The position numbers and the translations under genes are program-made. 64,000 nt of DNA from Clostridia bacterium (lineage in GTDB: Bacteria; Bacillota; Clostridia; Oscillospirales; CAG-272): assembly GCA_017447775.1 (NCBI GenBank), contig JAFSMU010000027.1, forward strand, positions 62,001 through 126,000, given 5' to 3'. Positions 1 through 64,000 of the stretch are shown here, piece after piece. Each line of letters starts with the position of its first letter. Position 1 is the first letter of the stretch. Under the pieces are notes generated by a model. It was not told the origin of the DNA. It did not search any database and saw only the letters and a list, made by a program, of their open reading frames with translations.

Positions 1-880
1 TAGGCAACACAGACGACAAAGTAAGTGATACATCCTTTGTCTTAGTCTGGCTCGCTGGCGCTCCGGTTCCGCCATTGGCATTGTAACTTATCGTATATGT
101 TGTTGGTTCAACAACGTTCTGCGTCCATACTGCATAAAGGTTCATGTTGGAGTTTCCGATATATGTCCCGCCGGGACTATATGCAACACTCGACGAACCG
201 GGACTTGTTGCCCATCCCTTGAACGTGTATCCGCTCTTTGTTGGTGTCGTGGACGAGAGAGTAAGATCAACACCGTATGTTTTTGTTTGACTTGACGGTG
301 CGCCGCTCCCGCCGCTTGCGTTATACGAAACTGTGTAAGTTTGACGGTAGTAATACACGGTCGTCGACGTATTTGTTGTCCCAAAAGTTCCCGATACTGT
401 CGCCTGTGTCGGACCGTATCCTGTTATCGTCGGACTTGTGAACGAGTACGACGTGCCGGGCTTTCCTGTTTTTGAAACGGAAGGCGATGCTGTATGATAG
501 TTTTCACCGTAAATATAGTACACAGTATGAGTGGAGTCTTTGACATATATTACGGTATATGTCGCTGTTCCGTTTCTGATATAATGTGAAGCCGGAAAAT
601 ATTTATCCATCATCTCATAACTGACATATGAATCACTGCTGTTTTTAAGCGAGTATCCTGATATCGTAGGTGACGTTCGTCCGTTTCCCCATTGTGCCTG
701 TTCACTCGCATTCACAGTAAACGAGTATGCGGGTGAAAGAGTATTTCCGCTTTCATCTTTGTAGTAAATCGTGCAGGACATCGGATAACTTGCGACAGCC
801 GCGGACACGCCTATTGTAAATACCGCGATGAGCGTAGATACAAGAAGTATCAGCGCAAATATTTTAGTCGTTTTTCTCAA
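1..880 (-). CDS. Secreted MucBP/InlB B-repeat adhesin, partial (3' end outside window)
   Basis: The frame is open for 293 residues and runs off the left edge. It starts at TTG (880), because AAGGAG lies at 891-896 and the nearby ATG at 890 closes after eight codons. Residues 1-28 form a signal peptide ending near GVSAAVA. Residues 34-115 and 118-180 look like MucBP-type beta domains (TIYYKDESGN, TVYYIYGEN). Residues 181-252 are one InlB B-type (Listeria-Bacteroides) repeat, with YNASGGSGAP, GYTFKGW and LYAVW, and a second begins at 261. The stop of the upstream gene overlaps the start as TTGA, so translation is coupled. As the last visible gene of a Tad-like pilus operon it may be a surface or pilus-associated adhesin; that role is inferred. 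Any C-terminal anchor lies outside the window. Confidence 0.8.
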   Translation of the reverse strand, partial: MRKTTKIFALILLVSTLIAVFTIGVSAAVASYPMSCTIYYKDESGNTLSPAYSFTVNASEQAQWGNGRTSPTISGYSLKNSSDSYVSYEMMDKYFPASHYIRNGTATYTVIYVKDSTHTVYYIYGENYHTASPSVSKTGKPGTSYSFTSPTITGYGPTQATVSGTFGTTNTSTTVYYYRQTYTVSYNASGGSGAPSSQTKTYGVDLTLSSTTPTKSGYTFKGWATSPGSSSVAYSPGGTYIGNSNMNLYAVWTQNVVEPTTYTISYNANGGTGAPASQTKTKDVSLTLSSVLP

Positions 881-1233
881 TTTGTGTCATCTCCTTTCAC
901 TCCCGGCACTACATAAATCTCGCCCGATATGTGAGGCTCGTCGATATGTCCGTTGTTACTTGTCCCACCGACGTCGATATGGACACCGCCGTTTTCATCG
1001 ACCGATATTCGAGGATCGTCATATACGACGGAACTTGCCGTTTCAGTCGGTACGGGTTCGATTGGCTCGATCATCGGGATACCATTTTCGGTCGCTGTCG
1101 CCGTTGTCTCCGGTTCGGATGCGGTCTGCTCGATATCGGTTTTGGGTTTAAGCGCAGTGTATGCAATTATTCCGAGTATAACTGCGACTGTAACAAGGCA
1201 GACGCAGATAATTGCTTTATGCTTTATTCTCAT
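877..1233 (-). CDS. Small single-pass membrane protein of the pilus operon, unknown function
   Basis: I do not recognise a family for this 118-residue protein. The start ATG follows AAAGGAGAAAAA. One membrane helix (about residues 8-28) with a short basic N-terminus is followed by a Thr/Glu/Pro-rich linker (about 30-65) and a hydrophilic tail, so the bulk should lie outside the cell. Its stop overlaps the TTG start of the repeat-rich adhesin gene by four bases, and it follows the larger pseudopilin gene by 11 bases. Its position suggests a helper for display or assembly of the adhesin, but the sequence shows no catalytic motif. Confidence 0.65.
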   Translation of the reverse strand: MRIKHKAIICVCLVTVAVILGIIAYTALKPKTDIEQTASEPETTATATENGIPMIEPIEPVPTETASSVVYDDPRISVDENGGVHIDVGGTSNNGHIDEPHISGEIYVVPGVKGDDTN

Positions 1234-1244
1234 TTTTTCTCCTT

Positions 1245-1724
1245 TCAGTAGGTTTCTGTATATAGGCTGACAATCTCAATCGGTATTGAGATGTCAGCTA
1301 TCTTTCTATTAAACATCTCAAAAGGAATGACGATCTCGTAAGTCACAAAAATGCCAAACATGTCCTGATACAGATAACTTACATGAGGTTGTTTCATCGT
1401 GTATTTGAACTTCTCGTTGCCGGCTTCAATGTATGGCAATGTCTGAACTGGCGGAAAGCCGAGAACGGTCAAAGCACCTTCGCAAATCTCTTTCGTGTCG
1501 AGTTTTGCTCCGTACACGTCACCTTGCTTTAGTGCATTGTAGTTCTTTACTGCAACGCCCGTTATGTAACTGTCGAGTTTGAGTTGCGTTTCTTCCTTTT
1601 GAGTCCTTGCGATATGGTAAATATGGGCGTATTCAAGCGCGATGAATATCAGCGCAACGGCAGTAAGTATTATCACACACGTCAATATGTAACTCGCGCC
1701 GCGCTTATCTTTGAGTTTTCTCAT
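1245..1724 (-). CDS. TadE/TadF-like pseudopilin
   Basis: This 159-residue protein has a short basic leader ending in DKRGASY, then one hydrophobic helix (about residues 13-32) and a beta-rich soluble domain. That is the layout of TadE/TadF minor pseudopilins, which are cut by a prepilin peptidase and sit at the pilus base or tip. The start ATG has GAGGCG upstream. The leader motif K/R-R-G-x-S/G-Y is shared with four other proteins of the same operon. Assignment rests on layout and position rather than strong sequence identity. Confidence 0.65.
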   Translation of the reverse strand: MRKLKDKRGASYILTCVIILTAVALIFIALEYAHIYHIARTQKEETQLKLDSYITGVAVKNYNALKQGDVYGAKLDTKEICEGALTVLGFPPVQTLPYIEAGNEKFKYTMKQPHVSYLYQDMFGIFVTYEIVIPFEMFNRKIADISIPIEIVSLYTETY

Positions 1725-1733
1725 CGTATCGCC

Positions 1734-2144
1734 TCATTTCCAGTAATGACGGGATAGCCCCGACTGTGTGACAGTCACTCGTATCGGCAACTTGAAATCG
1801 GAGAATCCGGGGAGCGTCATTTGGCACGTTACCGTGCATTGGATTATCTCCCCGTACTGCACCTTCTTTGCCGCGGTATTGAAGTATGTTGCTGAAAACT
1901 CTACAGTCGGTGTAAGTCCCGATTCTTCGCAAAGTTCATAATACCTCGCCGTCACCGCATCGCCGATCTGTCCTGTCGCCGTCGCCGTTGAGAGAAGCTC
2001 GTTGCAGATATACCGTATATCTTGCTTCAGCGTCACCATCGACCAAACCGACATTATGAGGATAAATAGAAAAACAAGAACGAGGACGGATATCACCATA
2101 TCGATGTATCCCTGTCCACGTTTGTCAAGTATTCTTTTCTTCAT
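1734..2144 (-). CDS. DUF4320-like pseudopilin
   Basis: The 136-residue product starts MKKRILDKRGQGYIDM, followed by a hydrophobic helix (about residues 17-38) and a soluble domain with two cysteines in QCTVTCQ. It resembles the DUF4320 family of small pilin-like proteins found in conjugative and pilus loci of Firmicutes; I give that name from memory of the family, not from a search. The start has GGAGGTG five bases upstream. It follows tadC by 13 bases and precedes the other pseudopilin by nine, so all are in one transcript. It is probably a minor pilin. Confidence 0.65.
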   Translation of the reverse strand: MKKRILDKRGQGYIDMVISVLVLVFLFILIMSVWSMVTLKQDIRYICNELLSTATATGQIGDAVTARYYELCEESGLTPTVEFSATYFNTAAKKVQYGEIIQCTVTCQMTLPGFSDFKLPIRVTVTQSGLSRHYWK

Positions 2145-2157
2145 ATCGTCACCTCCG

Positions 2158-3033
2158 TTACAGTATCAGCGAAAGCGACTTGAACAGAACTTGTCCGATC
2201 ACGACGATATATATCGCCATAAAGCAGATGAGAAGGATGAGAGATAACCGTCTGACTTTTCTCGGAACAGCCTTTGCCTCGTTTTTGAGAAGCTGCCTTT
2301 GATAATCTGAAAACTTCATATTGAGACTTGCCCAATATACGACGGTATCGTCGCCCCTGATTATTCCTATAAGACCTCGCGTTACATCACTCATCATTGA
2401 CGAGCCAACACGAGATTCGAGTCGTGTCAGCGCCGCCTCCATATTGCCTGAGCGCATATCGGCTGTCGTGATCTCGATCTCGCGTTTCAGCTCCGGTCCC
2501 GCGTTGTCTTTATAGCTTTCGAGCATATACAGAACGTCTCTATTGTGTTTTAAAGTCTTTTCAACGAATCCGACAAATCTCGGAAGTTCGTATTCTATCT
2601 TCTGCCGACGTTTTTTTAGCTTGCCGACAATACTGCGCGACCCTCTGAAATACACGACTACTGCAAGTATGACAAGCAAAAGCGCGCCGAATTTGAACAA
2701 GAAAAACATCGGCACAGAAAATACGCCGATGAAGAGCGCCTTTGTAATTGCATTTGCGATGTATTCTTCGGGTGTGATGTCCATATCGGCTGTCTTAAGA
2801 TCTGCCGCAAGCTGCGCTTTCCTATATTCACCGAGCCGTATCTTTCCCGCAATGAAATGCGAGAGATCCCTGAGCCATATTTCAAGCGGATTTGTCTTCG
2901 GATGACGGCGTTTGCCGAGTTCGTTTGCAGCTTTAGATGAGGCGTATGTCGGGACTTTCAAAGCATCGGCGAGAATAAAGAAAAGACCGACTCCGCAAAG
3001 AGTAGCGGTCATAATGATAAGTAATATATTCAT
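2158..3033 (-). CDS. tadC: TadC-like inner pilus platform protein (T2SS F family)
   Basis: This 291-residue integral membrane protein has helices near residues 3-22, 93-128 and at the C-terminus (265-289), and a cytoplasmic segment with the GspF-type core (LPRFVGFVEKTL, then MRSGNMEAALTRLESRV). TadC pairs with TadB to form the membrane platform on which the TadA ATPase works to extrude pilin. The start lies behind GAGGTGA. It is directly downstream of tadB with a 14-base gap, in the order tadA-tadB-tadC typical of Tad loci. The residue positions of the helices are approximate. Confidence 0.8.
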   Translation of the reverse strand: MNILLIIMTATLCGVGLFFILADALKVPTYASSKAANELGKRRHPKTNPLEIWLRDLSHFIAGKIRLGEYRKAQLAADLKTADMDITPEEYIANAITKALFIGVFSVPMFFLFKFGALLLVILAVVVYFRGSRSIVGKLKKRRQKIEYELPRFVGFVEKTLKHNRDVLYMLESYKDNAGPELKREIEITTADMRSGNMEAALTRLESRVGSSMMSDVTRGLIGIIRGDDTVVYWASLNMKFSDYQRQLLKNEAKAVPRKVRRLSLILLICFMAIYIVVIGQVLFKSLSLIL

Positions 3034-3047
3034 ATTCCCGTATCACC

Positions 3048-3974
3048 TCACTTCCTGTATTCGACAGGCTTTGTAAAGCGCGTCATAAAAATTCCCGTGA
3101 CGAATATCGCGACACTGCAAATAGCAAGCACAAGTTTTCCTAGAGTTGTGTACATAAGCGCCGCATACCAATCCTTGTTCAGAAAATACAGTATCGGTAT
3201 GTTCGCACAAACAAGAGCAACCATTATCAGATACTCGCGCTTTGCGTCGGCAAGAGTTGACTTTATCTCGTTGTTGACGATACGCACATCGGTCAGCTTT
3301 GCAACGGTCGGCATCAGCGTATCCTTGAGCGTTCTGTCGTCTTGACAGGCGAGGAGGATATCGCACCATTCCGTAAAAACCGTATCATTCACTTTTTCAC
3401 GGAGGTTCTTTATCGCTCGCTTCACGTCCGACGACACATACCCGCATTCGTCGACAAAACTTTGGAATATCTCCCGAACGGGCGGCTTTATATATTTTAG
3501 ATTCTCATTTACACTTTCGATTATGTTGTCGCTTCTGACATATGACGTCGTTATTATCGACAAGGCAGTTTCAAGTTCTCCCTTGACTTGCACGTTGTAT
3601 GACGCCACCGTCTTCCTGATAAATCCGAACGGTATCATGGCAAGAGCTATGGCAAGTACGGGTATAAGAAACGGATTGCCTATCGTGAATGCTATGACAC
3701 ATCCGACAGCCATAAGTACGAGCGACGCCGTCAGTGCAAGAGAGAATTTGCCGCCTTTACCCGTAGATTCGAGCGCATCGCGTATCCTGTTCAGTTCCGT
3801 TGTGAGTTTTCTCGATCTCTTCTTGCCTTGCGCGATAAGCGCCTTTTCTTTCAGTGTCTCTTTCTTCTCGAATATCCGCATCACGTCATTTGTCACGCTG
3901 TCGGGCGTCATTCCGAAAACAAATACAACACCGACAGCGATGGCGAGAAAGCATATTACGTATACCGCTGTCAT
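3048..3974 (-). CDS. tadB: TadB-like inner pilus platform protein (T2SS F family)
   Basis: This 308-residue membrane protein has an N-terminal helix (1-20), a paired hydrophobic region near 85-118 and two helices at the C-terminus (about 250-300). The cytoplasmic part between them resembles the GspF/TadB core (ELETALSIITTSYVRSDNI, FTEWCDILLACQDD). The ATG overlaps the tadA stop as ATGA, and its ribosome site GGAGGTGA lies inside the end of tadA, so the two genes are translationally coupled. Its partner is the TadC-like protein just downstream. Confidence 0.8.
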   Translation of the reverse strand: MTAVYVICFLAIAVGVVFVFGMTPDSVTNDVMRIFEKKETLKEKALIAQGKKRSRKLTTELNRIRDALESTGKGGKFSLALTASLVLMAVGCVIAFTIGNPFLIPVLAIALAMIPFGFIRKTVASYNVQVKGELETALSIITTSYVRSDNIIESVNENLKYIKPPVREIFQSFVDECGYVSSDVKRAIKNLREKVNDTVFTEWCDILLACQDDRTLKDTLMPTVAKLTDVRIVNNEIKSTLADAKREYLIMVALVCANIPILYFLNKDWYAALMYTTLGKLVLAICSVAIFVTGIFMTRFTKPVEYRK

Positions 3975-5284
3975 TTGTCATCACCTCCGCTTGTGAATTT
4001 GTTCAGCAAATCCTGTGGAACACCTCCGCGTATGAGTTTGTCGCAAAGGCTGTCCGACGGTGCGTTCACCTTTTCAAAGTATCCGTATATCCGGACTTTG
4101 CCGTCTACCTCCTCGTTTCCGATTATGTTGTAGCGGTAAAGAACGCGATATTCGAGTTCACCGTCATCGTGTACGACGCATTCGGTTATGTCCATTATCT
4201 TTCTGCTGTTGTCCTCCAGTCTGTGTGCAAACACTACTATCGGAAAGGCAATCGCTGCCTGGCGTATGGAGATGGATATATCTATCGGGAAACGCCTTTG
4301 ACAGAGGAATGCTATCCTCATGTGCGCGTATCTGCCGCCTGCGCCGTGAACGCTCGTTATGACGGTGTGATCGGTGCTTGATGCCTCGACGGCGTCGTGG
4401 GCTTCATTGTCTCGCATCTCTCCGATGCATATCACATCGGGAGTAAATCGCAGAGCAGTTCTCACAAGGCTGTCTTGCGTCACGTCGTATATCGGATTGT
4501 CCGATGGGCGGGACAGCGTCTGTACCACATTGTTTATGACTTTGCCGTCCTTATCTCGCTTTACAAGATCGAGTTCTCTCGCACCGCTTTCGATCGTATA
4601 TATTCTTTTTCCGTCGGGGACAGAGCCGAGAAGAGTATTCAGCAGCGTCGTTTTACCCGACGAAGTGCGTCCTGCGATCACGAATGACACACCGTAGCGG
4701 AGGCATGTTTCGAGAAACGACATCATTTCCTCCGTCAGTGCCCCTGTGTCAAGGAGATACTGCCTATCTACGCTTTGCGTGTGGAGCATTCGGATAGATA
4801 CCGATATGCCTCTGTCCTCGTCGACTATCGGGTCTTTGAGGGCGGTCACACGGATATTGCCGGGAAGATGCCCCTGCGCGATAGGTGTAGCGTTGTCGAT
4901 TATCATACCGCTATGATGAAGCAGACGTTTTACAATATCGGTCGCATGGCGCGGTGAAAAGAAGTGTTCGTCAGTTTTTTCGATACGTCCATCTCTGTAT
5001 GTGATGGCGATATCATCCCAACCGTTTATGTTGACTTCTTCTATCGCGGAATCGGATAGGTGCTTTGTCAAAATCGAATATTCAGCCATCTCGGAGTACA
5101 GTCTGTCGATAACGTCTTTATCCGGAATTCCCTCGACTGTGAAACCGTTATCCCTGATGAACTGTTCGATGTAGTATTTGAGCTGCGTTCGCTTATCGTC
5201 ATCGCCTATCGCGGCGGTGAAGTTTCGGGAGATGTATAACTGTACCTGACCTAATAGGTTATACAGCCCAATTGTTTTTGCCAT
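3971..5284 (-). CDS. tadA: TadA/CpaF-type pilus assembly ATPase
   Basis: This 437-residue protein is a hexameric secretion ATPase of the TadA/CpaF branch, which powers Tad pilus extrusion at the cytoplasmic face. The Walker A motif GRTSSGKTT is at residues 205-213, Walker B VICIGEMRD at 284-292, and the His box VITSVHGAG near 308-316. The N-terminal domain contains IEEVNINGWDDI (81-92), typical of the family. Length fits CpaF-like proteins. Only one ATPase is present, so extension and any retraction would share it, as in other Tad systems. The start is preceded by GGGGGTGA. Confidence 0.92.
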   Translation of the reverse strand: MAKTIGLYNLLGQVQLYISRNFTAAIGDDDKRTQLKYYIEQFIRDNGFTVEGIPDKDVIDRLYSEMAEYSILTKHLSDSAIEEVNINGWDDIAITYRDGRIEKTDEHFFSPRHATDIVKRLLHHSGMIIDNATPIAQGHLPGNIRVTALKDPIVDEDRGISVSIRMLHTQSVDRQYLLDTGALTEEMMSFLETCLRYGVSFVIAGRTSSGKTTLLNTLLGSVPDGKRIYTIESGARELDLVKRDKDGKVINNVVQTLSRPSDNPIYDVTQDSLVRTALRFTPDVICIGEMRDNEAHDAVEASSTDHTVITSVHGAGGRYAHMRIAFLCQRRFPIDISISIRQAAIAFPIVVFAHRLEDNSRKIMDITECVVHDDGELEYRVLYRYNIIGNEEVDGKVRIYGYFEKVNAPSDSLCDKLIRGGVPQDLLNKFTSGGDDK

Positions 5285-5299
5285 AAGGCATCACCCCCG

Positions 5300-6025
5300 T
5301 TATACTACCACCTTATCGGCTATCGCACCGATAACGGTGTTGTATTTTTTATCGCTGACGACATCAAACAGTTTGCCTTCATAGAATTGCTGCTTTACTT
5401 CGCGGGAGAACGGCAGTGTAAAACTCACCTCGCCAAGATGCGAGCGCACGTCAGATACGGGAGCACATATATCCGCGTCGGGTACATTTATCCCTTGGAT
5501 ATGTCTTTCTGCTCCGGCGACGAGCGGAAGCTGTGACAGATACCAACTTAGACAAGACAGATCGGGGGATGCAAGACGTATCACCTCGTCCGCCTCGCCG
5601 ACAGCGACGGTAGAGAGAACACTGTCGTCAAGGTTTGACATACAGTCGATTATTACGAAGTTGGCAAGCGTTTTCAAAACGTCGAAGAGTTCACGGGCTT
5701 TCACATCGTCAAATCGAGGGTATGTGAACTTGTTTTCGCCGCAGAGATATCCGAGAACGCCGAAGTTAGCCTTCTTCTTTATCAGAACAAGATTTTTTAT
5801 CGTTTCGTCGACCGTGATATCTGTTTTGGTCAGCACCTTGCCCACGGAGAACAGCGTGTCTCTCTTTGCCGACGGGAACAGCACGGGCATTGTTGGAGTC
5901 GTAATGTCGGTGAACAGCACGACGACATTCGTCTTATATCTGTTATATATCGCATTTGCGAGTTTGACCGAAAACGTCGTTTTGCCCGATCTCGGTGAAC
6001 CCCAAACGGCGATGGTCTTACTCAT
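5300..6025 (-). CDS. TadZ/CpaE-like P-loop ATPase
   Basis: The true start is taken as ATG at 6025, giving 241 residues that open MSKTIAVWGSPRSGKTT, a Walker A motif at residues 9-17. An upstream in-frame ATG would only extend it back into the neighbouring gene. The fold is ParA/MinD-like, with IIDCMSN as the probable Walker B region. TadZ and CpaE proteins localise the Tad machine in the cell. Here there is no receiver-like N-terminal domain, so it is a short form. It overlaps the CpaB-like gene by eight bases and precedes tadA by 15. Confidence 0.72.
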   Translation of the reverse strand: MSKTIAVWGSPRSGKTTFSVKLANAIYNRYKTNVVVLFTDITTPTMPVLFPSAKRDTLFSVGKVLTKTDITVDETIKNLVLIKKKANFGVLGYLCGENKFTYPRFDDVKARELFDVLKTLANFVIIDCMSNLDDSVLSTVAVGEADEVIRLASPDLSCLSWYLSQLPLVAGAERHIQGINVPDADICAPVSDVRSHLGEVSFTLPFSREVKQQFYEGKLFDVVSDKKYNTVIGAIADKVVV

Positions 6026-6779
6026 GAGCACCACCGCCGATCCTATTAAGATATTCGTCCTGTACTCTGACATATTCCGCGGCTCTCGTTTCATTGTCGT
6101 GACACACAAGCACGAAGTGGATGCTTGTCACTTTGTCATACTGTGCAAGCAGCTCGGCCTGTTCCGGTGTCGCAAAGAATGTTATCGTCGACGACTGCGC
6201 CGACTCGCTCGACTTATCTCGGTCGATACCGGTGTTGTCAGTTGTCGTTATGACATAAAGATATTTCAGTTCGGGCGGGATATATGACATCTTAATATCC
6301 GTGTTATATATAATAGCGGAAACGATATCGCCGCCGGATATCTTGCCGGACACTTCGCTTGCCAAGCCGTCGACGGTGACCGATATTGCCACTTTTGTGC
6401 CGTCAAGTTCGCGAAGGATATCTTCCGTTGTTTTCTTTCCATCGCTGAGTTTTGTGATGAAAACAAAATCCCCGACCGAAAGATCTGCCGAGGCGGTCTT
6501 ACCTACAACTGCCTTTGCGTCCGTTATCGCGCCTGTCGGGAGATTATATGAGCCAACCGTCGCTATCTCGATATCGTCGGCGGTTATGACCTGACCTTTG
6601 ACGATGTCCGTTTTTACTCTGACGACATTTGCCTTTCTGTCAGTGAAACGATTGACAAGCGGCGCCACGCCGAAGCAAATGGCAAGTGCCATCACGATGC
6701 AAATTATGCCGATTATCGTTCTGTTGCCGATTACCGATTTAAGTCTACTTTGTGTATTGGTTTTTGTTTTGTTTTTCAT
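6018..6779 (-). CDS. CpaB/RcpC-like SAF-domain pilus assembly protein
   Basis: The 253-residue product has one N-terminal membrane helix (about 22-42) and then a SAF domain (about 55-115) with the typical VVRVKTDIVKGQVITADDI opening. CpaB/RcpC proteins of this kind usually work with an outer-membrane secretin. No secretin is present here and the lineage looks monoderm, so the protein more likely acts at the cell wall or in pilus stability. A strong AGGAGG lies five bases before the ATG. It lies between the prepilin peptidase and the TadZ-like ATPase. Confidence 0.75.
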   Translation of the reverse strand: MKNKTKTNTQSRLKSVIGNRTIIGIICIVMALAICFGVAPLVNRFTDRKANVVRVKTDIVKGQVITADDIEIATVGSYNLPTGAITDAKAVVGKTASADLSVGDFVFITKLSDGKKTTEDILRELDGTKVAISVTVDGLASEVSGKISGGDIVSAIIYNTDIKMSYIPPELKYLYVITTTDNTGIDRDKSSESAQSSTITFFATPEQAELLAQYDKVTSIHFVLVCHDNETRAAEYVRVQDEYLNRIGGGAHE

Positions 6780-6791
6780 TTGACCTCCTGA

Positions 6792-7451
6792 TTAAATAAG
6801 GTAAAGAACAGCGGCACCTACCGACAGAAACGGAACAAGAGCAAAAGGCTCGCCGCGAAGTTCCCTATGACGTATATGCCTTATGAGCGTAACTATGACC
6901 GCAGACAACAGCCCTATGAACATAGCAACAAGTCCGCGCTCAAGTCCGAGCAGGAACGCGAGCACAGTCGATATTTTAATATCCGCGCCTCCGAGAGATT
7001 TCTTGCCGATAATGGCTATGACGATCTGAGGGAGGAACACTATATTTGCCGCAAGCGCCATCGACATTATCGAATGAGGCTTTATCAGCGCAAGAGCGAA
7101 TATGAGTATCCACACGCTGTCGTCGACTTCGTGACTCGTTATATCCGAACACGACGCATAAACGAGAACTGCGAAAAGGAAAAATCCTTTTATCGTATAA
7201 AGATCGACGCCGTGATAGAATACCGTGAGCAGTATTGCATATATAACTCCGAGCGTCATCACAAGCGGCTGCTTAAATCTGAATCCTTTGCTTTTCATAA
7301 CTCTTGTTAATGCGAACATCACAAGCGTTGCGGTCAGCAAAAAAATTGCCGCCTTGCCCGTTTCCTCAACTATTGTCAGCACGTCGGATTTTGACATCTG
7401 AACTACCCGAGTGTCGATAAGACCGCCAAGCGATTTTGTAATATCTATCAT
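6792..7451 (-). CDS. A24-family prepilin peptidase (TadV/CpaA-like)
   Basis: This is a polytopic membrane aspartyl protease of 219 residues that cuts leader peptides from pilins. The two catalytic aspartates are visible as D103 in the motif CSDITSHEVDD and D157 in GGADIK, the family's GxGD-type signature. No N-terminal methylase domain is present, as in TadV/CpaA rather than PilD. There is an extra N-terminal segment of about 35 residues before the first helix. It lies between the three pilin genes and the assembly genes, and its likely substrates are the five proteins of this operon with a KRG-x-G/S-Y leader. Confidence 0.85.
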   Translation of the reverse strand: MIDITKSLGGLIDTRVVQMSKSDVLTIVEETGKAAIFLLTATLVMFALTRVMKSKGFRFKQPLVMTLGVIYAILLTVFYHGVDLYTIKGFFLFAVLVYASCSDITSHEVDDSVWILIFALALIKPHSIMSMALAANIVFLPQIVIAIIGKKSLGGADIKISTVLAFLLGLERGLVAMFIGLLSAVIVTLIRHIRHRELRGEPFALVPFLSVGAAVLYLI

Positions 7452-7470
7452 TTTTACCTCTTAATACTTT

Positions 7471-7496
7471 CGGGAGGGCGGTGTTACGCCCTCCCG
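7471..7496 (-). promoter_or_regulatory. Perfect 10-bp stem-loop between pilins and assembly genes
   Basis: CGGGAGGGCG and CGCCCTCCCG form a perfect stem around a six-base loop, just after the last pilin gene. On the coding (minus) strand no run of T follows, so it is unlikely to be a strong terminator there. It is more likely an mRNA-stabilising or partial-readthrough element that keeps the pilin message more abundant than the downstream assembly genes. Confidence 0.6.
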
Positions 7497-7515
7497 ATAT
7501 TTTTATGACTCCGAC

Positions 7516-7767
7516 TTATGCGGTCGGACCGGAGTAGTTGAAGTATTCTGTGAGCTTTGTGGACACTTTCGTGAGAATGTTATCCTTGAACAGCGCATAA
7601 AGCGCAACGAGAATGACTCCGCCGATGACTATACCGATGATCCACTTGACCGCCGTGCTTATGTAGCCTTCACCTTTCTTGTTTGTTAAAGCCGTTTCAG
7701 CCGCTACTTTCGCGGAAATGAGAGCCTTGTTTGCCTTTGTTTTGATTTTTTCGATGAATTTGAACAT
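7516..7767 (-). CDS. Small major-pilin candidate (DUF6133/Flp-like), copy 1
   Basis: This 83-residue protein has a basic amphipathic N-terminus (MFKFIEKIKTKANKA), the processing motif TNKKGEGYI at about 28-36, and then a strongly hydrophobic helix (WIIGIVIGGVILVALYALF). It closely matches the next gene over its whole length, so the two arose by tandem duplication. It resembles the DUF6133 group of small membrane proteins in Firmicutes mobile elements. The likely role is a structural Tad pilin cut after the glycine and assembled by TadABC. The start follows AAAGGAAAG. Confidence 0.7.
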   Translation of the reverse strand: MFKFIEKIKTKANKALISAKVAAETALTNKKGEGYISTAVKWIIGIVIGGVILVALYALFKDNILTKVSTKLTEYFNYSGPTA

Positions 7768-7803
7768 ATATTTCTTTCCTTTCTGCTTTTTATATTGTTT
7801 TAA

Positions 7804-8049
7804 TTACGTTCCACTGTAATTGAAGAAGCCGTTGAGTTTCGTTTCAAGCGTTGTCAGAAGGTTTGTCTTGAACAGCGCATAAAGCGCAACGAGAATGACT
7901 CCGCCGATAACGATTCCGATGATCCACTTGACTGCGGTGTCGATATATCCTTCGCCTTTCTTGCTTGTGAGGGCTGTTTCAGCCACCACTTTTGCGGATA
8001 CTACCGCCTTATTTGCTTTTGCTTTGATTTTTTCAATGAATTTGAACAT
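7804..8049 (-). CDS. Small major-pilin candidate (DUF6133/Flp-like), copy 2
   Basis: The start is the ATG at 8049 rather than one eight codons upstream, because AAGGAG lies at a good distance before it and the product then aligns end to end with its neighbour (MFKFIEKIKAKANKA). The 81-residue protein carries SKKGEGYIDTAVKW and a hydrophobic helix, and ends FFNYSG. Residues differ mainly in the C-terminal quarter between copies (NLLTTLETKLNG against NILTKVSTKLTE), the part expected to be exposed on a filament. Confidence 0.7.
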   Translation of the reverse strand: MFKFIEKIKAKANKAVVSAKVVAETALTSKKGEGYIDTAVKWIIGIVIGGVILVALYALFKTNLLTTLETKLNGFFNYSGT

Positions 8050-8103
8050 ATTGAATTTCTCCTTTTCTTTCATAAATTTTTTTTGATGTTTTTGATCTCT
8101 CGA

Positions 8104-8340
8104 TCATACAAAATAGATGCCGCCTGAGCCACCAGTGCCTCCCGATCCCGACGAGCCGAACATATCTTGGATTCGTTCGGCAAGACCGGGTAAAAGCACA
8201 TTGTTGAACAGGGCATATAGTCCCGTTAGGAGCAGACCGCCGATCACCACCGATATGATGATAAGGACGGCGGTATCGATGTATCCTTCGCCTCGACGAC
8301 CGTGCAGGGCGGCATTTATCTTCCATAAGAGTTTTTTCAC
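8104..8340 (-). CDS. Small pilin-like protein with Gly/Ser-rich tail, copy 3
   Basis: GTG at 8340 is chosen because a perfect AGGAGG lies five bases upstream (8346-8351); an ATG five codons earlier has no ribosome site. The 78-residue product has the leader GRRGEGYIDTAV, a hydrophobic helix (about 25-45) and MFGSSGSGGTGGSGGIYFV at the C-terminus. It is more divergent than the other two copies. The flexible glycine tail is unusual for a small pilin, so it could be a cap or a linker subunit. It is the first pilin gene in the operon. Confidence 0.65.
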   Translation of the reverse strand: MKKLLWKINAALHGRRGEGYIDTAVLIIISVVIGGLLLTGLYALFNNVLLPGLAERIQDMFGSSGSGGTGGSGGIYFV

Positions 8341-8356
8341 GTTTGCCTCCTGCATT

Positions 8357-8803
8357 TTACATTTTTACTCCGAGATCTTCCTCGGGTATATCGTTTTGTT
8401 CTGCCGCCGCATTCTCGGCAGTCTGACCGTTCTGCTGACGCATTTCAAGTGCACGGTCATATTCGCCCGACACTGCGTCATTAAAACGGCTTCGGGCTTC
8501 TGCTGTTACGGGATGGAAGATGTCCTCATATTTCGTATTGCCGTATGCGTCCTTGTACGGCGACTGCGGCATACTTACCCATCTGCCTTTCTCGTTTTCG
8601 TAAAGTCTTACGTTGTGCACAGCAAACCCGCCGGGCAGATTTACGCTTGCCACGGCTTTGAGCTTTGAGTTCGGATCGTCAAATATCCGGTCGATCCTTG
8701 CTTTTATCTCGGCTTCCTCCGACTGCTTTCTATCCGGGGCGTTCTTCTTATCGGGTTCTTTTTCTTTTGCCATGCCGACGCCGCCTTTCTTTGATGCTGC
8801 CAA
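8357..8803 (-). CDS. SpoVG-family protein of the mobile element
   Basis: A strong GGGAGGTG lies six bases before TTG at 8803, so that start is preferred (148 residues); ATG codons at 8821 and 8773 are alternatives. After a charged, disordered N-terminus, residues from about 33 to 115 form a SpoVG domain (LKAVASVNLPGGFAVHNVRL, then GRWVSMPQ and DIFHPVTAEAR). SpoVG proteins bind RNA or DNA and tune expression; chromosomal ones are about 95 residues. Extended copies are common in conjugative elements of Firmicutes. As first gene of the pilus operon it may regulate it; that is inference. Confidence 0.8.
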   Translation of the reverse strand: MAASKKGGVGMAKEKEPDKKNAPDRKQSEEAEIKARIDRIFDDPNSKLKAVASVNLPGGFAVHNVRLYENEKGRWVSMPQSPYKDAYGNTKYEDIFHPVTAEARSRFNDAVSGEYDRALEMRQQNGQTAENAAAEQNDIPEEDLGVKM

Positions 8804-8838
8804 TTTTTCACCTCCCTTCATTTCGTGATATCTATATT

Positions 8839-8876
8839 AAAAGCCGAGAGGTAGATTTTTCTCCGCCTCTCGGCTT
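8839..8876 (-). terminator. Hairpin separating accessory genes from pilus operon
   Basis: AAGCCGAGAGG pairs with CCTCTCGGCTT (11 bp) and on the minus strand is followed by TTAATATAG, a weak T tract. It lies between the YodL-type gene and the SpoVG-like gene, so it probably ends or reduces transcription from the accessory block. Confidence 0.55.
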
Positions 8877-8880
8877 GGAG

Positions 8881-9585
8881 TCAGAATCCAACAAACATAA
8901 AACCCGAATCTGACTGTACTTCTTCGTCCGATATATCCTCCGGCTCGGCAAACATTTTCGAGTATTTTTCGATTTGCTTGTCCGTAAGATCGCAGAATTC
9001 ACCGTCGCCGTTGTCGCCGATGACATATATCTGTCCCGCATATACGGAGCCGCCTATATGCCTGTTGCCTTTCATGCCGATGAGTTTTGCTTCCTCGTTC
9101 CCGAGGACTACGGCGTTATCTCTAAAAGGATATGTGATCTCGATAAATGACTCCGATCCATCCGGACTTACCGCGCGCTGAAGTTTTTCGAGTTCGTCCG
9201 GGAGTCTTGTTTCGACGGGCGGTCTGTTCGGCTCGATCATCAGAACACGAAACCCGTCCATTTCGGCGCACTTTGACGTATCAAAATCATCAAGTTTTTT
9301 GTATCCGATGCTGTCGCAAAAATATGTTCCTTCGGCCACATCCACGTCTCCTTCGCATACTTCGACTATATCGCTCACGGAAAGGCTGTGTCCCTGCATC
9401 GTGCCGTGAAATTCGCTGTTGAATTCTTTGAATATGTCTTCAAGGTCGCTGGTTTCGGTATATCCCGAATATACCTTTTTGTATATCTCCGGATCGACTC
9501 CATCTTTTCCGACCATATCGTATCCGAGGAACATCCGTCCTTTCGTGTCTTTATTGCTGTCGATCTGATATATGTTTATCCGCAT
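8881..9585 (-). CDS. YodL-DUF3846 two-domain protein
   Basis: The 234-residue protein has an N-terminal YodL-like domain (about 1-95: RMFLGYDMV, VYSGYT, HSLSVSDIVEV, YFCDSIGYKKL) and a C-terminal DUF3846-like domain (about 107-215: FRVLMIEPNRPP, LGNEEAKLIGMKGNR, FCDLTDKQIEKY). Both occur in accessory proteins of conjugative elements and neither has a proven reaction. The tail is acidic. The ATG overlaps the AbrB-type gene by ten bases. The domain names come from recognised motifs and have not been tested by a profile search. Confidence 0.7.
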   Translation of the reverse strand: MRINIYQIDSNKDTKGRMFLGYDMVGKDGVDPEIYKKVYSGYTETSDLEDIFKEFNSEFHGTMQGHSLSVSDIVEVCEGDVDVAEGTYFCDSIGYKKLDDFDTSKCAEMDGFRVLMIEPNRPPVETRLPDELEKLQRAVSPDGSESFIEITYPFRDNAVVLGNEEAKLIGMKGNRHIGGSVYAGQIYVIGDNGDGEFCDLTDKQIEKYSKMFAEPEDISDEEVQSDSGFMFVGF

Positions 9586-9875
9586 ACCTTCTCTCCTGTC
9601 TGCTTTACCGCAAGATGGACGAGAAGCGCTTTCTGCTCGGCGCTTGAAAGACTGTCGACAAACTCGAGGAGCGATATTTCACCGTCTTTTGATTCTGTAT
9701 CGCCGCCGACACATCGGCAGTTGTCGCATATCTTTTCTTTCTTAACAAAAACGCCGCCATCCCTTTGCTCGAAAGAGATGACGTCGTTATATGAAAAACC
9801 GAGCGTCTGCCTTATCTCAAACGGAATCGTTGTTCTCCCTTTTCTGCCGAGTATTCTGTATGTTTTCATGATCAT
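9576..9875 (-). CDS. AbrB/MazE-type DNA-binding protein
   Basis: The 99-residue protein opens with a swapped-hairpin AbrB domain (TYRILGRKGRTTIPFEIRQT, residues 5-24; about 5-50 in all), then a CDNCRC cysteine cluster (50-55) and a helical C-terminal tail. AbrB domains bind DNA as dimers. The two or three clustered cysteines could bind metal, which is not standard for AbrB. It overlaps the YodL-type gene and follows the adenine methylase gene by 11 bases, so it may regulate this accessory operon. Confidence 0.65.
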   Translation of the reverse strand: MIMKTYRILGRKGRTTIPFEIRQTLGFSYNDVISFEQRDGGVFVKKEKICDNCRCVGGDTESKDGEISLLEFVDSLSSAEQKALLVHLAVKQTGEKVCG

Positions 9876-9886
9876 TTTTCCTTTCG

Positions 9887-10867
9887 TTATTTCTTAATTT
9901 TGTTTTTTACAATGCTTTCGCGAAGAATCTTTTCGTAATCGATGTTTTCGTTGTCTTCGCCGATCACCAGTTGTATCGGCTTGTTTTTCTGCGTTTCAAG
10001 CAGATCGAAGTTCCCGATGAGCAGTTCGGGAAATTCAGCGCCGGCGTTATACCTCTGCGCCATATTGTGAATCCGGCTGCATTCAAGTATCTCAAAATCA
10101 CGGTAAAGTTTCCGGATATACTCGCAGTCGTTGTACGAGAGCAGAAATCGACCTTTAATGCTGCAAAGTGTATTTTTCAGTCGCTCATGATCGTCTTTTG
10201 AAAAACACGCCGCATACATTCCTTCCGTTTCGTAGTACGGCGGGTCGCAGTAGAAAACCGTATTCGGCCTGTCGTAATGGCGTATCAGTGTTTCGAAATC
10301 CTGATTTTCTATTATTACGTTTGTCATTCTGCCGTGCAGTTCCCAAATTGAATTGAAGAATCTTCTTAGGTCTATCGGTTGAGAAGCAAAACTTTTGAGC
10401 CCGGATGAATAACTGAAACGGATGACCTTGTAAAAGGCGACTGCGCGTTTTATATCATAATCGTTTGCCCTTTCTGTCAAAAGCCTTTTAATATCTTCAG
10501 TGCCGGGGGGAGAAAGAATGACAGATGTAAGATCTATCTCTTCATTAATCCATTCGTTTTTGAATTCGTTTTTTGAAAGAGCTTCTTTCAGAAATAGAAA
10601 ATCCGCTCTTGAATTGAGCGGAAACAGCCCGAGTTCTTTAATAAAGGCAATTGTTCTGTCTTTCATGCATCGGAACAGATTTACAAGGTCAGAGTCATAA
10701 TCGTTATATACTTCAAAAGAGCACGGCCTTCTTCCGAGTAGCACCGTTCCCGAGCCTCCGAATACGTCTACGAACCGTTCACAGTTTTCCGGAAGTATTG
10801 CGTTTATGTAGGGTAGGAGAGGAGTTTTGTTTCCCACCCAACTTACGGGGCTTTTTATGGATATCAC
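9887..10867 (-). CDS. D12-class adenine-N6 DNA methyltransferase
   Basis: This 326-residue enzyme methylates adenine in DNA using SAM. The SAM-binding motif FGGSGTVLL is at residues 36-44 and the catalytic DPPY at 208-211. The opening SWVGNKTPLLPYI is typical of Dam-like D12 methylases. No restriction enzyme gene is nearby, so it looks like an orphan methylase used by the element for protection or regulation. The GTG start sits inside the GAGGTG ribosome-site sequence. An ATA nine bases downstream is ideally placed after it, so the start is uncertain. Confidence 0.85.
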   Translation of the reverse strand: MISIKSPVSWVGNKTPLLPYINAILPENCERFVDVFGGSGTVLLGRRPCSFEVYNDYDSDLVNLFRCMKDRTIAFIKELGLFPLNSRADFLFLKEALSKNEFKNEWINEEIDLTSVILSPPGTEDIKRLLTERANDYDIKRAVAFYKVIRFSYSSGLKSFASQPIDLRRFFNSIWELHGRMTNVIIENQDFETLIRHYDRPNTVFYCDPPYYETEGMYAACFSKDDHERLKNTLCSIKGRFLLSYNDCEYIRKLYRDFEILECSRIHNMAQRYNAGAEFPELLIGNFDLLETQKNKPIQLVIGEDNENIDYEKILRESIVKNKIKK

Positions 10868-10873
10868 CTCTTT

Positions 10874-11170
10874 TTACATATCAAAGTTTTGATTGTATTC
10901 GTCTTCTTCATCGTCGAAGTAATCATCTTCGTTTTCTTCATATTCGCTTTCGCACTCATCATCGTCAACAGAAGTTATGTTCACATACTCGCCGATGATA
11001 CACAGCGCCTCGCTGTAACTGCCCGATGATGTTATACGTGAGCACATTTCTGTGGCTTTATCAGCCATACCGTTTTGTCGAAGTGTTCTCGACGCTATTC
11101 CCATAAGGTTAAAGATGTTTCCGTCCTGACCGATGAGCGGACAGTCGGGTCTTTTTTTAGGATCGATCAT
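10874..11170 (-). CDS. Small acidic accessory protein of mobile elements
   Basis: I cannot name a family for this 98-residue protein. It opens MIDPKKRPDCPLIGQDGNIF followed by a helical segment (NLMGIASRTLRQNGMADKAT) and a very acidic C-terminus (about 70-98). The DPKKRPxCPLIGxDGNIFNL opening recurs, as I recall, in small accessory proteins of Firmicutes conjugative elements. Its ATG overlaps the stop of the ferredoxin-fold gene as ATGA, with GGGAGG upstream, so expression is coupled. Confidence 0.6.
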   Translation of the reverse strand: MIDPKKRPDCPLIGQDGNIFNLMGIASRTLRQNGMADKATEMCSRITSSGSYSEALCIIGEYVNITSVDDDECESEYEENEDDYFDDEEDEYNQNFDM

Positions 11171-12231
11171 TCTATACCTCCCATTCCGTTATTCTGATCC
11201 GAAAAATCAAGACCGTTGCCGACGATCTCGATGTATTTGTCCAGTGTTATGTCATCCCCGCCGATGAAGTTCGGTGTGTTTTCCTCACCGAGTTCAACAT
11301 ACCCGTTCTCGCCGAGGTCTATCGGATCGCTCGTTATTACAGATCCGCTGAAATTCACGGAAACGATCTTTTCCACTGTCGCGTACGGATTGCTTCCGTC
11401 ATCCGAACTTCGAAGCTGATAGCAGTGCAGACCGTTCGGGATATCGGCGTCCGTTTTTCTTTCCTCAGTAAACAGCGCGGGTTTGCCGAAAAACTCGATC
11501 GGTTCATATTCTTCATCGTCTATGTATATATAGTCATCTCCTTTGGCGTTGAGATGCATTCCGTAATCGGTAGGGTCCAGACCTTTGACTTTCAATGCAA
11601 AGTCTATGCAATCGACTCTGCTTTCGGGAAAATACTCTTCGACACGTTCGCCGTTTCGGTATACATACTTTCCGCAGTTGAAACCGATATCTTCATCAGC
11701 CCACTCGTGTTCGATCTCGATATCGGGATACATTTCGGCGAGTTTTGCGATGACGGGATGCGGCGCCGACCATGCGGTGTCAAACCTGATCGTATCTTTT
11801 GCATTGTCCGATTCTTTGAAATCATACGCATTCCATTTCGTCCCCCAATTGCCGACACACCACTCATACCACGTCGGTGCGCCGTATTTGAGTTCGTTTT
11901 GAAATGCCTTCTTGCCGAGTTCCCAGTCGTTGTGATCGATATCTGTCCGCATATCAAGGAACGCTTTTTCACTTTCTTCGGGTATATTGAGCAGATCGGC
12001 ATCTTCTCTCGTTCCCGCCAAGGTATATACCTCAATGAAGTTCTTGTACGCCTCAAGACCTCTGTTGGTGTTGCTCCCGCTTGTGATATTGAGTTCCTCC
12101 GGCATAGGTATCAGTTTATTGAAATCGATCGACGGAAAAACAAAATTATCGTTTTTTATGTTTTCGGTCATCTCGCTGATTTTCAGTCTGTCTCCCCAAA
12201 ACTTGAGTATGTTTGTTACGTGGTTTGGCAT
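11167..12231 (-). CDS. Api92/DUF1281-like protein with polyvalent-type C-terminal domain
   Basis: The N-terminal part of this 354-residue protein (MPNHVTNILKFWGD, then FNKLIPMPEEL and WCVGNWGTKWNAYDF) matches the Api92-like ferredoxin-fold family (DUF1281). The C-terminal part from about residue 230 (YGMHLNAKGDDYIYIDDEEY, then LHCYQLRSSDDGSN and VELGEENTPNFIGG) resembles domains carried by large polyvalent proteins of phages and conjugative elements. Those are often counter-defence or early-entry factors, but no activity is shown here. It overlaps the cytosine methylase gene by 16 bases. Confidence 0.62.
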   Translation of the reverse strand: MPNHVTNILKFWGDRLKISEMTENIKNDNFVFPSIDFNKLIPMPEELNITSGSNTNRGLEAYKNFIEVYTLAGTREDADLLNIPEESEKAFLDMRTDIDHNDWELGKKAFQNELKYGAPTWYEWCVGNWGTKWNAYDFKESDNAKDTIRFDTAWSAPHPVIAKLAEMYPDIEIEHEWADEDIGFNCGKYVYRNGERVEEYFPESRVDCIDFALKVKGLDPTDYGMHLNAKGDDYIYIDDEEYEPIEFFGKPALFTEERKTDADIPNGLHCYQLRSSDDGSNPYATVEKIVSVNFSGSVITSDPIDLGENGYVELGEENTPNFIGGDDITLDKYIEIVGNGLDFSDQNNGMGGIE

Positions 12232-13517
12232 TTTTCGTTCTCCTTTTTGTTCATTTCTTCAAATACTTTTTTTATGATCTGTCCGACTGCTGTAATGACA
12301 TTCACGGTAACGGCGTTTCCCGCCATTTTATACAGTCTCGCGTCCGACATTCCGAGCACTTTGACCTTATCGAATTGCTCGTCAGTAAAACCCTGGAGCC
12401 GCCACGCTTCGCGAGGTGTGAGTTTTCTGACGTGACCGTTATGTATCACACCGTACCTGTCGCAAGCGGTAATGGTAAACATCGTCTCATCGGGTTCTTT
12501 TATTCGTCTGCCTTGCTGCCTGACATTTTCTTTTTCGGGACTGATGACCGCCATTGCACCGCTTTCGATAAACACGCCCGAATGCTCGCCTTTATGCTTG
12601 CTAATGCCGGAATCCTGTCTTGCCGTTATGCAGCGGGCAAGTTCGGTAAGACTGGGAGGCGGATTCATATCGATACAAAAAACGCCTTGCGTAGCACTCG
12701 GCGTTACGGTATGTGCGATGTCGTGTCCGACACGCCCGCGGCGGGAGTTCTGATCGGCGTATGCGAGGTCAATGCTGTCGCCAGGGTATGCCGTCTGATA
12801 TCCCGATACGGTTTTCGATTTTATCGGGAGTTCGATTTCATAAAGCCCCGTATTCCCGGCGAAACCTCCACCGCCACTTGTCAGCGTCTGGCTCAGTCCG
12901 TTTGCGGAATACACTCGACTTCCTTGTTTTCCTGGCAGACGTCTTTGCATAGTTTTCGGATTTGTTTCTCTGAAAGAAAGTACCTTTCCGGCACATCGCT
13001 CTCTAAGAAATCCGACAATGAACACTCTCTTTCGGGATTGGGCAACGCCGAAATCTGCGCTGTTAAGCACCTCCCACGCGACATCGTACCCCAATTCATC
13101 CAGCGAAGAGAGGATGGCAGCAAACGTCCTGCCTCTGTCATGCGACAGCAGTCCGGGAACGTTTTCAAGGAACAGAAATGTAGGTTTTTTAACCCGAGCG
13201 ATCCTGGCAATTTCAAAGAAAAGCGTTCCTCTGGCGTCTTCAAATCCCCGTCGCTGTCCGGCGATCGAAAAAGTCTGACAAGGAAATCCTCCGCAAACAA
13301 GGTCGATATCGGGAAGCTTGTCCGGATCGATCGTTCTTGCGTCTTCAAAACATAATTCTCCTTCCGTATTGTATAAAGTTTCGTATGCCCGTCTTGTATG
13401 CGGATCTATTTCGCAGTACCCGAGGGGCAAAAAAATATCGCCGACATTTCCGAGTCCCGAACGAAACCCGCCTATGCCGGCGAACATATCAAGATATTTA
13501 ATTTTCTTTTCATTCAA
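12216..13517 (-). CDS. dcm: C5-cytosine DNA methyltransferase
   Basis: This 433-residue enzyme makes 5-methylcytosine in DNA from SAM. Motif I DMFAGIGGF is at residues 10-18, motif IV with the catalytic C80 in GGFPCQTFS, motif VI FLENVPGL near 135, motif VIII QSRKRVF near 180, and motif X AGNAV near the end. The target-recognition region (about 215-370) is long and repeats the pattern A-x-x-I/V-T-A/P, as in several element-borne methylases. No cognate nuclease is in the window. It lies directly downstream of metK. Confidence 0.9.
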   Translation of the reverse strand: MNEKKIKYLDMFAGIGGFRSGLGNVGDIFLPLGYCEIDPHTRRAYETLYNTEGELCFEDARTIDPDKLPDIDLVCGGFPCQTFSIAGQRRGFEDARGTLFFEIARIARVKKPTFLFLENVPGLLSHDRGRTFAAILSSLDELGYDVAWEVLNSADFGVAQSRKRVFIVGFLRERCAGKVLSFRETNPKTMQRRLPGKQGSRVYSANGLSQTLTSGGGGFAGNTGLYEIELPIKSKTVSGYQTAYPGDSIDLAYADQNSRRGRVGHDIAHTVTPSATQGVFCIDMNPPPSLTELARCITARQDSGISKHKGEHSGVFIESGAMAVISPEKENVRQQGRRIKEPDETMFTITACDRYGVIHNGHVRKLTPREAWRLQGFTDEQFDKVKVLGMSDARLYKMAGNAVTVNVITAVGQIIKKVFEEMNKKENEKCQTT

Positions 13518-13529
13518 TAGTTATTCCAC

Positions 13530-14699
13530 CTATATTTCTTTTAGATCATTTGCAACGATTTCGGATATCTCACCGACTTTGTTCAGTACTTCCCACGGAT
13601 AAAGAGGGCATGAAAAATGCCCGTATATGGACGTGTTGGCATATCTTCTGTTGCGAAGTCCGAAGTATCGAATTATCTCTCCGGGGCGCATATCAAACAC
13701 TCTTTTGATGATTTGGCATATGTATTCGTCCGAAAACTCACTTGTTCCGAAGGTATTTACGTTGACTGCGACCGGCTCGGCCTTCCCGATAGCATAAGAA
13801 ACAGCGACCTCGCATTTCTCCGCAAGGCCGCTTGCAACGATATTCTTTGCGATGTGCCGTGCCATATACGCACCGCTTCGGTCAACCTTCGTCGGATCCT
13901 TTCCTGAGAAGGCGCCGCCTCCGTGCGACGCAAGTCCGCCGTATGTATCCACCATGATCTTTCGCCCGGTCAATCCCGTATCTGCGCTCGGCCCGCCCTC
14001 AATAAACTTGCCGCTTGGATTCACAAGTATCTCGGTATCCCTATCAAGAGGAAAAACTCTGAATACTTCCAGCAGAACGATATGTTTTATTTCATAGAAA
14101 AGCGAGAAAAGCGATTTGTCTTTGTCATGCCGCACCGATACCACAACAGATTTCACTCGCTTCGGAATGTCGTTTTCATATTCGATCGTGACTTGAGCTT
14201 TTCCGTCCGACTTGATTCCGGTGATCTTGTCAAGCTTTCGTGCATCGTCGATGCCCTCGCATATACGGTGAGCAAGGACAAGCGGAAGAGGGAGCTTCTC
14301 GTCGGTCTCAGTCGTTGCAAATCCGTATACTGTTCCTTGGTCTCCTGCGCCTAACGAGCCGTTATACCCCTTGTCGCCTCCCCTTGCTTCCAAAGAGGTG
14401 TCAACTCCTTCGGCAATATCCTTGCTCTGCCTGTGAACGTAGATTTCGATATTGAATTCTGACGGATCGTATCCGCGATCGAACAATGCCTGTATGGCAA
14501 TATTCCTTATATCGACTTTTCCTCTGCACGTTATCTCGCCGGCTATGATTATGTGTCCTCTGGTAGCCATGACTTCGCAAGCTACCCGCGAATACTTATC
14601 GACTGCAAGGCATCCGTCGAGAACGCTATCCGAAATATAGTCGCAAAGCTTGTCGGGATGTCCCTCACATACGCTTTCCGCTGTTTTGAATGTTGTCAT
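13530..14699 (-). CDS. metK: S-adenosylmethionine synthetase
   Basis: This 389-residue enzyme makes SAM from methionine and ATP. The family signatures GHPDK (residues 13-17), GAGDQG (about 117-122) and GGGAFSGKDPTKVDRS (near 255) are intact, and the length is normal. AAAGGAG precedes the ATG. Its place 12 bases upstream of a cytosine methylase and near an adenine methylase suggests it feeds SAM to them after entry into a host. A chromosomal metK would be expected elsewhere; if none exists this copy would be the housekeeping one. Confidence 0.92.
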   Translation of the reverse strand: MTTFKTAESVCEGHPDKLCDYISDSVLDGCLAVDKYSRVACEVMATRGHIIIAGEITCRGKVDIRNIAIQALFDRGYDPSEFNIEIYVHRQSKDIAEGVDTSLEARGGDKGYNGSLGAGDQGTVYGFATTETDEKLPLPLVLAHRICEGIDDARKLDKITGIKSDGKAQVTIEYENDIPKRVKSVVVSVRHDKDKSLFSLFYEIKHIVLLEVFRVFPLDRDTEILVNPSGKFIEGGPSADTGLTGRKIMVDTYGGLASHGGGAFSGKDPTKVDRSGAYMARHIAKNIVASGLAEKCEVAVSYAIGKAEPVAVNVNTFGTSEFSDEYICQIIKRVFDMRPGEIIRYFGLRNRRYANTSIYGHFSCPLYPWEVLNKVGEISEIVANDLKEI

Positions 14700-14759
14700 T
14701 TTCGTTTTCTCCTTTTTACATTGTTTGTGATATTTCTTCGTTATATTTTTCTTTTGATC

Positions 14760-15107
14760 TCAAAGAACACTTTTCCCGAACCTTGCGATATACATGGCGT
14801 TCATTATGACTGAAAACATTCTCTGGCTGAATATATTCTTGTCAGCGAGGTCTGTCATTGTCAGATGAGACTGATCAAGACAAATATCTTTTGCTGCCAT
14901 CAAAACCGCATATTGCTCAGTCGGCAACTGTGCAAGCTGCACTTTATCAAAATCGATATTGCCGCTGTCGCAGTTATATTTCATTATCTTCCATAATGTA
15001 TTGTCTGCGGTCAGTATATATATCGCCGCGAGCGTCCCATTGCTTTTTGAAAATTCGTTTATATGACTTTTAAATATCTTTTCGTGGATTTTGTTTTTGT
15101 AAGTCAT
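14760..15107 (-). CDS. Unknown accessory protein at the element end
   Basis: I do not recognise a named family. The start is taken at ATG 15107 because AAGGGAG lies before it; a longer frame reading through the hairpin is spurious. The 115-residue protein is helical and soluble, with ADNTLWKIMK, AVLMAAKDICL and FSVIMNAMYIARFGKSVL as its most distinctive stretches. Similar proteins seem to occur in gut Firmicutes conjugative elements. It is the element gene nearest the tRNA and lies 60 bases upstream of metK. Confidence 0.6.
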   Translation of the reverse strand: MTYKNKIHEKIFKSHINEFSKSNGTLAAIYILTADNTLWKIMKYNCDSGNIDFDKVQLAQLPTEQYAVLMAAKDICLDQSHLTMTDLADKNIFSQRMFSVIMNAMYIARFGKSVL

Positions 15108-15137
15108 TTTTTCTCCCTTCGTTTTGTTTTTTGAAAT

Positions 15138-15182
15138 AAAAAAAGCGCGTACATTTTTTCTCGTAAAAGAAAATATACGCGC
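15138..15182 (-). terminator. Rho-independent terminator near the element boundary
   Basis: GCGCGTA and TACGCGC close a long, nearly palindromic hairpin and, on the minus strand, seven T follow (15138-15144). It would stop transcripts entering the element from the tRNA side just before the first element gene, or act as a leader attenuator for it. Confidence 0.7.
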
Positions 15183-15204
15183 AGAACTATTAAAAAGTAT
15201 CGGA

Positions 15205-15238
15205 TTTTCAAGTTTACAGGAGTTCAAATCCACCCAGA
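15205..15238 (+). other. Candidate right attachment site (tRNA T-arm-like fragment)
   Basis: The stretch reads like the 3' end of a tRNA on the plus strand: AGGAG, the T-loop TTCAAAT, CCACC, then an acceptor-like tail ending GCCA. AGGAG does not pair with CCACC, although each half fits a normal T-arm with another partner. That is what a hybrid site would look like after recombination inside a TTCAAATC core. The acceptor part is one base short of canonical. No matching left end is in the window, so this is inference. Confidence 0.4.
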
Positions 15239-15298
15239 AAGCCAAATTTCGTGAAAATTATCTATGAAAATGAATAAAAATATTCAGCCAGTTATGAT

Positions 15299-15329
15299 GC
15301 AAAAAGCCCGACGTTGTCGGGCTTTTTGC
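15299..15329 (-). terminator. Terminator after tRNA-Arg (bidirectional)
   Basis: A perfect 14-bp palindrome (GC-AAAAAGCCCGAC and its complement) surrounds a three-base loop, with T runs in both directions. It lies 29 bases beyond the tRNA 3' end and would end its transcript. Confidence 0.85.
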
Positions 15330-15357
15330 GGCTTTTATCTATTTTGGTAGCCTTGTA

Positions 15358-15434
15358 TGGCGTCCCCGGGCGGATTCGAACCGCCGGCCTTTCGCTTAGG
15401 AGGCGAACGCTCTATCCTGCTGAGCTACGGAGAC
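15358..15434 (-). tRNA. tRNA-Arg (anticodon CCU)
   Basis: A full cloverleaf is seen. The acceptor GTCTCCG pairs with CGGGGAC, the D-arm is TAGCTCAGCAGGATAGAGC, the anticodon stem TTCGC/GCGAA holds the loop CTCCTAA with anticodon CCT, and the T-arm has GGCGG-TTCGAAT-CCGCC. The discriminator is G (15361) and CCA is encoded (15358-15360). It reads AGG codons. It follows the transporter gene terminator and sits at the junction between the mobile element and the chromosome. Confidence 0.95.
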
Positions 15435-15437
15435 ATA

Positions 15438-15457
15438 AACGGGGCGCACGCCCCGTT
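15438..15457 (-). terminator. Terminator of the AI-2E-type transporter gene
   Basis: AACGGGGCG and CGCCCCGTT form a perfect 9-bp stem with a two-base centre, three bases after the stop on the minus strand. The T tract is short (TTTAT), so some readthrough into the tRNA is possible. Confidence 0.6.
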
Positions 15458-15459
15458 AT

Positions 15460-17280
15460 TTATTCATTTTCATCTTGCGGCTCGTCTGCCGAGATAACCT
15501 CGTCAACGCCGTTTGGCGCGTCGAGCAAGCTCTCATCGCTTTCTTCCTGCTTGCTTGCGTCGACGGATTTCAAAAATTCCTCCGCCGAATCGTCGTGCAT
15601 TGAGTCGTCGTACAGATCGTCGCCGTTGGCTTTTCTGTGCTCGTCCGTTTCGTCGACCTTGTCGACAAGATTCGACACGATTTTAAGCCTCAGCGCCGCG
15701 TCGCCCGCGCCCGAGTTTGAAAGCGTCTGGCGCAGAGTGTTCTTGTGGTTTTTCTTTATTGCCTGCTCCTCGTGAAGCGCGCGGCCGATGTAATCGTTTT
15801 GTTCGTAATAGTCCGCCGTGTCGACGCTCGCGCCCTTCTTTTGCAGGCGCTTTTCGGAATGTTCCTTTATCAGCGTGTAAACGACGGCAAATATCGGCAC
15901 CGCGATTATAAGTCCCGTTATGCCCCAGAACGACGAAAGCACCGTCAGCGCCGTAAGGATGCCGAGGGAAGTGGTGTTTGTCTGCGCTCCGAGAAGCCTC
16001 GGGCCGAGGACGTTACCGTCGAACTGTTGAAGAATTATTATGAATATGACGAACACCAGCGCCTTCATCGGATCGACGATGAATATGATGAACGCCGAAG
16101 GTATCGCGCCGATGAACGGGCCGAACATCGGGATGACGTTTGTCACGCCGATAACGACGGCGATAAGCGGCGAGTACGGCAGATTCAGTATAAGCATACC
16201 GATAAACGTAAGTATGCCGATTATCAGCGAGTCGATCAGCTTTGCTGTGATGAACGAACCGAAATTCTTGTTAAGGTCGCGCCCGACCTTTGAAAACTTC
16301 GTGTAAGCCGTGTCTTTCAGTATAGAGCGGATAAGCTTTTTGAACTTCGCCACAACGCGCTCCTTGCCGAGAAGGAAGTAAATGGCAAAGAATATACCGA
16401 TGCCCACGTCCTTGATCGTGTTGAACACGTTTCCGATAGCCTTGCCGATCGTCGGCATTGCGCTTTGGATATAGCTTGAAATGTTGGAGATAAGCTCGTT
16501 TACGTATTTTACAATATCGCTGAAAATGTCGCCGATAAAGTCTGTCCTGCTTGCCGTCTGACCGAGCCATGCCGAAACGTCGGCGGCGTATTTCGGAAGC
16601 TGGACCGTCAGATCGTTGTATCCGCTGACTATCTGCGGCACGACCATATAGATAAACAGCGCGATGAGAATTATCATCACGATGACCGTCATCAGCACAG
16701 ACAGCGCGCGGCGCAAACCGAAGCGCGTGCGCTTTGCTCCGTCGTTGTAGCAGCGGGAGCGGATGCGCTCGTGGCGCGCCGTGACTTTGGCTATCTTAAT
16801 TTCAAGCTTCGGCGTTCTTTTCTCGATTTTCGCAATTGTAGATTCCGCGTGCTTCTTTGCCGCAAGCAGACGCTTGTATTCGCGCATCTGACGCTTGTAC
16901 TCGCGCATTTGCTCGTCATATTCAAGAAGGATGCGCTGCTTTTCGATAACGGAAACGCTCTTGTCAAAAACGGGTCTATTCGGTTTTTCGGGAATTTCCG
17001 GCACCGTCGGGATCTCGGGCTTTTCCGGGATCGTCGGTATCTTGTCGTCGCCCGTCAGGAATGCGAACACCTTGTTCTCGAAGAATTTAAGCACCGGCCA
17101 GAGCAGGTAAGCGATTATCGCGCCGTAAATTATCGAGCGGATCGCTTTCCAGATCGCCTCGATGTATTCGTCAAATTTACCGTAGTTGATAAAGAAGAAA
17201 ACGGAAAAAATCGCAAACAGCAGCACTATCGCACAGTAAATGGCGATCGTTGTATATTTTTTATTCCAACTCGGTTTCAT
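15460..17280 (-). CDS. AI-2E family (PerM/YdiK-like) membrane transporter
   Basis: This 606-residue polytopic protein belongs to the AI-2E/PerM permease family. It has N-terminal helices (about 12-32 and 45-75), then helices from about 200 onwards including the conserved GIFFAIYFLLGKERV and the PLIAVVIGVTNVIPMFGPFIG region. Unusual for the family is an insert at about 78-180, made of a Pro-Glu-rich stretch and a charged coiled coil (MREYKRQMREYKRLL). The C-terminus (about 490-606) is a long acidic tail. Substrate is unknown; some relatives move signals, others Na+ or peptides. GGAGAG lies before the ATG. Confidence 0.82.
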   Translation of the reverse strand: MKPSWNKKYTTIAIYCAIVLLFAIFSVFFFINYGKFDEYIEAIWKAIRSIIYGAIIAYLLWPVLKFFENKVFAFLTGDDKIPTIPEKPEIPTVPEIPEKPNRPVFDKSVSVIEKQRILLEYDEQMREYKRQMREYKRLLAAKKHAESTIAKIEKRTPKLEIKIAKVTARHERIRSRCYNDGAKRTRFGLRRALSVLMTVIVMIILIALFIYMVVPQIVSGYNDLTVQLPKYAADVSAWLGQTASRTDFIGDIFSDIVKYVNELISNISSYIQSAMPTIGKAIGNVFNTIKDVGIGIFFAIYFLLGKERVVAKFKKLIRSILKDTAYTKFSKVGRDLNKNFGSFITAKLIDSLIIGILTFIGMLILNLPYSPLIAVVIGVTNVIPMFGPFIGAIPSAFIIFIVDPMKALVFVIFIIILQQFDGNVLGPRLLGAQTNTTSLGILTALTVLSSFWGITGLIIAVPIFAVVYTLIKEHSEKRLQKKGASVDTADYYEQNDYIGRALHEEQAIKKNHKNTLRQTLSNSGAGDAALRLKIVSNLVDKVDETDEHRKANGDDLYDDSMHDDSAEEFLKSVDASKQEESDESLLDAPNGVDEVISADEPQDENE

Positions 17281-17311
17281 TTCCGCTCTCCTTTTTTTGT
17301 GATGTAATATT

Positions 17312-17340
17312 ATTTTATCTTTATTTGACCGCTAAGTCAA
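17312..17340 (-). promoter_or_regulatory. Sigma-A promoter of the transporter gene
   Basis: On the minus strand TTGACT (17340-17335) is followed after 17 bases by TAAAAT (17317-17312), 31 bases before the start codon of the transporter. Confidence 0.75.
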
Positions 17341-17388
17341 TAGAAAAATCATTTTTTAACATAAAATATATAAAAAATATAAAATTGC

Positions 17389-17417
17389 TTGAAAAGCGCA
17401 ATTCGTTTATGTATAAT
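17389..17417 (+). promoter_or_regulatory. Sigma-A promoter of the rhamnosidase gene
   Basis: TTGAAA (17389-17394) and TATAAT (17412-17417) are spaced by 17 bases, about 70 bases before the chosen start of the GH78 gene. Together with the opposing promoter it explains the 208-base divergent intergenic region; I see no clear operator in it. Confidence 0.78.
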
Positions 17418-17488
17418 ATCGTCAGAAAAAACGCTTTTCATTTATTTAACGGATGAAAGTGAAAAAACGAGACAGGAAGATAATAAAA

Positions 17489-19987
17489 ATGCAGCTTAAA
17501 ATCAACGGGATGACGCGCCCTACCATCGACACAACGCCGCGGCTTTCCATTATATATCCCGACGACGAATACGCGGCGCAAAAGTGTGCGCATATTTCCG
17601 TTTTTTGCGGCGATGACGAGGTCTTTGAAAAAGACGTTGACGGAAACGCTCGCTCATTCATTCCGCTTGAATTTGATATGCTCCCAAACCGTATTTACGA
17701 CGTTATAGCCGAATCGGTAACGGAAAACGGGAAAAAATACCGCGAAAAGACGCGCTTTTCCAGCGGTAAGCTCGGCGGGGCGTGGTCTGCAAGATGGATC
17801 AGCGCGTCAGACGCATACAGATGTGACGACGTGCTCGGCGCAATTTATCTCCGGCGAGAATTTAGTGTAAAAAATGCGCGCCGCGCAACGCTTTTTATCG
17901 CGGGGCTGGGATATTTTGAAGCGCATATAAACGGCAAAAAAGTCGGCGACGACTTTTTGTCAACGCCGTTTACATCATACGACAAAAGAATAACGTACCG
18001 CGCGTTTGACGTAACGGATATGCTCACCGACGGGGACAACGCAATCGGCGTAATTCTCGGCAACGGCTTTTATAATTGCTTTACGATCGATCCGTGGCAA
18101 AGCGCGAGCGCACCGTGGCGCGACGTGCCGAAGCTCCTTTGCGAGCTTGTTATCGAGGACGATAGCGGCGAGTTTACCGTAAAATCCGATAAATCGTGGC
18201 AGTGCGTTCACGGCCCGATCACGTTCAACGGCATCCGTCACGGAGAAGAATACGACGCGCGCCTTGAATGCAGCGGATGGGACAGAGCAAACTTTGCGGG
18301 CAACGTCTATCCGAGCAGATACGTAAAATCGCCGGGCGCGCTTCTTGAAGTTATGGAAATGGAGCCTGTCCGCGTGCTGAAAAAATACACGCCCGTTTGT
18401 CGCCGTAAAGTTAAAAACGGCTGGCTGTACGAGCTTACACAGGACATTGCCGGCATTTGCAATATCACCTTTTCAGGCCGAGCGGGAACAAAGTTTACGA
18501 TGCGCTACTGCGATATTCTCGATAGTGACGGGGAGCTTGATCAGTCCGCAATAAACAGCTTTATAAAGAATTATAATTTCCAAACGGACGTGTATATTAA
18601 AAAAAGCGACGGCAGGGAAACGTGGCACCCGATCTTTACTTATCACGGTTTTCAGCATATCGAGATATCGGGGTGTGATACACCGCCCGAATGCAGTGAC
18701 GTCGAGGCGTGGGCGCTATGCAACGATTTTGAGCCGCGCGGCAGCTTTTCATCGAGCGACGAAACGGTAAACTACATTCAGCATATGTGCCTTTTTTCGA
18801 CGACGTCGTGCTGTATGAATACGTTTGCAAGCGATACCGTGCGCGAAAAAAACTCGTGGACGGGCGACACAGGGCTATCTGTCGAGCAGCTTCTGCTCAA
18901 CTTCGGCGCGGAAAACTTTATGAAAAAATGGATGACAGATATGCGCGACGCGATGCGCCCGGGCGGCGCGCTTCCGTGCGTCGTTCCGTCAACCGGCTGG
19001 GGATACAATTCGATAAACGGCCCCGATTGGTCGCATCCCGTGTACGAAGTGCCGCTTCGGCTCTATATGATGACGGGGGACGTTTCGTATATATATGACA
19101 ATATCGATGCATTGCGCCGCCATTGCGAATACGTTGCGTCGATGGCGCGCGATGACGGCACGGTAAGATACGGGCTTGGCGATTGGTGCGCACCGTTCGA
19201 CGGTCCCGCTCTCAGCGTCAATATGAGCAGTTTCAAATGCCCCGTTGATGTGTCAGATACCGCTTTCTACTACTCCGCGCTGAAAACGCTGCTTTATTTT
19301 GCAAATGTTATCGGGCGAAACGATATAATCGAAAAGTATGCCCCTATCGCCGAAAAAACTCGGCAGGCGTTCAGAAACAGGTTCTTTGATAAGTCGACCT
19401 ATACCGTATCCGGCGACTGCCAGAGCGCGACGGGAATAATGGTCTACCACGGGCTTTGCGACGAGGACGAGATCGAACCTTTGGGGCGCCGACTTTGCGA
19501 GCAGATCCACCGCGACGGCGACAAACTCGACTTCGGAGTTCTCGGTATGAAGGCGGTACTCGATACGCTGGGACGCACAAACAACACCGCAACAGCACTT
19601 AAAATTCTGACAAATCCCGAATATCCGTCGGTCAGGCATTGGATCGATATGGGCGCAACGGTTATGTGGGAATGTTGGAACGGCGAAGGCTCTCGAAACC
19701 ACCACATGTTCTCCGCCGTATCGGCGTTCTTTTATAAATATATTGCCGGCATTTCCATAGCGTCGCCGTCGGGCAGAGAGATCGATTTTTGCCCGGGGAT
19801 ATCGTCAGGGCTTGATTTTGCGGGTGCTTCGCTCCGCACGCCGTGGGGCGCGGCGGGGTGCAAATGGAAAGTTTCGGGCGGCGAGGCTGAGATCGAGATC
19901 ACCGTTCCGTCGTCGTGCGTCGGAAGGCTTCATCTTGCAGACGGCGTGCAAAAGCTCTCTGCCGGCGTTCATAAAATGAAAAAATAA
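17489..19987 (+). CDS. GH78-family alpha-L-rhamnosidase
   Basis: The start at 17489 follows CAGGAAG and is preferred over an ATG 12 codons upstream. The 832-residue enzyme has no signal peptide, so it probably acts in the cytoplasm on imported rhamnosides. It shows the family order: N-terminal beta domains with FIAGLGYFEAHINGKKVGDD, a middle beta domain (GWLYELTQDIAGICNITFSG), then an (alpha/alpha)6 barrel with VREKNSWTGDTGLS near residue 450 (the acidic motif of the active site) and GATVMWECWNG near 720. It would release L-rhamnose from pectin or flavonoid glycosides. The long beta-helix enzyme at 52,887-55,751 is a plausible partner in pectin use. Confidence 0.88.
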   Translation: MQLKINGMTRPTIDTTPRLSIIYPDDEYAAQKCAHISVFCGDDEVFEKDVDGNARSFIPLEFDMLPNRIYDVIAESVTENGKKYREKTRFSSGKLGGAWSARWISASDAYRCDDVLGAIYLRREFSVKNARRATLFIAGLGYFEAHINGKKVGDDFLSTPFTSYDKRITYRAFDVTDMLTDGDNAIGVILGNGFYNCFTIDPWQSASAPWRDVPKLLCELVIEDDSGEFTVKSDKSWQCVHGPITFNGIRHGEEYDARLECSGWDRANFAGNVYPSRYVKSPGALLEVMEMEPVRVLKKYTPVCRRKVKNGWLYELTQDIAGICNITFSGRAGTKFTMRYCDILDSDGELDQSAINSFIKNYNFQTDVYIKKSDGRETWHPIFTYHGFQHIEISGCDTPPECSDVEAWALCNDFEPRGSFSSSDETVNYIQHMCLFSTTSCCMNTFASDTVREKNSWTGDTGLSVEQLLLNFGAENFMKKWMTDMRDAMRPGGALPCVVPSTGWGYNSINGPDWSHPVYEVPLRLYMMTGDVSYIYDNIDALRRHCEYVASMARDDGTVRYGLGDWCAPFDGPALSVNMSSFKCPVDVSDTAFYYSALKTLLYFANVIGRNDIIEKYAPIAEKTRQAFRNRFFDKSTYTVSGDCQSATGIMVYHGLCDEDEIEPLGRRLCEQIHRDGDKLDFGVLGMKAVLDTLGRTNNTATALKILTNPEYPSVRHWIDMGATVMWECWNGEGSRNHHMFSAVSAFFYKYIAGISIASPSGREIDFCPGISSGLDFAGASLRTPWGAAGCKWKVSGGEAEIEITVPSSCVGRLHLADGVQKLSAGVHKMKK

Positions 19988-20063
19988 TTTTTACGTGAGA
20001 TAAACGCGCCGCGAAAACGACTAAATACATGATAACGGAAATGATCCGAAAATGGAGGACAAA

Positions 20064-21098
20064 ATGAAAATAATCATATCACTGATCCTGATCGCCGTGT
20101 TTGCGATCATCGCAGCGTCATGCGGCAAAACGCCCGTGCCGACCACGGTGCCGAGCGGCGAACCTATATCGACGTCGCCCGACAAAACGACCGAGCCGAC
20201 AACAGCGCCGACCGAGCCTTCGACCGAGCCGACCGAGCCTTCGACCGAGCCGACCGAGCCTAAGTTCCCGAGCGCCGAGGAAGCCGCAAAAGAAACGATA
20301 ATATCGTTTGAAAATCTGTTCTCGTCAATGGGAGCCGACGCAAACGCGCGCCGCCTTGCACTTGAACTTAAAAAATACCCGCCGTATCTTGCGAATTACG
20401 ACGTGTGCGAGGGCGAATACTACTGCCCCGGACTCGGTTTTTCGTTCTCGAAAGACGGCATTGCGTCGGCGTATTACCTTGTCGACAACTTCTCAAACAA
20501 GAACAACATCATCTACATTTTCGATATTGAAAAGGACGCCGACACATCTGAAATAATCAAGCGCATTGACGAGAGCGCCGAGATGGATTTTAAGTACACG
20601 GAAGATCCCGCAACGGTGAAAAAGATATCGAAGGTGTCAACGTCGCAGGGCGACAAAATCATATTCATAATGTTTGACGAAACGGTAGGCGTTTACGATG
20701 ACAACAAAGTAGCTCAAACGCCGCGCGAGATCGTCGACGTGTTCCACGAATACAGACAAGAAAACCCCGACGCTTCAATGCTCGATATCGCGACGTATAT
20801 AATGAACCACCAGAGAGTGACGCAAGTCTACACCGCAGAGTGCGAGGAGGGCCGACTTTCGGGATTTTTCGGCGAGGTGACGGGCTTTGAATCGTGTGCC
20901 ACGTTCTCCCCGATAATGATGCCAAACACGTTCATCGGGTATGTGTTCGAGCTTGACGCGGGCGCCGACGTATCAGCGTTTATTGAAAAAATCAAAGGTC
21001 AGGCTGACCTCGGCTGGAACGTGTGCATGGTGGCGAACACGATCATCACGGATAATGACGGCAACGTCGTTTTGTTTATGATGTGCAGCGAATACTGA
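20064..21098 (+). CDS. Lipoprotein with TEP-rich linker, unknown function
   Basis: The start at 20064 is chosen because GGAGG lies five bases upstream. The 344-residue product has a lipoprotein signal (lipobox AASC, cysteine at about residue 20), then a Thr-Glu-Pro-rich linker with tandem TEPSTEP repeats (about 38-68) and a folded domain of about 270 residues that I do not recognise (SFENLFSSMGADANARRL, CEGEYYCPGLGFSFSK). The linker should hold the domain away from the membrane. It is followed by a good terminator and stands alone. Confidence 0.7.
   Translation: MKIIISLILIAVFAIIAASCGKTPVPTTVPSGEPISTSPDKTTEPTTAPTEPSTEPTEPSTEPTEPKFPSAEEAAKETIISFENLFSSMGADANARRLALELKKYPPYLANYDVCEGEYYCPGLGFSFSKDGIASAYYLVDNFSNKNNIIYIFDIEKDADTSEIIKRIDESAEMDFKYTEDPATVKKISKVSTSQGDKIIFIMFDETVGVYDDNKVAQTPREIVDVFHEYRQENPDASMLDIATYIMNHQRVTQVYTAECEEGRLSGFFGEVTGFESCATFSPIMMPNTFIGYVFELDAGADVSAFIEKIKGQADLGWNVCMVANTIITDNDGNVVLFMMCSEY
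20211..20261 (+). repeat. 21-base tandem repeat encoding TEPSTEP
   Basis: Two identical 21-base units (20211-20231, 20232-20252) and a third partial one encode the linker of the lipoprotein. Such repeats can change copy number by slippage without breaking the frame. Confidence 0.85.
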
Positions 21099-21100
21099 TA

Positions 21101-21127
21101 AAAAGCTCCGCCGCGGCGGAGCTTTTT
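21101..21127 (+). terminator. Terminator of the lipoprotein gene
   Basis: AGCTCCGCC and GGCGGAGCT pair with almost no loop and are followed by six T, a few bases after the lipoprotein stop. Confidence 0.85.
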
Positions 21128-21223
21128 TCGCCGATTTTTTCCATTGCCATAACTAAAAAAGACTGAACTTGCATACTTTATCATCCGCCGGGCAAAATAT
21201 GAAAAAATCACGTCGGTGCGAGT

Positions 21224-22609
21224 ATGGTCTTTTCAAGCATACCTTTTCTTTACTTTTTTCTCCCGGCGGCGCTTCTTGTGTATTTCGTCGCTCCGAGCGG
21301 CGCAAAAAACGCCGTTTTGCTCTTTTTCAGCCTGATTTTTTATTTTTTCGGCGAACAGGCGTATATCGTTATCATGCTGCTTCAGATCACGGCGGCGTAT
21401 TTTTCGGCGCGGGCGATTGAAAAACTGCGCGGCAAGCGGGCAAAGCTCATAATGATAATATCGGTCGGCGCTTGCATTTCGTCGCTTTTGTTTTTCAAAT
21501 ATACCGACTTTTTTATCGAAAGTGTCGGCGCGCTGGGGCTTCCTATATCGCCGCTCGGACTTGCACTGCCGATGGGGATATCGTTTTTCACGTTCCAGAC
21601 GGTGAGCTACGTTATCGACGTCTACCGCGGCGATGCTTGCGCGCAGAAAAATTTTGTCAGCTTTGCGTGCTACGTTTCGATGTTTCCGCAGCTTGTCGCG
21701 GGGCCTATCGTGCGGTACGGCGATATTGAAAAAAGCCTGTGCCGCCGTACATTTTCAGCCGAGGGGATCTGTGGCGGCGCGTTCCGTTTTGCCGTCGGAC
21801 TTTTGAAAAAAGTCATCTTAGCTGACAGGCTGTACGAGTTTTGCCGCGCGTACTTATCGTCAAACGATACGTCGGTCGTTTTCGCGTGGGCGTATGCCGC
21901 CGCCTTTTTGCTTTACGTCTATTTTGACTTTTCGGGTTACAGCGATATGGCGATAGGCCTTGGCAAAATGTTTGGCTTTGACTTTCCCGAAAATTTCAAC
22001 TATCCGCTGATATCGGGCAGCGTCAGCGAATTCTGGCGGCGCTGGCATATAACGCTCGGCACGTGGTTTCGCGACTATGTCTACATTCCGCTCGGCGGAA
22101 ACAGACGCGGGGCGGCGCGGCACATTTTTAACCTCGCCGTCGTTTGGCTGCTTACGGGACTTTGGCACGGGGCGGCGGTGACTTTCGTTTTGTGGGGCGC
22201 GTACTTCGGCGCGCTTGTGATAATCGAAAAGCTCTTCTTTTTGCGCGTGCTCAAACGTGCGCCGCGCCCGATACGCCACGTTTATCTTGTCGTCGCGGCG
22301 GTTGTGGGTTTTGTGTTTTTCGGGGCGGGGAGCGCCGGGGAAGCGCTCGGCACAATATCGCAAATGTTCGGCTCGGCGCCGCTCATTTCGCGCGAAACGG
22401 TGTATTATATTCAAAGCTACGGCCTTGTGCTGTCGCTTGCCGCGCTCGGCGCGACGAAACTGCCGAAGATTCTTTTTTCAAAGATAGCAAAACGCGTTCA
22501 TGGCGCCGTTCCCGTTTTGAAGGCGGCGCTCACAGCGGCTGTCGTTGTCGTTTCGACGGCATACTTTGTCGACGGCTCGTTTTCGCCGTTTCTTTATTTC
22601 AGATTTTGA
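21224..22609 (+). CDS. MBOAT family O-acyltransferase (AlgI/PatA-like)
   Basis: This 461-residue polytopic protein moves acyl, usually acetyl, groups across the membrane onto exported polysaccharide. The signatures include MGISFFTFQTVSYVIDVYRG near residue 115, FWRRWHITLGTWFRDYVYIP near 270 and GLWHGAAVTFVLWG near 310, with the conserved His in WHG. Length is normal. It is followed after seven bases by a DHHW-type protein, the usual extracytoplasmic partner. No polysaccharide polymerase lies nearby, so the acceptor is not known. The ribosome site is weak (GGTGCGAG). Confidence 0.88.
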   Translation: MVFSSIPFLYFFLPAALLVYFVAPSGAKNAVLLFFSLIFYFFGEQAYIVIMLLQITAAYFSARAIEKLRGKRAKLIMIISVGACISSLLFFKYTDFFIESVGALGLPISPLGLALPMGISFFTFQTVSYVIDVYRGDACAQKNFVSFACYVSMFPQLVAGPIVRYGDIEKSLCRRTFSAEGICGGAFRFAVGLLKKVILADRLYEFCRAYLSSNDTSVVFAWAYAAAFLLYVYFDFSGYSDMAIGLGKMFGFDFPENFNYPLISGSVSEFWRRWHITLGTWFRDYVYIPLGGNRRGAARHIFNLAVVWLLTGLWHGAAVTFVLWGAYFGALVIIEKLFFLRVLKRAPRPIRHVYLVVAAVVGFVFFGAGSAGEALGTISQMFGSAPLISRETVYYIQSYGLVLSLAALGATKLPKILFSKIAKRVHGAVPVLKAALTAAVVVVSTAYFVDGSFSPFLYFRF

Positions 22610-22616
22610 GGTGCGT

Positions 22617-23699
22617 ATGAAAAAAGCGGCGGGAGTTTTGTTTTTTATCATCATATTTTCTTTTCCGATACTGTTTTTCGTATCCCGTCGCGGGGAAGTT
22701 TCGCTGTCGGAGCGGCGCTATCTTGCGCCAGCACCGCAAATCTCGCTTGACGGCGTGATATCTGGCGCGTATTTTGACGAGCTTTGCGCGTACCTTACCG
22801 ACAACGCCCCCTTTCGCGACGCGCTCCGAACAGTCAAGGCGCTGACCGAAATGCGCGCGCTTGGGATCAAGGAAAACAACTCGCTTGCATACGAGCGCGG
22901 GCACGTTGCGAAGATTATCGGGAAAATAAACGACGCGTCGATAAAAAACGCGCTTGCCGTATGGAAAAAAGTCGACGAAACGTGCCTGAATAACTGCTCG
23001 AAAAAATATATCGCGATCATCCCCGACAAGGGCTATTTTTTCTCGCGCGATCTCGGATACCCGGGAGAGGACCGCCGATGCGCGATAGAGAAGGTCACGC
23101 GCGCCCTTGCGGATTTTGAATACGTCGACGTGCTTGACAAAATATCCCTTGACGATTACTACAAAACAGACACGCACATCTCGCAAAACAGGGCCATGGG
23201 ACTTGTCGGGGCGCTTTGCGAAAAAATGAGCGCGCCGAAATCACATTCTGATCATAAAGTTTTGAGCGCGGGGGAGTTTTTCGGCGTTTACCGCGGCCAA
23301 TCGGCGCTGCCGCTCCCGCCCGACGAGCTGAAATATATAGAAAGCGACGCGCTCGCTCTTTGCACCGTGTACGACTGCGCGGCGAAAAAATACATCCCGA
23401 TGTACGATACGTCGGCGGCGCGCGGGCGCGACGGGTACGAGATGTTCCTCGGCGGCGCGCGGGGCATACTCAAAATAACAAACCCCGCCTTGGGCTCGGG
23501 CAGGGAAATAGTTGTGTTCCGCGACTCATTCGGGAGCGCCGTATGCCCGCTTCTTTGCGAGCGTTACGACAGCGTAACGGCGATAGACCTACGGTATACC
23601 GACGTTGATACGGTAGTGCAAAACGTAAATTTTGGCGGCAAAGACGTGCTTTTTCTTTACAGCTTTCACACGCTTGAAAACAGCTTTCAAATGAAATAG
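22617..23699 (+). CDS. DHHW/AlgJ-like extracytoplasmic acyltransfer partner
   Basis: The start at 22617 opens MKKAAGVLFFIIIFSFPILF, a signal anchor. The 360-residue product has LSERRYLAPAPQIS (residues 31-44), a span with NAPFRDALR, and DYYKTDTHISQNRAMG, which corresponds to the catalytic region of AlgX/AlgJ and DHHW proteins (family D-x-H-W; here DTHIS, lacking the Trp). VVFRDSFGSAVCPLL holds the nucleophile-type Ser motif. It probably takes acyl groups from the MBOAT partner to a surface glycan. Starts further upstream would overlap the MBOAT gene and lack a signal. Confidence 0.75.
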   Translation: MKKAAGVLFFIIIFSFPILFFVSRRGEVSLSERRYLAPAPQISLDGVISGAYFDELCAYLTDNAPFRDALRTVKALTEMRALGIKENNSLAYERGHVAKIIGKINDASIKNALAVWKKVDETCLNNCSKKYIAIIPDKGYFFSRDLGYPGEDRRCAIEKVTRALADFEYVDVLDKISLDDYYKTDTHISQNRAMGLVGALCEKMSAPKSHSDHKVLSAGEFFGVYRGQSALPLPPDELKYIESDALALCTVYDCAAKKYIPMYDTSAARGRDGYEMFLGGARGILKITNPALGSGREIVVFRDSFGSAVCPLLCERYDSVTAIDLRYTDVDTVVQNVNFGGKDVLFLYSFHTLENSFQMK

Positions 23700-23720
23700 G
23701 GCGGTTTCCCGCCCTTTTTT
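23699..23720. terminator. Terminator between convergent genes
   Basis: GGGCGG pairs with CCGCCC around a four-base loop, with six T after it on the plus strand. It touches the stop codons of both convergent genes. Confidence 0.7.
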
Positions 23721-24231
23721 ATATCATTTTGTAAAGGGAAATGACGTTTGTTTCCTTGCCCTGCTTGCGCGCGTAATTCACGGTGTAAGCCGTGCCGCCC
23801 TCGTTTTTTTCGTTCCAGAACGCGACCACAAGGTCCGATTCGTCGACCATGAACCTGTTGCGGACAAAAAAGCAGTCGGGTGTGTATTCCTCGCTGAAAA
23901 CTATCGCGCGCTCGGCGTTTTCCATAACGAAGTCGTATTTTTTCTTCGATGCACGATCATACCTGTCCGCCTGCGACCTGTGCGGCACGGCGGCGATGAT
24001 CTTAACACCCGCATACTGCCGATACGTGTTTTTCAGTTTGATTATTTCAATGGCAAAATCAAGATCGACGCCGCGCGCCATGCCTGTGATAAACGTGTCG
24101 TACCCTTTTGCAAGGCACTCGCGCGCCACGCGTTTGAGGCACGCAAAGTACGCCGTCATCTGAATGGAGGCTCCGCTGAAATAGTCAAACGGGAATTTTT
24201 GCGGGCGGTTGCCCGTTACGCAAAACGTCAT
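23719..24231 (-). CDS. SLOG-family (YpsA/DUF1273-like) protein
   Basis: The start at 24231 gives 170 residues beginning MTFCVTGNRPQKFPF, the classic opening of DUF1273/YpsA proteins; the GGGAG before it supports this. Other marks are TFITGMARGVDLDFAIEII and DESDLVVAFWNEKNEGGTAYT. The fold is a Rossmann-like SLOG domain thought to bind a nucleotide-derived ligand; YpsA in Bacillus is linked to cell division. The binding residues of the GMARGVD motif are intact. It has its own promoter. Confidence 0.82.
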   Translation of the reverse strand: MTFCVTGNRPQKFPFDYFSGASIQMTAYFACLKRVARECLAKGYDTFITGMARGVDLDFAIEIIKLKNTYRQYAGVKIIAAVPHRSQADRYDRASKKKYDFVMENAERAIVFSEEYTPDCFFVRNRFMVDESDLVVAFWNEKNEGGTAYTVNYARKQGKETNVISLYKMI

Positions 24232-24260
24232 AATTTTCTCCCGGTTTCGTTTATGAATAT

Positions 24261-24289
24261 AATATAGCACAATCGCGCCGTTTTGTCAA
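24261..24289 (-). promoter_or_regulatory. Sigma-A promoter of the SLOG gene
   Basis: On the minus strand TTGACA (24289-24284) and TATATT (24266-24261) are spaced by 17 bases, 29 bases before the chosen ATG. Confidence 0.78.
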
Positions 24290-24375
24290 CGCCGTGTGCC
24301 TTTGATTTTTGGCCGCGGCAAGACAAAATGTTGCCGACCGAAAAACAACGCCGCCATATCCGGCGGCGAGTTTAT

Positions 24376-26187
24376 TTATACGTTTACTTCATCCGGATCT
24401 TCTGCCGGTGCGTCGACTGCCTTTTCCGTGTCGTAACTCAGCGCAACGCCGTACTCGCGCTCGTATATCTCTTTCCAGAGCGCAAAGTTTGCGTCAGCCA
24501 TGTCGCGCACGTTTTCGGCAAATTTCTTCTGCGGATCGGCATATATCGGCTTGCCTATGTGGATGGTGTACTCCTGAACGTAATACCCGTCCTCGCCCAT
24601 GATGTCGCTGTCCTTCATCGTGATAAAGCACGGAAGCACCGGCACGCCGCCGCGCACCGCCATACTGTATCCGCCCGTTTTAAGGGGCTTGGGCTTGCGG
24701 TAGTTCCACCACATGCTCTGTTCGGGATAAACGAGGATGTAGTTGCCTTTTTTCAGCAGCTCCGTTACCGCCTCGTTGAATTTGTGCATCGTCTTGAAGT
24801 TTGACGACAGCGGAAGCGTGTTGCAGTTTCTCATAAGAAAGCCGTAAAAGCCGGGGAAGCCCGTGTAGTTGCCCTCACGGATGACGCGGTAGAACTTCTT
24901 TTTCTTCTGCGCCGCCGCCTCGTACGCGAGCTGCATCGCAAAGCTGTCGAAAGCGTTGAAGTGGTTGCACGTTATAACTGCGCCCGATTCAAGCGAGTGG
25001 AAGTTTTCAACGCCTTTTATGTCCTTTATTATCATCTTTTTCTTTCTGATGATGTCTTTAAGGAACAGGCGCGCCGCGCCGAAAGCGATCTTCGTTTTCA
25101 GCTTTGAGATCAGCCCGTGGTGCAGATAGTTTATCTGATCGGGCAGCAGCGGATCGGCGGCGGGATCGTCCTCAACGTCCTCGTCAAAGCGTCCCTCTCT
25201 TTCGTACTGCTGTATTTTTTCGGTAACTGCAACGCGGTCGGGCGCCAGCGTCGACTTGACGAACAGGTTGTAGTAGTTGTCCTCTTTGTTTATCTCGTCT
25301 ATCGCCTTTTGAGCAAGCGTCGTCGCAAGCTCCGCGTCCTTTTGCTTTTTTTCCTCGGGGTACGTTTCGCGTTCGTTTATAAGCACGTCGTAGACCGACG
25401 TCATTTTCGCGTATTTCCAGAATATGTCCTCGGAATAGCAGTCGCGGTAGTGCCACGGCTTGTTTGCCATAATGTAGTGGATTATCTTTCTGTCGCTGTC
25501 GCGCACAACGGGCTTTCCGAAAGTTTCCGCGTTCCACTCCTGACCTACAAAGCGCACCTTGCCCTTGCAGATGACGTTGAGATAGTCCTCGTCCTGCGTG
25601 ACAATAAAGCTGTAAGCGCGCAGCATGACGAGGAACTGTTCAAGCACGCGGTTGCGGCGGAATTCACGGCAGTTTATAAGCAGTACGCCCGCGTTGAAGA
25701 AGTAGTGACGCGAAATGCCGATGACCTTCTCAACGTAATCGCCGTAGACCTGCGTCTGCACCATTACCTGCTCGTGCGCCGCGGCAACGTAATATCCCTT
25801 TATGTCGGTTTTGTAAAGCTCCGAAATGTCGCCAAGAACTATCGTGTCCGAGTCGATATACAGCGCCTTTGAGATCGTGGGGTACATTTCCGCGATGAAA
25901 AGACGGAAATACGTCGTTTTCGTGTAGTAGTCGCGTATCGGCAGCTTTGTTTTCATCGAATCGAGATAAAGCGTAACGTCGTCGAATATGAACCTGAAAT
26001 TATCGTTTTCAAGCTCTTTTACCTGCGCCTGAACGTCGGGCTTTATGTCGGTGTGCAGAATGTGGATATCGTATTTATACTTTTTCGACGCGTTCTCAAT
26101 AAGCGACTTTGCCGAAACTATCGTGTATTTTACGAAATTTGTATCGCACGCATAGAAGATCTGAATGCGTTTGTTTTCTTTGCTCAT
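24376..26187 (-). CDS. GT8 glycosyltransferase fused to PlsC-type acyltransferase
   Basis: ATG at 26187 is preferred because GGAG lies seven bases upstream; one two codons earlier overlaps the upstream stop. The 603-residue product has an N-terminal GT8 domain (about 8-270) with YIDSDTIVL carrying the DxD metal motif (112-114) and HYFFNAGVLLIN, then a charged linker (about 275-350), then a PlsC-like domain with CNHFNAFDS (NHx4D at 408-414) and ILVYPEQSMWW in place of the usual PEGT. No membrane helix is clear. It suggests one enzyme that both glycosylates and acylates a lipid. It is the last gene of a three-gene operon. Confidence 0.82.
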   Translation of the reverse strand: MSKENKRIQIFYACDTNFVKYTIVSAKSLIENASKKYKYDIHILHTDIKPDVQAQVKELENDNFRFIFDDVTLYLDSMKTKLPIRDYYTKTTYFRLFIAEMYPTISKALYIDSDTIVLGDISELYKTDIKGYYVAAAHEQVMVQTQVYGDYVEKVIGISRHYFFNAGVLLINCREFRRNRVLEQFLVMLRAYSFIVTQDEDYLNVICKGKVRFVGQEWNAETFGKPVVRDSDRKIIHYIMANKPWHYRDCYSEDIFWKYAKMTSVYDVLINERETYPEEKKQKDAELATTLAQKAIDEINKEDNYYNLFVKSTLAPDRVAVTEKIQQYEREGRFDEDVEDDPAADPLLPDQINYLHHGLISKLKTKIAFGAARLFLKDIIRKKKMIIKDIKGVENFHSLESGAVITCNHFNAFDSFAMQLAYEAAAQKKKKFYRVIREGNYTGFPGFYGFLMRNCNTLPLSSNFKTMHKFNEAVTELLKKGNYILVYPEQSMWWNYRKPKPLKTGGYSMAVRGGVPVLPCFITMKDSDIMGEDGYYVQEYTIHIGKPIYADPQKKFAENVRDMADANFALWKEIYEREYGVALSYDTEKAVDAPAEDPDEVNV

Positions 26188-26189
26188 TT

Positions 26190-27020
26190 TCATTCTCCTC
26201 TTGAAAACTTCTCTTTGAGATAAATGTATTCAAACAGTACGTCGTCAAATTCAAAATATCTGAACACTTTGTGCACTTTTGTAACGTGCCACTGCTTTAT
26301 GTTGTCCGTATGAGGATACGGCAGCCAGAACAGCCGCTTTGAAAAATGGCGCACAACGGTATGTTTGTGCAAAAACTTCTGATCGTTGAACCTTTGCGGC
26401 AGCATTTTTTTCTTTGTCGTCGCGCGGATAAGCGCGCTCTGATCGGCAAACACGAGCTTCTTTGTCCTTATAAGCTCGCGCGCACGGGCGAGGATGCCCG
26501 TCTGCTTCATATATTTAAGGTTGAACAAAAGCACGCCCGCGTTGACGTAATTCGGGCTTATCAGGTACTTGCCGTAGTGATCGCGCGCCGCCGCGTATTC
26601 GTAACCTTCAACGTCCGTGTCGTAAAGCAGGTGAATGTCGCGGTTGAACATAATATCGACGTCAAGGTAAAGGATCTTGTCGGGAAGGCCGTCGATCTCA
26701 TCGGCAAACAGCCTTATCAGCGTGAACGGCGAGCAGTACGCGCCCTCGTTTGGGCAGCCCGCGAACTCATTTTTATAAAGGTCGGTAACGTCTATCTTCA
26801 CGACCTCGTTCTTTTCGCCGTATGATTTTACAACGTCCTCGAAAAATTTTATCTTGTCGTCGCAAATCGGCGTGTAATTCGGTTTTAAGTGCGAAACGTC
26901 CATTGTCAGAATGTAAAAGCGCACGCCCTCCCTTGTGTCCGATCTTTTGAAGATGGAAAGCGCGCACGTCAGCATCCCGTCGAACACTCCGTCGTTGCCG
27001 CAGAACATAATGTTGATCAT
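26190..27020 (-). CDS. GT8 family glycosyltransferase
   Basis: This 276-residue enzyme has the GT8 fold: MINIMFCGNDGVFDGMLTC at the start, KILYLDVDIMFNRDI with the DxD-type metal site near 117-119, YVNAGVLLFNLKYM near 160 and a C-terminal HxxxxxKxW-like region (TDNIKQWHVTKVHKVF). It would move a hexose from a nucleotide sugar, with retention, to a sugar or lipid acceptor. Starts and stops overlap by four bases with the upstream acyltransferase gene, and it abuts the fused gene, so all three are translated together. Confidence 0.85.
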   Translation of the reverse strand: MINIMFCGNDGVFDGMLTCALSIFKRSDTREGVRFYILTMDVSHLKPNYTPICDDKIKFFEDVVKSYGEKNEVVKIDVTDLYKNEFAGCPNEGAYCSPFTLIRLFADEIDGLPDKILYLDVDIMFNRDIHLLYDTDVEGYEYAAARDHYGKYLISPNYVNAGVLLFNLKYMKQTGILARARELIRTKKLVFADQSALIRATTKKKMLPQRFNDQKFLHKHTVVRHFSKRLFWLPYPHTDNIKQWHVTKVHKVFRYFEFDDVLFEYIYLKEKFSRGE

Positions 27021-27799
27021 TGTGACTCTCTCTTTCTGTACTCGATGTACTCATAGTCCGAAAGCTCGGCGCGCCGGCACATCGTATCGTAAACCTCATC
27101 GCGCAGCTTTTTCGCGCGCTCGCGCACGCCAAGGCTGCCGTCGGGGAAAAACGGGCCGTCTATATAAGAAACGATTTTCGGGCGGCGAAGGTGACGCGTT
27201 TTTTTATAAGTATTTGTAAAACAGAACACGGGCGTCATCATCCGCGCGGGGTAGTGGAATGAAAGATCGGTAAACGGGCGTATTTTCGTGTAATACGGCC
27301 AGATGTGCGCCTCCGGGTAAATGTTTACGCATTTGCCCTGTTCTATGCGCGTCTTTACCGCCTCCATAAAATTCCGCGTCGCCGTGCGCGTGTCGGGCAG
27401 CGGGAGCGCGCCCATTGACGGCGTTACGCGCCCGAGAAATGGCATTGACACGTTGTTTGCGTGAACGATGGCATACGTGTTTTTGGGAAATATCAGCATC
27501 GTCGGGATCAGCGCGTCGCCAATGTCCTGCGTGTGATTGCCGAAAAGGAAATACCCCGTCTTTTCAAACCCTTTAAGCGCCTTTTTGTTGACTATCTTGT
27601 GGCGGAACTTTATTTTAAGGTAGAAGAACGCTATCGGCGTCGCCACAATGCGATACCAGAAAAAGTGCGTAAATCGCTTGAAAAGGGATTTGTGGACGTA
27701 AACGTAGTCGTCGCCGATGAGTTTTGGCGTTATCTGCGCCGAGGAAAGCTCGTCGTTCAGCTCGTCGCTGTAGTATATGACTTTTCTCTCTTTTGACAT
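27017..27799 (-). CDS. PlsC-like lysophospholipid acyltransferase
   Basis: The start at 27799 opens MSKERKVIYYSDEL and avoids an upstream ATG inside the leader. The 260-residue protein has the acyltransferase motif FGNHTQDIGDA (an NHx5D variant), a substrate loop VNIYPEAHIWPYYTKIRPF in place of PEGTRS, and a hydrophobic N-terminal helix (about 45-62). PlsC-type enzymes acylate lysophospholipids at the membrane. Both motifs deviate from the standard, so the acceptor may not be lysophosphatidate. It heads the GT8 operon and has its own strong promoter. Confidence 0.78.
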   Translation of the reverse strand: MSKERKVIYYSDELNDELSSAQITPKLIGDDYVYVHKSLFKRFTHFFWYRIVATPIAFFYLKIKFRHKIVNKKALKGFEKTGYFLFGNHTQDIGDALIPTMLIFPKNTYAIVHANNVSMPFLGRVTPSMGALPLPDTRTATRNFMEAVKTRIEQGKCVNIYPEAHIWPYYTKIRPFTDLSFHYPARMMTPVFCFTNTYKKTRHLRRPKIVSYIDGPFFPDGSLGVRERAKKLRDEVYDTMCRRAELSDYEYIEYRKRESQ

Positions 27800-27828
27800 T
27801 TCCTCGCCCCCTTTCCCTTTATGTGACA

Positions 27829-27857
27829 ATTATATCACAACGCGGTTGTCGTGTCAA
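27829..27857 (-). promoter_or_regulatory. Sigma-A promoter of the GT8/acyltransferase operon
   Basis: On the minus strand TTGACA (27857-27852) and TATAAT (27834-27829) are spaced by 17 bases, 29 bases before the acyltransferase start. Both boxes are perfect. Confidence 0.88.
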
Positions 27858-27978
27858 GTATTTCAAATAAAAAAGTAGTTTTGAAAACGAGATAATATTT
27901 TTTGCGTTATTACAAAACATAGATTTAAACAAGCCGAATTTTCGTTTTGCAAAAACTCGCGCGGTTTTATCAAAGCGC

Positions 27979-28007
27979 TTGCAAACGGCGCGCCGTTGTG
28001 ATACAAT
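27979..28007 (+). promoter_or_regulatory. Sigma-A promoter of the fRMsr gene
   Basis: TTGCAA (27979-27984) and TACAAT (28002-28007) are spaced by 17 bases, followed by AGGAGG and the ATG. I see nothing else in the AT-rich stretch 27,860-27,975. Confidence 0.7.
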
Positions 28008-28025
28008 GAAGAAAAGGAGGCGCTT

Positions 28026-28475
28026 ATGACAAATTACACGGAACTTTGCGAAAACATCCGCGCGATCATCGGCGGGGTAGATCATAAAATATCGAACTAT
28101 GCAAACGCGTCGGCGCTCATTTTCGGCGCGCTCGACAATATAAACTGGGCGGGGTTTTACACTCGCGAGGGCGAAACGCTTGTCCTCGGGCCGTTTCAGG
28201 GGAAGGCTGCGTGCATCGAAATACCGCTCGGGCGCGGAGTCTGCGGCACGGCGGCGAGAGAGAACAGGACGCTCGTTGTGCCAAACGTCCATGAATTTCC
28301 CGGCCATATCGCGTGCGACGGCGCCTCGCGCTCGGAGATCGTCGTGCCTATAAGGGCGGGCGGGCGCGTTGTCGGCGTGCTTGATATCGACAGTCCAGTG
28401 CCGTCGCGCTTTGACGAGGCTGACCGCGCGGGGCTTGAAGCGGCGGTGCGCGTCATCGAGGAAGAAATGTACTGA
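28026..28475 (+). CDS. msrC: Free methionine-(R)-sulfoxide reductase (GAF type)
   Basis: This 149-residue GAF-domain enzyme reduces free methionine-R-sulfoxide in the cytoplasm, using thioredoxin. The three redox cysteines known from the E. coli enzyme are present with the same spacing (C63, C73, C97, with gaps of 10 and 24), within LVLGPFQGKAACIEIP, GRGVCGTAA and HIACDGASRSEIVVP. NWAGFY opens the pocket. AGGAGG precedes the start. It is a single gene with promoter and terminator. Confidence 0.92.
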   Translation: MTNYTELCENIRAIIGGVDHKISNYANASALIFGALDNINWAGFYTREGETLVLGPFQGKAACIEIPLGRGVCGTAARENRTLVVPNVHEFPGHIACDGASRSEIVVPIRAGGRVVGVLDIDSPVPSRFDEADRAGLEAAVRVIEEEMY

Positions 28476-28511
28476 AAAAAAGACTTCGGATCATTCTCCG
28501 AAGTCTTTTTT
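28475..28511. terminator. Shared terminator of convergent genes
   Basis: AGACTTCGGA (28481-28490) pairs with TCCGAAGTCT (28497-28506), with A and T runs outside, so it works both ways. It overlaps the last codons of the minus-strand gene, whose stop lies in the loop. Confidence 0.88.
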
Positions 28512-30710
28512 GTATTGCTCTTTAACTCTGTCAACGATCTCGCTCCACATTATCGGGATCGTTTCCTTTGCGCGCTCGCCGATATCGGCGATGTCGTCGC
28601 GCGAGAATATTTCGCGTATCTTTTTTGCCATTGCTTCGACGTTGTTATCGGCGACAAATCCGTTCACTCCGTCCTCGATGACCTCGGCGGCGTTTGAGCC
28701 GTCAACAAGCAGCGCCGGCGTCGCCGCAAGCGCGGCCTCCCTCAAAACGAGCGGCGCGTTGTCGTAGACCGACGGGAAGAAGAACACGTCAGCCGTCTTG
28801 TAAAGCCCGAACAGAACGCTTCTGTCGTCGATTATCCCCGTGAATATCACTCTGTCGGAAATGCCGATCTCCTCGGCGTATTTTTTGATGTCGTGCTCGT
28901 CGTATCCCGTTCCGGCGATTATCGTCAGAATGTCGGGATATGTCGACGCGATCTCTTTTGTCGTATCAAGCACAAGGCGGATGTTTTTGTGCCATATCTG
29001 CTGACCGACAAACAAAAGTATCTTTTTGCCGTCGGGGATGGAGAAGCGCTCCTTCGCGGCTTTTTCCATTTCGAGAATGTCGCCCTTCGGCATATCTTCA
29101 ACGCCGTTTTCCATGACTGTTATCTCGCCGTTGTAGCCGTATGAGTGAAGCGTTTCCGCCGTGCTTTTGCTGCACGCCCAGACAGCGTCGACCTTGCAGT
29201 AGAAATCGACTATCTTGCTCGTCACAAAGCGCGCTATCAGCTTGCTGTGCGTTATGTGAAGGGTGTCGTCGTAGTATTTGCTGTGGAACGTCGCAATGAC
29301 GGGAATGTTGAACTTGCGCCCGAGTTTGAGCGCGATATTGCCCACCGCAAACGGCGAGTGGACGTGGATAAGGTCGAATTTATGCTCTTTGAAATACTTG
29401 TACGTCTTTGCCGAAACAAACGGCAGGGAGAACGGGAACTGAAAGAACGGCAGCCTCATCGTCGGCACGCGGAAAACGGAATACTTTTCGTTGTCGACGT
29501 AGCTTTTGTCTCCCTTCGGGCAGATGACGCAGACCTTGTCGCCCTTTTCGGTCATCTGCGTAGCGTACGCGTCGACAGTCCGCACGACTCCGTCAACCGA
29601 CGGATAATAAAGGTCGTTTGCAAGCGCCACGTTCATCGCCCCGTCGGGTACGGGCGTTTTCTTTTTCTTCGTCTTTGAAACGGTGTTTCTCATGACGAGC
29701 GTAAAGCCGATGACAAGCCACGAATAATAAACGAGTATGCGCCATATCACCATTGCCCACACGAGAAATCCGCCTTCAAGCGGCTCGAATATGCGGTGGA
29801 ACGAAACCTCGGCGGCAAGCGCGTTGCCGGGGGTGGGGATGACGGTTATCGCCGCGTAGATGTAGACCGTCAGAGAGAATATCGTCCACCAGTCGCCCTC
29901 TCCGCCGAATGCGCGAAGCATACAGAACGGAATTGACATTATCGCAAACTGATAGACAAAAGAGCACGCCATCAGCTTTATCAGAAGCATCGGCCGCTTC
30001 GCCATCGTTTTAAGGCTTGTAACGTATTCGTTGAGTACGGAATAGATCGACTCCGTCGCCTTTTCCGTGTCCTTGATTATATGCATCTTCCCGAGGAGCT
30101 TTGCACACCAGCTAACAAAGCTCGAGAATTGCTTTGGTATTATCGCAAACAAAATGACGCACAGCGGAAGCAAAAGGTACATAAACAGCCCGACGTAAGC
30201 AAGTACGCGGATATCCGCCTTGTCGTTTATCGCGGGGATGCTCCTGTTGACGATGAACACGACGACGGCTATTATTATGAACGCAAACTGCTGCGTCGTC
30301 AGTCCCGCTATCGGCACCGACGCGCTCGTCCCCGTCGTCATGCCCTGCTTTTTGAGGTAGTGGATCTGGAAAGGCTGTCCGCCCGCGCCGAACGGCGTGA
30401 TGTTGTCGTAGTATTTGCCGATCATCGGACAAACGAAAGACGTCTGCTTCAAAAGCTTGCCCTCGGTCGCCATTATCATTCTTTTGTATTTTATATAATC
30501 GGAAAGCACCGCAACGCCGAAAAGGACCACGCCGAGTCCGATAAACCAAAAGCTTATCGATTTGAGCGGGACCTTCTGTATTCCACTTGTATCGGATCTT
30601 ACGCCGATTATGATCAAAAAGCCTACAATAAGCAGATTTATTATGATAGTCAATATGATGCCTATCTTTTTCTGCTTTCCTATCTTCTGATCTTTTATAT
30701 CGTTTTTCAA
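28491..30710 (-). CDS. Flippase-like (LPG synthase TM) domain fused to GT4 glycosyltransferase
   Basis: TTG at 30710 is chosen because CGGAGG lies just upstream; an ATG eight codons earlier has no ribosome site. The 739-residue protein has about eight membrane helices (residues 15-345) with the lysylphosphatidylglycerol-synthase-type flippase pattern (NITPFGAGGQPFQIHYLKKQ, VIPTPGNALAAE). A GT4 domain follows from about 357 (NVALANDLYYPSVDGVVRTV, HVHSPFAVGN, VFFFPSVYDNAPLVLREA with the E-x7-E-like site). The GT4 half resembles diacylglycerol glucosyltransferases. One protein may make and flip a glycolipid. Confidence 0.82.
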   Translation of the reverse strand: MKNDIKDQKIGKQKKIGIILTIIINLLIVGFLIIIGVRSDTSGIQKVPLKSISFWFIGLGVVLFGVAVLSDYIKYKRMIMATEGKLLKQTSFVCPMIGKYYDNITPFGAGGQPFQIHYLKKQGMTTGTSASVPIAGLTTQQFAFIIIAVVVFIVNRSIPAINDKADIRVLAYVGLFMYLLLPLCVILFAIIPKQFSSFVSWCAKLLGKMHIIKDTEKATESIYSVLNEYVTSLKTMAKRPMLLIKLMACSFVYQFAIMSIPFCMLRAFGGEGDWWTIFSLTVYIYAAITVIPTPGNALAAEVSFHRIFEPLEGGFLVWAMVIWRILVYYSWLVIGFTLVMRNTVSKTKKKKTPVPDGAMNVALANDLYYPSVDGVVRTVDAYATQMTEKGDKVCVICPKGDKSYVDNEKYSVFRVPTMRLPFFQFPFSLPFVSAKTYKYFKEHKFDLIHVHSPFAVGNIALKLGRKFNIPVIATFHSKYYDDTLHITHSKLIARFVTSKIVDFYCKVDAVWACSKSTAETLHSYGYNGEITVMENGVEDMPKGDILEMEKAAKERFSIPDGKKILLFVGQQIWHKNIRLVLDTTKEIASTYPDILTIIAGTGYDEHDIKKYAEEIGISDRVIFTGIIDDRSVLFGLYKTADVFFFPSVYDNAPLVLREAALAATPALLVDGSNAAEVIEDGVNGFVADNNVEAMAKKIREIFSRDDIADIGERAKETIPIMWSEIVDRVKEQYKKDFGE

Positions 30711-30783
30711 GACGTTCCTCCGGGTGCTGATCATATAAGTAAGACGACTTTACAAACAGTGTTCACAGTCGATAATTTTTTTC

Positions 30784-30812
30784 ATTATACCACATTTGAA
30801 ACCTTTTTTCAA
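30784..30812 (-). promoter_or_regulatory. Sigma-A promoter of the flippase-GT4 gene
   Basis: On the minus strand TTGAAA (30812-30807) and TATAAT (30789-30784) are spaced by 17 bases, about 75 bases before the TTG start. Confidence 0.78.
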
Positions 30813-30849
30813 TATGAAAATGAAAATTAGTGATTTGGCGCGCTCTCTC

Positions 30850-30878
30850 TTGTATTTTTAATGAATATATGGTAAAAT
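30850..30878 (+). promoter_or_regulatory. Sigma-A promoter of the two-component operon
   Basis: TTGTAT (30850-30855) and TAAAAT (30873-30878) are spaced by 17 bases, 30 bases before the regulator ATG. Confidence 0.68.
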
Positions 30879-30908
30879 CAAATACAGAGATCAAAAAGAG
30901 GTGCGATT

Positions 30909-31583
30909 ATGACGGAAATACTCGTCGTCGACGACGACCAAAACACCAGAAAATACATAAAAACGCTGCTTGAAGGCAACGGCTATCACGTTATCGACGC
31001 CGAAAACGGCGAGGCGGCGCTCGACGCGATGGAAAAAAACCACGTCGACCTTGTCGTCATCGACGTTATGATGCCGAAAATGGACGGCTACACATTCACC
31101 GAAACGGTGCGCTCAACCGACGAGGCGCTGCCGATACTTATGGTGTCTGCAAAGCAAATGCCCGCCGATCGCCACCGCGGCTTTATCGCGGGCACCGACG
31201 ACTACATAACAAAACCGATCGACGCCGACGAAATGGTGCTTCGCATCCGCGCGCTGCTCCGCCGCGCAAAGATCGCAAGCGAGCGCAAGATAACGGTAGG
31301 GCAGGTGGTGCTTGACTACGACTCGTTCACCGTGTCGCGCCCCGGCGAAGTTCAGGAGCTGCCGCAAAAGGAGTTTCTTCTTCTTTTCAAGCTCCTGTCG
31401 TACCCAGGCAAAATATTTACGCGCATTCAGCTTATGGATCAGATCTGGGGCGCCGACAGCGAGGCGGGCTGGGAAACTGTTACGGTGCATATCGCGCGAC
31501 TGAGAAAAAGATTCGAGGGCTGGCCCGAATTTGAGATCCTTTCGGTGCGCGGACTCGGTTATAAGGCGGTGAAAAAGGTATGA
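30909..31583 (+). CDS. OmpR/PhoB-family response regulator
   Basis: This 224-residue regulator has a receiver domain (1-120) with the phospho-acceptor D52 in VVIDVMMPKMDGY and acidic residues D8-D10, and a winged-helix DNA-binding domain (about 125-222) with LPQKEFLLLFKLLS and VTVHIARLRKRFEG. It controls transcription when phosphorylated by the kinase encoded next to it; the genes overlap by four bases (ATGA). GAGGTG precedes the ATG. Target genes are unknown. Confidence 0.92.
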   Translation: MTEILVVDDDQNTRKYIKTLLEGNGYHVIDAENGEAALDAMEKNHVDLVVIDVMMPKMDGYTFTETVRSTDEALPILMVSAKQMPADRHRGFIAGTDDYITKPIDADEMVLRIRALLRRAKIASERKITVGQVVLDYDSFTVSRPGEVQELPQKEFLLLFKLLSYPGKIFTRIQLMDQIWGADSEAGWETVTVHIARLRKRFEGWPEFEILSVRGLGYKAVKKV

Positions 31584-32653
31584 AAGAGGAGAAAGTCAAA
31601 AAGGAAGAGCGAAATCAGCGCCTGTCGCTTACGCTTTTGTTTACGGGGATAGTTCTGCTTTTCCTCATTGCGATACTTATAATCTTCGTCGTTACGATTT
31701 TTATACTGATACGCTCGGGCGTTTTGCGAACAGGCGACGAATCGCCCAATATTTACAGCATACTCGTCTATCTTGCGCTGGCAAGCCTTCTCATCGGCTC
31801 GATCCTCGCGGCGACGGCGGGGCGCATACCGCTCAAACCGATAAACAAGATAATCAACGCCATGAACCGCCTGTCGCGCGGCGACTTCCGCGTCCGACTT
31901 TCGTTTAGGGGCGCGTTTTCGCGCCACCCAACCGTGCGCGAGTTTACCGACAGCTTCAATAAAATGGCGCAGGAGCTTGAAAACACCGAGCTTTTGCGCG
32001 TCGATTTCATCGACAGCTTCTCCCACGAATTCAAAACGCCGATAGTTTCGATCGCCGGCTTTGCGGAGCTTTTGCGGTGCGGCGAGCTTGACAAGGAAAC
32101 GGAGCGCGAATACCTTGCGATAATCGAAAAAGAGTCGCGCCGCCTTTCATATATGGCGACAAACGCGCTCAACTTGTCGCGCGTCGAGAAGCAGACGATC
32201 CTTACCGACGTCACCGAATACAACCTTTCCGAACAGCTCCGCCTGTGCGTTTTGATATTTGAGGACAAGTGGAACGAAAAGAACATCGACATCGGCGTCT
32301 GCTCAGGCGAGCATACGGTAAAAGCGTCCGAAAAGCTGCTTGAACAGGTGTGGATAAACCTCATCGGCAACGCCGTCAAATTCACCCCCGACGGCGGCAG
32401 CGTCGGCGTCGACATCCGCGAGGACGCGGGCACGATAACCGTTTCCGTATTCAACAGCGGCAGCCGCATCGCCCCAGAAAACTACGAGCGCGTGTTCACG
32501 CGCTTTTACAAAGAGGACGTTTCGCGCTCGACGGAGGGCAACGGCATCGGGCTTTCCATCGTCAAAAAGATCGTCGATCTTCACCACGGCAGCGTCGGCG
32601 TTCATTCCGATGAGCGCGGCACAACGTTCACCGTAACGCTCCCGAAAAAGTGA
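31580..32653 (+). CDS. Sensor histidine kinase
   Basis: This 357-residue kinase has two membrane helices (about 17-45 and 58-80) with only a very short external loop (about 46-57), then a HAMP-like linker (about 82-135), the HisKA domain with H149 in SFSHEFKTP, and an HATPase domain with NLIGNAVKFTP (N box) and GNGIGLSIVKK (G box). The tiny loop puts it in the class of intramembrane-sensing kinases, which often detect cell-envelope stress or work with a membrane partner. It pairs with the regulator just upstream. Confidence 0.9.
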   Translation: MKEEKVKKEERNQRLSLTLLFTGIVLLFLIAILIIFVVTIFILIRSGVLRTGDESPNIYSILVYLALASLLIGSILAATAGRIPLKPINKIINAMNRLSRGDFRVRLSFRGAFSRHPTVREFTDSFNKMAQELENTELLRVDFIDSFSHEFKTPIVSIAGFAELLRCGELDKETEREYLAIIEKESRRLSYMATNALNLSRVEKQTILTDVTEYNLSEQLRLCVLIFEDKWNEKNIDIGVCSGEHTVKASEKLLEQVWINLIGNAVKFTPDGGSVGVDIREDAGTITVSVFNSGSRIAPENYERVFTRFYKEDVSRSTEGNGIGLSIVKKIVDLHHGSVGVHSDERGTTFTVTLPKK

Positions 32654-32702
32654 TTTTTTTTAGGAATGGGGTAAAAATTCCTCTGCGTTTATTTTCAGTT
32701 TA

Positions 32703-32722
32703 TAAATGACAGTTATCATTTA
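32703..32722. promoter_or_regulatory. Inverted repeat upstream of lipid kinase gene, possible operator
   Basis: TAAATGA and TCATTTA flank six bases, 33 bases before the kinase start. The dyad lies where a promoter is expected and would suit a dimeric repressor. No T run follows, so it is not a terminator. Confidence 0.5.
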
Positions 32723-32754
32723 TTTACCAAAATATGCGAAAACGGAGCGAATTT

Positions 32755-33636
32755 ATGAAAACTTATGTACTTTATAATCCATTCTCAAACAACAAAATGG
32801 GGTACGTCGAGGCGCAGAAGCTGAACGATATCCTCAAAGGCGAGGAGCTTGAATTCGTCGATATGACGAGCATTTCGAGCTACGCCGATTTCTTCGGCGC
32901 GATCGAGAGCGAGCGCAAGGTCGTCATCTGCGGCGGCGACGGGACTCTCAACAGATTCGTCAACGACGCAAAGGGCGTCGAGCTTAAAAATATTTACTAC
33001 TACGCCTGCGGAAGCGGCAACGATTTTCTCACCGACCTCGGAAAGAGCGTCGGATGCGAGCCGTTCTGCATCGACGAGTACATAACGGGACTTCCGACTG
33101 TAAACGTCTGCGGAAAGGATTACTACTTTATCAACGGCGTCGGCTACGGCATCGACGGATACTGCTGCGAGGTTGCCGACGAAATTAAAAAGACGTCCGA
33201 CAAGCCGATCAACTATTCTTCTATCGCAATAAAGGGACTTCTCGGCAAATTCAAAACGAGAAACGCGAAAGTCACCGTTGACGGACAGACGCACGAGTTC
33301 AAGAACGTCTGGCTTGCGCCCGCGATGAACGGACGCTTCTACGGCGGCGGCATGATGATAGCTCCGGGGCAGGACAGAACGAAAAACGACACCGTTTCCG
33401 TCGTCGTTCTTCACAACAAGAGCAAGCTCGGAACGCTTATCGTATTCCCGTCCATATTCAAGGGCGAGCACGTCAAAAAAGAAAAGATGGTATCGGTGTT
33501 CACGGGCAAGGACGTAACGGTTGAATTCGACAAGCCGACGGCGCTTCAGATCGACGGCGAAACGATACTCGGCGTTATGAAATACACGGCAAAGGCACCC
33601 GTTTTCGCCGAAGAAAAAGACAAGGCAACGGTCTGA
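32755..33636 (+). CDS. DagK/YegS-family lipid kinase
   Basis: The start at 32755 follows GGAG by seven bases. The 293-residue enzyme has the diacylglycerol-kinase catalytic fold: MKTYVLYNPFSNNK at the start, the nucleotide motif VVICGGDGTLNRFVNDA near residues 60-76, YYACGSGNDFLTDL near 82-95 and NGVGYGIDGYCCEVAD near 125. It phosphorylates diacylglycerol or a related lipid at the membrane, returning it to phospholipid synthesis. That fits the glycolipid genes upstream. A terminator follows. Confidence 0.85.
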   Translation: MKTYVLYNPFSNNKMGYVEAQKLNDILKGEELEFVDMTSISSYADFFGAIESERKVVICGGDGTLNRFVNDAKGVELKNIYYYACGSGNDFLTDLGKSVGCEPFCIDEYITGLPTVNVCGKDYYFINGVGYGIDGYCCEVADEIKKTSDKPINYSSIAIKGLLGKFKTRNAKVTVDGQTHEFKNVWLAPAMNGRFYGGGMMIAPGQDRTKNDTVSVVVLHNKSKLGTLIVFPSIFKGEHVKKEKMVSVFTGKDVTVEFDKPTALQIDGETILGVMKYTAKAPVFAEEKDKATV

Positions 33637-33647
33637 TATCAGATCAT

Positions 33648-33674
33648 AGCCGCCGCATTTGCGGCGGCTTTTTC
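33648..33674 (+). terminator. Terminator of the lipid kinase gene
   Basis: AGCCGCCGCA pairs with TGCGGCGGCT and is followed by five T. Confidence 0.88.
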
Positions 33675-33684
33675 GTTTGCGCTA

Positions 33685-33712
33685 TTGACAAAACGGGCAT
33701 AATATTTATAAT
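33685..33712 (+). promoter_or_regulatory. Sigma-A promoter of the isomerase-like gene
   Basis: Perfect TTGACA (33685-33690) and TATAAT (33707-33712) boxes are spaced by 16 bases, about 35 bases before the start. Confidence 0.85.
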
Positions 33713-33747
33713 TATCCGTGAAAGAAAAACACTTCGGAGGGAAAAAT

Positions 33748-34563
33748 ATGTTCAGGATCAGCTGCTTTGCGGACGAGATCTCGCCCGATATAAACGAACA
33801 GATAAACGTGATGAAGGAGCTTGGCATAAGATTTGTCGAGCTTCGCTCGGTAAACGACAAAAACGTGCTCGATTTTACCGACGACGAAGCCGCGGCGATA
33901 AAGCGCGCGTTTGATGAAAACGGCATTTCCGTTTCGTCAATAGGCTCGCCGATAGGGAAGGTCGATATCGACTGCGACTTTGAAAAATACCTTGAAAAAT
34001 TCTACCGTGCAATTGAGCTTGCCCGCTTTTTCGGCACAAGATACATACGCGTCTTTTCGTTTTATCACGAGGGCAAAACGCTTGAACAATGCCGCGATAA
34101 AGTGTTGCGCCGCCTTGAAATTATGCTCGGCATCGCAAAGCGGAACGGGATAGTTCTGTGCCACGAAAACGAAGCGGCGATCTACGGGCAGAACGCCTCC
34201 GAGTGCCGCGATATCCTTTGCAAAATGAACGATCCGTCGTTTCGCGCCGTCATCGATCCGGCGAACTACATTCTTGCGGGCGAGTATCCATTCGAGTGCC
34301 TGAAAAAAACGCACGAGTTCATCGAATACGCCCACATAAAAGACGCAATAATGGGCGGCGAGATCGTCCCCGCGGGCAAAGGCGACGGGCAGGTCGGTCA
34401 AGTGCTTGATTTTCTGCGCTGGCACGACGGAATGTTCGTAACGCTTGAACCGCACCTCTCCCTTGCCGGCAGTATGCGCGGATTTTCGGGAAAAGAGCAG
34501 TTTGCCATCGCCCATAGCGCTCTGACAGAGCTTTTGCGCGAGCTTAAAATAGAATATTGCTGA
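33748..34563 (+). CDS. Sugar phosphate isomerase/epimerase-like TIM-barrel protein
   Basis: The start at 33748 is supported by GGAGGG five bases upstream. The 271-residue protein has the AP-endonuclease-2/xylose-isomerase-like TIM barrel: RISCFADEISPD at the start, FVELRSVNDKNVLDFTD, TRYIRVFSFYHEGKT near 105, LCHENEAAIYG near 135 (metal-binding Glu), AVIDPANYILAGE near 172, and IEYAHIKDAIMGGEIVPAGKGDG near 200. Such enzymes isomerise or epimerise keto sugars or inositols in the cytoplasm. The substrate cannot be told from sequence. It stands alone between promoter and terminator. Confidence 0.8.
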   Translation: MFRISCFADEISPDINEQINVMKELGIRFVELRSVNDKNVLDFTDDEAAAIKRAFDENGISVSSIGSPIGKVDIDCDFEKYLEKFYRAIELARFFGTRYIRVFSFYHEGKTLEQCRDKVLRRLEIMLGIAKRNGIVLCHENEAAIYGQNASECRDILCKMNDPSFRAVIDPANYILAGEYPFECLKKTHEFIEYAHIKDAIMGGEIVPAGKGDGQVGQVLDFLRWHDGMFVTLEPHLSLAGSMRGFSGKEQFAIAHSALTELLRELKIEYC

Positions 34564-34579
34564 AAAAATGCAAAAAAAC

Positions 34580-34606
34580 AAAAAGCCCCGCTTATGCGGG
34601 GTTTTT
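34580..34606 (+). terminator. Terminator of the isomerase-like gene
   Basis: AGCCCCGC pairs with GCGGGGTT/T around a TTAT loop, with A and T runs on either side. Confidence 0.85.
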
Positions 34607-34720
34607 CAGCGCTTATTTTTTTCGGACGCGATATGAATAAAATCACCGTTTTTGTGAAGAATAATCCCGTAAGCCAAAAATTACAGGTTTTATCAGAACA
34701 TCAACGGAGGATTTATATAT

Positions 34721-35272
34721 ATGAAAGCAACAGGAATCGTAAGAAGGATAGACGACCTCGGGCGCGTCGTCATCCCCAAGGAAATACGCCGCACAATGCG
34801 TATCCGCGAGGGCGACCCGCTTGAAATTTACACCGACCGCGAGGGCGAGGTCATATTCAAAAAGTACTCCCCGATAGGCGAGCTTGTGGACTTTGCCGCC
34901 GACTACGCCGACACGCTGTATAAGACGTGCGGACTTTGCGTTGCCGTGTGCGACAGGGACGCCGTCATCGCCTGCGCCGGCATACCGAAAAAGGAGCATC
35001 TCGAAAAGAAAAATTCGGGCGAGATAGAGAAAGTCATCGAGGGGCGCACGCTTTACGTTTACGACGGTAAAACGGACAGGATTTATCTGACAGATGAAAA
35101 CAAAACGCACTACGTCACATGCGCGCAGCCGATCTTTTCCGAGGGGGACGTCATCGGGTGCGTGGCGGCGCTCAGTTCCGTCGACGCAAAACGGGACGCC
35201 GCCGATACGGAAACCGAAACGAAGCTCGTTCAGACGGCGGCGGTGTTCCTCGGAAAGCAGCTTGATATGTAA
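34721..35272 (+). CDS. spoVT: Stage V sporulation regulator SpoVT
   Basis: The 183-residue protein opens MKATGIVRRIDDLGRVVIPK, the AbrB-type DNA-binding domain of SpoVT, and has a C-terminal GAF-like domain (about 55-180) with CGLCVAVCDRDAVIACAG. In Bacillus SpoVT tunes sigma-G genes in the forespore; length there is 178. Its presence indicates a spore-forming ancestry. GGAGG precedes the start. The 157 bases upstream hold the previous terminator and no convincing sigma-A promoter, as expected for a forespore gene. Confidence 0.92.
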   Translation: MKATGIVRRIDDLGRVVIPKEIRRTMRIREGDPLEIYTDREGEVIFKKYSPIGELVDFAADYADTLYKTCGLCVAVCDRDAVIACAGIPKKEHLEKKNSGEIEKVIEGRTLYVYDGKTDRIYLTDENKTHYVTCAQPIFSEGDVIGCVAALSSVDAKRDAADTETETKLVQTAAVFLGKQLDM

Positions 35273-35273
35273 A

Positions 35274-35293
35274 AGAGCCGAAAGGCTCTTTTT
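35274..35293 (+). terminator. Terminator of spoVT
   Basis: AGAGCC pairs with GGCTCT around GAAA, followed by TTT. Confidence 0.75.
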
Positions 35294-35342
35294 GCGTCGG
35301 CGGCGTTTTTGTTTCTGTAAAAAATTATTAACATATTTTTCC

Positions 35343-35371
35343 TTGACACGCGGGCGGCGATATTGTATAAT
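35343..35371 (+). promoter_or_regulatory. Strong sigma-A promoter of the LRR lipoprotein gene
   Basis: TTGACA (35343-35348) and TATAAT (35366-35371), both perfect, are spaced by 17 bases. Confidence 0.9.
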
Positions 35372-35414
35372 ACAAGGGTAAATCGGCACTTTTTCCTTAT
35401 GAAAGGATGATAAT

Positions 35415-37406
35415 ATGAAAAAACTGTTCGCAATTCTTTTGATAATCGCAACGGCGTTTGCCGTGGCGTCGTGCGAGAAAGATCCCGTATCAAGCTCAAA
35501 TACAAGCGGCACGACCGTCGTCGTCCCGCCGATAGGGACTGTCGTCATCGAGGATGACGCGCTCGTTTCCGCCGTCGGCGCATCGGTCGACGGCGTATAT
35601 ACGGTTCCCGATGGGATAACGTTTATATGCGAAGGGGCGTTTTCAAACGACAAAGACGTGCGCGAGATAATCATTCCCGACAGCGTAAAAACGATAGGCT
35701 CGGGCGCGTTCTCCGGCTGCTCTAACCTCAAAAAAATAAATATCCCGAGCGGGCTGTCCTCGCTTGGCGCGATGGCGTTCTACGGATGCGTTTCGCTTGA
35801 AGAGATAACTCTGCCCGACGCGCTGACGTCGCTTTTGCCGTACACGTTTGCGGGATGCTCATTTTTGTCGGCGGTAACGCTCGGCTCCGCCGTTTCGACG
35901 ATCGGAACGGGATGCTTTGCCGGATGCTCCTCGCTTGATAAGATCAGTCTGCCCGAAACGCTGACATCCCTCGGCTCGTCTGCGTTTTCCGGGTGCGTTT
36001 CGCTTCGCTCCGTCGACGGATTTGAAAAAACGGCGTTGAATTACGTACCCGATATGGCGTTTTACGGCTGCGAGTCGCTGAAAAGCATCTCGCTGCCAAG
36101 CGGCGTTGCAGGCGTCGGCATGGGCGCGTTTATGAACTGCACCCGCCTTGCAAAGATCACCGTTCCCGAAACGGTCAAGGACGTAAGCCTTATGGCGTTC
36201 AACACAACGCCGTGGTACGCGGAAAACGACGAAACGTTCTTCATCGTCGGCGACGGCGTGCTTATAAAATCGACGTACAACCCGCTTGGCGCCGACGAAC
36301 CCGGCACGCTCGACCTTACGGGACTCGGGATAAAATCGATCGGCAACTCGTGCTTTGCAAACGTTGCGATCGCCGCAAGCCTTGACGTTTCCCTCGGGTA
36401 CAGATACTCGGCAAACGTAAAGAGGATAATCATTCCCGAAGGCGTTGAAAACATAGGCTCCGGCGCGTTTTTCGGCTGTATGAACCTTGAATACGTCGAC
36501 CTTCCCTCAACGCTGAAAACAGTCGGCGGCTCCGCGTTCTGCGAAGCGGACGGCTCGTCGTACTCAAACGCCGACGTGTCGTTTGAAAAATGCACGTCGC
36601 TTACCGACATCGGAAGCGAGGCGTTCTTCGGCTGCCTTGGGATAGATGACGTCGTTTTGCCGGAGAGCGTCATAAATATCGGCAAGGACGCATTCACCGA
36701 AACGGCGGCGTACTACAACTTCATCGACGATTCCGCCAAAACGGGCGCGTCGGCATTCAAGACAGTCGGCGGCAGCGTTCTGCTTTGGGTTTACGTGCCG
36801 AAGGGCGAAACGAATATCGTCATCCCCGACACCGTAAAATACATCGCCGGCGGCGCGTGCGCGGGCTGGGACTCCAACGTCGTATGGGACGATTATGAGA
36901 ACGATCCCGACGCCAGCGAGGCGATAAAACTGCGCCACCGCTTCACATACGCCATAAGAAGCATAACCATCCCCGAGGGCGTCGTTTATATAGGCGACGG
37001 CGCGTTTTTGAGGATCACGGGCATCACGTCGATAACGCTGCCCGACAGCCTTGAAACGCTCGACTCCGCGGCGTTTGCTCAGTGCGGAAGCATATCTGCG
37101 ATAAAATTCGGCAAGAACCTCAAAAACATCGGCTCCGACGCATTCAGATACGCGTCTGTAAAGTCGGTAACACTGCCCGAGAGCATCGTTTCGCTCGGCG
37201 GGGGTGCGTTTGCGGACTGTTCAAGCCTTGAAAGGCTCTATATCCCAAAGACGATATCAAGCGTCGAGCAGGGCATCGTTTCCGCCGATATGACGGAGCT
37301 TAAAACGGTGTATATCCCGCCGAAATTCCGCCCGTATATCTTCTATATCGTAAACATGCAGACCGAAACGATAAACGCCGATCTGAGAATAAGATACGAA
37401 TACTGA
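35415..37406 (+). CDS. BspA-type leucine-rich repeat lipoprotein
   Basis: This 663-residue protein has a lipoprotein signal (lipobox AVASC, cysteine at residue 20) and a Ser/Thr linker, then repeated LRR_5/BspA units of the type IPDSVKTIGSGAFSGCSNLK from about 65 to 640, interrupted near 270-310 and 430-480 by non-repeat segments. Such proteins are exposed on the surface and bind host or substrate molecules. It carries a strong promoter and its own terminator, so it is probably well expressed. The ligand is unknown. Confidence 0.9.
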   Translation: MKKLFAILLIIATAFAVASCEKDPVSSSNTSGTTVVVPPIGTVVIEDDALVSAVGASVDGVYTVPDGITFICEGAFSNDKDVREIIIPDSVKTIGSGAFSGCSNLKKINIPSGLSSLGAMAFYGCVSLEEITLPDALTSLLPYTFAGCSFLSAVTLGSAVSTIGTGCFAGCSSLDKISLPETLTSLGSSAFSGCVSLRSVDGFEKTALNYVPDMAFYGCESLKSISLPSGVAGVGMGAFMNCTRLAKITVPETVKDVSLMAFNTTPWYAENDETFFIVGDGVLIKSTYNPLGADEPGTLDLTGLGIKSIGNSCFANVAIAASLDVSLGYRYSANVKRIIIPEGVENIGSGAFFGCMNLEYVDLPSTLKTVGGSAFCEADGSSYSNADVSFEKCTSLTDIGSEAFFGCLGIDDVVLPESVINIGKDAFTETAAYYNFIDDSAKTGASAFKTVGGSVLLWVYVPKGETNIVIPDTVKYIAGGACAGWDSNVVWDDYENDPDASEAIKLRHRFTYAIRSITIPEGVVYIGDGAFLRITGITSITLPDSLETLDSAAFAQCGSISAIKFGKNLKNIGSDAFRYASVKSVTLPESIVSLGGGAFADCSSLERLYIPKTISSVEQGIVSADMTELKTVYIPPKFRPYIFYIVNMQTETINADLRIRYEY

Positions 37407-37410
37407 TAAG

Positions 37411-37437
37411 ATCGCCGCGCAAGCGGCGATTTTTTTC
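37411..37437 (+). terminator. Terminator of the LRR lipoprotein gene
   Basis: ATCGCCGC pairs with GCGGCGAT around GCAA and is followed by seven T. Confidence 0.9.
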
Positions 37438-37529
37438 GGCGCGCCGACAAAAACGGAAAGATTCAGTCGGCGTTGTCAATATCGCGGCGGACTTTGAATA
37501 CAATTATAAAAAACGCCCGAGGTGTGTTT

Positions 37530-37922
37530 ATGAAAAGGGAAACTGTATCGTCGCGCGGGGTAAGAGTTGCCGAAATATACGTTTTTGCCCAGTGCAGCGA
37601 CGGAAAGATAAGCGAGCTGTTAAATAAGATCGAGGACGAATTTTACGGCGCGGCAAAGCGGTACGCGATGCGCCTGTGCGATAAAGTGTCGAAAATGAGC
37701 GCCGCCGAGCGCCGCCGCGTAAGGTGCGAAAAAATAAGCCTTGTGTGCGAAATACGCGAATGCGGCGACGTAAACGAGCTTGTCGCCAAAGCGTCAATTC
37801 AGTCGGGCGCGGGAACGCTCAGCGCGGAGAGGACGGCGTATATCGAAACGAAAACAGGCAGACTTATAAAAAAGCCGCGCGGCAAAAAAGAGCGCGCACC
37901 AGCGCCGAAAACGGACAACTGA
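37530..37922 (+). CDS. Hypothetical basic protein
   Basis: I do not recognise this 130-residue protein. The start at 37530 follows GAGGTG; a longer frame upstream lacks a ribosome site. The first 90 residues look alpha/beta and contain RVAEIYVFAQCSDGKISELL and CDKVSKMSAAERRRVRCEKI; the C-terminus is Lys/Arg/Pro-rich and probably disordered, which could bind nucleic acid. It shares codon use with its chromosomal neighbours and sits alone before the ATP synthase promoter. Confidence 0.6.
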   Translation: MKRETVSSRGVRVAEIYVFAQCSDGKISELLNKIEDEFYGAAKRYAMRLCDKVSKMSAAERRRVRCEKISLVCEIRECGDVNELVAKASIQSGAGTLSAERTAYIETKTGRLIKKPRGKKERAPAPKTDN

Positions 37923-37965
37923 CGCAAAAATCTGCCTTAATTTGAAAAATAATGCGCCTGAATTA

Positions 37966-37994
37966 TTGCAAAAATTTAAGTTATGGTATATAAT
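37966..37994 (+). promoter_or_regulatory. Sigma-A promoter of the ATP synthase operon
   Basis: TTGCAA (37966-37971) and TATAAT (37989-37994) are spaced by 17 bases, 31 bases before the first gene. Confidence 0.8.
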
Positions 37995-38025
37995 AAAACA
38001 AAATGACTATTTTCGGAGAGTAAAA

Positions 38026-38489
38026 ATGAAGGTCGATAATGCCGTCAAAAAGGAAACAGGATATATAGCGCTCGGTATGCTTATCATGAGCGCGATAATG
38101 CACGTCGTTTTTCTTGTGATAGGGAAATGGAGTCTCGGTGTCATATATTCAAACGTCCTTGTCGGCGGGTATATGGTGCTCAACTTCTTTTTGCTCGGGC
38201 TTACGGTGCAGAAAGCGACGGAGAGCGGCGACGAAAAGCGCGCAAAAAACATAATGAAGCTCTCGCAGACGCTCCGCTTCCTTTCGCTTGCGGGCGTGCT
38301 TGCGCTCGGCGCGCTGCTGTCAAACGTCGGCGACAGGAGCGGCCCGTTTGAATTCTGGGCGCTTATCCCGCCGGTGTTCTTCAACCGCATAACTATGATG
38401 GTGCGCGGCTTTGCCGTAAGACGCGAGAGCGCGCCGCCCTCGCCGCCCGAAAATACCGATACTGTCGATGAAGAAAGCGGGGATGAGAC

Positions 38490-38493
<4 letters not shown>
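38026..38493 (+). CDS. AtpI-like small membrane protein
   Basis: The start at 38026 follows GGAGAG. The 155-residue product has four membrane helices (about 13-33, 38-60, 82-102, 108-128) and a hydrophilic tail, as in AtpI-type proteins that precede atpB and help assemble the c-ring. It overlaps atpB by four bases (GTGA). Identity rests on topology and position, since AtpI sequences diverge strongly. Confidence 0.72.
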
Positions 38494-39685
<1,192 letters not shown>

Positions 39686-39703
39686 TGAACGGAGGAACGG
39701 AAA

Positions 39704-40211
39704 TTGCTTCTTGAAACACAGCAGCTTGAAATAATCTCCGTCAATATCTGGTCTATACTTATTTCGCTTGCAAACCTTGTTATCATCTTTCTGCTTTTGA
39801 AGAAGCTCCTCTTCAAGCCCGTAAAGAAGACGCTTGCGGCAAGGCAGGCGCAGGTCGATAAGATCTACGACGACGCCGCCGCCGCAAAACAGACAGCCGA
39901 GGCTGACAGGGCGGAGTACGAGCAAAAGCTTGCCGACGTCAAGGCCGAAGCCGAGGAGATCCTCACCGACGCGCGCGAGCGTGCCGACAGAATGAGCGAG
40001 GAGATCATCGGCGACGCAAAGGATAAGGCGCAGGCAAAGCTTGAGCGCGCCGAGGAAGAGATCGCGCAGGAAAAGAAAAAAGCGATGACGGAGCTTAAGG
40101 ACGACGTGTCGGCGCTGTCAGTCGATATCGCCGAAAAGCTCCTCGGACGTGAAATTGACGAAAAAGACCACGCAGAGCTTATAGACAAGTTTATCAGCGA
40201 GGTGGACGATA

Positions 40212-40222
<11 letters not shown>
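39704..40222 (+). CDS. atpF: ATP synthase F0 subunit b
   Basis: TTG at 39704 is the start, eight bases after GGAGG. The 172-residue subunit has one membrane helix (about 13-33, NIWSILISLANLVIIFLLLK) and a long charged coiled coil (about 40-145) that forms the peripheral stalk joining F0 to the delta subunit. It overlaps atpH by 11 bases. Confidence 0.93.
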
Positions 40223-42282
<2,060 letters not shown>

Positions 42283-42299
42283 ACGGGAGGTGACGCGAT

Positions 42300-43127
42300 T
42301 TGCCGCAGAACACAAAGCAACTGAAAACGCGCATCAAAAGCGTGAATTCCACAATGCACATAACGAAAGCGATGGAGCTTGTCGCGTCATCGAAGCTCCG
42401 CCGCGCGACAGAGAATATGGAGGCGAGCCGCCCGTACTTCGACGCGCTCTCCTCGGCTGTGCCGAGTCTTTCAAAGGCGGACAGCATATTCTCGAAGCCA
42501 AGCGAGGAAAAGCACCCGCTTTACGTCGTCGTCGCGGGCGACCGCGGCCTTGCGGGCGGGTACAACAACAATATCTATAAACTGCTCAAAGCGAATACAG
42601 ACGGCAAGGCGGCGCGCGTCATACCGATAGGCAAGCGTATGGCGGAATATGCCGCAAAGCATGGGTACGACGCACTTAAAAGCTTTCCGTCCGTCGAAGA
42701 TTTTTCGGTTCAGGACAGCGCAAACATCGGCAAGAGCGTCAAAGACGAGTTCGCCGCGGGCAATATTGACGCCGTGTTCATCGTTTACACAAAGTACGTT
42801 TCGATGCTCTCGCAGACGGCGACGGTGAAAAAGATACTGCCTGTCGAGTGCGAGGACGACGCGGAAAAGAAAACAGGCGAAACGCTCTTTGAGCCGAGCG
42901 CCGAGGCGGTCATCGACGCCGCCGTACCCGAGTACGTTTCGGGGATGGTATACGGCGCCGTGTGCGAAAGTTTTGCGTCCGAGCTATCCGCTCGCCGCAA
43001 CGCCATGGACAACGCAACGCAGAACGCTGAGGAAATGATAGACACCCTTGAGCTTCGATACAACCGCGCGCGCCAGAGCGCGATAACGCAGGAGATAACC
43101 GAGATAATCGGCGGCTCTGAAAGCTGA
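42300..43127 (+). CDS. atpG: ATP synthase F1 subunit gamma
   Basis: TTG at 42300 is the start, after GGGAGGTG. The 275-residue rotor shaft shows the N-terminal helix (LKTRIKSVNSTMHITKAMEL), the central VVVAGDRGLAGGYNNNIYK, and the C-terminal helix (MIDTLELRYNRARQSAITQE). It turns inside alpha3beta3 and sits on the c-ring. Length is slightly short but normal for Firmicutes. Confidence 0.95.
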   Translation: MPQNTKQLKTRIKSVNSTMHITKAMELVASSKLRRATENMEASRPYFDALSSAVPSLSKADSIFSKPSEEKHPLYVVVAGDRGLAGGYNNNIYKLLKANTDGKAARVIPIGKRMAEYAAKHGYDALKSFPSVEDFSVQDSANIGKSVKDEFAAGNIDAVFIVYTKYVSMLSQTATVKKILPVECEDDAEKKTGETLFEPSAEAVIDAAVPEYVSGMVYGAVCESFASELSARRNAMDNATQNAEEMIDTLELRYNRARQSAITQEITEIIGGSES

Positions 43128-44811
<1,684 letters not shown>

Positions 44812-44818
<7 letters not shown>

Positions 44819-44835
44819 ACAAACGTCTATATTTA
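44812..44835 (+). terminator. Weak terminator at the end of atpC
   Basis: TATAGAC pairs with GTCTATA around AAAC, followed by TTTAAC. The stem is AT-rich and includes the atpC stop, so termination is likely to be partial. Confidence 0.4.
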
Positions 44836-44878
44836 ACAAATCGAAACATTCAAATAACTAAATATAAGGAGCATTATC

Positions 44879-45862
44879 TTGAATCAGAACGACAATTCTC
44901 CGAAAAAGAAGCGCACGTCTATATTTTTCCGCTGGATGACGAAGGACGGAAAGGGCGTTGACAAGGATGACGTCATAAAAATTGACGACTACAACGTCAA
45001 AAACTTCTTCAAACTGTTCGGCAGAAGAATAAGACAGCTTATGCGCGTCAATTGGATATATATCTTCGGCAACTTCCCGATATTTGCGTTTCTGCTTGCC
45101 ATTTCCGGCAACTTCAGCTACTCAGCCCCGGCGCCGACAAGCCAGTTTTACCCGATTTTTTACGGCATTTCGACGATTGGCGGCGTAACTCCCGATATCG
45201 CCCAGATGGGCGGCATAAACGCGCTTATGGGAACGGCGACGGCAAACTCCTGGGGCGACTACCTGCTTTACGGCATATCGGCGCTGATTTTTGTCACGTT
45301 TGGCATCGTCAACACCGGCTGCGCTTATATAATGAGGAATATCGTGCGCGGCGAGCATATCTTCTTGTGGCAGGACTTCAAATCGGCGGTAAAGCAAAAT
45401 CTGCGCCAGAGCATAATCCTCGGCGCGATCGACGCCGCCATAATCTTCCTTTCGTATTATTCCATCCGCTTCTACCTCGCAAATTACAACCAATACTTCA
45501 TCATGTTCTACGCGATGATAGCGGTCGTTATCTTCTATTTCTTCATAAGAAGCTATATGTACACGTTGCTTGTGACGTTTGAGCTGAGCATTTTCAAGAT
45601 ACTGAAAAACTCGTTCATCTTTGCGATGATCGCCTTCGGACGCAACTTCCTCGGTCTGCTTATCGTCGTGGCGCTGCTCGGACTTACGTTCATTCTTTCA
45701 ACGCTGTTCTTGCCGATAGGCATAATTCTGATCCTGATGATACTCGTTTCCGCGTGCGTTTACGCAACGACATACCTGACATACCCGAAAATCAAAGCCG
45801 TGATGATAGATCCGTTCTATCCCAACTACGGCAAAGAAGAACCTGAGGAGGAAGAACAATGA
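44879..45862 (+). CDS. YesL/DUF624-like membrane protein
   Basis: TTG at 44879 is the start, after AAGGAG. The 327-residue protein has about six membrane helices (from residues 58-75 to 275-300), with LMRVNWIYIFGNFPIFAFLL near 55-75 and a conserved-looking FFIRSYMYTLLVTFELS near 222. It resembles DUF624/YesL proteins, which often sit near carbohydrate genes; function is unknown. The acidic tail ends by overlapping the next gene by four bases, so the two are co-translated. Confidence 0.68.
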   Translation: MNQNDNSPKKKRTSIFFRWMTKDGKGVDKDDVIKIDDYNVKNFFKLFGRRIRQLMRVNWIYIFGNFPIFAFLLAISGNFSYSAPAPTSQFYPIFYGISTIGGVTPDIAQMGGINALMGTATANSWGDYLLYGISALIFVTFGIVNTGCAYIMRNIVRGEHIFLWQDFKSAVKQNLRQSIILGAIDAAIIFLSYYSIRFYLANYNQYFIMFYAMIAVVIFYFFIRSYMYTLLVTFELSIFKILKNSFIFAMIAFGRNFLGLLIVVALLGLTFILSTLFLPIGIILILMILVSACVYATTYLTYPKIKAVMIDPFYPNYGKEEPEEEEQ

Positions 45863-46917
45863 AAGTAACGGAAAAAATGGGAGTTTTGCTCCGCGATACC
45901 ACGATAACGACGGGCGATCCCGTATTTCTTGACGTAAAAAAAGAGCCGTTTGACCTTTACGGAACGTGCGGCGACGGTTTTTGCCGCGTTCCGGAGGACG
46001 TTGCCCGTGCAACGAGCGCCGACGTTGAGCGCATCGGAAAAATGACGCCGGGCGTGCGCGTCCGCTTCAAAACGAACTCCGATTATATCGTCGTCCACGC
46101 GCACAGCTCTCTTATCGAGCCGGGCGGGCTGTTGTCCCTTTCGGTGCGGGCAAGCTTCGATATGTACGAATACGACGGCGAAAAATTCGGCTTTCTCGGC
46201 ACTTTCGTTCCCTCGCAGGGCGACGACAAGGATTATATCGAGTGCCGCATCCGCCTCGACGGAAAAATGCACGACCTTGTGCTCGACTTCCCGATCTGCT
46301 CGCAGGTCACCGAATTTTACATAGCTCTTCGCAACGGCTCGGAGCTTGAGCACGGCTCAAAATACAAGTACACAACGCCCGCCGTCTTTTACGGCTCGTC
46401 GATCGTTCACGGCATCGGCGCGGGACGCCCGGGCATGAACTATCCCGCGATAATCTCGCGCATTTACAATACCGACATCCGCAACTTCGGCTTCGGCGGC
46501 GCGGCAAAGGGCGAACCTGCGATAATCGACTACATGGCGGGACTTGATATGAGCGTTTTCGTCTACGACTACGACCACAACGCGCCCTCGGCGGATTTTC
46601 TTCGCGACACGCACTACGCGGGATATAAACGCTTCCGCACAAAACGCCCCGACGTGCCGATAGTGCTTGCGTCAAAGGTCGACTATTACTCGTCCCCCGA
46701 GGCAAACGAGGTGCGCCGCCGGATAATTATCGACACTTTCAACCGCGCAAAGAGCGAAGGCGACAAGCTTATCGAATTTGTCGACGGGCGCGAGATCTAC
46801 GACAAAGACTACCGCGCGGAGCTGACGATCGACAACTGCCACCCCAACGACGGCGGATACGTCGCAATGGCAAAGGCGTTTGGCAAAGTCATCGAAAAAT
46901 ACATTTGTATAAAATAA
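45859..46917 (+). CDS. SGNH/GDSL-type hydrolase
   Basis: This 352-residue protein has a beta-rich N-terminal domain (about 1-165) and an SGNH hydrolase domain (about 172-350). The nucleophile serine is in VFYGSSIVHGIGAG, the oxyanion residues in FGFGGAAKGE and YDHNAP (family GxND replaced here by YDHN), and the catalytic pair D-x-x-H in IDNCHPNDGGY. No signal peptide is seen, so it should act in the cytoplasm, perhaps as a carbohydrate esterase. It is coupled to the YesL-like membrane gene. Confidence 0.8.
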   Translation: MKVTEKMGVLLRDTTITTGDPVFLDVKKEPFDLYGTCGDGFCRVPEDVARATSADVERIGKMTPGVRVRFKTNSDYIVVHAHSSLIEPGGLLSLSVRASFDMYEYDGEKFGFLGTFVPSQGDDKDYIECRIRLDGKMHDLVLDFPICSQVTEFYIALRNGSELEHGSKYKYTTPAVFYGSSIVHGIGAGRPGMNYPAIISRIYNTDIRNFGFGGAAKGEPAIIDYMAGLDMSVFVYDYDHNAPSADFLRDTHYAGYKRFRTKRPDVPIVLASKVDYYSSPEANEVRRRIIIDTFNRAKSEGDKLIEFVDGREIYDKDYRAELTIDNCHPNDGGYVAMAKAFGKVIEKYICIK

Positions 46918-46945
46918 TCATATACGTTTGTATAAAACCGAAAAT

Positions 46946-46986
46946 TCAGGCGGCGCAAGCATTTTGCCCGCCTGATTTGTTTTTTG
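46946..46986 (+). terminator. Terminator after the SGNH hydrolase gene
   Basis: CAGGCGG (46947-46953) pairs with CCGCCTG (46968-46974) and the inner GCAA/TTGC extends the stem; TTTGTTTTTT follows. Confidence 0.75.
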
Positions 46987-47110
46987 TCCGCCGCCGTTTT
47001 TTTGCGATGCCAGCGCGCTTTGAGCCCGGGAAAAAGCACATTTGCGCCGTCGTTTTGCGAAAACGGGACGGCGGCGCTGAAAAATGTTTGAAAAAAGTTG
47101 AAAAATCCAC

Positions 47111-47139
47111 TTGACAAAACGATTTTTGCGTGATATAAT
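47111..47139 (+). promoter_or_regulatory. Sigma-A promoter of infC-rpmI-rplT
   Basis: TTGACA (47111-47116) and TATAAT (47134-47139), both perfect, are spaced by 17 bases. They lie about 150 bases before infC, leaving room for a structured leader. Confidence 0.9.
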
Positions 47140-47146
47140 TCACAGG

Positions 47147-47270
47147 TACAAAGAAGAAAAGCACTCCGCTTTCACCGTGCGACAATGCCTGTACGGTCAA
47201 TAAAAAGTTCGCGTTATCGCGTGAATTTGCTTTTGTTGCGGAGAGTTTTCTACTTTCCGCTTTATTTTTT
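47147..47270 (+). ncRNA. L20-type leader with transcription attenuator
   Basis: The untranslated leader ends in a terminator hairpin: GCGGAGAG (47238-47245) pairs with CTTTCCGC (47253-47260), followed by TTTATTTTTT. An upstream stem (GCAC/GTGC, 47161-47180) exposes CTCCGC (47164-47169), which can pair with GCGGAG of the terminator's 5' arm and form an antiterminator. This matches the logic of the Bacillus infC-rpmI-rplT leader, where excess L20 favours termination. The exact L20-binding fold was not modelled. Confidence 0.72.
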
Positions 47271-47288
47271 GATTTGGGGGTGTCTGTC

Positions 47289-47816
47289 ATCAGCACAAAA
47301 GAGCATCTGATAAATGAAGAGATCCGCACGCCCGAGGTTCGCCTTGTGGGGCCTGATGGGGAGCAGATCGGCATAGTCAAGATCGCGCAGGCGCAGCAGT
47401 TGTCTATCGAAAAGGGGCTTGATCTTGTTATGATCGCGCCGCAGGCAACGCCGCCGGTATGCCGCATCATGGACTACGGCAAGTTCCGCTTTGAGCAGGA
47501 CAAACGCCAGAAAGAAGCAAAAAAGAAACAGCAGGTCATCGAGATCAAAGAGATCCAGCTTACCTATAACATAGGCGAGCACGATTTTCAGACGAAGCTC
47601 GGGCACGCAAAGAGATTTCTGCAAAGCGGAAACAAAGTCCGCGTGGTGCTGAAATTCAAAGGTCGCCAGATGGCGCACACGGACGTCGGCCAGCAGGTCA
47701 TCGACAGGTTCGAGGCGGAATGCTCCGATGTCGGCACGGCGGACAAAAAATCGGTGCTTGAGGGGCGCACGATAACGCTTTTCCTCTCACCGATATCGAA
47801 CACTCAAAAAAAATAA
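47289..47816 (+). CDS. infC: Translation initiation factor IF-3
   Basis: This factor binds the 30S subunit and proofreads start-codon choice. Both domains are present: LINEEIRTPEVRLVGPDGEQ, then the linker helix FEQDKRQKEAKKKQQ and the C-domain KTLGH-like QTKLGHAKRFL. ATC at 47289 is preferred as the start, since GGGGGTG lies six bases upstream. TTG (47274) and GTG (47280) in the same frame sit in or before that ribosome site. Rare AUU/AUC starts are known for infC and allow IF-3 to limit its own synthesis. From ATC it is 175 residues. Confidence 0.93.
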   Translation: MSTKEHLINEEIRTPEVRLVGPDGEQIGIVKIAQAQQLSIEKGLDLVMIAPQATPPVCRIMDYGKFRFEQDKRQKEAKKKQQVIEIKEIQLTYNIGEHDFQTKLGHAKRFLQSGNKVRVVLKFKGRQMAHTDVGQQVIDRFEAECSDVGTADKKSVLEGRTITLFLSPISNTQKK

Positions 47817-47838
47817 TCAACCGAAAGGACACATCAAA

Positions 47839-48033
47839 ATGGGAAAGATCAAAACACACAGCGCTACCGCTAAAAGATTTTCTGTTACAAAAAGCGGCAA
47901 GGTAAAGCTCAACAGCTCCTTCCGCCGCCACAAGCTCGGCAAAAAGACGGCTAAACGTAAACGTCAGCTTCGCCGCAACGAGTACCTCAGCGAGTCGTTT
48001 GCACCGACAGTCAAGGCTCTCATTCACAAATAA
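47839..48033 (+). CDS. rpmI: Ribosomal protein L35
   Basis: This 64-residue basic protein of the 50S subunit opens MGKIKTHSATAKRFSVTKSG and contains the conserved HKLGKKTAKRKRQLR. It lies 22 bases after infC and 32 before rplT, the standard order. Confidence 0.97.
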   Translation: MGKIKTHSATAKRFSVTKSGKVKLNSSFRRHKLGKKTAKRKRQLRRNEYLSESFAPTVKALIHK

Positions 48034-48065
48034 TAACGGAAGATCGTATATAGGAGGATAAAAAG

Positions 48066-48419
48066 ATGGCAAGAGTTAAAGGCGCGATGATGACGCGCAA
48101 GAGAAGAAAGAGCGTACTTAAAGCCGCCAAAGGATATTGGGGCGCCAAATCAAAGCATTTCAAGATGGCCAAAGAAGCCGTTATGAAAAGCGGCAACTAT
48201 GCGTTTATCGGCAGAAAGCTCAAAAAACGCGACTTCCGTTCTCTGTGGATAACAAGAATTTCCGCTCAGGCGAAAGTAAACGGCATCAACTATTCAAGAT
48301 TTATGTGCGGACTCAAAAAGGCCGGCATCGACCTCAACCGCAAAATGCTTGCAGAGCTTGCGGTTTCCGACAAGGAAGCGTTCGCAGCGCTTGTTGAGAA
48401 AGCAAAAGCAGCACTTTAA
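48066..48419 (+). CDS. rplT: Ribosomal protein L20
   Basis: This 117-residue protein binds 23S rRNA early in 50S assembly and, in Firmicutes, represses its own operon through the leader [23 protein letters not shown] and the C-terminal [20 protein letters not shown] are typical. AGGAGG precedes the ATG. Confidence 0.97.
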
Positions 48420-48432
48420 TAAGTTATGTAAG

Positions 48433-48475
48433 AAAACCAAAGAACGCGTATGCGTGCTTTGGTTTTCGGATTTTT
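48433..48475 (+). terminator. Terminator-like hairpin after rplT
   Basis: AAAACCAAAG (48433-48442) pairs with CTTTGGTTTT (48457-48466), with a second short stem inside; TTTTT follows nine bases later. It would separate the ribosomal operon from the methylase gene, perhaps partially. Confidence 0.6.
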
Positions 48476-48490
48476 GAGAGGTATTTTTCA

Positions 48491-49288
48491 ATGAAGACCG
48501 AAAGGATAACAAGCAGAAAAAACCCGGCGGTGGCAGAGGCGACAAAGCTCTGTGATCGCCGCTTCCGCGAGGAAAGACGCGAGTTTTTCATCGAGGGGAT
48601 AAAGCTGTTTTGCGAGGCGGTCGGCGCCGGAGCGCAGATCAAGCGCGTGTTCGTAACGGACGCGGCGCTTGAAAAATACGGCGACATGATCGAGCGTTCC
48701 GGGTGCGGGTGCGTTTATTGCGTTACCGACGAGGTCTACGAAAAGCTGACAGTCGAGCGCGCGCCGCAGGGGATATTCGCCGTCGTCGGATATTTTGACG
48801 CGCAAAAGCCCGCGGATGAAAACGCGTTTTTGCTTGTGCTTGACGGCGTTGCCGATCCCGGCAACCTCGGAACGATCATCCGCTGTGCCGACGCGTTTGG
48901 CTGCGGGCGGGTGCTTATCGGCGATAACGGCGTCGATCTGTATAATCCCAAAACGGTGCGCGCCGCGATGGGTTCTTTGTTCCGCGTCAGAACGGAAAGG
49001 CGCGCCGCCGCCGAAAGCGTCAGAATGCTTGAAGACGACGGGTACGCGGTTTACGCGGCGACGCTTGACAAAAACTCCCGCGATCTGCGGAATGTCGACG
49101 TTTCGGGCAAAGTCGCGTTTGTCATCGGCAACGAGGGGCACGGCGTATCAGAGGACGTCGCCGCCGCTTGCAGCGGATCGGTCATCATTCCAATGACTCC
49201 GGGTGCGGAATCGCTCAACGCCGCCGTCGCCGCGTCCGTCATTATGTGGGAAGCGGCGCGCGTGCGCATAAACAAATGGGAGAGATAG
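48491..49288 (+). CDS. TrmH/SpoU-family RNA 2'-O-methyltransferase
   Basis: This 265-residue SPOUT enzyme methylates ribose in rRNA or tRNA with SAM. An N-terminal substrate-binding domain (1-100, with REFFIEGIKLFCEAV) precedes the knotted domain: motif 1 DPGNLGTIIRCADAFG, motif 2 AFVIGNEGHGVS and motif 3 IPMTPGAESLNAAVAASV. It resembles the YsgA/RlmB group often found beside infC-rpmI-rplT in Clostridia. The target base is unknown. Confidence 0.9.
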   Translation: MKTERITSRKNPAVAEATKLCDRRFREERREFFIEGIKLFCEAVGAGAQIKRVFVTDAALEKYGDMIERSGCGCVYCVTDEVYEKLTVERAPQGIFAVVGYFDAQKPADENAFLLVLDGVADPGNLGTIIRCADAFGCGRVLIGDNGVDLYNPKTVRAAMGSLFRVRTERRAAAESVRMLEDDGYAVYAATLDKNSRDLRNVDVSGKVAFVIGNEGHGVSEDVAAACSGSVIIPMTPGAESLNAAVAASVIMWEAARVRINKWER

Positions 49289-49290
49289 GT

Positions 49291-50529
49291 ATGGATCTGA
49301 TATACTGGATATGGCTGTCGCTCAGATGCGGCGCGGGAAGCGAGAGCGGATCGTACCTGCTTTCCAAATTTTCCTCTCCGAAAGAAATTTACGACCTTGA
49401 CAAAGAGCAGATAGATAAAATTGACGGCATCGACGGGGAACTGAAAACGTCGCTTTGCGACAAGGACCTTTCCCGCCCGGCGCACACTCTCGACTTCTGC
49501 CGCAGAAAGCACGTTCATATAATGACGCTTGAAAGCCCGGAATACCCGGAGCGCCTTCGCGCGATCTACGCAAAGCCGATAGTGCTGTACTACGTCGGAA
49601 GCCTGCCGAGGATAGATAACGAGCCGCTCATCGCCTGCGTCGGTTCAAGGGAATGTTCGGAATACGGCTTTTCCGCGGCATACAAGCTCGGCGCGGAGCT
49701 GACGCTTGCCGGCGCCACCGTCGTATCGGGACTTGCCGCGGGAATAGACTCCGCGTGCGCCCGTGGTGCACTTTCGGCAAACGGCAGAACGATAGCCGTC
49801 ATCGGGTGCGGTATTGACGTCGTGTACCCGCGGGACAACCGCGAGCTGTACCGCCAGATCGCGCGAAACGGCGCGATAATCACCGAATACGCCCCGCAAA
49901 CACCGCCCACCGCCGACCATTTCCCCGTGAGGAACAGAATAATATCGGGACTTTGCGTCGCCACGTGCATCGTTGAAGCGGGAGCAAAGAGCGGGGCGCT
50001 GATCACCGCGCGCCACGCCGAAATGCAGGGCAGAAAAGTCTACGCGCTCCCCGGAAGAGCCGGAGATGACGAAAGCTACGGCAACCTCGACCTTATATAC
50101 AAAGGCGCAAACTTCGTCCGCGGCGCCGCCGATATTGTTTCGGACCTGTCGCCGCTTTACCCGTCAAAGCTGTTTTTGCGCAACATCCCGCAGGACAAAT
50201 ACGTAAACAAGCGCGGCAAAAAGAGCGGCGCGAGATTTGAAAACATCCGCAAGATCGACGACGAAACGGTTGCGCCCGCGCCCGAACACAGTGAGATCGC
50301 CGTTTCGATGACGGCTGATCTTTCATCGCTTACCGATGTTGAGCGCGCCGTTTATGCGTCGCTCGAAAAATATTTTACACCGGGCGAAATACGCGCCGCG
50401 GTGGCGACGGAATACGGCAAAAATCTCGGCGTGGGCGAGGTTTTGGCGGCGCTGACAACGCTTGAAATACTCGGGCTTTGCACCGCTCTCCCGGGCGGAA
50501 ATTACGTCAGAAAAGAAAAAAGTTGTTGA
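49291..50529 (+). CDS. dprA: DNA processing protein DprA
   Basis: The start at 49291 (behind GGGAG) gives 412 residues; a longer frame upstream overlaps the methylase. DprA loads RecA on incoming single-stranded DNA. The Rossmann domain shows ACVGSRECSEYGFSAAYKLG, VVSGLAAGIDSACARGAL, AVIGCGIDVVYPRDN and FPVRNRIISGL, followed by the GALITARHAEMQGRKVYALPG motif. A C-terminal winged-helix domain (about 335-412) is present. Order dprA-topA is standard in Firmicutes. Confidence 0.92.
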   Translation: MDLIYWIWLSLRCGAGSESGSYLLSKFSSPKEIYDLDKEQIDKIDGIDGELKTSLCDKDLSRPAHTLDFCRRKHVHIMTLESPEYPERLRAIYAKPIVLYYVGSLPRIDNEPLIACVGSRECSEYGFSAAYKLGAELTLAGATVVSGLAAGIDSACARGALSANGRTIAVIGCGIDVVYPRDNRELYRQIARNGAIITEYAPQTPPTADHFPVRNRIISGLCVATCIVEAGAKSGALITARHAEMQGRKVYALPGRAGDDESYGNLDLIYKGANFVRGAADIVSDLSPLYPSKLFLRNIPQDKYVNKRGKKSGARFENIRKIDDETVAPAPEHSEIAVSMTADLSSLTDVERAVYASLEKYFTPGEIRAAVATEYGKNLGVGEVLAALTTLEILGLCTALPGGNYVRKEKSC

Positions 50530-50554
50530 CAACAAAAATATTTTGGCATATAAT
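50526..50554 (+). promoter_or_regulatory. Sigma-A promoter of topA
   Basis: TTGACA (50526-50531) and TATAAT (50549-50554), both perfect, are spaced by 17 bases. The -35 box contains the dprA stop codon (50527-50529). Confidence 0.88.
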
Positions 50555-50611
50555 TTCGATTAAACGGCAACAAAAAGCAAACCAACGCAAAACACAAAAG
50601 GAAATATTCAA

Positions 50612-52849
50612 ATGTCAAAACTCATAATCATAGAATCGCCGTCCAAGGCGCCGGCAATAATGTCGTACCTCGGCAAAGAATATAAGGTAATGGCGTCAAA
50701 GGGCCACGTGCGCGACCTGCCGAAAAGCTCGCTCGGAGTCAGCATCGAGGACGGCTTCAAACCGAAATACATCACCATCCACGGAAAAACCGATCTTATA
50801 GCGCAGCTCAAAAAGGAAGCGAAAGCCGCAGACGCGGTATATTTTGCGACCGACCCTGACCGCGAGGGCGAGGCGATATCGTGGCATCTCGCGACGGTGC
50901 TTGGCATCGAGCCTGAAAAATGCTACCGCGTCGCGTTCAACGAGATCACAAAATCGACGATCCAGACGGAGATAAACCATCCGCGCCAGATCGATATGAA
51001 CCTTGTCGACGCTCAGCAGGCGCGCCGCGTGCTTGACAGGATAGTCGGATATCAGTTAAGCCCGTACCTTTGGAAAACGATAAAGAGCGGTCTTTCCGCC
51101 GGGCGCGTTCAGTCCGTGGCGGCAAGGCTTATTGTCGAGCGCGACGAGGAGATAGACGCGTTTGTTCCGAAGGAGTACCACACGATCGAGGCGGAGCTGA
51201 GAACGTCCCGCCGCTCAAAGATCACGGCAAAATACTACGGAAACGCCGCGGGCAAGGTTGAGCTTTCGACAAAAGAGGAAGCGGACGCTGTAATTGACGC
51301 CTGCCGCGACGCCGAATTTACGGCGCTTTCCGTAACGAAAGCGCGCAAGGCGAAAAGCCCGCTGCCCCCGTTTGAAACGGCGACGCTCCAACAGGACGCG
51401 TCAAGACGGCTCGGCTTTGCGTCAAAGAAGATAATGCGCGTGGCGCAGGAGCTTTACGAGGGCGTTGACCTCGGGCGCGAGCTTGGCGGCGCACACGGTC
51501 TTATAACGTATATGCGTACAGACTCACTCCGCGTTTCCGACGAGGCGAGCGCGGCGGCGCGTTCATTCATAACGCAGAGATACGGCAAGGAATACTACCC
51601 GCCAAAGCCGAGATTTTTCAAATCGAAGGGCGGCGCGCAGGACGCGCACGAGGCTATCCGTCCCGCCGACGTTAACCTCACCCCCGAAATGCTCAAAGGC
51701 AGACTTTCAAACGATCAGTATAAGCTGTATAAGCTCATCTGGGAGCGCTTTGTCGCATCGCAGATGAAAAACGCCGAGGTAGATACAGTCGCCGCCGACT
51801 TTGAGTGCCGAGGCAACGTCTTCAAATCGAGCGAGAGCAGTATCGCATTCAAGGGATATATGCTTGTGTACGACGACACCGAGGAGCAAGCCGAAAACGA
51901 CGGCAAGCTCACCTCCGTCAAGGACGGCGACAAGCTTTCGTGCGAGAGCATAACGGAACAGCAGAACTTCACCGATCCCCCGGCAAGATACACCGAAGGC
52001 TCGCTTGTAAAAGTGCTGAAAGAAAAGGGCATCGGCCGCCCGTCGACGTATGCTCAGACGATAACGACGATAATCGACCGCGGGTACGTGGAGCTTGAAA
52101 AAAAGACGTTCCGCTCAACGCCGCTCGGCCGCGCGACAGTCGAGCTTATGGAAAAGAACTTCCCGAAGATAATCGACTATAAATTCACCGCCAACGTCGA
52201 AACGTCGCTCGACAAGATAGCCGAGGGCGAGCAGACGTATGAGCGCGTGCTCACCGACTTTTACGACGGCTTTGAAAAGACGCTCTCCGAGGCGCAAAAG
52301 CACCTGAAAGAAAACAAGGTAAAGATACCCGACGAGGAATCGGACATCATCTGCGACAAATGCGGGCGCAAAATGGTGATCAAAACGGGCAAATACGGCA
52401 AATTCGCCGCCTGCCCCGGCTACCCCGAATGTAAGAACACAAAGCGTCTTGACGTGTCGGGCAAAAAGGAAGCCGCGCCGAAAGCGGAGCCTGAAAAAAC
52501 AGACCTCGTTTGCGAAAAATGCGGCTCGCCGCTCGTTATCCGCTCCTCGCGCTACGGCAAATTCTATGCCTGCACCGCGTTCCCGAAGTGCCGCTATACA
52601 AAGGCGATAAGGGAAGAGATAGGCGTTCCGTGTCCAAAGTGCGGCGCGCCGATACTGAAAGGCCACGGCAAAAAGAAGAACTCGGTATTTTACAGCTGCT
52701 CGCGCTATCCCGACTGCGATTTTTCAATGTGGGACCGCCCGACAAACGAAAAATGCCCCGTATGCGGCTCTATGATGGCGCTCAAAGAGAGCAAGGATCT
52801 GCTCGTCTGCACAAACGACTCCTGCAAATACACAAAAGAAAACAAATAA
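50612..52849 (+). CDS. topA: DNA topoisomerase I
   Basis: This 745-residue type IA enzyme relaxes negative supercoils. The Toprim domain has LIIIESPSKAPAI (4-16) and ATDPDREGEAI (79-89). The active-site tyrosine is Y300 in GLITYMRTDSLRVSD. The C-terminus carries four zinc-ribbon units from about 575 on: CDKCGRKM, CEKCGSPL, CPKCGAPI and CPVCGSMM, each with a second cysteine pair. Length is usual for Clostridia. Confidence 0.96.
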   Translation: MSKLIIIESPSKAPAIMSYLGKEYKVMASKGHVRDLPKSSLGVSIEDGFKPKYITIHGKTDLIAQLKKEAKAADAVYFATDPDREGEAISWHLATVLGIEPEKCYRVAFNEITKSTIQTEINHPRQIDMNLVDAQQARRVLDRIVGYQLSPYLWKTIKSGLSAGRVQSVAARLIVERDEEIDAFVPKEYHTIEAELRTSRRSKITAKYYGNAAGKVELSTKEEADAVIDACRDAEFTALSVTKARKAKSPLPPFETATLQQDASRRLGFASKKIMRVAQELYEGVDLGRELGGAHGLITYMRTDSLRVSDEASAAARSFITQRYGKEYYPPKPRFFKSKGGAQDAHEAIRPADVNLTPEMLKGRLSNDQYKLYKLIWERFVASQMKNAEVDTVAADFECRGNVFKSSESSIAFKGYMLVYDDTEEQAENDGKLTSVKDGDKLSCESITEQQNFTDPPARYTEGSLVKVLKEKGIGRPSTYAQTITTIIDRGYVELEKKTFRSTPLGRATVELMEKNFPKIIDYKFTANVETSLDKIAEGEQTYERVLTDFYDGFEKTLSEAQKHLKENKVKIPDEESDIICDKCGRKMVIKTGKYGKFAACPGYPECKNTKRLDVSGKKEAAPKAEPEKTDLVCEKCGSPLVIRSSRYGKFYACTAFPKCRYTKAIREEIGVPCPKCGAPILKGHGKKKNSVFYSCSRYPDCDFSMWDRPTNEKCPVCGSMMALKESKDLLVCTNDSCKYTKENK

Positions 52850-52852
52850 AAT

Positions 52853-52880
52853 AAAAGGCAGTCAAACGACTGCCTTTTCT
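52853..52880. terminator. Terminator between topA and the convergent glycosidase gene
   Basis: AAAAGGCAGTC pairs with GACTGCCTTTT around AAAC, with T and A runs outside, so it serves both genes. Confidence 0.88.
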
Positions 52881-52886
52881 TTTTTA

Positions 52887-55751
52887 TCATATCGAATCGA
52901 ATACCGCTGCCATCGGGCGCACGTCGGGCTTGTCAAGCACGATCTCGCAATCGCGCAAAACGAAGTTTTCGGCAAATCTTACCGCAAACGCGTACCCGGC
53001 GGAAAGGCCGTGCCTGTCGTACTCCGGATACTTTGCGTCGATCGGCGCGGGCTTATCCGGTATCGTTTCAAAGCCGCCGCAAAGCTCAAAACGGCACCGC
53101 TCAAACGTGACGTTCTTCACCCTCTGCTCATCGCTCTGCCCGCAGACGATGACCTCGCGCACGTCTTTCGTATAGCTGAACGGGTACGCGTCCTCAAAGC
53201 GCAGATCGCAAAACGTCACGCCGTCGATAACGCTCGACCTTACCGTATCTATGCCGCGCGGCAGCCTGTTTCTCGCGCCGACAACGACGTAGACCGGCGC
53301 GCCGACGTCTATCATATCTATCCGCTCGAATACAACGTCGCAAACTTTCGCGCCGTCCACCGTTTCAAGCGATATGCCGCAGCGGTTGACGTTCTTTATC
53401 GTGCAGTCGGATATGCGCGCGTTTTCAAGACAGTAGTACGTGTCGGTGCCGAATTTAATGCCGCTCGCAAGCGACTGTATCATCATATCGCGCACGTCGA
53501 TATTGTAGCACCCCACGGGATCGGACGACTTGAAGCACAGCCCGTCGTCCCCCGCCATAATGCAGCAATGCTCAACTGTCATATCGTGGCAGTCGACGGG
53601 GTCTATGCCGTCGCGGTTTGGCGTGTTCATACAGTCGAGGTTCAGGTTGCGAAGGGTGACGTTGCCGCTTGAAAGCGGGACGACGGTCCAGAACGCGCTG
53701 CTTTTGAAGTTTATGTTTTCAACATTTACGTTGTTTGAATACGTGATGTAAATTATGTCGGGGCGCGCGTCAAGCTCGCGCTTGTCGTTTACGGGATCGT
53801 TCATTTTGAAGCGGTAAAGTCCGCTTCCGTCAAGCATACCGCCGCCAGTCACGGTGACGTTTTTGACGTTTTCGCCGTATATCAGAGCGCGCCCGAGCTG
53901 GCGATGGGCGCAAAGGCTCGTCCTCGGCTCGCGCAGCGGGTATTTTCCGTGGTCGTTTGTGCCGACAAGAGTCGCGTCGGGCGCGACGAAAAGCGTCATG
54001 TCGGGGAGAAGTTGAACCTCGCCCGAGTAGAACGTGCCGCCCGAAAGAAGCACAGTGCCGCCCGTGTACGAAGCGCTTAAGACGGCTTTGTTTATCGCCT
54101 CGGTGTCAAGCGTTTTTCCATCTCCGACGGCGCCGAATGAGCGCACGTCAAACACGGGCGCATTCGGTATCACGCCGCGGCAAAGGTCGGGTGCGTCGTA
54201 TGCGCGGATATGCTCGATGAACGCGCACGGCGAGTAAAATCCCACGCCGCCGATATCGCCGCACCCCGTCATATCAAACCCGCGCACGCGGCACGCGCCG
54301 TCGACCCACACGTCGTACTCGCCCTTTGCAGTGTCAAACGTTATCTTTATATAAAACCAGTTGCCCGCGGGATAATAGCACCAGTCGGTAAGCCCCGCAT
54401 AGACCTCTCGCCACTCGCCGCCGTGCGTTGCGAAAAGCGAATTTTTGTAAAGCGCAACGGCGCACCGCTCGCCCGAGTCAGACACAAGCGCGATCTTTGA
54501 AAAATCGCTTGTTTCGGGTTTTATCTTCACCTCATACGAGCCGACGCCCGACATCTTTTGAGCCGAATATACCGCGCCGCCGCATATCTTTGCCGACGGG
54601 CGCGATTCAAACGGGTACGGCGCGCGCTCGACGACCGCCCCGGCCGCCAAAGTGAATTTATCACACGTAAGATCGCCGTCGTCGCACACGAACACCTCGG
54701 TGTCGTCGTAAACTTTCAGGTCGTCGATATAAAGCGTCCCCGCCGTCGAATAAAACCCGACGGCGACAGCGCTGCCCGATGCGCGCACGCCCTTTGCGGC
54801 GCGGCGGGAGTTCAGCCATACGTCAAACTCAAAACGGCCGGAGTCGTATATCACCTTCGCCGAGTATTCCTCGCCGTATTTTATATCGCCGATCTTTACG
54901 TTTTCATCGGAGCTGACGGCTCTTATCTCGCCGCCCTCGATAAACAGTCCCGCAACGTTTTTGTCGCCTTCTCCGACAAACGCGCAAACGCTGTATATCC
55001 CATTGTCCCGCTCCGCCTCAAACACAGCGGAGCATACGACGCGATCGCCCATATTTTCGATCTTGCGCTCGATAAACCCGCGCCCGCATATTTTTGCGCG
55101 CATATCGCGCGGATCGCTTCGGGACACAAGACTTACGTTTTCCGAGCGCGCGAATCCTTCAAGGGATGATACGTCGTTGAACACCTCGCAAACGTAGCTT
55201 TTGTATTCTTTGCCGACGTATTTTCCATGCTTTTTGTCGGGGCAGGGAACACATGGCGCCGCCGTCTTTTCATCCGCCTCTTTTTCGGGGCGTGACAGGA
55301 CGAAAAAGTGGTTGCCGCTGCCGACAAGTCCGGGTATGTGAACGTGCGCGCCCGCGGGATAGCTTTTTTCAAAAACGCGGTAGTTTGCCCCGTTTGACGC
55401 TATGATCGTGTCGCCCGTGTCGGCAAAATCGGCAGCCGCATCGGGTATTGCCGCGTCGTCATAACAAACGGAAACAATGGCGTCGCACTCGACGAAAAAG
55501 TCGACCTCCTGCTTGTCGTCAAATCCCTCGGCTGTTGAGTTGAACGTCATTATGTAGTCCGCGCCGAAGTACTTTTTCGGGCAGGAAAGCACCGACGTGT
55601 CGGTGTTTGAGTAGATCTTGCTTCCCGCACGGAACTCGGGCAAAACGCTGTACCAGCCGCTTGTGTCCCACGGGGAAACAAAGCGCGATATCGTCGGTAC
55701 GGCGGGGATGTTTTTCGCGTCTCCCGCGTTTTTGTATATAAATTTGTTCAT
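52887..55751 (-). CDS. GH28/pectate-lyase-superfamily beta-helix glycosidase
   Basis: This 954-residue protein has no signal peptide. The C-terminal half (from about 535) is a right-handed beta-helix opening FDVRSFGAVGDGKTLDTEAI and matching GH28 polygalacturonase-like enzymes: IDPVDCHDMTVEHCCIMAGD (the catalytic Asp cluster), DDGLCFKSSDPVG, ASGIKFGTDTYY and NVNRCGISLET. The N-terminal half carries two concanavalin-like beta domains (about 185-360 and 365-525), with matching DSGRFEFDVWLNS and DTAKGEYDVWVDG. It would cut pectin-type oligosaccharides. With the GH78 enzyme it suggests rhamnogalacturonan use. Confidence 0.82.
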   Translation of the reverse strand: MNKFIYKNAGDAKNIPAVPTISRFVSPWDTSGWYSVLPEFRAGSKIYSNTDTSVLSCPKKYFGADYIMTFNSTAEGFDDKQEVDFFVECDAIVSVCYDDAAIPDAAADFADTGDTIIASNGANYRVFEKSYPAGAHVHIPGLVGSGNHFFVLSRPEKEADEKTAAPCVPCPDKKHGKYVGKEYKSYVCEVFNDVSSLEGFARSENVSLVSRSDPRDMRAKICGRGFIERKIENMGDRVVCSAVFEAERDNGIYSVCAFVGEGDKNVAGLFIEGGEIRAVSSDENVKIGDIKYGEEYSAKVIYDSGRFEFDVWLNSRRAAKGVRASGSAVAVGFYSTAGTLYIDDLKVYDDTEVFVCDDGDLTCDKFTLAAGAVVERAPYPFESRPSAKICGGAVYSAQKMSGVGSYEVKIKPETSDFSKIALVSDSGERCAVALYKNSLFATHGGEWREVYAGLTDWCYYPAGNWFYIKITFDTAKGEYDVWVDGACRVRGFDMTGCGDIGGVGFYSPCAFIEHIRAYDAPDLCRGVIPNAPVFDVRSFGAVGDGKTLDTEAINKAVLSASYTGGTVLLSGGTFYSGEVQLLPDMTLFVAPDATLVGTNDHGKYPLREPRTSLCAHRQLGRALIYGENVKNVTVTGGGMLDGSGLYRFKMNDPVNDKRELDARPDIIYITYSNNVNVENINFKSSAFWTVVPLSSGNVTLRNLNLDCMNTPNRDGIDPVDCHDMTVEHCCIMAGDDGLCFKSSDPVGCYNIDVRDMMIQSLASGIKFGTDTYYCLENARISDCTIKNVNRCGISLETVDGAKVCDVVFERIDMIDVGAPVYVVVGARNRLPRGIDTVRSSVIDGVTFCDLRFEDAYPFSYTKDVREVIVCGQSDEQRVKNVTFERCRFELCGGFETIPDKPAPIDAKYPEYDRHGLSAGYAFAVRFAENFVLRDCEIVLDKPDVRPMAAVFDSI

Positions 55752-55851
55752 ACTTTTCCTCCGCGTATGTATTTCGGCTTTATTTTACCACATTTTATTT
55801 GTTTTGTATATACAAATAAAAAAATTCGTTATCGTTATTTTCCGTCCGCCG

Positions 55852-55879
55852 AAAAAAGCTCCCGATCGCCATCGGGAGC
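55852..55879 (-). terminator. Terminator of the BlaI-BlaR1-lipoprotein operon
   Basis: GCTCCCGAT pairs with ATCGGGAGC around a four-base loop; on the minus strand six T follow. Confidence 0.88.
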
Positions 55880-55889
55880 ATTTTTATTT

Positions 55890-57320
55890 TTACTTATCGT
55901 CGTTTTCCGTCGTTTTGTAATTGAATATCTCGCCGTCGGCAAGCTTTATATACGTAAACTCGTCCGACTCCTCGGCGATATATTCAAGAGCGTTAAGATA
56001 GTAGCGGAATCTGAACTTCTTATCTCCGTCGCGAAGCGTTACGATCCCGTCCTCAAACGTGTAGTTGCCCAGCCCGAAACGGCTTGATATCATCGTTTCG
56101 TAATACGAAAACGTGCTGTCTTGATTCAGCGTTATCGAAAATTCGTCAAGCCCGCCAAATTCCTCGTTTTTGCGCGAATAAGTGCCGTAAAGGAGCGTTT
56201 TCGGCCAATTTGTCGAATCGACAGCGGCTTTCCATAAAATCTTTCCCGCTTTATCGTAAGCGGCGTAAACCGTTTCGGTATTACACCAGATGGCGCTGAT
56301 GTAAATGGGCGTGTATTCGTATATGCCCGTGGTGTTTTCCGAAATGATAAGATAAAACTCACCGTAGTCGAGCACGCCCGTCGGGGTGCCGTCGCAAAAA
56401 TCGTCGAAAAGCTTGTCATCGCCAAAAATCTCTTTGCCCGAAAGCACGCCGAGACTTCTTTTGCCGATAAACGGGCCGATATTGATATTATCGTTCGTTT
56501 TCTTTATTGAGATAACGTCAAGATTTTCGTCAATGACGAATTTATATTCTGTTATCCCGCGTTCTTTTCCGCCCTTGCCGGAAAAATCGCCGTCCGTCGA
56601 CTGTGAATACCCGTTAAAATAAAATCTGCCGTTTTCATACCTTACGGTATCGGTGTAAACTTCGTCGAAATCGCTTCCCGCGATCGTGCGCGTTTTTATA
56701 ACCTTGCCGCTTTTATCGAGCTTTGTAATGATGATATCGGTGTAATTCCAGACGCCGGGAACGTTTGTTTCGGGCGTTTCGATCGTTCCGAAAAAGTAGT
56801 AATACTCACCTTGCTCGACGATACCGCAAAGCGAGTCTCGCTCGTGCCCGTTAAGTTCCCGCTCCCATTCAACATCGCCGCTTTTGTCTATTTTTATAAC
56901 GTATGAAACCGCTCTTGTGATTTCACTCGCATATTTTTTCAGGTCGTAAACGTACCGATCGGAAAAGCCGAGGGATACGATAAGCCCGCCGTCGCTTGTG
57001 ACGGCATAGTCGTCGACATGGTGATACGGCGTTTTTTCAAGCGACGTTTTGTAAAGTTCGCTCCCGTAAAAATCGTAAACGGTAAAATCGTATTTTCCGT
57101 TCCCGCTTTCGTAAAGGCGAGCGACTCTGTCATCCCCCGCGTAATAATCGTAACCCGAAAACAGATTTTCACCGACGATCTTTTCAAATTCCGCCGGCAC
57201 CTTTCCCACGGGTACCGTCGTATGAAATTCCGATCCTGTGTTGACCGGCGCGGGCTTTTCTTTTCCGCACCCCGTGAATATGATGCAGATAATGAATAAA
57301 ACGGCTGCAAACTTTTTCAT
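55890..57320 (-). CDS. Lipoprotein co-expressed with BlaR1-type protease
   Basis: The start at 57320 follows AAGGAGG and gives 476 residues; an upstream frame reads through the protease gene and is spurious. The lipobox is IFTGC (cysteine at 18). The middle (about 60-370) looks like a beta-propeller, with repeats of the type SYVIKIDKSGDVEWERE and DIIITKLDKSGKVIKTR. The C-terminus (about 395-470, FSYYETMISSRFGLGNYTFE) resembles the small beta domain found at the outer end of many M56 sensor proteases. It may be the sensor part of the system. Ligand unknown. Confidence 0.72.
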   Translation of the reverse strand: MKKFAAVLFIICIIFTGCGKEKPAPVNTGSEFHTTVPVGKVPAEFEKIVGENLFSGYDYYAGDDRVARLYESGNGKYDFTVYDFYGSELYKTSLEKTPYHHVDDYAVTSDGGLIVSLGFSDRYVYDLKKYASEITRAVSYVIKIDKSGDVEWERELNGHERDSLCGIVEQGEYYYFFGTIETPETNVPGVWNYTDIIITKLDKSGKVIKTRTIAGSDFDEVYTDTVRYENGRFYFNGYSQSTDGDFSGKGGKERGITEYKFVIDENLDVISIKKTNDNINIGPFIGKRSLGVLSGKEIFGDDKLFDDFCDGTPTGVLDYGEFYLIISENTTGIYEYTPIYISAIWCNTETVYAAYDKAGKILWKAAVDSTNWPKTLLYGTYSRKNEEFGGLDEFSITLNQDSTFSYYETMISSRFGLGNYTFEDGIVTLRDGDKKFRFRYYLNALEYIAEESDEFTYIKLADGEIFNYKTTENDDK

Positions 57321-57331
57321 ATATCCTCCTT

Positions 57332-58273
57332 TTATGACGCGTTGGTCAGCAGCGTATATACCGCCGCGGCGATGAGAAGCGCCGATCCGATCGCCGAGAT
57401 GACAGTCATTTTTTTGTATGAAAGTATGTTTTCTATCCTTGTGCGTATCTTCGCGCCGCCGAATGCGGAAGAGAACACGCTCTTGCTCGGCGCAAAGTCG
57501 AGGAGCGCGCCCGCATACTGCTTTTTCTGCTCGGCTGTGCATTTTGAAAGCACGCGCTCGTCGCACGCAAGCTCGATATCTGAAAGAAACAACTTCAGAA
57601 AGATCCACGCAAGCGGATTGAACCAGTGCAGCGCCGCTATGAAAAACGCGACGATGCGCCAAAAATTGTCCGCCGCCTTAATGTGCGCCCGCTCGTGCAT
57701 CAAAACGAACGTAAGGTCGCGCTCGGCGTCATTTGACGGGACTACGATCTTCGGGCGGAAAATACCGTAAACGGCGGGAGACGTGACTTTATCGGAAACG
57801 TACACGCCGTTTTTTATCATGACGGCGCTTTTCATTTCCTTCATCGTGGTGAAATATATGACGCCGAGCGCGATAATTATCGCCGCCGCGACGGATATCC
57901 ATATAAATCCCGACACGGTGAAAAGATTTTCAAGCAAATTCGTTTTGTAAACGATGGGGAAGTATTCGGCGGCGCCTATTACGGAATTGGTCAAATAAAG
58001 ATCGGGCGTCAGAAACTCGCCGATGCTCCACCCCGATTCATAAACGACGACGGTCTTTGTCGCAAAGCGCGAGATGAGCGACATAAGTCCGTACCTGCCG
58101 CCGAAGAAAACGGGTACGACGGCTCTGATCGCGGGGATGACCCACAAAATGCGGATTACGCGCCGCGGTATCTTTTTTATCAGCCGCAAAAGCACGATAA
58201 CCCCGCCGACGACCGTCGAAACGATGCTCATGTTGAACACCCAGTAAAAAATACTGCTCACTGCTTGCGTCAT
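57332..58273 (-). CDS. BlaR1/MecR1-like M56 membrane metalloprotease
   Basis: This 313-residue protein has four membrane helices (about 15-35, 42-58, 120-142, 290-310) and a zinc protease domain with HERAH at 193-197 and the downstream glutamate in DIELACDERVL. The penicillin-binding sensor domain of true BlaR1 (about 250 residues more) is missing, so it is not a beta-lactam sensor of the classic kind. It overlaps the BlaI-like gene by four bases. On receiving a signal it probably triggers cleavage of the repressor. Confidence 0.85.
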   Translation of the reverse strand: MTQAVSSIFYWVFNMSIVSTVVGGVIVLLRLIKKIPRRVIRILWVIPAIRAVVPVFFGGRYGLMSLISRFATKTVVVYESGWSIGEFLTPDLYLTNSVIGAAEYFPIVYKTNLLENLFTVSGFIWISVAAAIIIALGVIYFTTMKEMKSAVMIKNGVYVSDKVTSPAVYGIFRPKIVVPSNDAERDLTFVLMHERAHIKAADNFWRIVAFFIAALHWFNPLAWIFLKLFLSDIELACDERVLSKCTAEQKKQYAGALLDFAPSKSVFSSAFGGAKIRTRIENILSYKKMTVISAIGSALLIAAAVYTLLTNAS

Positions 58274-58626
58274 AGCTTATCCACCATTGCGCGAAGCGCT
58301 TCGATCTCCTCGCCCGTTAGCTCCTTGTCGTTTATCAGTGCTGAGAACAGCGCGCATTTCGAGCCGCCGAACATCTTGTCTATCAGCCCGAGCGTTTCGG
58401 CGCGGCGCACCTCGTCACGCGAAACGAGTGATGTGCAGATGAAATTCGGCTCCGTCCGCTTCACAAACCCTTTCGCTTCAAGCTTTTTGATCACCGTATA
58501 CGTCGTGTTCTTGTTCCATCCCGTTGTTTTCGCGGCGATCATGCTCACGTCCTTCGCGCTTATCGGCTCGTTGTCCCAAATAATTGACATGGCTTTGTAT
58601 TCGCCTTCATATAGTGTTTTTTCCAT
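58270..58626 (-). CDS. BlaI/MecI-family repressor
   Basis: The start at 58626 follows GAGGGTG. The 118-residue protein has the winged-helix domain (1-75) with YEGEYKAMSIIWDNEPISAK and KNTTYTVIKKLEAKGFVKR, and a helical dimerisation tail (about 80-118). The motif where BlaI proteins are cut by BlaR1 (family N-F) corresponds to the region around ALFSALINDK; I cannot fix the site. It should bind the two dyads just upstream and repress its own operon. Confidence 0.9.
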   Translation of the reverse strand: MEKTLYEGEYKAMSIIWDNEPISAKDVSMIAAKTTGWNKNTTYTVIKKLEAKGFVKRTEPNFICTSLVSRDEVRRAETLGLIDKMFGGSKCALFSALINDKELTGEEIEALRAMVDKL

Positions 58627-58642
58627 TTTTGTCACCCTCACA

Positions 58643-58676
58643 GACTATTGCTATAGTCCATACTATCACAATAGTA
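58643..58676. promoter_or_regulatory. Two tandem dyad operators for the BlaI-like repressor
   Basis: GACTAT-TGCT-ATAGTC (58643-58658) and TACTAT-CACA-ATAGTA (58661-58676) are perfect 6-bp dyads with four-base centres, two bases apart. One overlaps the -10 box and the other the expected start of transcription. The core ACTATNNNNATAGT resembles BlaI/MecI operators with their TACTA/TAGTA arms. Confidence 0.85.
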
Positions 58677-58688
58677 CAAAAATGTCAA
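58660..58688 (-). promoter_or_regulatory. Sigma-A promoter of the BlaI operon
   Basis: On the minus strand TTGACA (58688-58683) and TAGTAT (58665-58660) are spaced by 17 bases. The -10 box and much of the spacer lie inside one dyad operator. Confidence 0.82.
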
Positions 58689-58715
58689 TACGTTTCGGGA
58701 AAATTCATTTTTCTA

Positions 58716-58744
58716 TTGAAAATTCGGCAAATGTAGTATATAAT
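58716..58744 (+). promoter_or_regulatory. Sigma-A promoter of plsX-rnc-smc
   Basis: TTGAAA (58716-58721) and TATAAT (58739-58744) are spaced by 17 bases, 44 bases before plsX. I see no FapR-type operator with certainty. Confidence 0.82.
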
Positions 58745-58788
58745 TATAATACTATCCTAAAATGGATAATTATTTGATCGGAGTTTAT

Positions 58789-59829
58789 ATGAGAATAATT
58801 CTTGACGTTATGGGCGGGGACAATCCGCCAGAGGAATTTGTAAAAGGCGCATATCTTGCCGTTAAAAAATATAAAGAAAAAATCACGCTTGTCGGCGACG
58901 AAAAGATCATATCCGACGCATTGCGCGACCTTCGCGCACCGAGCGCGCCGTTTGATATAATCGACGCGCCGGACTTCGTTTCAATGGAGGACGATCCGAT
59001 GTCCATAACCGGCGCTCACGCAGGCTCGTCGATGGCGGTATCTCTACGCGAGCTTTCGTCGGGCGGCGGGGACGCCGTCGTTTCCGCGGGGAACACGGGG
59101 GCGCTGTTCACGGGCGCAACGCTTATCGAGCGCAGAGTCAAGGGCGTGCGGCGCGCGGCTCTTGCGATGGTGATACCGTTCAAAAACCCGATACTGCTTC
59201 TCGACTGCGGCGCAAACGTCAGCGTAACGCCGGAATACCTCGTTCAGTTCGCCTACCTCGGAAAAATATATATGGAGCGCATCCTCGGCGTTGATTCGCC
59301 CCGCGTGGCGCTGCTTAACAACGGCGCCGAAACGCACAAAGGCACGCCGACGGTCGTCGAGGCGAACAAGCTGCTTTCCGATGACGAAAACATAAACTTC
59401 GTCGGCAATATCGAGGGCAAGGACGTGCCTTTCGGCGGGTGCGACGTCGTGGTGACGGACGGCTTTACGGGCAACATCTTCCTCAAAACGTGCGAGGGAA
59501 TGAGCAACTTTATGATGGCTCGCCTGACGGAAAAATTCTTTGGCGGCGTGTCGGGCAAGATATCGGCGATGCTTAAAAAGAACGACGTCAGCCGCGTCGC
59601 AAAAATGTTCGACGCAAAGGAATACGGCGGCGCGCCGTTCCTCGGCCTTGCAAAGCCCGTCATTAAAGCGCACGGCAACAGCGACGCCCGCGCCGTCTGC
59701 GCGGCGATAGGGCAGGCGAGAAAATACGTTGAAACGAACATTATCGACGAGATAGCGTCGTGCGCGGACATTTTTTCAAAGATGAAATTCGCGCCGATAT
59801 CAAAAAGAGAACGGACGGAAAACGAATGA
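58789..59829 (+). CDS. plsX: Phosphate acyltransferase PlsX
   Basis: The start at 58789 follows GGAG by five bases. This 346-residue enzyme makes acyl-phosphate from acyl-ACP for phospholipid synthesis. RIILDVMGGDNPPEEFVKGA opens the protein, and VVSAGNTGALFTGATLIERR, LLDCGANVSVTPEYLVQFA and VVVTDGFTGNIFLKTCEGM are the conserved core. It overlaps rnc by four bases; the acpP gene often found between them is absent. Confidence 0.95.
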   Translation: MRIILDVMGGDNPPEEFVKGAYLAVKKYKEKITLVGDEKIISDALRDLRAPSAPFDIIDAPDFVSMEDDPMSITGAHAGSSMAVSLRELSSGGGDAVVSAGNTGALFTGATLIERRVKGVRRAALAMVIPFKNPILLLDCGANVSVTPEYLVQFAYLGKIYMERILGVDSPRVALLNNGAETHKGTPTVVEANKLLSDDENINFVGNIEGKDVPFGGCDVVVTDGFTGNIFLKTCEGMSNFMMARLTEKFFGGVSGKISAMLKKNDVSRVAKMFDAKEYGGAPFLGLAKPVIKAHGNSDARAVCAAIGQARKYVETNIIDEIASCADIFSKMKFAPISKRERTENE

Positions 59830-60524
59830 AAGACCTATCATTATTTGAACAAAACATAAATTACAGATTCGACGACAAATCGCTTCTTTCAGAGGCTTTG
59901 TGCCACTCCTCATACGCAAACGAGCAAAAGGGGGGCGGGGTAAGATGCAACGAGCGGCTTGAATTTTTCGGCGACGCGGTGCTTTCCGAGATCGTCAGCG
60001 AGTATCTGTTCAAAAATTACAGCGACTTTGCGGAGGGCGGCCTTTCCGCCATGCGCCGCGAGATAGTCGACAGCGAAACGCTCGCGGGGTACGCGCGCAG
60101 CGTCGGACTCGGGGAGTACCTTCTCCTCGGGCACGGCGAGGAGCAGCTCGGCGGCAGGGACAGACGCTCAAACCTCGAGGACGCTTTTGAGGCGCTCGTC
60201 GCGGCGATATACCTCGACGGCGGCAGGGACGCGGCGAGAAAATTCCTTATCCCGTTCATTTCCGGCACGGCAAAGCACAACTACGAGATAAACAGATTCA
60301 GCGATCCCAAATCGAAGCTTCAGGAGATCGTCCAGCGCGGCGGCGCGGAAGCGCCCGTGTACGTCATAACGGGCGAATCGGGACCTGACCACGACAAGCA
60401 CTTTGAGTGCGAGGTGCTTGTCGACAACAACGTGATGGGGCACGGCGGCGGCCACAGCAAAAAGGACGCGGAAAAGGCGGCGGCGCAGAACGCGCTTGAA
60501 AGCTATTTCCCCGCCGATCAATGA
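59826..60524 (+). CDS. rnc: Ribonuclease III
   Basis: The start at 59826 overlaps the plsX stop (ATGA) and gives 232 residues. The catalytic signature ERLEFFGDAVLSEIVSEYLF and the second acidic site LEDAFEALVAAIYLDGG are intact, and a C-terminal double-stranded RNA-binding domain (about 160-228, DPKSKLQEIVQRGG, HGGGHSKKDAEKAAA) follows. It processes rRNA precursors and structured mRNAs. It overlaps the next gene by four bases. Confidence 0.95.
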   Translation: MKDLSLFEQNINYRFDDKSLLSEALCHSSYANEQKGGGVRCNERLEFFGDAVLSEIVSEYLFKNYSDFAEGGLSAMRREIVDSETLAGYARSVGLGEYLLLGHGEEQLGGRDRRSNLEDAFEALVAAIYLDGGRDAARKFLIPFISGTAKHNYEINRFSDPKSKLQEIVQRGGAEAPVYVITGESGPDHDKHFECEVLVDNNVMGHGGGHSKKDAEKAAAQNALESYFPADQ

Positions 60525-61540
60525 AAAAGCACGTAAACATCCCCATCTTCATCCCGCACCTCGGCTGCCCGCACGACTGCGTGTTCTGCAACCAAAGGAA
60601 GATATCGGGGCGCGCGCACGCCGACTTTTCGTCGGTCGAGGATGAGATCGTGCGCGCTCTTAAAACGGTAAAGGACGGGCAGACGGCGCAGATAGCGTAT
60701 TTCGGCGGCTCGTTTACGGGGATAGATCGGGAAGATATGATATACCTGCTCGGCGTTGCGAAAAAGTACGTCGATCGCGGGAAGGTCGAGTCCATCCGCC
60801 TGTCGACGCGCCCGGATTACATCGACGGCGAGATACTCGATATACTCAAAGAGTACGGCGTCGGTACGGTTGAGCTTGGCATACAGAGCATGAGCGACAA
60901 AGTGCTTGATATCTGCGGGCGCGGACACACGGCACAGTGTTCGGCGCGCGCCTGCCGCCTTATAAAAGAGTACGGCTTTGAGCTTATCGGTCAGATGATG
61001 ACGGGACTGCCCGGGGCGGAGTACGAGGACGACGTTATGACGGCGCGTACCATCGCTATGATGTGCGACGGCGCGCGGATTTACCCGACGGTCGTGTTCT
61101 GCGACACGGAGCTTTGCGAAATGGCAAAGCGCGGCGAGTACGCGGTGCCGGGAGAAGAGGAGCTTGTTTGCCGCACGGTCGGCGCTTTGCGCGAGTTTGC
61201 CATGGCAAAAAAGCCTGTCATCCGCGTGGGGCTTCAATCGTCGGACGGGGTGCTTGATGAGCGCAACGTCTACTCGAAAACGTACCACCCCGCGATCGGC
61301 GAAATATGCTATTCGCGGCTGTACCGCGAGATCATCGAGGAAAAGATCCCGCGCGGCGAAAAGGATATCGTCGTTGTCGTCGGCAAGCGGGAAATATCGA
61401 AGGCCGTCGGTCAGCACGGGGCAAACAGGGAATACCTGAAAAACAAATTCGGACTTCACTCAATAAAGTTTGAGGGCGACGAGTCGCACTCGGACTTTGA
61501 GGTAACAATACATACACGGGAGAATAAAAGTGAGACTTAA
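60521..61540 (+). CDS. Radical SAM protein of the Elp3/HemN-like group
   Basis: This 339-residue protein has the radical SAM cluster motif CPHDCVFC (CxxxCxxC, residues 16-23) followed by AYFGGSFTGIDREDM and TVELGIQSMSDKVL, which is Elp3-like. No acetyltransferase domain is present. Its place between rnc and smc is conserved in Clostridia, where the family is uncharacterised; a role in tRNA or ribosome modification is possible. It overlaps both neighbours, by four and eleven bases. Confidence 0.85.
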   Translation: MKKHVNIPIFIPHLGCPHDCVFCNQRKISGRAHADFSSVEDEIVRALKTVKDGQTAQIAYFGGSFTGIDREDMIYLLGVAKKYVDRGKVESIRLSTRPDYIDGEILDILKEYGVGTVELGIQSMSDKVLDICGRGHTAQCSARACRLIKEYGFELIGQMMTGLPGAEYEDDVMTARTIAMMCDGARIYPTVVFCDTELCEMAKRGEYAVPGEEELVCRTVGALREFAMAKKPVIRVGLQSSDGVLDERNVYSKTYHPAIGEICYSRLYREIIEEKIPRGEKDIVVVVGKREISKAVGQHGANREYLKNKFGLHSIKFEGDESHSDFEVTIHTRENKSET

Positions 61541-64000
61541 AACGCTTGAGCTTCAAGGCTTCAAATCATTTCCGGACAAGACGGTGATATCCTTCGACAA
61601 GGGGATAACCGTCATCGTCGGCCCTAACGGGAGCGGGAAATCGAACATTTCCGACGCTATGCGCTGGGTGCTTGGCGAAATGTCGACAAAGAGTATGCGC
61701 GGGCAGAAGATGGAGGACGTCATCTTCGCCGGCTCGCAGCGGCGCAGCCCGATGGGATACGCCGAGGTAACGGTGACGTTCGACAATTCGGGCGATGACG
61801 GCGAGCGGCTCGAATCGATGGCGGAGTACGACGAGGTATCGGTATCGCGCCGCTACTACCGCGCGGGCGAGGGCGAATATTTCATCAATCGCAAGCAGGT
61901 TAAGCTGCGCGACGTTCACGAGCTGTTTATGAATACGGGCCTCGGAAAAGGCGGATACTCTATCATAGGTCAGGGAAAGATAGCCGAGATAATCTCGCAA
62001 AAGAACGAGGAGCGCCGCGCCGTTTTCGAGGAGGCGGCGGGCATATCGAAGTACCGCTATCAGAAAACGGACGCGCTGAGGAAACTCGAACAGACGAACA
62101 CCAACCTTCAAGGCGCGGAGATAATCTTGTCCGAGCTTGAAGGGCGCGTGAAGCCGCTTGAAAAAGAGGCTGAAAAGGCGAGAAAATACCTTGAAATATA
62201 CGAATCGAAAAAAGCCATCGACATTGCGCTCTCGCTGTTTGACATAGACGCGGCGAAAGCAAAGGTGGACGAGCTTGAAGTAAAGCTCGTTTCGGCAAAA
62301 GCGGAGCTTGACTCCGTTGACGAAACGATAGCGTCGCTTGAAACGCAGTACGGCTCGACTTACGACGCGCTTATGCAGAGCAAAGCTGACAGCGAGCAGA
62401 ACGTCGTCGATACGGCGGAGGCCGTGCGCCGCGCAGACGCGGCGGACGCGGAGATACGCGTGGCAAAAACGTCAAACGAGCATTTTTCGCAGATGAAGCA
62501 GTCGTCCGCGGAAAAGCTCGAAGCCGACAAAAAGCAGTACGACGCGGCAAGCGCCGAGTATGCGGAGCTTTCGCGCGCCATGGCGGAGGCGGAAAAGAAA
62601 AAGGGCGCCATATCCGAAAAGATCGCGGAGTGCGACGGGGAACTTTCCGACCGCGCCGCCGAAAACGAGCGCGGAGCGTCGCAGCTTGCGGAAACGCGGG
62701 AGATGCTCGAAGGCGCAAAGAGCGCCGAGGTCGACGCGCGCGTGGCGGCGTCAGTCGCGCAGTCGCAGATGAAGTCGAGCGAGGAAAAAAGCAACGAGAT
62801 ATCGGATGAGATAAGCAAGCACAAAGACGACATAAAAATGTTTTGCGACAGGATAGAGAAAGCCGAGGAAAAGATAGCCGAATACGACAAAAAAGCGGAC
62901 GGCGTCAAGGAAAGCCTTGACGAGCTCGACAAAAAGCGCGCCGAGCTTGACTCGCGCCGCATAGCGTTCGGGGACGAAAAGAACAAGCTGTTCCTCGAAG
63001 CGTCGGGCAAGCGCCACAGGGTGCAGAACTTAACGAGAATGGAAGAGCTTCTCGACGGGTATTCGAGCGCCGTCAGGTTCATCGTAAACGAAGACCGCGC
63101 AAAAAAGATCGTCGGAGCCACGATTCACGGCCCGGTGTCGAAACTTGTCGAGGTAAAGCAGAAATATTCGTCGGCGCTTGAAGTCGCTTTCGGCGCAAGC
63201 CTTCAAAACGTCGTCGTCGAGGACGAGGAAAGCGCAAAGACGGTCATCGCGTACCTGAAAAAGAAAAACGCCGGGCGCGCGACGCTCTACCCGATCTCGA
63301 CCATGCGCGGCAAGGTCGTCGACGCGAAAGCGGAGAACATATCGTCGCAGAAGGGCTTTGTCGCCGTCGCGTCGGAGCTTGTGGAGTGCGACAAAAAGTA
63401 TGCCGACATCATAAGATCGCTTGTCGGGCGCGTTATCGTGTGCGAAAATATTGACAACGCCGCGCAGATAGCAAAATCGACAGGGTACAAATACAAATGC
63501 GTAACGCTTGACGGGCAGGTCGTCAACGCGGGCGGCTCGTTCACGGGCGGCTCGCTGTCAGCCGACGGAGGAATGCTCTCCCGCCGCACGCAGATAGACA
63601 AGCTGAACGCCGAGATCGAGGACGCGGAGGCGCGCTCAAAGAAGGTCGACGAGGACATCGCCGCCCTTGACGCCGAGCTTGAACAGCTCAAAAAGGACGA
63701 GGGGACGGTGCTCGGCTCCGCGTCCGTGATAAAGACTCTGCGCGACGCGGAAGCGACGCAGCTTGAAGTCATAAAGTCAAACGTCGCCGTAACGGAAGAA
63801 ACGGTGCGCCGTCTTGAACAGGAGCGCGCCGCGACGATCCTTCGCGCCGAACACGACGGAAAGAGCGTTGAGGAGCTTCACAAAAAAGAAGAGGAATACA
63901 GGCAAAAGCAGGCGTCGCTCATCGAGCTTATAGCAGACCTTGAACGCGAGATGACCGAGGGCGACGAGGATGCAGAAAAGATCCGCGCGCGCCGCGCCGA
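61530..64000 (+). CDS. smc: Chromosome segregation protein SMC, partial (3' end outside window)
   Basis: GTG at 61530 is the start, inside the end of the radical SAM gene. The frame is open for 823 codons to the edge; a full protein is about 1,180 residues. Walker A GPNGSGKSN lies at 31-39, the coiled coil from about 165 to 510, and the hinge at about 520-670 (IHGPVSKLVEVKQKYSSALE, GGSFTGGSLSADGGMLS). The second coiled coil has begun at the edge and the C-terminal Walker B half is missing. SMC with ScpAB organises and segregates the chromosome. Confidence 0.95.
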   Translation, partial: MRLKTLELQGFKSFPDKTVISFDKGITVIVGPNGSGKSNISDAMRWVLGEMSTKSMRGQKMEDVIFAGSQRRSPMGYAEVTVTFDNSGDDGERLESMAEYDEVSVSRRYYRAGEGEYFINRKQVKLRDVHELFMNTGLGKGGYSIIGQGKIAEIISQKNEERRAVFEEAAGISKYRYQKTDALRKLEQTNTNLQGAEIILSELEGRVKPLEKEAEKARKYLEIYESKKAIDIALSLFDIDAAKAKVDELEVKLVSAKAELDSVDETIASLETQYGSTYDALMQSKADSEQNVVDTAEAVRRADAADAEIRVAKTSNEHFSQMKQSSAEKLEADKKQYDAASAEYAELSRAMAEAEKKKGAISEKIAECDGELSDRAAENERGASQLAETREMLEGAKSAEVDARVAASVAQSQMKSSEEKSNEISDEISKHKDDIKMFCDRIEKAEEKIAEYDKKADGVKESLDELDKKRAELDSRRIAFGDEKNKLFLEASGKRHRVQNLTRMEELLDGYSSAVRFIVNEDRAKKIVGATIHGPVSKLVEVKQKYSSALEVAFGASLQNVVVEDEESAKTVIAYLKKKNAGRATLYPISTMRGKVVDAKAENISSQKGFVAVASELVECDKKYADIIRSLVGRVIVCENIDNAAQIAKSTGYKYKCVTLDGQVVNAGGSFTGGSLSADGGMLSRRTQIDKLNAEIEDAEARSKKVDEDIAALDAELEQLKKDEGTVLGSASVIKTLRDAEATQLEVIKSNVAVTEETVRRLEQERAATILRAEHDGKSVEELHKKEEEYRQKQASLIELIADLEREMTEGDEDAEKIRARRA

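Follow-up and report, generated by a model that had tools for sequence, protein, structure and literature searches.

The locus described here raises the question of what a Tad-like pilus cluster does on a mobile element of a clostridial bacterium. According to a 2025 review, Gram-positive systems encode no conjugative pili, with the Patescibacteria as a possible exception. The DNA analysed (the window) is a stretch of 64,000 nucleotides, corresponding to positions 62,001 to 126,000 of contig JAFSMU010000027.1; negative numbers refer to positions left of its first nucleotide. The first-pass annotation had placed a Tad-like gene cluster at the left end of the window, and profile matches together with profile-profile comparison of TadB and TadC confirmed it there on the minus strand. 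The cluster contains the following genes.

8357..8821, minus strand, SpoVG-like protein (PF04026, 67.8 bits)
8104..8355, minus strand, pilin 3 of family DUF6133 (PF19629, 81.1 bits, cut-off 27), with the prepilin-type motif GEGYIDTAV before the transmembrane segment
7804..8073, minus strand, pilin 2 of family DUF6133 (PF19629, 63.1 bits, cut-off 27)
7516..7767, minus strand, pilin 1 of family DUF6133 (PF19629, 62.7 bits, cut-off 27)
6792..7451, minus strand, prepilin peptidase (Peptidase_A24, PF01478, 38.8 bits, cut-off 26.5)
6018..6779, minus strand, CpaB/RcpC-like SAF protein (PF16976, 39.1 bits, cut-off 28.8)
5300..6073, minus strand, TadZ-like P-loop ATPase, so called from its position; MinD models match only far below cut-off
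3971..5284, minus strand, TadA/CpaF ATPase (PF00437, 90.4 bits)
3048..3974, minus strand, TadB platform protein with five transmembrane segments (98.0% profile-profile probability to canonical TadB)
2158..3033, minus strand, TadC platform protein (98.3% profile-profile probability to canonical TadC)
1734..2144, minus strand, pseudopilin DUF4320 (PF14208, 100.8 bits)
1245..1724, minus strand, second pseudopilin-like protein with a single N-terminal transmembrane segment
877..1233, minus strand, small protein with one transmembrane segment and a hydrophobic N-terminus, also present in the C32 copy
-3553..880, minus strand, repeat adhesin of 1477 amino acids, predicted to be secreted, ending at contig position 58447

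The Tad/Flp features present are a CpaF/TadA-type ATPase, TadB and TadC, a prepilin peptidase, a CpaB/RcpC protein and short pilins with a prepilin-type signal. Among PDB structures, the TadA profile matched a solved CpaF best (E 1e-43, profile positions 25-393 of 437). TadB and TadC of the window had no Pfam (T2SSF included) or NCBIfam match at E 0.001. Their profile-profile probabilities were obtained with canonical sets from ten loci, and the membrane protein TrbL, taken as a control, reached only 0.7% and 0.2% against canonical TadB and TadC, respectively. All three DUF6133 pilins, which are 83-89 amino acids long, carry G-E-G-Y-I-(D/S) ahead of the transmembrane segment; they gave no match to the Pfam Flp family. 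A secretin (RcpA/CpaC) is expected in diderm Tad systems only. In agreement with the earlier statement that the cluster lacks one, PF00263 had no match anywhere in the genome, which is 94.9% complete. This absence fits a monoderm Tad system and does not decide Tad membership.

Only the N-terminal 293 amino acids of the adhesin (1..880) lie in the window, the edge of which cuts the gene. Of the MucBP/InlB-repeat adhesin described at first, the InlB part held, with 11 repeat stretches matching PF09479; MucBP was not significant in the window protein and was called by Pfam only in the homologue P0008. The adhesin starts with a hydrophobic, signal-peptide-like stretch and has no prepilin-type start. 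An anchor was expected left of position 1, yet the C-terminus encoded there has no LPXTG motif or other recognisable cell-wall anchor. The protein appears to combine a conserved C-terminus with a variable stalk: among 21 adhesin ORFs, the window's own counted, its C-terminus was matched in 20 and its N-terminus in three. The model of a relative's adhesin contains a CARDB-like domain. A shufflon-like cluster of inverted repeats was absent, L008:1800-7000 containing just two scattered ones.

The proposal that the cluster sits on a mobile element is supported by its left flank, where recombinase, relaxase and T4SS genes were found, and by a pair of tRNA-Arg repeats. The surroundings are as follows.

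15358..15434, minus strand, tRNA-Arg (CCU), predicted integration site
15358..15378 (contig 77358), minus strand, right attachment repeat of 21 bp, identical to the tRNA-Arg 3' end
9576..14699, minus strand, leading block of the element: AbrB/MazE-like protein, D12-class adenine methylase, LPD28 protein, C5 cytosine methylase and S-adenosylmethionine synthetase
8881..9585, minus strand, YodL/DUF3846 protein; other elements have homologues located upstream of their pilus genes
from the adhesin to -18692, minus strand, in this order: DUF3852, HipA-like protein, TrbL_5, VirB4-like protein, MobP3 relaxase and VirD4
contig 20200-20220, left attachment repeat, 21-bp copy

The 21-bp repeats of the tRNA-Arg 3' end bound an element of about 57 kb. 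In its left flank we found a MobP3 relaxase (364.7 bits in the profile search, cut-off 150), VirD4 (PF02534, 137.8 bits), a VirB4-like protein (P-loop_TraG 47.1 bits, AAA_10 41.2 bits), TrbL_5, Toprim, DUF3852 and three serine-recombinase genes, one of which is missing the resolvase domain. Pilus cluster and transfer genes form a unidirectional run of 42 called genes on one strand, with a gap of 7 bp between the adhesin and DUF3852 genes. The DNA methylases, which had been named as mobile together with the pilus, are located in the leading block. The pilus cluster is predicted to belong to an integrative conjugative element with putative excision and transfer; no clean empty integration site was present among G299-G301. 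The names PrgI-like, VirB2-like (DUF3852) and VirB1-like are labels that we assume from position or recall. The VirB1-like protein of the window copy ends at 163 amino acids without the M23 domain of its relatives, so this copy may be impaired.

Coupling between pilus and transfer genes was surveyed in 299 genomes of the phylum. DUF4320 occurred at 41 loci in 31 of them, and at 35 loci TadA was encoded on the same strand no more than 6 kb away. At 18 loci VirD4 lay on the same contig at a distance of up to 45 kb, compared with none of 34 TadA-size controls from the same genomes. The other 23 loci lacked a VirD4 at this distance on their own contig, and no transfer genes were found in the stretches examined of G011, G058, G186 and G182, both of which argue against a mating pilus. 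Of 13 TrbL_5 loci, ten had the pilus within 10 kb, where random placement expects 0.14. The remaining three comprise a decayed remnant (G112), a locus probably split over contigs (G211) and one that is pilus-less (G069), which means that a TrbL_5 T4SS exists without the pilus.

The gene order was identical in nine elements, namely the one described here and those of G070, G089, G176, G086a, G206a, G206b, G147 and G255. VirD4 and VirB4 were called across the elements with custom profiles at E 0.001, which is looser than Pfam; the VirD4 call of this kind in G109 had no PF02534 match. G070, G089 and G176 represent three different families. The first two have a stretch of 29.3 kb in common at 99.8% identity, pilus included, and G176 shares 19.6 kb, again with the pilus, at 98.9% with G070 and 98.7% with G089. 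Such near-identical elements in three families are an indirect sign of mobility. The identities of TadA and VirB4 were correlated over 11 elements (r 0.78). A fixed chromosomal place in relatives was also checked and not found, DUF4320 being present in only seven of the 118 family members sampled (own genome counted) and absent from both genomes of the same genus in that sample. T4SS genes were near the pilus module on all six clostridial plasmids examined, which are typed as non-mobilizable despite these genes. The module recurs beside other T4SS types, and clostridial plasmids with a pLS20_p028-type T4SS carry it. Plasmid carriers in cultured bacteria include pTPHSE1 of Terrisporobacter petrolearius HSE and the plasmid of Oscillospiraceae bacterium MB08-C2-2.

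From this genomic evidence, the module likely forms a mating pilus for monoderm conjugation, by which recipient cells would be caught and kept in place. The first-pass annotation had named mucus, surfaces and mating partners as possible targets; we favour mating partners because the coupling to transfer genes is conserved. The DUF6133 pilins, after processing by the prepilin peptidase that the element itself encodes, would be assembled on TadB and TadC with TadA as the motor. A secretin would be dispensable in a cell that probably lacks an outer membrane. The adhesin would be exported by its signal peptide and its conserved C-terminal domain could dock either on the pilus or on the surface of the cell, leaving the variable InlB-repeat stalk to face the partner cell. 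TadA-driven retraction, which is known in other Tad pili, may then draw the cells together, whereupon the T4SS would pass the relaxase-bound DNA.

A less probable explanation, which we regard as unlikely, is that the pilus travels as cargo and benefits the host cell in colonisation or in adhesion to mucus or surfaces, with no role in DNA transfer. Tad pili are known for adhesion (PMC5696575). The InlB-type repeats of the adhesin and the CARDB-like domain modeled in a relative are in line with such a function, as is the origin of five of seven named TadA relatives from animal-gut samples, judged by titles, and cargo of this kind would also yield part of the observed linkage. Cargo is, however, expected to be variable and to lie apart from transfer genes, whereas the module occupies one place in the transfer run of the nine elements and recurs beside the ten TrbL_5 loci and near the T4SS genes of the six plasmids. 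Furthermore, its carriers include Dehalobacter (P0121), which respires organohalides and does not colonise mucosa.

We consider it very improbable that the Tad machine serves as a type II-like secretion system for the adhesin, or for some other transfer protein, and forms no long pilus. In favour of this reading, the adhesin gene closes the cluster and all three pilins are very short, but a signal-peptide-like start should suffice for export in a monoderm, and the tandem pilin copies (three in the window, four in L013 and L014) suggest a polymer. There is similarly little to recommend a pilus that itself conducts DNA as part of the channel, in a chimera with VirB4 and VirD4 like that of PAPI-1 (described in PMC12857230 as VirB4, VirD4 and an essential type IV pilus). 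The missing M23 domain of the VirB1-like protein in this copy would agree with it, but the element has TrbL (VirB6) and DUF3852, and the M23 peptidase is found in relatives, which makes it probable that a regular channel is encoded.

Should the module prove to be a mating pilus, the contact between donors and recipients in Clostridia, which bears on the spread of mobile DNA in the gut, could be assigned to a defined machine. Its named components, the DUF6133 pilins, the DUF4320 pseudopilin and the adhesin with its conserved C-terminus, would be accessible to deletion and imaging. The module would also provide a marker set for recognising conjugative plasmids to which current typing gives another class. 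More tentatively, monoderms may possess a widespread conjugative pilus class of their own, Tad-type and with an exchangeable adhesin, that was recruited by several types of Bacillota ICE and plasmid T4SS; this possibility, if correct, would overturn the rule that conjugation in Gram-positive bacteria does without pili. Among the papers listed in a literature search on Tad/Flp pili, TadA or DUF4320 with conjugative elements, with subscription papers mostly outside its scope, none was seen to describe a Bacillota conjugative element that carries a Tad pilus. The accessible portion of PMC4793230 describes none either, and that of PMC12786226 deals with a Tad locus without conjugation.

Canonical chromosomal Tad/Flp pili share with the module a CpaF-type TadA, TadB, TadC, CpaB, a prepilin peptidase and short pilins. 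The module differs from them in its DUF6133 pilins, its DUF4320 pseudopilin, TadB and TadC proteins below Pfam detection and a separate TadA clade, which holds 33 of 47 sequences in the tree, the window's included, apart from seven canonical ones. TIE of Bacillus subtilis pLS20 and PrgB of pCF10 are also adhesins of Gram-positive conjugative plasmids, mostly needed for mating in liquid; they come without a pilus and have thioester or lectin-like adhesin domains (PMC8092201). In the linear Flp-pili plasmids of Cutibacterium acnes, a tad locus of a Gram-positive host adjoins VirB4-, TcpC- and FtsK/TraB-like genes. A putative pilin was detected on the surface and the authors call the plasmid possibly conjugative; the system is actinobacterial and confined to one species, with colonisation stressed, and the accessible sections describe no ICE family or conserved coupling across elements (PMC5696575). 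PAPI-1 of Pseudomonas aeruginosa is, like the element described here, an integrating one, and its type IVb pilus binds the recipient and starts transfer, but the host is Gram-negative, the receptor is LPS and only VirB4 and VirD4 are clearly recognisable (PMC5297154, PMC12857230). The IncI thin pili of R64 and TP114 (type IVb) also combine a filament machine and a dedicated adhesin with a T4SS, in Gram-negative hosts and with PilV, a shufflon-varied minor pilin, as adhesin (PMC9045228, PMC12857230). The module has the same coupling of pilus and T4SS on one element, but with a Tad-type ATPase and platform, no secretin and a Sec-type repeat adhesin in place of the PilV-type shufflon adhesin. It is best read as the monoderm counterpart of the type IV pili of R64, TP114 and PAPI-1.

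A Tad-type pilus gene set had been claimed for the window (bases 62001-126000 of a 139.5-kb contig in a genome of 1.79 Mb), and it is present on the minus strand in the first 8.8 kb, with intergenic distances of −56 to +64 bp. The claimed absence of a secretin extended to the whole genome, in which none was found. The reading direction continues into the left flank as follows.

Gene content of the pilus cluster and the adjoining left flank
Window, first 8.8 kb, minus strand: SpoVG, three DUF6133 pilins, prepilin peptidase, CpaB/RcpC, TadZ-like ATPase, TadA, TadB, TadC
Window, first 8.8 kb, minus strand, after TadC: DUF4320 pseudopilin, second pseudopilin, small one-TM protein, start of a 1477-aa repeat protein (predicted secreted adhesin)
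Left flank, same strand, 7 bp beyond the adhesin gene: DUF3852 protein (146 bits)
Past DUF3852, same strand: HipA-like protein, TrbL_5 (363 bits), small proteins, VirB4-like ATPase, amidoligase
Then, same strand: MobL relaxase (MobP3 in NCBIfam, 364.7 bits), Toprim protein, VirD4
Farther left: radical SAM, ABC genes, S24 protein, Pol IV, three serine-recombinase genes (one missing the resolvase domain), SIR2-like gene

All 42 script-called genes between contig positions 77233 and 43064 share one orientation. The mobility proposed in the first-pass annotation gained support left of position 1, where recombinase, relaxase and T4SS genes were found. A 21-bp direct repeat occurs at contig 20200 and contig 77358, its right copy being the 3' end of tRNA-Arg(CCU) (window 15358-15434). 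The predicted element would therefore be about 57 kb long and take in the window's methylases and SAM synthetase. A clean empty integration site was not found in the genomes examined (G299-G301). A third copy of the tRNA-Arg end (19 bp) lies 1.36 kb past the left repeat, separated from it by a single HNH gene (stretch L068, contig 18843-20220), possibly a second small insertion in tandem.

Adenine methylase, cytosine methylase and S-adenosylmethionine synthetase genes are clustered on the element (window 9887-14699), which may supply its own methyl donor for its methylases. The radical SAM gene, together with a pair of ABC-transporter genes (L006:10845-17164, contig 32845-39164), resembles a cargo cluster for peptide modification or export. 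The VirB1-like protein, so labelled by position or recall, ends at 163 aa without an M23 domain (L007:9901-10392, contig 51901-52392); the homologues in genomes G147 and G211 measure 357-363 aa, that of G147 with a C-terminal M23 peptidase domain. Because the domain seen in relatives is missing, this copy of the element may transfer poorly.

The TadA profile matched CpaF best among solved structures (E 1e-43), followed by archaeal type II-like, FlaI, VirB11 and PilT chains. TadB and TadC were below Pfam detection; in profile-profile comparison they matched canonical sets (ten loci, other genomes) with probabilities of 98.0% and 98.3%, against 0.7% and 0.2% for a TrbL control, and their TM layout resembles canonical ones. 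Near TadA relatives (54-65% identity) were found at seven named loci; the record titles give these MAGs as Clostridia or Oscillospiraceae and place five of them in animal guts. In a tree of 47 TadAs, where meeting long branches call for caution on topology, 33 rows formed one clade (SH-aLRT 100), leaving outside seven canonical rows, four rows without transfer genes and three others. Transfer genes occur in the stretches of 23 clade rows; the other ten have none or come from stretches that could not show them. A second pilus cluster with adhesin lies on another contig of the source genome (C32; TadA 67% identical to the window's), with ParB and a large MutS-I/N6-methylase protein encoded nearby; T4SS genes were not recognised on this 23-kb contig.

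We counted the coupling of pilus and transfer genes from both sides. The DUF4320 marker (PF14208) occurred at 41 loci in 31 of 299 genomes of the phylum and in none of 14 control genomes. At 35 loci TadA lay on the same strand no more than 6 kb away, and at 18 the contig carried VirD4 within 45 kb (17 same strand); the other 23 had no VirD4 in that range on their contig, several of these contigs being too short to reveal one. In the same 31 genomes VirD4 was within 45 kb of 0/34 TadA-size T2SSE rows (189-241 bits), a control picked by score, with TadB/TadC neighbours checked at ten loci only. TrbL_5 was found at 13 loci in 12/299 genomes, with a pilus within 10 kb at ten, versus 0.14 of 13 expected by random placement; these loci are not independent because G070, G089 and G176 carry near-copies. 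The G112 locus is a decayed remnant of both pilus and T4SS. In G211 the pilus sits at the end of one contig and the T4SS at the end of another, and they are probably one locus. At the G069 locus a pilus was not found, and an adenine methylase directly precedes DUF3852.

Among 36 pilus-bearing stretches (31 covering 32/41 DUF4320 loci, plus five MAG loci), at least one of VirB4, VirD4, TrbL and MobL (E 0.001) was detected in 22 and none in 14, several of which are cut by contig ends or the 10-kb flank. The TadAs of G011, G058, G186 and G182 make up a clade of their own, and transfer genes were not found in the stretches of these four. Read with profiles built from first matches, and as far as the stretches reach, the order SpoVG-pilin-peptidase-CpaB-TadZ-TadA-TadB-TadC-DUF4320-pseudopilin-adhesin-DUF3852-TrbL-small protein-VirB4-amidoligase-MobL-Toprim-VirD4 is common to the source genome, G070, G089, G176, G086a, G206a, G206b, G147 and G255. 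SpoVG was not seen in G086a and G206b, VirB4 is fragmented in G255, and some of the nine elements contain inserts. Between VirB4 and the relaxase, several elements encode Amidoligase_2 together with another protein (putative GGCT, labelled from sequence), at L007:8138-9760 (contig 50138-51760) and in G070, G089, G176, G086a, G206b and G147; the two genes form a conserved pair. Two different Tad clusters stand in tandem in L054 (G206) and L049/L050 (G231), the second cluster's TadA falling in the clade of ParB/SNF2-type elements.

G070, G089 and G176 each come from a different family. G070 and G089 have 29.3 kb in common at 99.8%, and 19.6 kb in common with G176 at 98.9% and 98.7%, respectively, pilus included. 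In the window's own family 7/118 genomes, the source included, carry the marker, which argues against one fixed place in all relatives. Elements that share the VirB4 type of the window's element are no closer to its TadA than elements with another type; this loose co-inheritance suggests that the pilus is a module exchanged between transfer systems.

A TadA search of plasmid records gave at least 5000 matches, mostly distant ATPases, and six clostridial plasmids were the best rows among the matches listed. VirD4 and a T4SS of the pLS20_p028 type lie downstream of the module in pTPHSE1, pESS10701c and pCd5_2; pTPHSE1 and pESS10701c have an annotated MobP2, and the pCd5_2 stretch stops before that position. 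In CP141730 the module precedes Toprim-DUF3852-TrbL-DUF87-MobP3-VirD4, and Pol IV and SIR2 genes are common to this plasmid and the window's element. The unannotated OY725878 gave profile matches to VirD4 and VirB4, and in pESS17301a a gene annotated as PrgI and one for an ATP-binding protein lie 11-14 kb from the module. Annotations or profile matches thus place T4SS genes near the module in all six, most weakly in pESS17301a. PLSDB lists the six (NZ_CP154620, NZ_CP067350, NZ_CP037841, CP141730, OY725878, NZ_CP067354) as non-mobilizable per MOB-suite; three have an annotated relaxase, and T4SS genes are present.

Gene content and order suggest that the Tad-type pilus and adhesin likely act in partner contact for DNA transfer. 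The pilins would be matured by the element's own prepilin peptidase and polymerised by TadA on TadB/TadC; the predicted pilus would span the cell wall and present the adhesin to a partner cell, keeping contact while MobP3-bound DNA exits via the T4SS. A C. acnes plasmid that carries tad together with VirB4- and TcpC-like genes (PMC5696575) is the nearest precedent for this arrangement.
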